Under the pieces are notes generated by a model. That model made no database searches, was not told the origin of the DNA, and was given only the letters and a program-made list of their open reading frames with translations. Positions 1 to 30,157 of a DNA stretch of 30,157 nucleotides are shown piece by piece; position 1 is the stretch's first letter, and every line of letters starts with the position of its first letter. The DNA is from a virus: IMG/VR virus record IMGVR_UViG_3300037245_003229, positions 1 to 30,157 of that record; one strand, written 5' to 3'. Made by a program: the position numbers and the translations under genes.

Positions 1-1066
1 ATTGTGCTAACTCATTGGCCCACGCCTGGTGCCGACCAACTAAGGTATGCGTCCAACCAATCAAAGTATTCCCCCATAGACGAGCTTTACGTACAGCAGG
101 ACCATAATCAACAGTTACGTGAGGGTCATCTTTAAAGAAGGCATCGAGTATGTGTGCCATCCACAACGAGGAATACATGTCATGGTTGCCAGGAATCCAT
201 ATCACTTCAACCGGGGAGAGCTTGCGGCATTCCATGATGCTTTTGATGACGATTTCTTTTGCTCGGTAAATAATCTTCGGTAGGCGGTTGTCAACATCAA
301 GGACGTTGTGACCCTTCGGTGTGGTGCCCTCGTAGTTTTCCGTATGCATGAGGTCCTGGCCCAGAATGTAATAGATTATTTCCGGTTTAAACCCACTCAT
401 GTACGTAAGGTTTTCACGGGTTGCGAAGATGTAGTCATCCATCGCTATTTTGAGATCGTAATCCCTGCCATTGAGTTCTTTACCCCAGGCAAATTTACCC
501 ATGTGAGCGTCGAGGAGTGCCATGATGCCGGCGTATTTGGATTTCTTCCCCAGTGAAAGAGGTTTAAACTCGGAGTATGCGAACTTTGGCAGGGTTTTGA
601 CGAGGCGTTGAATAGCAGAGATGGCATGGCGTTCGGGGATGAGTTTTAACCAGATCTTCACATGCCAATTAGCCAGGGTTTTCGGCCGATCAACAATAAT
701 CGGTTTTCCGTCTTTGTCTTCGCCCTTATGCGTCTTCATTTTCATGGTAACCTGGGAACTCGAAATGGTATGTCTGTCAACTACCCATTTCTTGAGGTCT
801 ACCTTCGCCACTTTTAAGGCGCCGGCCAGGGTATTAATCAACAAGGAATTGATATGGATGTATTGTGCATCATCCTTTACATCGCAGCTAACCTTGATAT
901 CGTCAATTATTTCGGTCCAGGTCTCGGCGTCGCCTTGACGTAACTGTTTTAAGCACTTACTTACGTATTGACCCGAACACCCCATTCCCTTCGCTAACTC
1001 ACTTCGGTTAAAATCCGGGTCCGCCTCATACGCTTCTCTGATCAACTCAAATTTTGATTTAGCCAT
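1..1066 (-). CDS. HTH-metallophosphoesterase, 3' end cut by window edge
   Basis: The frame opens at ATG 1064-1066, after a GGAGG box at 1073-1077, and stays open for 355 codons to the window edge, so the C-terminus is missing. Residues 1-45 look like a helix-turn-helix (SELAKGMGCSGQYVSKCLKQL region). From about residue 176 the calcineurin-like metallophosphoesterase signatures follow in order: D186-x-H188 in LLDAHMGK, D238 and H241 in GQDLMHTEN, G293-N-H-D296, and H340 in GWTHT. These are the usual two-metal ligands of the superfamily. The family cleaves phosphomono- or diesters, often in nucleic acids; the substrate here is unknown. HTH plus phosphoesterase proteins of this type occur in phage genomes, and the HTH suggests DNA binding (inference). 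It is the last gene in the transcribed direction, after the tail fibre genes, so it need not be a virion protein. Confidence 0.85.
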   Translation of the reverse strand, partial: MAKSKFELIREAYEADPDFNRSELAKGMGCSGQYVSKCLKQLRQGDAETWTEIIDDIKVSCDVKDDAQYIHINSLLINTLAGALKVAKVDLKKWVVDRHTISSSQVTMKMKTHKGEDKDGKPIIVDRPKTLANWHVKIWLKLIPERHAISAIQRLVKTLPKFAYSEFKPLSLGKKSKYAGIMALLDAHMGKFAWGKELNGRDYDLKIAMDDYIFATRENLTYMSGFKPEIIYYILGQDLMHTENYEGTTPKGHNVLDVDNRLPKIIYRAKEIVIKSIMECRKLSPVEVIWIPGNHDMYSSLWMAHILDAFFKDDPHVTVDYGPAVRKARLWGNTLIGWTHTLVGRHQAWANELAQ

Positions 1067-1133
1067 AAAAACCTCCACTTATAGGATTGGGTTAAGTTTG
1101 TCCCTTAGATTAGACTACATCAACTTTGACAAA

Positions 1134-1382
1134 TTACTCCCCCGTTTCATCACCATTTTCTTCGTTCGCATAGTCAAGGGCAGAATCCCGAATCCTATCG
1201 TAAATGACGGAGAATTCATCTCTTTTGTGTCGAATAAGTTTTAAAACAAGACGCTTCACGCATTGAAGGCAAGGCGATACAAAGATTAACGTACCATTCT
1301 CTGCATCGGGTTGACGTATAGCAACGGGTTCACCACATTTTTCACAAAGTACTGTAAACTTTAAATTGGCATTGACTGGCAT
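1134..1382 (-). CDS. Small zinc-ribbon protein
   Basis: An 82-residue protein with a good AAGGAG ribosome site just upstream of ATG 1382. Two CxxC knuckles (C13/C16 and C38/C41) about 22 residues apart form a typical four-cysteine zinc ribbon. The C-terminal half is a charged, probably helical segment (KLIRHKRDEFSVIYDRIRD). It lies 14 nt after the long fibre gene and 67 nt before the metallophosphoesterase gene. I do not recognise a specific family. A zinc-dependent nucleic-acid or protein binding role is plausible but is inference. Confidence 0.7.
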   Translation of the reverse strand: MPVNANLKFTVLCEKCGEPVAIRQPDAENGTLIFVSPCLQCVKRLVLKLIRHKRDEFSVIYDRIRDSALDYANEENGDETGE

Positions 1383-1396
1383 TTTATACTCCTTTT

Positions 1397-4300
1397 TTAA
1401 ACAACTGTTTTAAATTCATTAGATACAACAATATTTACTTCTGAAATGTCCTTCCATATACCACTTATAATGACGCTGCAGGCCGTAACAGTTTTCAATG
1501 AACCACTTATAACGATTGAACCAAACGCACCCTCGCTTGGTTCCTCGGTAGAACCCGTAGCTGGTGTGGTTCCACCATCACTACCACCGTAGGGTTCGGT
1601 TGCTCCCCATGTTCCAAACTTGTCTTTTAACGTGTAAAAAGTTGATTCGAGCCATCCCTGCGATCTCAGCACACTTGAAAACCTAACCTCTGAAGTTATA
1701 CCGACTCTGTACCCCGGGGAATTATCTCTAACGGCACCTATTGACGTTCGGTCGAGTCCCGTTGGAAAACTTTGACTTGCGGTATCTGTTGTTTTATTCT
1801 TCCCATTTGTAAACACTGACCGACTTGTTGAACTTGAAAGGGCACTTGCTATATGACAAAAGTCACCATCGGTTAGTGCAGTTGTCCCCGTAACTGATTT
1901 AGTATTCGTAGTTACCGAACGTACGAACCCATCCCAGATGTTAAGGGTTATCATTTGACTTATACTACTTGCATCTGCTACAGCAGCTGAGGGACTCGTA
2001 TTTGTTGTCCCTACTACTTTTGCTGGTCCCGCTGCCTCAATAGTACACGGGTAATTCGAAAGAACGGAACTATTGATAACTAAATAATCGTTGCTCCCAT
2101 CGAATTCAATACCTTTACCAGGTTGCGCATCTACTAAATCGTCTGGGGTCATCGAGGCTTCTGCGATCATATTCTTTTCATTTGACGTAGAATCCTTGAT
2201 ATCACCTGCGCCTGCCGGACCCGGGTCTTCGTTTAGGTGGTAGACGCCCTCGAAACCACTATCCCATACACTTTGAGCCGGGGCATCCGTTACGTCCCCC
2301 ACATAGTCGGTATTGTCGTCTTGGTCCGGGTCGTAATAGAGGTAAATAGTTGCGCCGGTAGCTGGCACCGAACGAACCTTCGTATGTAGTATAGCTTTCT
2401 CGGTTAACGAATCCCATGTATCGATTTCTACGTAACATTGTCCCCCATTTGCATCACCTATCGCAATCTTTTTATTGTTAGGATGACCACTTGGCCATTC
2501 GATACTACCACTGTTAACTACGAAGTTGTCGAACGTTGCGGTCATCGTTGGATTGCCACTACCGGAAAACCATCTAAACGCGGGTTCCATTTTCTTCGCA
2601 TCTAAATCAATAACCGTTTCGGGTGAACCAATGGGATCCCACGTTCCGCCGGTCCATGCAAATGCTGTAAACTCGTTACCAACACGTGTTATACGAAGTG
2701 TACCAGACGTATCGGCCGTTGCTTCATTCGTTTCGGAATTCCACCCACCTACATCTTTACTAACCTTCGCATAATAATGCCCTGAATTATATTTCCTACG
2801 TACTTGAAAATGTAAATCGTCATTCGGGTCATCACCACCTGCGGCTGCAGCAATGAGATGGAGATACCAATAGTCTGACCCGGGTCCTGCCAAAACGTTA
2901 TAATCAACTTGTATATCAAAGTCCCCAGGAAGTACGAATGCCGATCTGACGTATTTTACTTCGCCATCAACGGTGGCATACGCTGCATTGCTTTGAATCG
3001 TTATACCGGTGTTTGCCGCCCACCTATCTGTATTTAAAGGGTCACCATCGTCCCCGGTAAAGTCATCATTTGCACTAAACGCAAGGATATCAAATATACT
3101 TGTTAAATCGTCACTACCTATCCCACATGAACTATCAAGATATAACGTAACCGGGAAATCCGTTAATGCCGCACTGGATGCTGAAATAGCGAAAGGACGT
3201 CGTTCAGCAAACGAACCTATCCACGTATTCGTTTTAACAGCAGAATAAGTAATAAGTGTGTCGTAAAGGGTGTTATACGTGGCTTTAACCCATGGAGCTG
3301 GCGGAGCCACAGACATTATCTGCGCCTCACCTATTACCCCCTCAAAGTAATTACCATAACCCCGTTTTCCTAAGTATAACTCGTCTGCCTTCGCATCCAT
3401 CGAAGTACTACCAACAAGGGATTCACTTTTTATTTCGACCCCGTCCATGTATATTCGCAGATAATCGCTTTCTCTTACTGCGTAAATAACATGTTCCCCT
3501 GGTGCCGTAATAGTATTTGCATCAGTTTTTAATTGGTAGTTGGCGGCAGCAGCAAAGTAATCAATTATAAGTTCTTTCTCCCAGTTACCCATGTAAGCAA
3601 ATTCAAATTGCCTTTGACCGGGACCATCCTTGCCCCAGATTACTCCCATATTTACGAAATCTTCAACACTGATTTTCGCCATAAAAGAAAAATCACCATC
3701 CGCAAAATCGACTAAAGGTGTATCTCCGAAATTAATTCCTTCGTTTTGGCCGTTATACCTCAGCCCCTTGCCAAAAGTCATATCCTCCCAATTACCAACA
3801 TCCATATTTTCGGGAGTACCATTTAGCTCACTATCAGTACTATCTAATATACAATTTGCACCACCAGAAGGATCTTGCATCATATGGTGAACCGATACAA
3901 AGTCATCATTCCATACAGTTTGAGCTATAGTGGCTCCGGTTGTGCCGACATACGTGGTATTGTCATTGGCCGCGGAATTAAAATAAAGGTAAAGAACCGT
4001 ATCATCAGTAGCCCCAATCACGGGGACTTTAGTATGGAGTACTGCTTTTTCGCCCACGTTGTCCCAGTTCTCTATTTCTACCGGGCATTGTGTGGTCCCA
4101 CCTGAGGTCGTAATGGCAATCTTTTTACTATTTGTACCGAGGTCATCGAATATTTCACTTAAATCGGTACCACCTATCCCACACGAATCGGATAGGTGGA
4201 TCATAACGGGAAAGTCGGTTAATTCAGAATCGATTAAAGAGGCGCCTATTGTAGCTTTAATACGGTTAGAAAAACCATCTAACCATTCGGCTTCGACTTC

Positions 4301-5323
4301 TAAAGAATAACTAACTAACGTATCTAACAAAGCATAGTTCGTTGCATGTTGCCAGGAAGCAGACCTTGCGGTTGTACTTAAACGGAATTCACCTATGTTA
4401 CCATACAACGTAAATGTGTCGGCTTGGTCTTCCCGACGGAATATATAGAAGGTCGAGTTGACACTTCTGTCTGTAATCGAACCACCACCATCTGCACTAC
4501 CATTGTTATAGTAGTTAAGGGACGTACCATCTTTTGTAAGTCCAAGGTTATACCACGTATCCTCACTAAGGCGCGTATCCGATAATTGTGAACCATCCCA
4601 CGAACTACCATTACCAAGAAAAACTCCCCAATTTAAAGTACCTGCAGTGTGGTCTAACATCAAACCAATAGTTTTTTCTTTTCCAAAGGCTTGATCGTAA
4701 CCAGGGTTAGGACCACCGGAAACGATGTAAGTTTGTAATTCAAAAGAAAAATTATTCCCAAGATTAAGTGCTGAACTAATGTCAATGTAGTCCCCAACAC
4801 CATTGGCTTGCAATGCCTTTCCTTTCGGACTGTCAACTTCTGTGAGGGTTCCTTGGGTTGTAACAGTTACGCCAGTTGCACAATTCATCAAAAATGTAGA
4901 ATCGTTCATATGAAAGACCTGGACGTAATCGCTATCCCACACATTTTGAGCTGCAGCAGAACCAGGGTCACCGACATAGTCCGTATTATCATCCTGGGTT
5001 GAATCGTAATAGAGGTAAAGGCTCGTGTCAGTCGCTGCTAAAACGGCCGGGACTTTTGTCCAAAGTATTGCATCCTCCCCAGTTTCATCCCAATACACTA
5101 CCTCTGCGTAACACTGGGTAGTACCACCAGAAGTCGTAATGGCAATCTTTTTACTTTCGCTTCCAAGTTCATCGAACACGGCGGTAAGGTCTTCGCCACC
5201 TATACCAGCACTTGCACTTAACTTCACCATTACAGGAAAATCAGTCAAACCAGTACTTACTTTCGAAGAATCGATAGTAAGTTCGATACGTTTATCTTCG
5301 GCCCACCCGGACAGATATGCCAT
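1397..5323 (-). CDS. Large tail fibre/receptor-binding protein with three DUF2341-LamG repeats
   Basis: A 1308-residue protein, ATG 5321-5323 preceded by AAGGGG. It consists of three tandem units starting near W7, W346 and W701. Each has a DUF2341-like stretch (LTDFPVMVKL, GIGG.DL..IFD, KKIAI.....GQCY, LYYD..QDDNT.YVG, VWDS) followed by a LamG/concanavalin-like stretch that begins at the HMND/HLNEDP motif and ends near YNTLYDTL. The third unit differs: about 190 residues (roughly 748-940) are inserted between IFDIL and NNKKIAIG and form an extra beta-rich module with the motif GDFDIQVDY at 800-808. The C-terminus after about 1235 is Gly/Ser/Thr-rich and then short beta-like. DUF2341 plus LamG is known in secreted and phage tail proteins and implies glycan binding at the host surface. 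It sits downstream of the tail-tip gene, the usual place for receptor-binding fibres. No trimerisation or chaperone domain was recognised. Confidence 0.8.
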   Translation of the reverse strand: MAYLSGWAEDKRIELTIDSSKVSTGLTDFPVMVKLSASAGIGGEDLTAVFDELGSESKKIAITTSGGTTQCYAEVVYWDETGEDAILWTKVPAVLAATDTSLYLYYDSTQDDNTDYVGDPGSAAAQNVWDSDYVQVFHMNDSTFLMNCATGVTVTTQGTLTEVDSPKGKALQANGVGDYIDISSALNLGNNFSFELQTYIVSGGPNPGYDQAFGKEKTIGLMLDHTAGTLNWGVFLGNGSSWDGSQLSDTRLSEDTWYNLGLTKDGTSLNYYNNGSADGGGSITDRSVNSTFYIFRREDQADTFTLYGNIGEFRLSTTARSASWQHATNYALLDTLVSYSLEVEAEWLDGFSNRIKATIGASLIDSELTDFPVMIHLSDSCGIGGTDLSEIFDDLGTNSKKIAITTSGGTTQCPVEIENWDNVGEKAVLHTKVPVIGATDDTVLYLYFNSAANDNTTYVGTTGATIAQTVWNDDFVSVHHMMQDPSGGANCILDSTDSELNGTPENMDVGNWEDMTFGKGLRYNGQNEGINFGDTPLVDFADGDFSFMAKISVEDFVNMGVIWGKDGPGQRQFEFAYMGNWEKELIIDYFAAAANYQLKTDANTITAPGEHVIYAVRESDYLRIYMDGVEIKSESLVGSTSMDAKADELYLGKRGYGNYFEGVIGEAQIMSVAPPAPWVKATYNTLYDTLITYSAVKTNTWIGSFAERRPFAISASSAALTDFPVTLYLDSSCGIGSDDLTSIFDILAFSANDDFTGDDGDPLNTDRWAANTGITIQSNAAYATVDGEVKYVRSAFVLPGDFDIQVDYNVLAGPGSDYWYLHLIAAAAGGDDPNDDLHFQVRRKYNSGHYYAKVSKDVGGWNSETNEATADTSGTLRITRVGNEFTAFAWTGGTWDPIGSPETVIDLDAKKMEPAFRWFSGSGNPTMTATFDNFVVNSGSIEWPSGHPNNKKIAIGDANGGQCYVEIDTWDSLTEKAILHTKVRSVPATGATIYLYYDPDQDDNTDYVGDVTDAPAQSVWDSGFEGVYHLNEDPGPAGAGDIKDSTSNEKNMIAEASMTPDDLVDAQPGKGIEFDGSNDYLVINSSVLSNYPCTIEAAGPAKVVGTTNTSPSAAVADASSISQMITLNIWDGFVRSVTTNTKSVTGTTALTDGDFCHIASALSSSTSRSVFTNGKNKTTDTASQSFPTGLDRTSIGAVRDNSPGYRVGITSEVRFSSVLRSQGWLESTFYTLKDKFGTWGATEPYGGSDGGTTPATGSTEEPSEGAFGSIVISGSLKTVTACSVIISGIWKDISEVNIVVSNEFKTVV

Positions 5324-5340
5324 GAGTTAGTCCCCTTAAA

Positions 5341-5877
5341 TTATGCAGTATATTGAAAGTAAAGTGTTCCATCTGGGTAATCAGACGCAGCAATAGAGGC
5401 GGCTGCCGCGGTTCCGAAATGGATCGGACTCAAATCCTCAATCCATATAAAAACGTTATCCGCGTCCAACACCCTACCAATCGCTTGTGAAAAAGCCGTA
5501 GGCTTCGTTTGGGTCCACATTCCAGGGGTTGTTGCATCAACGTATATCTTGCCACCCGTAATGAGGGTCATGGCAGATGCTGCACCACTGGGTGCGTAGG
5601 GACCAAGTCTTCGCATACGAACGTTCTCACCACTATTACCGGCTTCAATCGCAACTCCCATTGCTGGGATTTTACTTACTGCAGCCTGCGCCTTTTTAAA
5701 CGTTCCGTCGGAATCCAGATAAAGCACCTCATCTTTATCAATGGTTGCGCCGAGGGTCCCACTAATGTAAGTATTGAGTTGTTCATCAACCCCTACCTGG
5801 AAACTCTGTAAAATACCATTCCAACCAACGGTTCCATAATTTGTTAGATCCCAATCATATTTCGTCGAAGTAGACAT
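5341..5877 (-). CDS. Small tail-fibre-like virion protein
   Basis: A 178-residue protein, ATG at 5877 after AAGGAAT. The N-terminus (YDWDLTNYGTVGWNGILQSF, residues 7-26) followed by a predicted helix and then short beta segments (DEVLYLDSDGTFKKAQA, GVAIEAGNSGENVRMRRLG, GKIYVDATTPG, FSQAIGRVLDADNVFIWIE) is a pattern I associate with small phage tail-fibre or decoration proteins encoded next to fibre genes. No enzymatic motif is visible. It lies between the tail-tip gene (4 nt away) and the DUF2341 fibre gene (17 nt away), so it is likely co-transcribed and may be an adaptor or minor fibre. The alternative is a capsid-decoration protein, which I think less likely given the position. Confidence 0.6.
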   Translation of the reverse strand: MSTSTKYDWDLTNYGTVGWNGILQSFQVGVDEQLNTYISGTLGATIDKDEVLYLDSDGTFKKAQAAVSKIPAMGVAIEAGNSGENVRMRRLGPYAPSGAASAMTLITGGKIYVDATTPGMWTQTKPTAFSQAIGRVLDADNVFIWIEDLSPIHFGTAAAASIAASDYPDGTLYFQYTA

Positions 5878-5880
5878 ATT

Positions 5881-8427
5881 TTATTCCTTATTGACTATTA
5901 AAGTGTTGTAAGGACTTTCATACTTTACACCATCCGTTGTTATGTAGTTCGTCAACTTAAATGTTATTTCATCTGGCAACGTCCCGCCATTCCACGCTTT
6001 AACTTGACCGTCGGTATAGGCCGCTGTAAGTGCGTCGATGGCGGTGTCGGTAAAAGCAACGGTAGAACCAATAGTTGCTAATACTTCAAAAAGGCCTTCC
6101 CATACGGGGAAAGCATCAACCACTACGTCGGGATCTTGGTTCCCTGCACCTTGACCACGAACGTCGGGGTCCCAACTTAATGAAATTGGGGTTACATATA
6201 CGGCACCTCCTGGTGTGTTTGGCGACGTTTCATTACACCGGAAATTCCCTGGGGCATAAGGGGTCCAAGCACGTCCCTCAACCTCGTAGGGGACTGTCCC
6301 CGCATCAGCAATCTCCCCACTTTCCAATGAATTGTAATAGATAAACTTGAAAATTCGGCTATTCCCTTTGAACAACCCTGGCATGTTTATTATCGGAAAC
6401 GAAACACCCAAAAAGAAGAACTTTGAGTTCACTCTATGGTTTATTTGCTCCGTATCAAATCGACCTCGGTATAATCCGGTCATTTCATATCGACCCGTAA
6501 TCCCAGTCGTCGGGGAAATCGTGTCAAATGTGATGATTTCTTCGGTCCCTGCACTCGTTATTAAAAGACCGAGGTTCTTCCCTGACAACATATCTGCCCT
6601 TGAAATGGTTTCAATATTAGCTGCATCGGAATCCCTATCGAAATCAACTGTTAAAGTATTTACGTTATCTAATACGGCTTTACTAACTGGCAGGGCATCG
6701 GTTAATGACCCCCCCGTTGTAAACTTACTGAAACTGCCTTGTTTAGTGTAGCTCGTTCCATCGGTTGACATGTAAAGGTGGTAACCCAATTCGTTACCAT
6801 TCTGTCGGCTAACAAGTGGGAGAAGGTACATGTTTTCACCAACCAGCGAATAAGGGGCCTCGGTAATCGCAGGTTCTTTCACATCTAATAAAAATTGATT
6901 GAGCTTTGTCCCAGATCTATCGGCCTCACTTACGTTTACGATCTGCGTTAAATAGTTCGCATCTTCAATCGCATTTACAAAAAACTCTTCCCTTCCAAGG
7001 TTTCCTTCCTTAACGTTCAATGTTTTAAATATAATTTCTTCGGTTATCCCGTACTTTTCCGAGGTATACCTAAAGTTCGTTCCTGGCATAAAAAGAAGGC
7101 CACGACGACCCATCTTCATACCAATCGTACGAAGGGGAACGCTGAGAGTTCGGACATTTTGAGCTGCACCCCACCGTGCATTGTCGTCGTTTGTAAACAG
7201 CATCATCCTCGAATCCTTATGGCGAATCCGATTCATCGTTTCCTTGTTCCCCATGTCTTCTGCGTGGACCGAGGCCTGGCGGATATCAATGGCCAACGAA
7301 CCTCCGACACCATCATTTGCGATACAACCACCTAAAATCGTACCAGAATTCCAAGTGAGATTATCGAAATATGCGTCGCATGCATTACTATAAGGTGGAC
7401 CCGTATAGGTCCAAAACGTTAGTTGCTGATCTACTAAATCAATATTATTGCGTGAGTGTAGTACCTCCCAACCACCGACCGGGGTGTAGGCCGAGATCAC
7501 AAAATCCTTACCAGTTCGCTTCATTCTAAGTTTTCCACCCAACGTTACACCCGCCGTCTCGGCAGACTGATAAATCCCACTGTGCCGCGATGCACCCCAT
7601 ACTGAAAAATGTGCAGCATTACTGGCGTAGTTTACGTATACATCACAAAACTCGGCGTAATTTGCATACGCATCGTATTTTATTCCAAACTGAAAAGTAT
7701 CATTTGATGCCTCTAACACCGATTTTATTGAATAGTCCACTTGAATATCGAAATCCCCTGCTACGGTACACTTTGGAGTAAACGCCCTTGTTCCCCCTGG
7801 AGTATAAAGACTACATTTGTTATCAACTATCGTTACTGGATTTACACTTGAATCCCACTTCGAGGCATCTAACGTTGCAGCACTTTGATTAAAATCGTCG
7901 CTTATGTATGGAAGTGCGTCACTTCCGAACCTGGGACAATGAATGCCCCCCGCAGTAACTTCAAAATCAGTTACACCACCATTGACAGAACATGAGGTAA
8001 TGCCAGATACACAATACGTCGAAAAATCAAAATAAGCGAATACTGGTTCACTTTTATAATAAAGTCCCCACCAGGTAGCATCTTCAACCCCATCGTCATC
8101 TTTCCACTTCCCTGTCACATTGTCAAACCATTGGAATCCCGTTTTAAATTGCGTTGCACTCTCCGGGTGAACTTCCCTTTTAATTTTAATCGTTAACGGC
8201 CAATGATCGGGATAACTTGTTACGAGGTGACTATGGGACTGGGAGCTTTGCGATTTAAAAAAAATAGAAAGAGCGCCATCGCCATTTTTTCGTATCTCAA
8301 CGTAGTCGTAAGTATTCGCGGCGTACGAATCGTTTCGTTCTTCAGTAAGTCCAAATCTAAATAGTGGCAAGTTATCGGCGGAACCACCATTTACAACAAG
8401 CGAATCGTAATCGAATGTTGCAACCAT
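5881..8427 (-). CDS. C-terminal part of tail-tip protein with lectin-like insertion (downstream of in-frame TGA)
   Basis: ATG 8425-8427 gives 848 residues, but the same frame is open upstream without a stop to the TGA at 8662-8664, where it meets the preceding gene in frame. An ATG start here would begin inside a beta-sandwich module (starting SDTFSG near 8650) and has only a weak AGGA box, so I treat this as the continuation of the tail-tip protein. Order: rest of the first lectin-like module (about 1-165), a second module (about 175-362, motif GDFDIQVDY), then conserved tail-tip sequence from IANDGVGGSL (about 363), including the PGTNFRYTSEKYGI region that resembles the distal part of phage tail-tip proteins. 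The C-terminal 110 residues look fibronectin-like. In gene transfer agents and lambda-like phages this protein forms the tail tip. Whether the two halves are made as one chain, by readthrough or repair, is unresolved. Confidence 0.7.
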   Translation of the reverse strand: MVATFDYDSLVVNGGSADNLPLFRFGLTEERNDSYAANTYDYVEIRKNGDGALSIFFKSQSSQSHSHLVTSYPDHWPLTIKIKREVHPESATQFKTGFQWFDNVTGKWKDDDGVEDATWWGLYYKSEPVFAYFDFSTYCVSGITSCSVNGGVTDFEVTAGGIHCPRFGSDALPYISDDFNQSAATLDASKWDSSVNPVTIVDNKCSLYTPGGTRAFTPKCTVAGDFDIQVDYSIKSVLEASNDTFQFGIKYDAYANYAEFCDVYVNYASNAAHFSVWGASRHSGIYQSAETAGVTLGGKLRMKRTGKDFVISAYTPVGGWEVLHSRNNIDLVDQQLTFWTYTGPPYSNACDAYFDNLTWNSGTILGGCIANDGVGGSLAIDIRQASVHAEDMGNKETMNRIRHKDSRMMLFTNDDNARWGAAQNVRTLSVPLRTIGMKMGRRGLLFMPGTNFRYTSEKYGITEEIIFKTLNVKEGNLGREEFFVNAIEDANYLTQIVNVSEADRSGTKLNQFLLDVKEPAITEAPYSLVGENMYLLPLVSRQNGNELGYHLYMSTDGTSYTKQGSFSKFTTGGSLTDALPVSKAVLDNVNTLTVDFDRDSDAANIETISRADMLSGKNLGLLITSAGTEEIITFDTISPTTGITGRYEMTGLYRGRFDTEQINHRVNSKFFFLGVSFPIINMPGLFKGNSRIFKFIYYNSLESGEIADAGTVPYEVEGRAWTPYAPGNFRCNETSPNTPGGAVYVTPISLSWDPDVRGQGAGNQDPDVVVDAFPVWEGLFEVLATIGSTVAFTDTAIDALTAAYTDGQVKAWNGGTLPDEITFKLTNYITTDGVKYESPYNTLIVNKE

Positions 8428-8661
8428 TTCGTAACTTTCCTGCCCCGTATAAAAATTCCACTTACTTATGGTTCTAAAGGTTTCCTCCCCTTCGTCTTCG
8501 GCCGTTTTTGCACCTACCCAATTAAGACGACCATTGCCATCTAATAGGGGCCAGTTCGTCGCAGACCCACCACTTGCTAAATCGTTAACATAAAAGGTTT
8601 GCCATTTCTCTACGCTTGGTTGTTGCCCTCCCGCCCCGGAGAAGGTGTCGGATGGGTCATA

Positions 8662-8664
8662 TCA
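8662..8664 (-). other. In-frame TGA separating two halves of the tail-tip reading frame
   Basis: The codons around it read ACG TGA TAT. Upstream is the 373-codon tail-tip N-terminal part and downstream are 78 open codons to ATG 8427 plus the 848-codon ORF, all in one frame (5881..9783, 1300 codons before the final TAA). I checked codon by codon that no other stop lies between 8427 and 8664. No in-frame ATG, GTG or TTG start occurs between the TGA and ATG 8427. TGA differs by one base from a Trp codon. Confidence 0.9.
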
Positions 8665-9783
8665 CGTAAAGCCCGTAACCTCACCACCATGTGCGAAATC
8701 GTAGATCTGGCTATACTGAACCTTGAGGTCATTAAAGGTATCGGCATATGAGATCGACGTAATGTCAGGGGGTTCCAAACAATCTTCATCTGTTACTAAA
8801 TCCATATCAGACGCAGCTATGGTACTCCTAAGTAAATCGGGTTCGAACTGCCCGGTGTCGTCACCATACGGCATTATACCCTGGACGTGCTGAAGGATGG
8901 AGTTTACGTACGTTATAGCAGAATCGTGTTTGAATAATATCGATGTACCACGTTTTTCATTTGCGTTATATAACGCATTTGCAAAATCTGAAAATTTCGT
9001 TTCGTTTAACCAGTCGGTGCTTAGTTGACATTGCTGGGATAAGATATACCAAATCGCATGCGCAGGGTTATAATCGTAGGTGTCGATTATATGGTTTGCA
9101 TTGAATGCAAATTCCGGGGTTTTCCTCATAACGAAACGAACAGTAGGAGCCCGATTATAACTGCCTAAACTACAGTCGTTAAAGAACGCCCAACAAAGTC
9201 CACGGTATGACGGGTTTTGATCGGCACCAACTACTCCCCCAATAGTGTCGTCGGCCACTTGGTCGGTTCCACCAAAAAAAAGAGTCATCGATCCCATGTT
9301 CTTTAACGTAATCGTTGTTTTCCCGTCTACTGCATCCGAGCGTAATAGATTACCCTTCCAAACCACTTTATCGTTCGCAAAAACGGTATAAAGTTCATCA
9401 ATGGGACCTACCGCAAGTCCTACCGCCCATGAGAGGAAATACTCGTATCCCGTTACAACCTCTTTTGAACTCCCACCGCCTTTACCACCACTTTCTTGTT
9501 TTTCAGTTACATCCTCAACGTGGCCTTCCCCATACCAGAAGATATTCCCTGCAGTTTTAGTCGTACCCAAAAAATCGGAAATGACTGCGCCCTCCTGCGC
9601 AGGGGTCAGATCTAAATTCGCAATATCGGGTTGACCAGAAGAAGGTACATCGGCTTCTAAAGGATCTACGATACCACCAAGACCTGCACCTATACTAGCA
9701 CCCATAATGGCCCCAGTCGGACCACCAATATAGTAACCAACTACTGCGCCTGCAACACCACCTATTATCTGCCCCATACTCAT
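8662..9783 (-). CDS. Tail-tip (TipJ/megatron-like) protein, N-terminal part
   Basis: 373 residues ending at an in-frame TGA. The N-terminus is a glycine-rich hydrophobic stretch (residues 1-40, GGVAGAVVGYYIGGPTGAIMG), typical of tail-tip proteins of this type, followed by PSSGQPDIANLDLTPAQEGA. The segment GYEYFLSWAVGLAVGPIDEL (about 114-133) and the block PAHAIWYILSQQCQLSTDWLNE match the order seen in phage central tail-tip proteins. The end (SISYADTFNDLKVQYSQIYD) is where homologues continue into further tip domains; here the frame reaches TGA 17 residues later. It follows the NlpC/P60-like gene with a 2-nt gap, as in gene transfer agent-like modules. A family member of this kind is normally well over 1000 residues, so 373 is short. 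See the downstream entry for the rest. Confidence 0.75.
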   Translation of the reverse strand: MSMGQIIGGVAGAVVGYYIGGPTGAIMGASIGAGLGGIVDPLEADVPSSGQPDIANLDLTPAQEGAVISDFLGTTKTAGNIFWYGEGHVEDVTEKQESGGKGGGSSKEVVTGYEYFLSWAVGLAVGPIDELYTVFANDKVVWKGNLLRSDAVDGKTTITLKNMGSMTLFFGGTDQVADDTIGGVVGADQNPSYRGLCWAFFNDCSLGSYNRAPTVRFVMRKTPEFAFNANHIIDTYDYNPAHAIWYILSQQCQLSTDWLNETKFSDFANALYNANEKRGTSILFKHDSAITYVNSILQHVQGIMPYGDDTGQFEPDLLRSTIAASDMDLVTDEDCLEPPDITSISYADTFNDLKVQYSQIYDFAHGGEVTGFT

Positions 9784-9785
9784 AG

Positions 9786-10253
9786 TTAGTACCTCATCCT
9801 TAAAACGTATTCCATTCGATTATAAAAATCCAAATCCCTTAAAACGCGCTTTTCAACTCGTAAACCGGTCAACGCCTGATATACCTCCCCGTTGAAATAA
9901 ATGCCGGCATGTGCCGGATGCTTACCCCATTTGAACAAAATTACGTCGCCATTCATTAGTAAGTTTGGGTCAACTTTAACGAGTTCACAATTATATTGTT
10001 CGGTCATCCCTTCTAACAACAAAGACCGACCATTGTGAAGATGCCAGTCGGGTTGATACCGCGGGATGCGAATTAAACGGCCATGGTCGGCACCCACAGC
10101 ACGAAACGATCGAACAACTAAATGAATACAATCGCAACCACGTTGCTTAACCCCGGTAAAGTGTTTATACGGGGTGTTCACCCAGGAATCGAGTTCGCCC
10201 TTTAAAGCACTTTCGTTATCTAAATCTTCGAAAAACCATTTATAGTCTGGCAT
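9786..10253 (-). CDS. NlpC/P60-like tail cysteine peptidase
   Basis: A 155-residue protein whose start overlaps the stop of the upstream gene (TAATG at 10251-10255). The catalytic cysteine motif is GCDC (probable nucleophile C42, followed by IHLVVRSF), and the second catalytic block is HPAHAGIYFNG with H115. WVNTPYKH before the cysteine is typical of the phage/gene transfer agent branch. The family cleaves peptide bonds in the cell-wall peptidoglycan. Encoded between the DUF2163-like protein and the tail-tip protein, it most likely sits at the tail tip and opens the wall locally during DNA entry. The third polar residue of the triad was not assigned with confidence. Confidence 0.88.
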   Translation of the reverse strand: MPDYKWFFEDLDNESALKGELDSWVNTPYKHFTGVKQRGCDCIHLVVRSFRAVGADHGRLIRIPRYQPDWHLHNGRSLLLEGMTEQYNCELVKVDPNLLMNGDVILFKWGKHPAHAGIYFNGEVYQALTGLRVEKRVLRDLDFYNRMEYVLRMRY

Positions 10254-11098
10254 TAGTTCACCCAGGTTGCCGGATTATCAAAAGGCATATACCGGAATCC
10301 TAAAAACCGGTCAAGGTCGCCATTACCAAGATTGTTATACTTGTCCCGGCAGGCATCCATCGATTTGTTGCACCCTGGCGCAGCGTAAATGTCTTCCCCA
10401 CCAATTAACCCCGGTATATAGAATTGAATCGTTATCACAGACCCAACATGGTTAGTGATAGTACGTTTATAGTTTCCCCACTTTATGTAACCTAACGTAT
10501 AGTATCCATCGTCCTCTCCACTAAAAGCAGAATCCGTTATCTGCAGGCCATTTGACGAAATGGATTCAATGGCTGAAACGGTTCCCCCATAAGACGTTAA
10601 GGCAACAGCACATTGGTCGGAATAAAGTTTTAGATTACAAGTAGGTTGATACCGCATCGTGGGTATCTTCATCTTTAAAAACTTTTCAAAACCGTGACAT
10701 TCAATAGTCCCCTTAACTCCATTATACTTTACATTCGCTACTTGACCAATGAATATGACACGTTTTTCAAGTGGGTCCTGGTCCCGGAACAACTTCGCAA
10801 CCTCAATCCAAATCATTTCGGGCATGGGTTGCGTTAAGTAGTTTGAAAATGCAGGGTTTAACCTCGAAACGTCAATTGTCATTTTCGAAATGTTAAGATC
10901 TGTATGGAATGCTGACCTTGACCGCTTAAACGTTGCGGCTTCGTAAGTAGCCCCACCAGTAGCAGGGTAAACGAAATTCGAATCGCCCGAAGTATAATAC
11001 CAGGCTGCGTCCAACGAATCGTTCCAGAATCGATAAATTTCAACCGGCTTTCGTTTATTAGCCTGGTCTTTCTCATAGTAAGACTCGGAAAGTGCCAT
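10253..11098 (-). CDS. DUF2163/BR0599-like distal tail protein
   Basis: 281 residues. The C-terminal motif GCNKSMDACRDKYNNLGN followed by FLGFRYMPFDNP is the hallmark of the phage BR0599/DUF2163 C-terminal region, and the middle carries RYQPTCNLKLYSDQC. The pairs of cysteines (TC, QC, GC, AC) suggest metal binding at the hub, as known for related gene transfer agent hub proteins. Both ends overlap neighbours by TAATG, consistent with translational coupling. In this family the protein forms the baseplate hub between distal tail protein and tail tip. No catalytic function is expected. Confidence 0.85.
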   Translation of the reverse strand: MALSESYYEKDQANKRKPVEIYRFWNDSLDAAWYYTSGDSNFVYPATGGATYEAATFKRSRSAFHTDLNISKMTIDVSRLNPAFSNYLTQPMPEMIWIEVAKLFRDQDPLEKRVIFIGQVANVKYNGVKGTIECHGFEKFLKMKIPTMRYQPTCNLKLYSDQCAVALTSYGGTVSAIESISSNGLQITDSAFSGEDDGYYTLGYIKWGNYKRTITNHVGSVITIQFYIPGLIGGEDIYAAPGCNKSMDACRDKYNNLGNGDLDRFLGFRYMPFDNPATWVN

Positions 11099-12288
11099 TA
11101 CAACGCCTCCTTCAATAGTCCATGGGTCGATTGGTTAATATTCGCAACGTTCCCCTTAACGAAATCAAGTTCTAATCGGTCCCCATTAAACCTCGAAAAT
11201 GTCATGAAACTAAATAACGTACGGTTAAGGTCGTTCACCCTTAACGCGGTTCCAATAGCAGCGCTAAGTGTGATTGTAGTGGAAGTAGCCGATTCGATTT
11301 TTCGGCATACGTAAGACCTGTTGGGAAGGCCAATAAACAAGTGCCTATTTATAATGTCATTCTCAACAAACAAGGTATCGTAATCGTAGTCAGCAACATC
11401 GATTAACGTTGCTCCTTCTGTTACGGCTGCCGTAGGGACAAGGTCTTGGTTCCATGAGGGCATCCAAAAACTATCGTACTTCCCCAATCGATGATCGAAG
11501 AAATTTTGAATATCCCATATAGTAGACCGCCCATCTGCGACAAGGCTAAACTTATTTACAAGGTGCGTATCGTCATCATCATACCACGACTCTACAGACG
11601 ACTTACCGATACCACCAATGACAAGATTCGGGTGAATAAAACCTTGACTTTTGGAGGCCTGAACCACAAATTCGAAAATCGGGTGCCCTAAGTAAGTAGC
11701 GCCAATAGTGGGTGTTGTATAACTGAAAGCTACTAAAGCAGACATGTCTTCCGCGGCATCTAAAGTTAACGTATCGGAGTTTGTGTTAAACCGCTTTATA
11801 TCAAAACCACTACCAAGACGAAAGTCGTAAACCGGCATAAAGTACGTAGTATCCTTATCCCAGGTATCTGAAAGTAAATCACTTGCACCAATCGTCGTAC
11901 CACTCACGGTATTGATCGTAATAACCTCATAATCGGTAAAATCATTCTTATTGATAAGGATTGCGTTTCGTCCCTTATAAAAATGACGATTCTCCGTTTC
12001 GGTTACTGCTACATTTAGTTGGGAAACGTTGGCATCGGCCCGAAGTGGGGTTAAGTCATGCCATATCGGTATACCCCATACCTTTTGCTTGTTTTTGAAG
12101 AGGTAACGACGGAACCAATTAGTTTTGGATCCGTCGTTACCAATAAAATCAAGTTTGGTATCTAACCGTGGCCACGTGAATAGAGCAGACCTCGTCTCTT
12201 CGCCCTTAACCGTCTTTAAGATCTCGGTTTTCCAGATATGGCTATAGTTTTGAGACTTAGGTCGTATTGTAAGATATATATCGGGCAT
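11098..12288 (-). CDS. Distal tail protein (DUF2460-like)
   Basis: 396 residues, ATG 12286-12288, overlapping the next start by TAATG. The block FFDHRLGKYDSFWMPSWNQD (about residues 265-284) resembles the conserved R.G....F..P motif of DUF2460-type distal tail proteins, and the position directly after the tape measure and before the hub protein is the expected one. The remainder is beta-rich and has no catalytic motif I can see. Its likely role is the ring that joins the last tail-tube ring to the hub. The N-terminal 200 residues are not recognised and are longer than in the simplest family members, so an added domain is possible. Confidence 0.65.
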   Translation of the reverse strand: MPDIYLTIRPKSQNYSHIWKTEILKTVKGEETRSALFTWPRLDTKLDFIGNDGSKTNWFRRYLFKNKQKVWGIPIWHDLTPLRADANVSQLNVAVTETENRHFYKGRNAILINKNDFTDYEVITINTVSGTTIGASDLLSDTWDKDTTYFMPVYDFRLGSGFDIKRFNTNSDTLTLDAAEDMSALVAFSYTTPTIGATYLGHPIFEFVVQASKSQGFIHPNLVIGGIGKSSVESWYDDDDTHLVNKFSLVADGRSTIWDIQNFFDHRLGKYDSFWMPSWNQDLVPTAAVTEGATLIDVADYDYDTLFVENDIINRHLFIGLPNRSYVCRKIESATSTTITLSAAIGTALRVNDLNRTLFSFMTFSRFNGDRLELDFVKGNVANINQSTHGLLKEAL

Positions 12289-12289
12289 A

Positions 12290-14404
12290 TTATAGTCCTA
12301 AACTTTCTCGGTTACTTGCAATAACGTTTATAACTGCATCCTGGCCTTCGGAACTATTTAAATAATCAGACATCATAGAAGGGTCAATAATATTCGCAAT
12401 CGTAACCTTCGGTGCGGGTGCTTCACCACCATTCGGAATAATGCGCCCCTTCGACTTAGGGGAAAACCCCTCGGGTCCGCCTGCACCAACTACAGCAGAA
12501 TCACCACGATCACTTATAAACCTTTCGGGTCCCTTTTCACCAACGATATAAGGTGTTCCTTTGTAAACATTACCACCATCTGCTTTCCCTGCAATCGCAC
12601 CTAAAACACCCGTAATAAGACCACCATAACCACTGCCACCACTTGAAGATTGTAAGGCATTGAGGATAGCCTGTTTTGCGATCATTTTTAAAATATCGGT
12701 TGTGAATGACGTAGCAAATTCACTAAACGCTTCTTTCGCACTTTTTGCTCCGGTTAAAAACCCTTCAAATGCATCAACCATACCACCCGCGAAAGCATCA
12801 TCCATCGATGCCCCGATTTTCTCGATTTGTAATTCAAGGTCAGTAAGAATTTTAGACCTCTTAATCGCATGCCATTCCTCGACTTTTGCCCGTTCAACCC
12901 CTGCGTTGAGGTATGCTTCAGTTAGTTCATCGAGTTTTTTTATTTCAAGGTCATACCTGGACAACGTTGCTTCATCGTAAGCCTTGTCAAACTTAGTTCG
13001 GAGGGATTGGTCACTCTTTGAAACCTCCTTTTTCTTAGTTGGTTCCGTTAGAGTCGGGGGGATAAACGGCTTAATCTCAATTTTAGAAGTTGCTTCAATC
13101 TTTTTATAAATATTGTCAACGAAACCACTGATTTTATCGTAATAGCTTTCCTCACTTGCGAGGTTAACCAACTGTTCAGACGTAATTTCCATACTACGGA
13201 ATGCTTCATCCGCCATTGCCGCAGAGGAGTCAGCAATATCATCGAATGATTTCGACACTTCTACGGAATCCAGGATTGCGTCCCCGAGTGCTTTTGTTAA
13301 GGGGTTCCCCAGGTACTTCCCTGACAGGGATAGGACTTTTCCCAATTTAAGAAACTTTCCCTCAAGGAGACCGAACAGGTCTGAAATCACTCGCGAAATT
13401 GCCCAAACACCAACAAGGATAACGCCAGAAACCCCATGCCATGCGGCTTCAAGTCCCAACCACACCATCTTCAGTCCATTAAACGCATCCATCATAAAGG
13501 CAACACCCTTTACGATTCCTTCAAGTGCACTAAGAACATTTTTACCCATGCGCTCTGCAAATTCTTTCATATCCCCTTTTTGTTTCAGTTCTTCAAATAA
13601 GTCAACGATTGCTTTAAGACCCGTCTTTATAAACGTAAAAACACCAGAATCCATGACCATGTTTCTAAACTCAAACCATTTGTCACCGAGCATACTCATC
13701 ATACCACTCCAGGTCTTCGCCATTGCAGTAGTTGCCCCGGCAAACTTAGACTGAGGTTCCGTCCATGCTTCTTTCAACCTCGTTCTGGTTTCTTCAAGCG
13801 AATACTTGACACCTGCGGTAAACCCCAACATCGACAACACACCTTTTTCACGGAATTGATCGGCTGCCGAAGCACCTGCGGAATACATACGAATAATCTG
13901 CCCAGTAGTATCTTCCATAGTCATATTGGTTGCTGCCGCCAAATCACCAATCAAGGGTATCCACTCGGACACTTCATCGATACCACCTTGCATTACACCT
14001 GCGAGGTTCGTAGCCGAATTCATAATTGCCTCAAATTCGAAGGGAACCTCACTTGCATAAGTGGACATACGCTTAAACATTTCTGCCCCAGCCTCAGCAC
14101 TACCCAATAGTATTGTCAATCTGAGGTTAAATGCTTCCGATGTTTTTTTGGCATCCATAAACGACTTTATAAGACCACCCAGGGCGAGGCTACCCATGAG
14201 GCCAATTATAGCCATCTTTAACCCGCCGAATCCTTTAATCAAGTTCTTTAAGGGACTTCCGATCTTCGCCAATGCCCCTTTAAAACCTTTTGCCTTCATC
14301 TCGGCCTTTTTTGCCTCGTCGCCAACGTCCTCAAACCCTTGTTCGAGTTTGTCGAGGTTTCTCACCCCTTCCTTTGTATCTACTGGTATCTTTAGACCTG
14401 ACAT
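12290..14404 (-). CDS. Tail tape measure protein
   Basis: I choose ATG 14402-14404 (MSGLKIPVDTK, after a GGGGGA box), giving 704 residues. An upstream ATG at 14443 would add only an Asn/Gln-rich tail (MLNINNNNNQGET) with no better ribosome site. Charged helices at 10-45 precede a hydrophobic segment at about 61-80 (GLKMAIIGLMGSLALGGLIK). A second hydrophobic region lies around VILVGVWAISRVISDLFGLL. The C-terminus has the typical tape-measure end GTPYIVGEKGPERFI. Tape measure proteins set tail length, roughly 1.5 angstrom per residue, so a tail near 105 nm is expected (inference). The first 74 nt overlap the -1 frame of the chaperone extension. No peptidoglycan hydrolase domain was seen. Confidence 0.9.
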   Translation of the reverse strand: MSGLKIPVDTKEGVRNLDKLEQGFEDVGDEAKKAEMKAKGFKGALAKIGSPLKNLIKGFGGLKMAIIGLMGSLALGGLIKSFMDAKKTSEAFNLRLTILLGSAEAGAEMFKRMSTYASEVPFEFEAIMNSATNLAGVMQGGIDEVSEWIPLIGDLAAATNMTMEDTTGQIIRMYSAGASAADQFREKGVLSMLGFTAGVKYSLEETRTRLKEAWTEPQSKFAGATTAMAKTWSGMMSMLGDKWFEFRNMVMDSGVFTFIKTGLKAIVDLFEELKQKGDMKEFAERMGKNVLSALEGIVKGVAFMMDAFNGLKMVWLGLEAAWHGVSGVILVGVWAISRVISDLFGLLEGKFLKLGKVLSLSGKYLGNPLTKALGDAILDSVEVSKSFDDIADSSAAMADEAFRSMEITSEQLVNLASEESYYDKISGFVDNIYKKIEATSKIEIKPFIPPTLTEPTKKKEVSKSDQSLRTKFDKAYDEATLSRYDLEIKKLDELTEAYLNAGVERAKVEEWHAIKRSKILTDLELQIEKIGASMDDAFAGGMVDAFEGFLTGAKSAKEAFSEFATSFTTDILKMIAKQAILNALQSSSGGSGYGGLITGVLGAIAGKADGGNVYKGTPYIVGEKGPERFISDRGDSAVVGAGGPEGFSPKSKGRIIPNGGEAPAPKVTIANIIDPSMMSDYLNSSEGQDAVINVIASNRESLGL

Positions 14405-14738
14405 TGTTTCCCCCTGATTGTTGTTGTTGTTGATATTTAACAACTAACCAATCGTACATGTAATTCTCAATTAGACTAATTCGTTCAAATTCCGTTATGG
14501 TAAGACCGTATATCTCACACACATCGGCAATCGTTTTCGTTGGTATAGGTGCAATTCCGTACCCTGGAGGCCTATCCCTGTGACTTAATTGTTTCCATAA
14601 GCGCCAACATAAAAGATTCGTACCTTGAAGTTCGTCAGGTTTGGCGCACTCACTACAAGGCGGGTCACCGTCCCAGGTTTCGTCACACTCTTCACAAGTA
14701 ACGTTGCCCGCCTTTGTCCAATCAAGATACGTAATTAC
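14331..14738 (-). CDS. Tail assembly chaperone, T-like extension made by -1 frameshift
   Basis: This frame has no convincing start of its own but joins the upstream chaperone gene exactly at a GGGAAAG slip site. After the shift the product reads VITYLDWTKAGNVTC and continues for 135 codons to TGA 14331-14333, giving a 273-residue G-T-like fusion, close to the lambda gpGT size. The extension carries a four-cysteine zinc knuckle (C153, C156, C166, C169 of the fusion), a Trp-rich LLCWRLWKQLSH segment, PPGYG, and a helical ISLIENYMYDWLVVKYQ segment. The last 74 nt overlap the tape-measure start in another frame. In lambda the minor GT product recruits tube protein to the tape measure; a similar role is likely here. 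Confidence 0.8.
   Translation of the reverse strand, partial: VITYLDWTKAGNVTCEECDETWDGDPPCSECAKPDELQGTNLLCWRLWKQLSHRDRPPGYGIAPIPTKTIADVCEIYGLTITEFERISLIENYMYDWLVVKYQQQQQSGGNNVRSKDTSRYKGRGEKPRQTRTRV
14657..14714 (-). repeat. 8-bp inverted repeat downstream of the frameshift site
   Basis: AAGGCGGG and CCCGCCTT arms are perfect complements at 14657-14664 and 14707-14714, with a 42-nt loop. The transcript meets the first arm 23 nt after the slip site. It could form a stem that stimulates frameshifting, but the spacer is longer than usual, so this may be chance. Confidence 0.3.
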
Positions 14739-15151
14739 TTTCCCTCGTCCTCATCCTCCGTTGCCTCAGCATCTTCCGAAATGGAATCGAGTTTCTCAAA
14801 CAACCAAGACGTAATATCGGACCGCCCTTTGTCGAACTTAATTTTGTTTTCCCTGGTACAGGGAAGTGGTGTTCCGTCGGCAGCTCCAACACCCCAGTCA
14901 ACTATCAAAAAGTCAACCTTATCATCCATGAAACCTTCGTGGTTGAGTTTCGTAAACCGCTGTTGATTCTGCATCCTCGCTTTTTTGCCAAGAGATTTTG
15001 GCGCGTCCCACTCAGATACGGTGTTTTGGTCTGTAAGGCGGGTGAAGTCGCGTGGGGAAGGCTGCTTAACGACGAAAAAACATTCTTCATCTCCGCCCTC
15101 GTCCCAGGTAAACCGAAATTGAATAACTTCTTCCTTAAATTTTAATCCCAT
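14735..15151 (-). CDS. Tail assembly chaperone (G-like)
   Basis: 138 residues, ATG 15149-15151, with an acidic C-terminus (ISEDAEATEDEDEGK) that ends at the slip site. The position between tail tube and tape measure is that of the lambda G gene. The N-terminal part (FKEEVIQFRFTWDEGGDEECFFVVKQ) is beta-like, as in short chaperones of siphophages. In the family, the abundant G form coats the tape measure during tail assembly and is absent from finished virions. The identification rests on position, size and the frameshift arrangement more than on residue motifs. Confidence 0.8.
   Translation of the reverse strand: MGLKFKEEVIQFRFTWDEGGDEECFFVVKQPSPRDFTRLTDQNTVSEWDAPKSLGKKARMQNQQRFTKLNHEGFMDDKVDFLIVDWGVGAADGTPLPCTRENKIKFDKGRSDITSWLFEKLDSISEDAEATEDEDEGK
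14738..14744 (-). other. Programmed -1 frameshift site GGGAAAG
   Basis: On the minus strand the codons read G GGA AAG TAA. The heptamer G_GGA_AAG is a canonical X_XXY_YYZ slippery sequence and is the same one used by phage lambda at G/T. The zero-frame stop follows at once, and the -1 frame is open for 135 codons up to the tape-measure gene. Confidence 0.88.
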
Positions 15152-15183
15152 TGTAATATCTCCCGTTTATTGCCCGGAAAATG

Positions 15184-15244
15184 AAAAAAAAGTGGGAAGG
15201 GGTGCCGGGATTCACCCCTTATCAGTCCGCGAACCTATCCCACT
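15184..15244 (-). terminator. Rho-independent terminator after the tail tube gene
   Basis: An outer 7-bp stem pairs 15191-15197 with 15238-15244 (AGTGGGA/TCCCACT). An inner 8-bp stem pairs 15197-15204 with 15213-15220 (AAGGGGTG/CACCCCTT). A run of eight T follows in the minus-strand transcript (15184-15191). The inner hairpin plus the T run is a good terminator. Partial termination here would keep the tube protein abundant relative to downstream tail genes. Confidence 0.7.
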
Positions 15245-15247
15245 AAA

Positions 15248-15278
15248 ATCGCCCTTTGAGCCGGGTTAAAAGGACGAT
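15248..15278 (-). repeat. Hairpin at the 3' end of the tail tube gene
   Basis: Arms 15248-15257 and 15269-15278 pair over 10 positions with one G-U pair and an 11-nt loop. It starts inside the stop codon of the tube gene and lies just before the terminator, so it may protect the transcript's 3' end or add to termination. There is no T run of its own. Confidence 0.5.
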
Positions 15279-16672
15279 TAATTAAATACTAACTCGGCCG
15301 AATCTTCACCAACGGTACCAAGTGCAGTCAACCCCATACTCAAGGCCAGCGTTGGACCATCACCCGAAATTTCCGGAGTCTGTAACTTACACTTTTTAAG
15401 GTATAAATCAATTCCCCTGTAATCGGCTGAGGTGGCAGTTCGTCCAAACGTAATATTGATTGGAACCTCGTAGGAATTCAAACCCAGGGTGAAGTACTTC
15501 GCATCTGCTGCCCGGAAATAAATGTTTAAATCCGAGGTAATGTTACGAACATCCTCGACGAAACCATCGGGATAATCATTACCCACTTCATCGACGATAT
15601 ACATTTTCGGAACATCAAAGGTAAAATCGTTACTTCGGAACTTACCAACAACCTCGTCGATAAGGATCGAAGTATAACGGCTTTCAATCGGAGACCCAAT
15701 AACGGTAGCAGAAGGAAGATAACCCTGGACGATATCGTCCTCAACCCAATCTGCTGAGATTGCCGGGGTTACTGCGATTTGGTTGTTATCGCGGTCTACC
15801 CTGGCAATGGTATAACCAGCAACGCCATTCGTGTAGGGACCCGTCGAATTCTCAATGCGGGCATTAACACTGAACCTATCAGCATCACTAATCGTTAACA
15901 ACGTTGCGCCGGACGATGCGGTACTTGCCATTGCGTCTTTTCCAGCAAACACCATCTGCATTCCTTGTCCATTCATCGCAAACGTTACTGCGCCCTCGTT
16001 GTTCACACCGATAACTGCATTCGATACCGAACAACCGCTTAAACCCTGCAAGAAGTGGTCGGTCTTAATCCATAAGGAAAAAGAGGGACTATCAACGGCT
16101 TGCTTGTAAAACCTGGAACTCAAATCGATGTCGTCGTTGTCCGCATAGTTCGTTGCGGTTGTACCGAAATACCCACGAACGCATCCGGTCAATGTACCAG
16201 CAACGGCGGTTTGCGAGGCACGCATGATTCCGGTGTATTTAACATACTCAGCATCTAAAAGGATGACGCCTCGGTTTGGCATTTCGCCACCAGTTAACCC
16301 ATCGAAAGTCAACGTTAACGCAGACGTATCGGCGGCAGCTGTTAACGAACCTGCGGTTGCGGGATTCAAACTTCCCTGCCAAGATTGGAAAAGTGCATCA
16401 CCCTGCGGTGTACCTCCAATAGTGGCGGCCGGACGGGCATACATGTTGAGAGACCAATCTCCGGGAGGTATTTGATTCTGGAACTGATCGAGAACGTCTA
16501 ACGAATTTCTCAATTCCTCGGAATTCGAAAATTCCGGAACTTGGTTAATCAACGCAAGACCCGCCGGGCGGATGAAATCAATGGCCGAGGGAAACTTCAG
16601 CGTCCCGCAGGTCGTTTCCTTAACAGCAAATACAGATTGATTTCGACTTATACCTATGTTTTCGCATGACAT
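15278..16672 (-). CDS. Major tail tube protein
   Basis: 464 residues, ATG 16670-16672 after AAGGAGG. The pattern SVFAVKETTCGTL...FIRPAG near the N-terminus, PPGDWSLNMYARP (about residues 69-81), the middle SFSLWIKTDHFLQ...GCSVSNAVIGVNNEGAVTFAMNGQGM, and the late block FTFDVPKMYIVDEVGNDYP...ITSDLNIYFR fit the long phage tail-tube proteins I know (Phage_tube_2-like). An inserted stretch (about 255-325, GATLLTISDADRFSVNARI...AVTPAI) looks like a separate small beta domain exposed on the tail surface (inference). Tube proteins polymerise into hexameric rings around the tape measure. A structured terminator directly follows the gene, as expected for a highly expressed product. Confidence 0.82.
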   Translation of the reverse strand: MSCENIGISRNQSVFAVKETTCGTLKFPSAIDFIRPAGLALINQVPEFSNSEELRNSLDVLDQFQNQIPPGDWSLNMYARPAATIGGTPQGDALFQSWQGSLNPATAGSLTAAADTSALTLTFDGLTGGEMPNRGVILLDAEYVKYTGIMRASQTAVAGTLTGCVRGYFGTTATNYADNDDIDLSSRFYKQAVDSPSFSLWIKTDHFLQGLSGCSVSNAVIGVNNEGAVTFAMNGQGMQMVFAGKDAMASTASSGATLLTISDADRFSVNARIENSTGPYTNGVAGYTIARVDRDNNQIAVTPAISADWVEDDIVQGYLPSATVIGSPIESRYTSILIDEVVGKFRSNDFTFDVPKMYIVDEVGNDYPDGFVEDVRNITSDLNIYFRAADAKYFTLGLNSYEVPINITFGRTATSADYRGIDLYLKKCKLQTPEISGDGPTLALSMGLTALGTVGEDSAELVFN

Positions 16673-16704
16673 CTTTATTCCTCCTTAAATTAATGTTGTA
16701 AGTT

Positions 16705-17937
16705 TTAAACTATTTTATCGGAGTTAAAAATTCGCCCCGAAAGACTTTCGCAACCAATGTCAGACAACTCGCGTTTGACATTCCCCAGTATACTCAACTT
16801 CGCATCTACGGGCGCGGTGGCTAAAATCTTGTCCATATACGTTAAACATTGAATTCCCTCTTGAATTCTCATTAAACCAAGTTTATGAAACGCATTCATC
16901 AAATTCAATGGTTTCTTTGTAAACACAAACCCGGTTGACTGAACGAGTGGGTCTGCATCCATTTCTCTATACCGGTTAATGTAAGACTGCGCCCCTTCGA
17001 TAACCATGACCGGGTCCTTTAAATCAATACCGAGCAAAAGGATGGTATAGTTTAGATCAAGGTCTTTCGAAAAACGTTTCTTACCTTCGACACACCACCG
17101 TTTAGCCGCGTCGAAGTCCCCTATCCGTCTTGAAGTTTCGGTGGCCGAATAAAATATATTTCGCCTAACCTTCCCGGGGTCCATGTCCTCAAGGCGGTCA
17201 TAGTACGCTTCCGCCCATTCCATTGTCTTCTCGGGTCGTTGGTACGCCAAGTAGGCCGAATAAATCTGCATTAAATAAAACATTGCTTCGAAATCGTCGG
17301 AATTTGCGTCTAACTTCTTTTTAAGGAGGCTAACAGTTCGGTCAACCTTTACCTTTGACTCATCACGATTCAAGTCATACCCATAGTGAAGAATTTTAAT
17401 CCCACCACATACTGCGGCTTTCCCGGTGAATACTGGTTCATTATGGATCGTCGACTTATACCGCAGGTTCGACGTCCCCGAAAAGAACCTTGCGGGTTTG
17501 AACGTCGCCGCGATCTTACCCTTTACCATGTCTTCTAATTCAATTTTAACACACCCAACCATGTTCTTCGGGAGTTTAAGGAATTCCCCTTTCAAGGTTT
17601 CGGGGGAAGACCCTTCTAAAAACGTAAACTCTTCATCAGCATCGATGATCAACGTAAAATTAGTTTTAACCATCTTTAGTGCGACATTACGACACTTACT
17701 GAAGTAATTGCCTTCCCACGGAAACTCCTGGAGGCGGACTTTTGGATAATCCTTCCGTATAATGTCCATCGTTTTGTCGGTGCTTCCCGTATCGACTATA
17801 ACGATGTCATCGCACCATTGAATCGAATCGAGGCATCTCCGTATGTTTGACTCCTCGTTCTTTACGATCATACATGCTGTGATTCCAATACTTTTGTAAA
17901 ACTTCGGACTCTGTTTCTTAATTCTAAGTTTACCCAT
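16705..17937 (-). CDS. Family 2 glycosyltransferase with helical (TPR-like) C-terminal part
   Basis: 410 residues, start at 17937 after a strong AAGGAGG box. The GT-A fold signatures are clear: ACMIVKNEESNIRRCLDSI (residues 21-39), IVIVDTGSTDKT (45-56) and the DXD motif at D99-A-D101 in LIIDADEEF. After about residue 205 the sequence is helical with repeated aromatic and alanine positions (FEAMFYLMQIYSAYL, YYDRLEDMDPGKVRRN, EGAQSYINRYR), like the TPR part of SunS-type enzymes. It should move a sugar from a nucleotide-sugar donor to an unknown acceptor. It lies between the tail terminator and tail tube genes on the same strand, so it is expressed with virion proteins. It may modify tail proteins or host surface glycans; the sequence does not decide. 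Confidence 0.88.
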   Translation of the reverse strand: MGKLRIKKQSPKFYKSIGITACMIVKNEESNIRRCLDSIQWCDDIVIVDTGSTDKTMDIIRKDYPKVRLQEFPWEGNYFSKCRNVALKMVKTNFTLIIDADEEFTFLEGSSPETLKGEFLKLPKNMVGCVKIELEDMVKGKIAATFKPARFFSGTSNLRYKSTIHNEPVFTGKAAVCGGIKILHYGYDLNRDESKVKVDRTVSLLKKKLDANSDDFEAMFYLMQIYSAYLAYQRPEKTMEWAEAYYDRLEDMDPGKVRRNIFYSATETSRRIGDFDAAKRWCVEGKKRFSKDLDLNYTILLLGIDLKDPVMVIEGAQSYINRYREMDADPLVQSTGFVFTKKPLNLMNAFHKLGLMRIQEGIQCLTYMDKILATAPVDAKLSILGNVKRELSDIGCESLSGRIFNSDKIV

Positions 17938-17952
17938 CCCGGCTTCCTCCTT

Positions 17953-18354
17953 TTACTCACCCACAAACGCCATAAACGGTACGTCTACGGCAAGTTGATA
18001 AAACTTCTCACTATTGCCAATCTCATTAGTGCTGGGTTCATCAAAAATGATTCCATCAATAACTTCTCGGCGAAATAACCCTTCCAAACTTCCCGCGTTT
18101 GTCCAGGTTTCCCTACTCTCTTTTCCCTTCGGTCCAAAAACTTGTATTTTAAGCACCCCATACCTGAACCCTACTCCATCGGTACCAAGTTCGCTCATCT
18201 CTGTAGTCCCGAAAATAATCGTAGGTCTTATCCAATGTCCTAACGGCGCCTCTACATCGGGGTCAAACGTACGGTTAGGCCAGGAAATAGGTGTACGATC
18301 GTAGTTATCGGCAATACGACTAACGACTTCGTCTCTTATTTCTAAAGGTGTCAT
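17953..18354 (-). CDS. Tail terminator protein (DUF4128-like)
   Basis: 133 residues, starting by an ATGA overlap (18351-18354) with the upstream neck protein and a GGAGG box inside that gene. The pattern of an N-terminal helix (TPLEIRDEVVSRIAD), FGTTEMSELG, FRYGVLKIQVFGPKG and the final YQLAVDVPFMAFVGE matches phage tail terminators of the gpU/DUF4128 type, which cap the tail tube and join it to the head. Size and gene order (after an HK97 gp10-like gene) agree. Confidence 0.75.
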   Translation of the reverse strand: MTPLEIRDEVVSRIADNYDRTPISWPNRTFDPDVEAPLGHWIRPTIIFGTTEMSELGTDGVGFRYGVLKIQVFGPKGKESRETWTNAGSLEGLFRREVIDGIIFDEPSTNEIGNSEKFYQLAVDVPFMAFVGE

Positions 18355-18806
18355 TTTGCCTCCACAACGTTTGATAATTTATCGGCCGCATTTGTAAGGA
18401 AGGTCGTAAACTCCTGGAGACTAATGGCTACCATACCAATAGGTGCCTGCTCACTATGCCCTTCCTCAAGTGCTTCGATATAAACAAGGTTATTGTAAAT
18501 CCAAATCGTCGTTCCATCCTCCGTTTCGTATTCCCAGTCGGCGGCATCTGTTAGATCTGCGTACTCTGGGGAATTCACGTCCATTGCCAATGCCCAATTC
18601 GCTCTTGCCCGCCCTGTATCAACTGGCGTTCGTTCAACGATCTTCGCAAACAGGTCAATAACAGTTTTCGTAACGATGGCCTCAAAATTCTTTGTACAAA
18701 ATTTAGCAAGATTCAATAAGGACGCAGAAAATGCTTTAGCATCCTTTTGAATGCTCGTTTCGATGGGATCGCCCTTTAACCGCTTCGGACCCTTAATTAA
18801 TTTCAT
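18351..18806 (-). CDS. HK97 gp10-like tail completion/neck protein
   Basis: 151 residues with the characteristic block VERTPVDTGRARANWALAM (about 57-75) and the late block IYNNLVYIEALEEGHSEQAPIGMV, both hallmarks of the HK97 gp10 family. These proteins act at the head-tail junction. Overlaps at both ends (TAATG upstream, ATGA downstream) indicate coupling in one operon. It is the only complete gene here, apart from the frameshifted extension, that ends in TGA at an overlap, which argues that TGA is a genuine stop in this genome. Confidence 0.88.
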   Translation of the reverse strand: MKLIKGPKRLKGDPIETSIQKDAKAFSASLLNLAKFCTKNFEAIVTKTVIDLFAKIVERTPVDTGRARANWALAMDVNSPEYADLTDAADWEYETEDGTTIWIYNNLVYIEALEEGHSEQAPIGMVAISLQEFTTFLTNAADKLSNVVEAK

Positions 18807-19213
18807 TAGCGCCTCGCGTGTACTCGGTAAAGTATTGGATACCCACCTGGTTCAACCACCTCAACTGCGACAATTGTGTGGATGTTATCTTGGAATACAA
18901 TGTCATACGTGGTTTTCTCGGGTGGATTAGCAATGTCGTACAAACCGTAGGCTGCCACCAACAACATTCGGTCCCCCCGTTTAACTGACGTTTTATCTTT
19001 CAACTGGCTCTGCGCTTTTACATCTTCGTTATACCCATCTTTAAACGCAGTAATGAGGCAATACGTATCAGTAGAATCAATGGTCCCACCCGTTGCCGCA
19101 TCCGTTTTGGGATCATAGGTAGTATACGTATGTTTACGAATCGTTACCGCGACCCCATCTTCCTTGATGTCGTTATAAGCACCCAGTGCTTCTGCAGCCC
19201 AATCGGTTGCCAT
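18806..19213 (-). CDS. Head-tail joining (stopper/head closure) protein
   Basis: 135 residues, ATG 19213, GAGGT box. The arrangement of beta segments (VAVTIRKHTYTTYDP, DTYCLITAFKDGY, VKRGDRMLLVAAYG, YDIVFQDNIHTIVAVEVVEPGGYPILYRVHARR) is that of small phage head-closure proteins encoded between the adaptor and the gp10-like gene. No catalytic motif is present. The assignment relies on gene order and fold pattern. Confidence 0.65.
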   Translation of the reverse strand: MATDWAAEALGAYNDIKEDGVAVTIRKHTYTTYDPKTDAATGGTIDSTDTYCLITAFKDGYNEDVKAQSQLKDKTSVKRGDRMLLVAAYGLYDIANPPEKTTYDIVFQDNIHTIVAVEVVEPGGYPILYRVHARR

Positions 19214-19214
19214 G

Positions 19215-19709
19215 TTAAGACCTCGCTAAAATAGTTCCGGATTGTAAAAAGCCCTTCAGCAAACCATCAATAACGGTAAACGTTGTTCGCCCGTTAGATG
19301 CGCTACCGAAAAATTCCTTTTCCAACACATCAACCTTCTTCCGTTTAATCTTGGAATCGGGTGTAACTGTTGGGAAGAGGTCCGAACCCGCCAGGGATTC
19401 AATGGCAGCCTCAACTTGTGCATCCTGCACCTTTTGTGGGACAACATTCGTTGGGTACAGGTACTCATCGTTATCGTACACGTTTGCACGAGGCCATTCC
19501 ATCGATTGGTCCCGCTCCGTTTTCGAACCCTTCCAATTCAAAGAATTGAGGTACATGCCACCCTCGTACAATGCCTTTTCCTTTTCATCGGTGCTTGCCG
19601 ACGTCCAAGTCGAGCTTGTACGGTTATCCATATAGGTTCCAGCGGAACTTACGGTATTGTAACTGTTTGCGTTGTCTACAACGCTTCCATCTTCAACAAT
19701 TAATGACAT
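19215..19709 (-). CDS. Head-tail adaptor (DnaT-like) protein
   Basis: 164 residues, start at 19709 after GGAGG. The opening MSLIVEDGSVVDNANSYNTV, then YLNSLNWKGSKTERDQSMEWPRANVYD and VVPQKVQDAQVEAAIESLAG, is the signature of the phage family annotated as DnaT-like ssDNA-binding protein. Despite that name, the family sits in the head-tail connector slot and likely forms the adaptor ring below the portal. The position after the capsid gene supports this. Confidence 0.8.
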   Translation of the reverse strand: MSLIVEDGSVVDNANSYNTVSSAGTYMDNRTSSTWTSASTDEKEKALYEGGMYLNSLNWKGSKTERDQSMEWPRANVYDNDEYLYPTNVVPQKVQDAQVEAAIESLAGSDLFPTVTPDSKIKRKKVDVLEKEFFGSASNGRTTFTVIDGLLKGFLQSGTILARS

Positions 19710-19721
19710 GTGTACCTCCGG

Positions 19722-19886
19722 TTATTTGTCGTAGTTTCCAATAACATCGGGTTTAACCCGCCTCGCACTACGTGCTTTCCTGGATTTCTTCACTGCAGCC
19801 TTTTTGTCTTCATCTTCCTCTGCAGCCTTCGCTTTAATCGCGTTTTGTCTGTCGCGTTCATATGCTTCAAAAGTGGCAGCACCCAT
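19722..19886 (-). CDS. Tiny charged protein after the capsid gene
   Basis: A 54-residue frame, ATG 19884-19886, with a strong AAAGGAG box and a TAA stop 12 nt before the adaptor start. The sequence is mainly Lys/Arg/Ala/Glu (AIKAKAAEEDEDKKAAVKKSRKARSARR) and should be helical. It is the first gene after the tandem hairpins that follow the capsid gene. I do not recognise it. Its ribosome site and spacing make it likely to be real; it might be a minor head component. Confidence 0.6.
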   Translation of the reverse strand: MGAATFEAYERDRQNAIKAKAAEEDEDKKAAVKKSRKARSARRVKPDVIGNYDK

Positions 19887-19906
19887 ATTGTTTCTCCTTT
19901 CTATTT

Positions 19907-19912
19907 AGTATA
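19907..19912 (-). promoter_or_regulatory. Possible promoter -10 box (TATACT) before the connector genes
   Basis: TATACT lies just after the terminator and 21 nt upstream of the tiny gene's ATG at 19886. A matching -35 box at normal spacing is not evident (TTGCCT is about 21 nt away). This is a weak candidate based on sequence only. Confidence 0.2.
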
Positions 19913-19925
19913 CGTATCTTTTACC

Positions 19926-19962
19926 AAAAAAAAAGGCAAACCGACGACTGTGGTTTGCCTTT
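19926..19962 (-). terminator. Strong rho-independent terminator downstream of the capsid gene
   Basis: Arms 19952-19962 and 19932-19942 (AAAGGCAAACC/GGTTTGCCTTT) form an 11-bp perfect stem with a 9-nt loop, followed in the minus-strand transcript by a run of T (19926-19934, overlapping the stem foot). It lies about 90 nt after the capsid stop codon. Confidence 0.85.
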
Positions 19963-19987
19963 AGATTCTGAGTCGGACCTTAGTTAA

Positions 19988-20010
19988 AGGAGCGGGCAGA
20001 ACCCGCTCCT
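19988..20010 (-). repeat. Hairpin upstream of the capsid terminator
   Basis: AGGAGCGGG (19988-19996) and CCCGCTCCT (20002-20010) form a perfect 9-bp GC-rich stem with a 5-nt loop. It lies between the capsid stop and the terminator and has no T run. It may stabilise the capsid mRNA 3' end. Confidence 0.7.
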
Positions 20011-20049
20011 ATACGAAGGAGGTAGAACGACAATCAGTTCAACCACCGA

Positions 20050-21060
20050 TTATCCGTTTGTTACGATCTGGACAAGGCGGATATTCTTTTGCTGGTAAAT
20101 CCGCGTCCATTGTGCGGCCTCTGCCATTTCGGCATTGGTCGGGCTCTGTCCGGCAATCGAGGAACTGTTAAAACGAATTCCACGGGGGTGCAGGAGGAAA
20201 TGGCGCCGGTGAATCAGAAGGTCAACACCTGCCAGGGAATTCCTGTCGGTTTCAACCGGGACCGGGGCCGCTCCATTACCTCGACCAATCGCGCCAGGGC
20301 CGAACAGGTAAGTGGTATAGGCGGCGGAGGTACCACCCGTGGTTACCGGGCAGGTATCATCCACGATGACCTCTTTACCCATGTAATAAGGAATCTTCAC
20401 TTTCGCGTCGGATTCCTCGACATAGTCAATGAGGTTGTTTTTCTGTAACCGACTGAACGGCACAGAGTGCATACACAGGGCGGTCAGCTTATTAGCCGCA
20501 TCACCCAGTTTTGTCATTGCATCAATGACGATGTCACCACTGATCTTGTTTGCGGTTGCGGCGGTACTACCACCTCCAACGGAAACGTCATTGATCAGGT
20601 CGGAACTGTTGGAAGCCGCATTAGCTGCGAAGACGCCGGTCAGGGTCTTAATGAGCAATGCCTGCTCTTTACGGTTCCAGAAATCGGCAACCATATTACC
20701 GAGGGCAGCCATCGGGTCGGCGCCTGCCAGGGCAGCCGCGATGTCCTCAACGCCCCATGCTTTACCTCTCATGTGCAGTACCGCGATGTCCTTGGCGGTT
20801 GACATGTTGTCGGGGGTCAGGGAACTATTCGTTCCGCCGGTACCGGTACCGAGGATTTCATCATCTCCGGTCAGGTCCTGAAAGAAAGGCATGTTGATGA
20901 GTTTGCCACCCGCAGAAGCCAAGACATCAAGCTTCGTGTCGGGGACGACGATCCCGCTACGAACTAAACGGGAAGTGTAAGTGGTCATTTCTTCGACATA
21001 CGGGATCCATACTGCGGGAACCAGAATATCAGCTACTCGGGTCGATCCTGTTCCGGGCAT
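20050..21060 (-). CDS. Major capsid protein
   Basis: I choose the ATG at 21058-21060 (MPGTGSTRVADIL, 336 residues), because the AAGGAG box is only one base from the ATG at 21066 and well spaced for this one. The conserved blocks are ILVPAVWIPYVEEMTTYTSRLVRSGIV at the N-terminus, INMPFFQDLTGDDE, VLHMRGKAWGVEDIAAALAGADPM and a C-terminal HRRHFLLHPRGIRF region. These fit the HK97-fold capsid family related to gp13-type major capsid proteins. It follows the scaffold gene and is followed by tandem hairpins and a terminator, as expected for the most abundant virion protein. No cleaved prodomain or protease gene is visible. Confidence 0.88.
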   Translation of the reverse strand: MPGTGSTRVADILVPAVWIPYVEEMTTYTSRLVRSGIVVPDTKLDVLASAGGKLINMPFFQDLTGDDEILGTGTGGTNSSLTPDNMSTAKDIAVLHMRGKAWGVEDIAAALAGADPMAALGNMVADFWNRKEQALLIKTLTGVFAANAASNSSDLINDVSVGGGSTAATANKISGDIVIDAMTKLGDAANKLTALCMHSVPFSRLQKNNLIDYVEESDAKVKIPYYMGKEVIVDDTCPVTTGGTSAAYTTYLFGPGAIGRGNGAAPVPVETDRNSLAGVDLLIHRRHFLLHPRGIRFNSSSIAGQSPTNAEMAEAAQWTRIYQQKNIRLVQIVTNG

Positions 21061-21072
21061 AATCATTCTCCT

Positions 21073-21101
21073 TTTAAAGTTATATTAGTGTTTAAAGTTA
21101 T
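21073..21101 (-). repeat. 11-bp direct repeat in the capsid leader
   Basis: ATAACTTTAAA (minus strand) occurs at 21091-21101 and 21073-21083, exactly 18 bp apart. The second copy abuts the capsid ribosome site. A 5-bp hairpin (21101-21105 with 21113-21117) lies just upstream. It could be a binding site or a relic of local duplication. Confidence 0.45.
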
Positions 21102-21134
21102 GGTCAGCAAACGACCAACCCGAGGAAAAACTAC

Positions 21135-22058
21135 TTACTTTGCGTTGTTGGCATTGACGGTTGCCGCCTCTGCTTGCATACGCGCCGCCCTCTGTGGGTC
21201 GGTATTCAAAATCTGGCCTTGTTCGGTTAAATTAAAATACGTTCCGCGAATCCAGGGGTTCTGGTTTGATTGTCCACCACCACCCTGTCCTGGTTTACCT
21301 TCACCTGCTCCGCTTCCACCCTGCCCCGCACCGACCATCAACGAATCGCGGTCATCATCACGGGCCACGAGAAGTCCAATGGCTTCCTCAAAGTCGGGTG
21401 CTTCTCCAACTCGTTCTTCCGAAAACAGTTTTTCCCCGTTACAATACGAAATAACGTGGTACTTACCATCTTCACCCTTTTCAACTTTGAAGTTCCCACC
21501 GAAATATGCTCTGGCAACCTTCGGAGGCATGTTCAGTTTGTCGGCCACAAATTTGGACGTTGTAAACTTCTGAGATACCATTAAATCGAAAAGCATGTCT
21601 TCGAGCCCAACTGAATGCTCGGTCGACTTGTCCAGGATTTTCCGGTGTTTAATTTCCATTTCCTTAACGCGCTTCTCATGGGCTTCGACTGCTTGCGTTT
21701 TAATCGTCTCAACCTCTTTCGCGTCAATAAGCTTTTTGTCATCCAGGTTCTTTACGGTGCCAATGGCGCCGGTTGCCTCGTCCATCCATGATTTAAAAAG
21801 CGAAACATCGGAAATGTCAACCTCGGCCTCTTCCAATACGTCCATGAAATCTTTGTAACCCTTCGCCTTCAGACGATGTCCTTTTGCCTCTTCCTGCAAT
21901 GTCGGTACTTTTGAAAACAAATGGATTGCATCTAACCCAATCTCTTTGTCGCCTCCGTCAGGTCCCGCCTTCTCTTGAATAACAATGGGGTTCCCTTTTG
22001 AGTCCATCGCAATACCAATCACACTGCCATCTGCATCTACAACTGTTTTGTACTTCAT
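21135..22058 (-). CDS. Capsid scaffolding protein
   Basis: I choose ATG 22056-22058 (MKYKTVVDADGSV), which has AAGGAG at good spacing. An upstream TTG at 22103 would add 15 residues without support. The product has 307 residues. A central charged helical region (AKEVETIKTQAVEAHEKRVKEMEIKHRKIL) is coiled-coil-like. A Gly-rich linker (VGAGQGGSGAGEGKPGQGGGG) precedes the C-terminal block NPWIRGTYFNLTEQGQ.ILNTDPQRAARMQAEA, which is typical of phage scaffolds that bind the capsid protein by their C-terminus. It is directly upstream of the capsid gene in transcription order. There is no serine protease motif. Confidence 0.82.
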   Translation of the reverse strand: MKYKTVVDADGSVIGIAMDSKGNPIVIQEKAGPDGGDKEIGLDAIHLFSKVPTLQEEAKGHRLKAKGYKDFMDVLEEAEVDISDVSLFKSWMDEATGAIGTVKNLDDKKLIDAKEVETIKTQAVEAHEKRVKEMEIKHRKILDKSTEHSVGLEDMLFDLMVSQKFTTSKFVADKLNMPPKVARAYFGGNFKVEKGEDGKYHVISYCNGEKLFSEERVGEAPDFEEAIGLLVARDDDRDSLMVGAGQGGSGAGEGKPGQGGGGQSNQNPWIRGTYFNLTEQGQILNTDPQRAARMQAEAATVNANNAK

Positions 22059-22238
22059 GACTTCACGTCTCCTTTCAAAAAAAGTGGATTTCACATCCAT
22101 CAAGAAAATGGTGCGTGGCCCTTCTGGGCGAAAACAATCTTAATAAAACCTTAATTGCGTTTTAATTACGTTTAGAAGGAATACTACTGATTGTTTAATA
22201 GAGATCAATAGGAACATTCAAGGAATTGTTAAATAAGA
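22059..22238 (-). promoter_or_regulatory. 180-nt non-coding leader of scaffold and capsid genes; possible promoter
   Basis: This is the longest gap without a gene. It is AT-rich. On the minus strand TTGATC and TAGTAT are 16 nt apart and could be a sigma70-like promoter (about 22175-22210). A short GCCC/GGGC hairpin and a TGGAT/ATCCA stem followed by a T run lie nearer the scaffold start. None is strong by eye. Confidence 0.25.
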
Positions 22239-22547
22239 CTACTCAATGAGGAAAATTCCAACTGCGGAGCCAAGCTCGTTAAGTGCTTGTTCGAAGATGT
22301 CGATATTTACAGTTGGAACATGTGTTTCTTCGCGGTATTGATCGGTGATGTCTGAACGAAAAGGAATAAAAAACTCACGCTTCGTTGTTAAGTACCTAAT
22401 AACCGCCCTACGTCCTACCGGGCGATTATTCAAAACAACGTTAAACGACACCTCAGGGCTCTTCTGTGTATCCGAATACTCGATATACCCATCGGCCTCG
22501 CCATGCATTTTTATTCCAATATTTTGTCGCGTTACTTTTGACGCCAT
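22239..22547 (-). CDS. Unrecognised small protein
   Basis: 102 residues, ATG 22545-22547 after AAGGAAAG and overlapping the previous gene by 16 nt. It ends in TAG, the only TAG stop among the genes here. The sequence looks beta-rich (GIKMHGEADGYIEYSD, SPEVSFNVVLNNRPVG, VIRYLTTKREFFIPF) with a final helix (IDIFEQALNELGSAVGIFLIE). No motif or family is recognised. Its place between the MuF protein and scaffold suggests a head-related or accessory role (inference only). Confidence 0.6.
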   Translation of the reverse strand: MASKVTRQNIGIKMHGEADGYIEYSDTQKSPEVSFNVVLNNRPVGRRAVIRYLTTKREFFIPFRSDITDQYREETHVPTVNIDIFEQALNELGSAVGIFLIE

Positions 22548-22732
22548 AAGTACTTTCCTTTTTGTGTTGGATAAATTCGGTCATGGATCATTCTGTTAAA
22601 AAGTATTGAATCTGGGATACCACCAGGGTACGCGGGGCATACAACGATACCCTTTTTAACACCATCGTAATGCTTACATGAGTTGCATTGTGGAACTGTT
22701 ATATCTTTCACTTTTAAAACTTCTTTAATCAT
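22532..22732 (-). CDS. Small cysteine-motif protein
   Basis: 66 residues with QCNSCKHYDG (C16, C19, H21), then CPAYPGGIPDSIL (C32) and H50. CxxCxH followed by C-x-[AF]-[YF]-P-x-GIP and a later His is a motif I have seen in small proteins encoded among phage head genes. It probably binds one zinc. The start uses an AGAGGT box. It overlaps the following gene by 16 nt. Function is unknown. Confidence 0.65.
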   Translation of the reverse strand: MIKEVLKVKDITVPQCNSCKHYDGVKKGIVVCPAYPGGIPDSILFNRMIHDRIYPTQKGKYLWRQK

Positions 22733-22760
22733 ATCGTACCTCTTATCTTAGACTACAACA

Positions 22761-22913
22761 TTATTCGTTTTGTTCGCGGTCCCCCTCTGGGTCAGGCGAA
22801 TCGTCTTCAGTAAGTTTAAGTGGAAGGAGTTTTCCGGTTTTGTCAACAAACGATATTGACCTCAGCCACTCCCGGAAATCGTCCTCGCTCTTTTTTGTAA
22901 TGTATTTTGCCAT
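22761..22913 (-). CDS. 50-residue charged protein coupled to the MuF gene
   Basis: The frame starts at ATG 22911-22913, inside the TAATG that ends the giant head protein, with AGGAGG upstream inside that gene. It reads MAKYITKKSEDDFREWLRS and ends in the acidic DSPDPEGDREQNE. The overlap and ribosome site make it very likely to be translated with the giant protein. No family is recognised. Confidence 0.7.
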   Translation of the reverse strand: MAKYITKKSEDDFREWLRSISFVDKTGKLLPLKLTEDDSPDPEGDREQNE

Positions 22914-25900
22914 TATAAACCTCCTATTACATCCCAAACCATTGGGTCGATATACGACTTCCTGGCCATCGCGGGTGTATTGTGTAAGAACTTACTTACC
23001 GTTAACGTTACTTCCTCTATAATTTTCGTCTTCTCTACGTCAGTCAACGTTTTCCCCGCATATTGTTCTAACTCCTCAAATGCTATCCTGGTTCCATGAA
23101 ACGTTCGGTAATCCTTGATGCTGTACGCCTTATCGCCAGATAACTCTCTTAAATACTTGTTAAGGTGCTTCGCCGTTACATCTGGGAATAATTTCTCCCC
23201 AGGTTTCGAAATTTCAATTCGGTCTTTAATGAACTCAGCAAGGTGACGATCGGTAACTTCATAATGCGCGTTTATACCTTCTTTTGCAACAAAATCGAGG
23301 GTAACCTTGTTTCCAACCACCTTTGCGTGTCTATGTTCTAATGTAGTAAGGCCGTATGCTTTCGTCTTCGCATTTAAGTCGGCATTGGTACCAATACGTA
23401 TACCGGTTTCATCTTCTAATTTAAGTAACATGGCCTTCGGATTCTTCTTCAAAATATCGACTTCTACTTTTCCTCGTATGGTACCCAACTTGCCACTGAA
23501 CAACCTTGACCGCTCGAACTTTTCTCGTGCCTTAGTTGCGACGTGCTCGGCCGAATACCGGTATTGCGTCTTCCCATTACGAGCTGTTCCGATCGCCTGG
23601 ATTTTCGCAGATGGGTCGGTAGAGATTACAACATCCTTCCATGCGGGTGGTAATTTCATTGCTTTCAACCTTTTTGCGACATCACCCTGGACAACCTGGC
23701 CCTGATACATAAAAATATCTCCAGAACGGGTATAATTAGTGTTTGGATCGATAGCCGGTGCCTTCGGTGCCTTAAACTGTTCTCCCATTACTTTATCTGG
23801 TGCTGCCACCTTCTCTACGGCCTTCTTCTTCGCAACCACTGTACTATCAAGTTCTTCAAGTTCAATCTGCCACCTACCATCAACCTTCGACTTCTTCACT
23901 ATCTTAAATTTACTATTTGGTGCGAATAAAATTTCGCTTTCATCATAACCTTCTTTGACAAACTCACTAATTGGACGGCCGGTCTTTCCCCTAACCTTAA
24001 ATAACACGCCTTTTGACCACTCACTCTCATCGACAAAATTTAACGCTGTATACCGGCTTGAAGAAGTTGACATAAGACCCTTTTCAACAAAAATGCCGCC
24101 CTCTTCCAACCCATCAATAAAGTTTTTATGAACAACCGAATCATCGAACGATATACCGCGATAAGACACGCCATCGTACTTCGGAAGTTTCGAATACGAC
24201 TTTAAAAAATTATCATATTCACTCCTATTTGATTTTAACCACTTCGATGCCGGCATATCACTACGTAAATCAGCATTCCACGAAGATGAAGAACTGTCTT
24301 TTATATACGTCTCTATAATACTGCGTTCGGCCGGATCAACCGTTTTAACGAATACTTCCATATCGGCATGAAGCTTTTTCGCATCCGTAAACACTTCGCT
24401 ACTTCGGTTTACCATCGGAACTTTTGGCTTCGGTAAGTCGCTTGGATCTACCACAGTAACCCGTATCTCGTCTATATCAGATCGTTTATAGGCCGCCATT
24501 AACTCAGAATCGTCGAAAGCAGTTGTGTAGTACTTACCATCTCCCAGATCAACCACTACGATGTGCTTGCTATCCAATTCCTTTTGCAAGTCCTCGGGAG
24601 AAAGGTTTAACGAACGCTTTACTCCCGGAACCCGACCTTCCTTCTCTACGAAAACAAGGTCATCCGTTTTAATATTCTTCCTGACATGCTTGTACTTACG
24701 GTTTGCTGCCGATACATCATTCGATACGCGGTCAATTAACGCATCTTCCTGATTAGTTAGTTTATATTGTGGGTACTTCCCTTTATCAACCTCATCCAAT
24801 AAACCCGTTACACTAACCTTCGGTTTAATGACTTTTGGTACTACTATCTTCGATGGTTTCACGCCCTTTCTGATTGCGGTGCCGAACCCCTCATCGTAAT
24901 CGAAAATAATGTTTTTCGGGTACTTTGCAGCCATCTTGTCCCACCATCCAGCCGACCAATCGTTGTGGACGTAAATCTTGGCGTCTGAAGGCGAATTCTC
25001 GATAAGGTTATCGACCATTTTCGTTCCCCAGCCTGGCCGCCCGGACGATATTTCATCAACAACTATATCGCCATTCTTATACACCTTGATGGCCATGCCT
25101 GTGTGCTCTTTACCACCAGGGATAGTCACCGGGGTTCCCATTGCCTCTTTATCGCTAATCATAATGGTACGGTACTTCTGTTTCGGATCGAAAACCTTCC
25201 CTACCTTTACGTACTTCATTTCAGGAATAGTTTGAAGATTCTCTAAAATATTCTTGGTTACGAGATCGTCGGCTGCTACAGGCCACTTAGTCGAAGTTAA
25301 ATCTTCGAGACCTGCTTTTACTACACTTTCCCCCTTTAACGCAACGACGTTCTTTTTGTCAAAAACAATAAACTGGTTTCCACCTAAGAATTCGAAATCG
25401 CCGGTTCCCTCTTTCAACGTAAGTTGCATTGAATCGTAGCCCTTCTCCTCAAGCAAACGCTGTAATACACGACCATCGAGTTCCTCAACGGGACCACCAT
25501 CGTATAACTCGTCGAATATGGCGGACCTACGTTTTGCATCAACATCGTCAGCAATCATCCTTGATAAAGACCTTTCAATTCCCTCTTCAATATCTTCGGC
25601 CGAACCTTCGTAGTCAAAGTCATCTATCTCAACGGCTCTTCCACCTTTAACCTTATACGTCTTCTTAACGTTAACTTTAAATGCATGTGCATCTTGGTCA
25701 TACAAGTCTTCATACATTTTCGCAGTTCGTTTATCGGTTCCGAAGTAAGCACCATCTCCCCATAACTTATACGACCCTGGTCCTTTTTTCGTTGTATCAA
25801 ACCCAGCATCTGCGATCTTTGCGTAGCTTTTGTCCCCCGTTACATGCCAGACGATCTCATCATGTGTACTCTTAACTGCCCACTTATCGGCCTCGATGTT

Positions 25901-28900
25901 CGTCATCGATGGCTTCCACTCAACCTTCGTGGTTACAACCTCCGGGGTTACGACCTTCGGGGTTACGACCTTCGGGGTTACAACCTTCGGGGTTACAACC
26001 TTCGGTGGCGCAGGAACGTCTAAGTGCACGGAGGGTGGCAGCTTTATTACACCTTTCCCCTTTAACGCAACGATGTTCTTTTGGTCAAATACGAGTAACT
26101 GGTTCCCACCAATACTCGCAAAATTCTTATGTGTGTCTGGAATGTCGATATGTAAGGAATCATAACCCTTTTCCCTTAAAACCTTCTCCAATGCCTTAGA
26201 TCGCGTCATTCCACTGTTTACATGCGCCCCATACGACACCCCATCGACTTCCCCACCAATATGATCGATTAAATCGTTTTGTTTAACGATATTGTCTGGA
26301 ATGGCCTTTACGATCTTAGGGTTCGTTACCTTAACCCTGAATCTATACGTTTTGAAATCGGCATCCTCAAGCATGTCCTGATACATCGATGCTGTTGTCT
26401 TATTTGCCGAGAAGTAACCGCCTTCTCCAAATACCTTGAATGCCATGCCCTCTTCAGAAGCAACGTCAAAACCGCTCTTGGCTATGTCATCCATGAAATC
26501 GGGTCCGGTCGTATGATAGAATATGCGATCCTCATAGATACTACCCTTTACCCACTTCTTTACAGTACCTGGCGTCATTTCAGGTTCCCAGGGTACTTCA
26601 GGCGGCTTTACGACTTCCGGGACTTCGATGAAATCCGTATTTGCCTTCGAAACCCGTTTAAACCCCTGTTTAACGTTATAATCATCTTCTGCCTTCAACA
26701 CATCTTTCCACATCGCGTCATTTTTAAGATCCCATTTCGTCTTATATATATGCTCCTGCATCTCAGCAAACTCGGGATAATACCTACGTTGTTTCGCCCA
26801 CCCTGACCTCTCTGCGGCCCAATCGTTTTTCGCACCACTTGGAAGGTCAGGTACTTTCTCCCCCCGGACGGAACGTACCGAATTCTGACGGGTTTCCATC
26901 TTTACCGCAAACCACTTCGACTCGGCTGCTTTATCTCCAATTATACGTGCGTTATTTACCTTCTTCTGTGCTATCTCAGACAATTCAAGCCATTTATCGG
27001 CGTCAGTCATTTTTTCCCATTGACCACCACGTAATAAACCATCGTACTTGGTATAACGCTCCGACCCCATTGCCCAGAACTGCTCACCCACCGAATCCTT
27101 AGTATAAATACGACCTTCATAGTCCGAAACCCAATTACCTTTGTAGAACTTCCCATCTCCTTTATTGTAGTTACCAAGTCCACTCGTCTTCTGCTTATCA
27201 TAGAGTTTACGGTATTTAACACCATCGGCCTCATCAACAAACATGTTGGTCGACCACTTATTGCCTGCTCCTGAACCCCAATGCGAACTTTTACCACTTA
27301 ACCACCGATCAACCGCATGCCCGTACTCATGGCCAACAATCTCAGCAGTATCATCTAAATAGAATAACCTAATATTATTTCCACCATCAAAGTAAGAAGC
27401 ACGGTTAGTGCCGTGTTTACTCAGTTGTTGCCATTCGATCTTTAACCCGCCACGATCAAGTTCGAGGAATAAGCCATCATCAATGTGCGCGGTTCCTTCA
27501 TGTGTCATATCGATAATCTCATCGATTACCTTCGGATCCGTAATGGGAGGTGCATCCTTATACGTTGATGTAAATTTCAACTGCTTTCGGAGAGTGGCCT
27601 TTCTATACTTTACCCACTTCTCCGGGTCTTCTTTCTTTAAAAACGTCATATAGTTTACGCGCGCTTCCATCAAACGCTGATGCTGTGCTATCGCAGGGGC
27701 AGAGTCGGCAAAACGGATCGCGTCGTATTGTAATTGCGACCCCGGGTACTTCCACTGTTTGCGGCCTTTTTGATCCTCTAATTTAAAGAATTCATCAAAT
27801 TCCTTTTGTTGACGAATCAGTTTATCCTGGGGAGTAAGCTTCGCAACGATTATATCGTCTGCTTTATCCACTATCTTCGCTACTGAAGCCGGATTACCAC
27901 CTTTCTTTAATGCTTTTTCGATCAAAGCCTCTAACTCAGGGCGCTTGTACTTCCCACTAATCCCTAAGTCGCGTCCATAAGCACGTATATCAGTCCATGA
28001 CAATGCTTTATAGTCGGCCGGGGTAGGTGCTGGTAATGGCACCTTCGGGACGGGTGTAATCTTCGGGGTTCCGGCAATCTCTTTCAATATTAGCCGGTTC
28101 CACTCCGCCCTATTGTGTTTCCCAGTAACACCAACGGAACGGCCAAAGTTTCGCAAGTCAGTCCAACTCATTACGTCTAATTCACCTTGCGTCACCACCA
28201 TAGGTATTGGAGGTGTAATAACTGGCTTCGGTACGATAACTGTAGGTGGGTCAAGTGCGGTACGCTTATAGTAGTCCATAATATCATCGCTGATACCAGC
28301 ACGATTACGACCAAATGTCTTAATATTAAGTTCGGACGCAAGCATCTTCACTTCCTGGCCTGTTAATGGTGCAAGTGCCACGGGTGTAGGGTAGGGTCCC
28401 TTCTCAACAAGGAGTTTACGTATGGCGGCCTTATCAGCAGTCGTCATCTTCGCATACATAGCTCCTTCTTTCGGAAACCCTGCATCTACGTAGTACTTGA
28501 GGTCATCTAAAGTACGGAGGCGACCGGTACTTGGTGATACCAGCTGTTTAAACGTGACCTTTCCTTCATCCAACAACTTCATACGATTCGGCCCAATAAG
28601 GTTCATTTGGAAGCCCTTACTTTTACCTTTGAAGAAGGAACTATAGTCACCCTTATGAAACCCCACTTCAAGTATCTTGCGCCTCCCACCAGCATCAATA
28701 TTCTTATCTGGGCGGATCGTGTAGGGGCGGTAGTTCTCGCCTATTTCATCAATATCGAGCCCCAGGTCGCGGTATGATGCAGTAACCGGTAAAAGGATAC
28801 AACGACAACGGGGGTGCAGAGGACACATAGGGTGCTCATCAAAATCGTACTTATTACCATCAAGCACAGAGCAGCGTATACACGTGCCACGGCCAGTCTT

Positions 28901-29587
28901 CGTATAACCGGGTTCCAATACGGCAGACCATTTAACTTGTTTAACAATATCCGGATTAGCCTTGTAAACGTCGACCTGGGCGCGGACATTTGCGTCTTGC
29001 ACATAAGTCCTCACTAATGTCGTTAATTCGGTCTTGCTAAACTGGTTAAACTTACCTTCTAACCTCTTTACGAATTGTTGGTAGCCTTCGCCCTTCATCA
29101 TACCGGCCATGACCTCTGTTCTTAGCTGGTCCTTCATAACCTTTGTGAATTCACGGTTTACCCAATAGTTGAGTTGTTGGCCACCTACGGAAGTAGTGGA
29201 TGCTATTGATTTGAGTTGCCCTGCGGATAATGCGACTGCGTTAAACCCAGCAACTTTGCCACCAAACGACATTATATTATTCTGGGCACGCATAGCGTTT
29301 TTACCGGCTTGCGCATACACAGATTCGATGCTTTCGCCCAGTTCCGTTTGTAGACCCACAGTCATTGCGTCTAATTCGGTAATGGTGTCATCTAATCTGT
29401 TTGCAGTCCAATCGCCTATTTTGTCACCGCGTTTCGCAAAGTAGTCAACAACATCAGTCCGGGCACGATTGACGCCCAGTTGAATACGCTTTAATTCCTT
29501 TGTAGTAAACGCGTCGAGGTCATACTGCCACACCACTTGGCGCTGCAATATAACCATGTCTTTAATTTCTTCGGGTGTTAACGGCAT
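22913..29587 (-). CDS. Giant MuF polyvalent head protein with zincin, ART, GNAT-like and topoisomerase IB domains
   Basis: 2224 residues, ATG 29585-29587 after AAGGGG. Domains in order: MuF/SPP1 gp7 head domain, about 1-265, with zinc motif C236-IR-C239, H252, C255 and HPRCRC to C263; three SAP/HeH-like helical repeats near 408-445, 467-505 and 523-562; a zincin with H753-E-Y-G-H757 and probable third ligand E835; two PolyVal-like ARTs at about 1013-1178 (H1025, GGYF) and 1236-1420 (H1248, GAYF); a GNAT-like region, about 1445-1572; an R-STS-ExE ART, about 1730-1915 (R1810, STS 1840-1842, E1883/E1885); a type IB topoisomerase, about 1955-2224 (R2064, K2102, R2161, N2203, Y2212). MuF proteins sit inside the head near the portal and can carry effectors into the host with the DNA. 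The order portal-MuF-scaffold-capsid fits. The gene is intact, without frameshift. Confidence 0.88.
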   Translation of the reverse strand: MPLTPEEIKDMVILQRQVVWQYDLDAFTTKELKRIQLGVNRARTDVVDYFAKRGDKIGDWTANRLDDTITELDAMTVGLQTELGESIESVYAQAGKNAMRAQNNIMSFGGKVAGFNAVALSAGQLKSIASTTSVGGQQLNYWVNREFTKVMKDQLRTEVMAGMMKGEGYQQFVKRLEGKFNQFSKTELTTLVRTYVQDANVRAQVDVYKANPDIVKQVKWSAVLEPGYTKTGRGTCIRCSVLDGNKYDFDEHPMCPLHPRCRCILLPVTASYRDLGLDIDEIGENYRPYTIRPDKNIDAGGRRKILEVGFHKGDYSSFFKGKSKGFQMNLIGPNRMKLLDEGKVTFKQLVSPSTGRLRTLDDLKYYVDAGFPKEGAMYAKMTTADKAAIRKLLVEKGPYPTPVALAPLTGQEVKMLASELNIKTFGRNRAGISDDIMDYYKRTALDPPTVIVPKPVITPPIPMVVTQGELDVMSWTDLRNFGRSVGVTGKHNRAEWNRLILKEIAGTPKITPVPKVPLPAPTPADYKALSWTDIRAYGRDLGISGKYKRPELEALIEKALKKGGNPASVAKIVDKADDIIVAKLTPQDKLIRQQKEFDEFFKLEDQKGRKQWKYPGSQLQYDAIRFADSAPAIAQHQRLMEARVNYMTFLKKEDPEKWVKYRKATLRKQLKFTSTYKDAPPITDPKVIDEIIDMTHEGTAHIDDGLFLELDRGGLKIEWQQLSKHGTNRASYFDGGNNIRLFYLDDTAEIVGHEYGHAVDRWLSGKSSHWGSGAGNKWSTNMFVDEADGVKYRKLYDKQKTSGLGNYNKGDGKFYKGNWVSDYEGRIYTKDSVGEQFWAMGSERYTKYDGLLRGGQWEKMTDADKWLELSEIAQKKVNNARIIGDKAAESKWFAVKMETRQNSVRSVRGEKVPDLPSGAKNDWAAERSGWAKQRRYYPEFAEMQEHIYKTKWDLKNDAMWKDVLKAEDDYNVKQGFKRVSKANTDFIEVPEVVKPPEVPWEPEMTPGTVKKWVKGSIYEDRIFYHTTGPDFMDDIAKSGFDVASEEGMAFKVFGEGGYFSANKTTASMYQDMLEDADFKTYRFRVKVTNPKIVKAIPDNIVKQNDLIDHIGGEVDGVSYGAHVNSGMTRSKALEKVLREKGYDSLHIDIPDTHKNFASIGGNQLLVFDQKNIVALKGKGVIKLPPSVHLDVPAPPKVVTPKVVTPKVVTPKVVTPEVVTTKVEWKPSMTNIEADKWAVKSTHDEIVWHVTGDKSYAKIADAGFDTTKKGPGSYKLWGDGAYFGTDKRTAKMYEDLYDQDAHAFKVNVKKTYKVKGGRAVEIDDFDYEGSAEDIEEGIERSLSRMIADDVDAKRRSAIFDELYDGGPVEELDGRVLQRLLEEKGYDSMQLTLKEGTGDFEFLGGNQFIVFDKKNVVALKGESVVKAGLEDLTSTKWPVAADDLVTKNILENLQTIPEMKYVKVGKVFDPKQKYRTIMISDKEAMGTPVTIPGGKEHTGMAIKVYKNGDIVVDEISSGRPGWGTKMVDNLIENSPSDAKIYVHNDWSAGWWDKMAAKYPKNIIFDYDEGFGTAIRKGVKPSKIVVPKVIKPKVSVTGLLDEVDKGKYPQYKLTNQEDALIDRVSNDVSAANRKYKHVRKNIKTDDLVFVEKEGRVPGVKRSLNLSPEDLQKELDSKHIVVVDLGDGKYYTTAFDDSELMAAYKRSDIDEIRVTVVDPSDLPKPKVPMVNRSSEVFTDAKKLHADMEVFVKTVDPAERSIIETYIKDSSSSSWNADLRSDMPASKWLKSNRSEYDNFLKSYSKLPKYDGVSYRGISFDDSVVHKNFIDGLEEGGIFVEKGLMSTSSSRYTALNFVDESEWSKGVLFKVRGKTGRPISEFVKEGYDESEILFAPNSKFKIVKKSKVDGRWQIELEELDSTVVAKKKAVEKVAAPDKVMGEQFKAPKAPAIDPNTNYTRSGDIFMYQGQVVQGDVAKRLKAMKLPPAWKDVVISTDPSAKIQAIGTARNGKTQYRYSAEHVATKAREKFERSRLFSGKLGTIRGKVEVDILKKNPKAMLLKLEDETGIRIGTNADLNAKTKAYGLTTLEHRHAKVVGNKVTLDFVAKEGINAHYEVTDRHLAEFIKDRIEISKPGEKLFPDVTAKHLNKYLRELSGDKAYSIKDYRTFHGTRIAFEELEQYAGKTLTDVEKTKIIEEVTLTVSKFLHNTPAMARKSYIDPMVWDVIGGL
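25922..26007 (-). repeat. 15-bp tandem repeat coding for the PKVVT linker
   Basis: About five imperfect copies of a 15-bp unit encode PKVVT repeats (residues about 1194-1222) between the first and second ART-like domains. It is a flexible proline-rich linker; copy number may vary between relatives. Confidence 0.85.
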
Positions 29588-29596
29588 ACTTACCCC

Positions 29597-29803
29597 TTAT
29601 GTGGTAATCGCAAATACCGGCTTTGTATTCGTAAACGTTTCAATCGTTATATACTTCCCTCGGATGACCTTCTCTTCCCGGATAACCCATCCATTCTTGA
29701 TCTTACGGGCAGATATAGTAACTTCGCCTACTGAAGGCGCCTCTGGTACTACCACTGCCCTCTTCGTCACTTTCTTCTTTACTCGTTTCTTCTTTACTGC
29801 CAT
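29597..29803 (-). CDS. Small basic protein before the MuF gene
   Basis: 68 residues, ATG 29801-29803 after GAGGAG. The first 16 residues are Lys/Arg-rich (MAVKKKRVKKKVTKRA), then Pro-containing, then a beta-like domain (SARKIKNGWVIREEKVIRGKYITIETF). The ARKI.NGW...E pattern recalls small proteins encoded near phage portal and MuF genes. The basic tail could touch DNA (inference). It overlaps the upstream ORF by 10 nt and ends 9 nt before the MuF start. Confidence 0.65.
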   Translation of the reverse strand: MAVKKKRVKKKVTKRAVVVPEAPSVGEVTISARKIKNGWVIREEKVIRGKYITIETFTNTKPVFAITT

Positions 29804-30157
29804 GATTTCTCCTCGTTTACAAGTTTACGGAATTTAAGTGCCTCTAACTCGACGTTTGAGGGAAGATCAGCAGTTTCGTAAGACAATGATTCCCTCGTTA
29901 TCTGGCCTTTATGTTTTTCCGTTTCGTATTTTCCCCGTTTTAGTACGTTGTGGTAACCGCCTATATCTGGGTGTTTAACATCGCTTTCGCAAAACCCATA
30001 CAACCCATTCGAGTCCCCGGTGCATAGAGCTGCGTATTGAAAGACCCGTTTGCATAGTGGATGGTAATAGTCGTCCCATAGTCGGTTAATGTTTCGTATT
30101 TCGTCCCGGCACTCCCGGAACAGGTTAACTGCTGTCAATGGTAAGTAATGGGGTGCC
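29794..30157 (-). CDS. Unrecognised protein, 5' end probably beyond the window
   Basis: The frame stays open to the right edge, reading APHYLPLTAVNLFREC before the TTG at 30138 that would be the first in-window start. That TTG lacks a clear ribosome site, so the gene probably begins outside. At least 114 residues end in TAA at 29794-29796. Visible features are WDDYYHPLCKRVFQYAALC, CESDVKHPDIGGYH and a helical end (SNVELEALKFRKLVNEEK). Portal genes usually lie here, but I see no portal motif. Confidence 0.55.
   Translation of the reverse strand, partial: APHYLPLTAVNLFRECRDEIRNINRLWDDYYHPLCKRVFQYAALCTGDSNGLYGFCESDVKHPDIGGYHNVLKRGKYETEKHKGQITRESLSYETADLPSNVELEALKFRKLVNEEKSWQ

Follow-up and report, generated by a model that had tools for sequence, protein, structure and literature searches.

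The baseplate hub gene of the virus analyzed here is interrupted by one in-frame TGA, which is probably a lone, lineage-specific nonsense codon, i.e., either a genuine variant of the phage population or an error introduced during sequencing or assembly. The window, meaning the whole stretch of DNA that was analyzed, comprises 30,157 bases of an IMG/VR virus record and carries its genes on the minus strand. Taken alone, the TGA probably reflects a stray base change, and the comparison of the hub family matters more: one β-hairpin turn of the hub is a hot spot at which display domains are inserted, and across the family the hub is specified by a single gene or by two or three genes whose borders lie around this turn.

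The Hub Gene and Its In-Frame TGA

The hub gene is read on the minus strand from 9783 to 5881 and comprises 1301 codons including the terminal TAA; among the 1300 codons preceding the TAA, the TGA at 8664-8662 is the sole internal stop. The first in-frame ATG, GTG, or TTG past this stop is the ATG at 8427-8425, 78 codons further on. An earlier note on this DNA had described a frame open except for the TGA with its next start at 8427, and its coordinates are confirmed, the minus strand having been left unstated; a dependence of the C-core on 8427 is wrong, because a TTG at 7296 with a strong Shine-Dalgarno sequence also lies in frame. The features of the gene are as follows.

8665..9783, minus strand: N-core of the predicted baseplate hub, 373 codons before the TGA; family alignment covers residues 1-363
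8662..8664, minus strand: in-frame TGA in a variable linker, 10 codons after the N-core
8428..8661, minus strand: stretch open after the stop, without ATG, GTG, or TTG; 78 codons that retain their coding signature and are homologous to the relatives' insert
7951..8661, minus strand: first insert domain, a predicted ConA-like jelly roll (lectin/glucanase-like); AlphaFold2 model of low-to-moderate confidence with Foldseek matches
7297..7950, minus strand: remainder of the insert, a second, predicted β-rich module; aligns with L007, L011, L014, and L020; pLDDT < 50
8425..8427, minus strand: first in-frame ATG after the stop; moderate Shine-Dalgarno sequence, -7.2 kcal/mol, best 4.6% of background
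7301..7305, minus strand: GGAGG, Shine-Dalgarno-like sequence, -10.1 kcal/mol, best 0.9% of background
7294..7296, minus strand: in-frame TTG, candidate start of a separate C-core; aligns with the C-core ATG of split relatives
5881..7296, minus strand: C-core with Rcc01698_C domain and TAA end; Pfam PF23666, E=5.1e-11; PHROG 1101 columns 354-715

The frame 3′ of the TGA extends for 926 codons, for which the chance probability of containing no stop is approximately 6e-26. The coding signature is native throughout these codons, with no decay seen, and amounts to 0.267 in the 78 codons between the TGA and ATG 8427, compared with 0.276 ± 0.086 in other genes. Since the 926 downstream codons are open and have kept their coding signature, the stop arose recently, does not exist in reality, or is read through. 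The TGA is located at the border between the N-core and the insert, 10 codons past the N-core end and within the variable linker; columns 353 and 354 of PHROG 1101 flank the insert, which bears out the earlier placement of the stop at an insertion border.

Identity and Genomic Context of the Hub

As judged from its sequence, the gene product is a baseplate hub of the Rcc01698/gpJ type, belonging to a siphophage or a gene transfer agent (GTA)-type tail. Both sides of the window gene directly match the PHROG 1101 tail protein: residues 53-363 of the N-core match profile columns 30-353 (E=2.5e-47), and the C-core matches columns 354-715, whereas approximately 470 codons, including the stop, lie between these adjacent columns in the window. 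The Rcc01698_C domain was detected with PF23666 at 43.2 bits, compared with a cut-off of 27. Furthermore, the family profile matches the solved hubs 8vjh (E=1.1e-34), 8rk3 (4.4e-31), 8gtc (4.8e-14), and 6tba (9.1e-14), among which the phage Chi tail-tip hub (8vjh) and JBD30 gp53 (8rk3) are the best solved relatives. In Chi, the N-core match ends at residue 289 and the C-core match resumes at residue 291, with no insertion there; because both sides meet at these residues, the N-core and C-core form one continuous hub. In JBD30, which is without the lectin insert, the two profile matches are 22 residues apart. The N- and C-terminal hub domains of Rcc01698, the "megatron" of gene transfer agents, and of roseophage R4C (6tba, 8gtc) match the window as well, and these systems have the upstream order of BR0599/Gp84-like and NlpC/P60 genes in common with it, whereas the window differs from them in its predicted ConA-like insertion between the cores and the TGA at the border of this insertion.

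The hub gene follows the tape measure, hub-attachment, and NlpC/P60 genes, as expected for an Rcc01698/gpJ-type hub, and these upstream tail genes (9786..14443, minus strand) run in GTA-like order.

12290-14443, minus strand: tape measure; frame intact
11098-12288, minus strand: PHROG 1082 tail assembly; frame intact
10253-11098, minus strand: BR0599/Gp84-like hub attachment; frame intact
9786-10253, minus strand: NlpC/P60; frame intact

Three further genes of the window, all on the minus strand, deserve mention. Downstream of the hub, 1397-5323 encodes a protein of 1308 residues that contains DUF2341 and three Laminin_G_3-like stretches and is probably another adhesin. A glycosyltransferase-like gene (PHROG 13126) at 16705-17937 is located among structural genes, and 22913-29587 encodes a polyvalent protein of 2224 residues that combines Phage_Mu_F, ADP-ribosyltransferase-like, and topoisomerase IB domains.

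The Insertion between the Cores

The insert between the N-core and C-core comprises approximately 455 codons. Its AlphaFold2 model is all-β with a mean pLDDT of 46, the first 237 residues being better modeled (mostly 45-79). Among structural matches, Foldseek retrieved L-type lectins, GH16 glucanases, and calreticulin lectin domains at E of approximately 3e-5, from a model of low confidence. A Pfam search of the insert gave no match, and a scan with the insert as a direct query found no relatives at the sensitivity of that scan. "Lectin-like" is thus a reasonable, though not proved, description on the basis of the model; the lectin-like β-sandwich proposed in the earlier note agrees with the all-β fold and the ConA-like matches, at low confidence. 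The possibility that the insert is an intein or intron and not a lectin was rejected informally, because it forms a coding frame, its model is ConA-like, and fused relatives carry homologues of it.

The insertion site was located in a model of an insert-free relative (L005), where it corresponds to a turn between strands 345-354 and 357-367. This model has moderate confidence near the site and low confidence overall (mean 55), and its top Foldseek/PDB matches are the JBD30 and Chi hubs. The structure models are weak because few relatives can be aligned.

Fused and Split Hubs among Relatives

In the alignment, six co-linear, insert-bearing relatives (L002, L007/L008, L011, L014, and L020) are open at the TGA column. 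The N-core of L002 is 73% identical to that of the window, and those of L007 and L008 are 61% identical; the sequences of L002 and L007 are cut off by the ends of their contigs, whereas those of L008, L011, L014, and L020 are complete. The site is open in both L007 and L008, which derive from two samples and are distinguished by 2 bases over 11.4 kb. The earlier note had suggested that relatives be aligned for the residue at this site and that the TGA had arisen from TGG. The aligned residues are variable, with small gaps, as in a linker, and no conserved Trp or Cys is found; a change from TGG is therefore unsupported, and the idea that this column holds a conserved residue of any kind was rejected. 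A search of viral contigs with the exact flanks of the stop, its last two bases being left free, recovered no copies among records that may exclude those closest to the window, and a scan of genome contigs found no relatives. Matches in Vibrio phages annotated as two features were not counted as a split hub, the second feature being the end of the preceding gene.

Among 35 de-duplicated relatives with both cores, a fused hub occurs in 9, whereas 26 have it in two or more genes; these labels derive from HMM matches and open reading frames in contigs possibly carrying errors themselves. The tree requires at least four changes between the fused and split states and places the window within a mostly fused clade. 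The split hub genes of uncultivated relatives (L009, L013, L015, L026, and others) have the N-core, insertion site, and C-core as in the window. Their stop is located 103 to 551 codons beyond the N-core, i.e., after an insertion, and their C-core has its own start, which is nearly always ATG (MAIDILQ, MAIDIVE, MTVEIRQ). By contrast, the stop of the window precedes the insert, and the frame then continues uninterrupted into the C-core; this stop, 10 codons past the N-core, is unlike that of every split relative. The two-gene relatives with a separate start that the earlier note had named as a refuting case thus exist, although they are cut at the far end of the insert. A single uninterrupted frame, which the window gene lacks owing to the TGA, is not a defining property of the wider hub family, because 26 of the 35 relatives are not in one frame either. 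Neither does the window show a start and ribosome-binding site soon after the stop, as a split hub would, its next start being 78 codons away.

Origin of the In-Frame Stop

The likelihoods attached to the following explanations are judgments and were not computed. Because the stop is not conserved and a recoding signal is absent, a recent change or an error is the most likely explanation, as inferred from the open relatives and the sequence around the stop. Judged by its column in the alignment, the TGA is not a conserved recoding site. Among 35,305 codons of N-core and C-core in the relatives, one other unexplained in-frame stop was found, a TAG in L030. The resulting stray-stop rate of approximately 1 per 35,000 codons, a rough value derived from one family, predicts approximately 0.25 such stops in the approximately 9,000 codons of the window. 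The TAG of L030 (L030:1055-1057) is alone in frame inside the hub N-core and serves as a comparator for the window TGA; an in-frame stop in L042 is directly followed by ATG, which makes it a true gene border, and was left out of the stray count. Compared with L007/L008, no syntenic tail gene of the window is broken, and no other in-frame stop occurs. Gene ends in the window are dominated by TAA (20, compared with 2 TGA including that of the hub), which suits a random stop better than a designed end. Three observations count against the stray-stop reading: a random stop within 15 codons of either insert border is an approximately 5% event, TTG 7296 with a very strong Shine-Dalgarno sequence occurs exactly at the C-core start of the split relatives, and natural splits at this insertion are common among the relatives.

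The ancestral product would have been a single 1300-residue hub consisting of the N-core, lectin domains carried on the β-hairpin turn, and the C-core. If the stop is real, translation would yield the N-core of 373 residues, with the lectin mostly lost. Hub assembly would still be possible with a C-core initiated by itself at TTG 7296, as in relatives that initiate it from an ATG in this position, and the N and C halves may pair via the strands of the hairpin.

A functional split, in which the N-core ends at the TGA, the C-core starts from TTG 7296, and a two-chain hub is cut at the β-hairpin turn, is unlikely on balance and nevertheless the strongest competitor. It is not far-fetched, because many relatives are naturally split at the insertion (26 of 35, with the aforementioned state changes). 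The duplex of TTG 7296 with GGAGG amounts to -10.1 kcal/mol, exceeding 99% of random positions (best 0.9% of background) and on a par with the window's best genes. The TTG reads (L)AIDIRQASV, so that L-AIDIRQ is exactly in register with M-AIDILQ and M-AIDIVE of the split C-cores, and the junction corresponds to the turn between strands 345-354 and 357-367 in the low-confidence L005 model. The closest fused relatives have ACT, CAG, or GGA in this register, and no such site is present in any fused relative. The coincidence is a lead that might prove meaningful; it was noticed post hoc, and a Gly-Gly linker can give GGAGG by chance. If TTG 7296 were used, the N-core and C-core of the window would be two chains without the lectin, which would be lost or made at a low level via leakage or ATG 8427. 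However, split relatives stop at least 103 codons after the N-core and keep the insert on the N-gene, compared with 10 codons in the window, and the lectin is still encoded by an intact frame that continues into the C-core, a state in which a lost lectin would not stay. Furthermore, other genes of the window mostly end in TAA, and TTG starts are rare in it.

Programmed or leaky readthrough of the TGA, yielding a short N-core and a long, lectin-bearing hub at a set ratio, is improbable. UGA is the leakiest of the stop codons, and this leakiness would favor readthrough, as would the 926 intact downstream codons with their native signature, including 78 codons beyond the reach of any ATG, GTG, or TTG start. 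However, the stop is absent from the six open relatives, and RNA structure downstream of the TGA does not exceed that of shuffled sequences (z +0.41, +0.90, and -0.24). The short product would be without the C-core unless TTG 7296 supplied it. A precedent exists in phage Q-beta, in which a capsid protein is made by readthrough (PMC12469967), and frameshifts are known in phage tail-assembly genes (PMC3091744); in the part of the literature that was searched, no comparable case of readthrough in a tail hub was found. Among the three options raised in the earlier note, a nonsense change or an error is therefore best supported, whereas regulated readthrough found no positive evidence.

A tail-tip translational switch, in which a leaky TGA where the lectin insertion begins and an internal ribosome site (TTG 7296) where it ends give two hub forms from a single frame, is a distinctly improbable elaboration. 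If true, two-chain hubs without the lectin would coexist with one-chain hubs that bear it, and mixed trimers would tune receptor binding.

A restart at ATG 8427, giving a second protein of truncated lectin and C-core, is very unlikely. Its moderate Shine-Dalgarno sequence (-7.2 kcal/mol) speaks in its favor, although no relative is split there and the 78 codons left untranslated still look fully coding. According to the model, the first four predicted jelly-roll strands would be removed, and ATG 8427 is therefore unlikely as a designed start.

Reading of the TGA as an amino acid or selenocysteine is scarcely credible: the open frame is all that speaks for it, whereas no stable hairpin follows the TGA and the column has no conserved Cys or Trp. 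The code is standard, because TGA occurs in frame inside no other likely gene of the window, TGG is common (approximately 17 per 1000 codons), and TGA terminates the gene at 18353-18351 within an ATGA overlap; the earlier dismissal of a code change on the basis of this gene end is thereby supported.

Hub Cassettes in Related Phages

In one clade of relatives (L055:4079-10768, L059:8001-14636, and L042:3905-9326), the hub consists of an N-part, two or three cassettes, and the C-core, with an extra cut of the hub near residue 310. The cassettes have a common N-terminal plug of approximately 52 residues (M..KFxLxLLR..EEPxFxR..TxNDIKVQY), followed by largely different display domains, which suggests interchangeable tail-tip modules for one hub slot in one phage genome. 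The same 52-residue plug on several cassettes predicts that one phage can fit different tips into one slot. Furthermore, L021:1853-7054 carries two whole hub N-genes in tandem, of 861 aa each and 63% identical, upstream of a single C-core gene; together with the cassettes, this arrangement looks like alternative tips for one hub slot. In L003:1-2147, very long Ser/Glu-rich repeat proteins (SSSSSSE) are encoded beside and within the tail genes.
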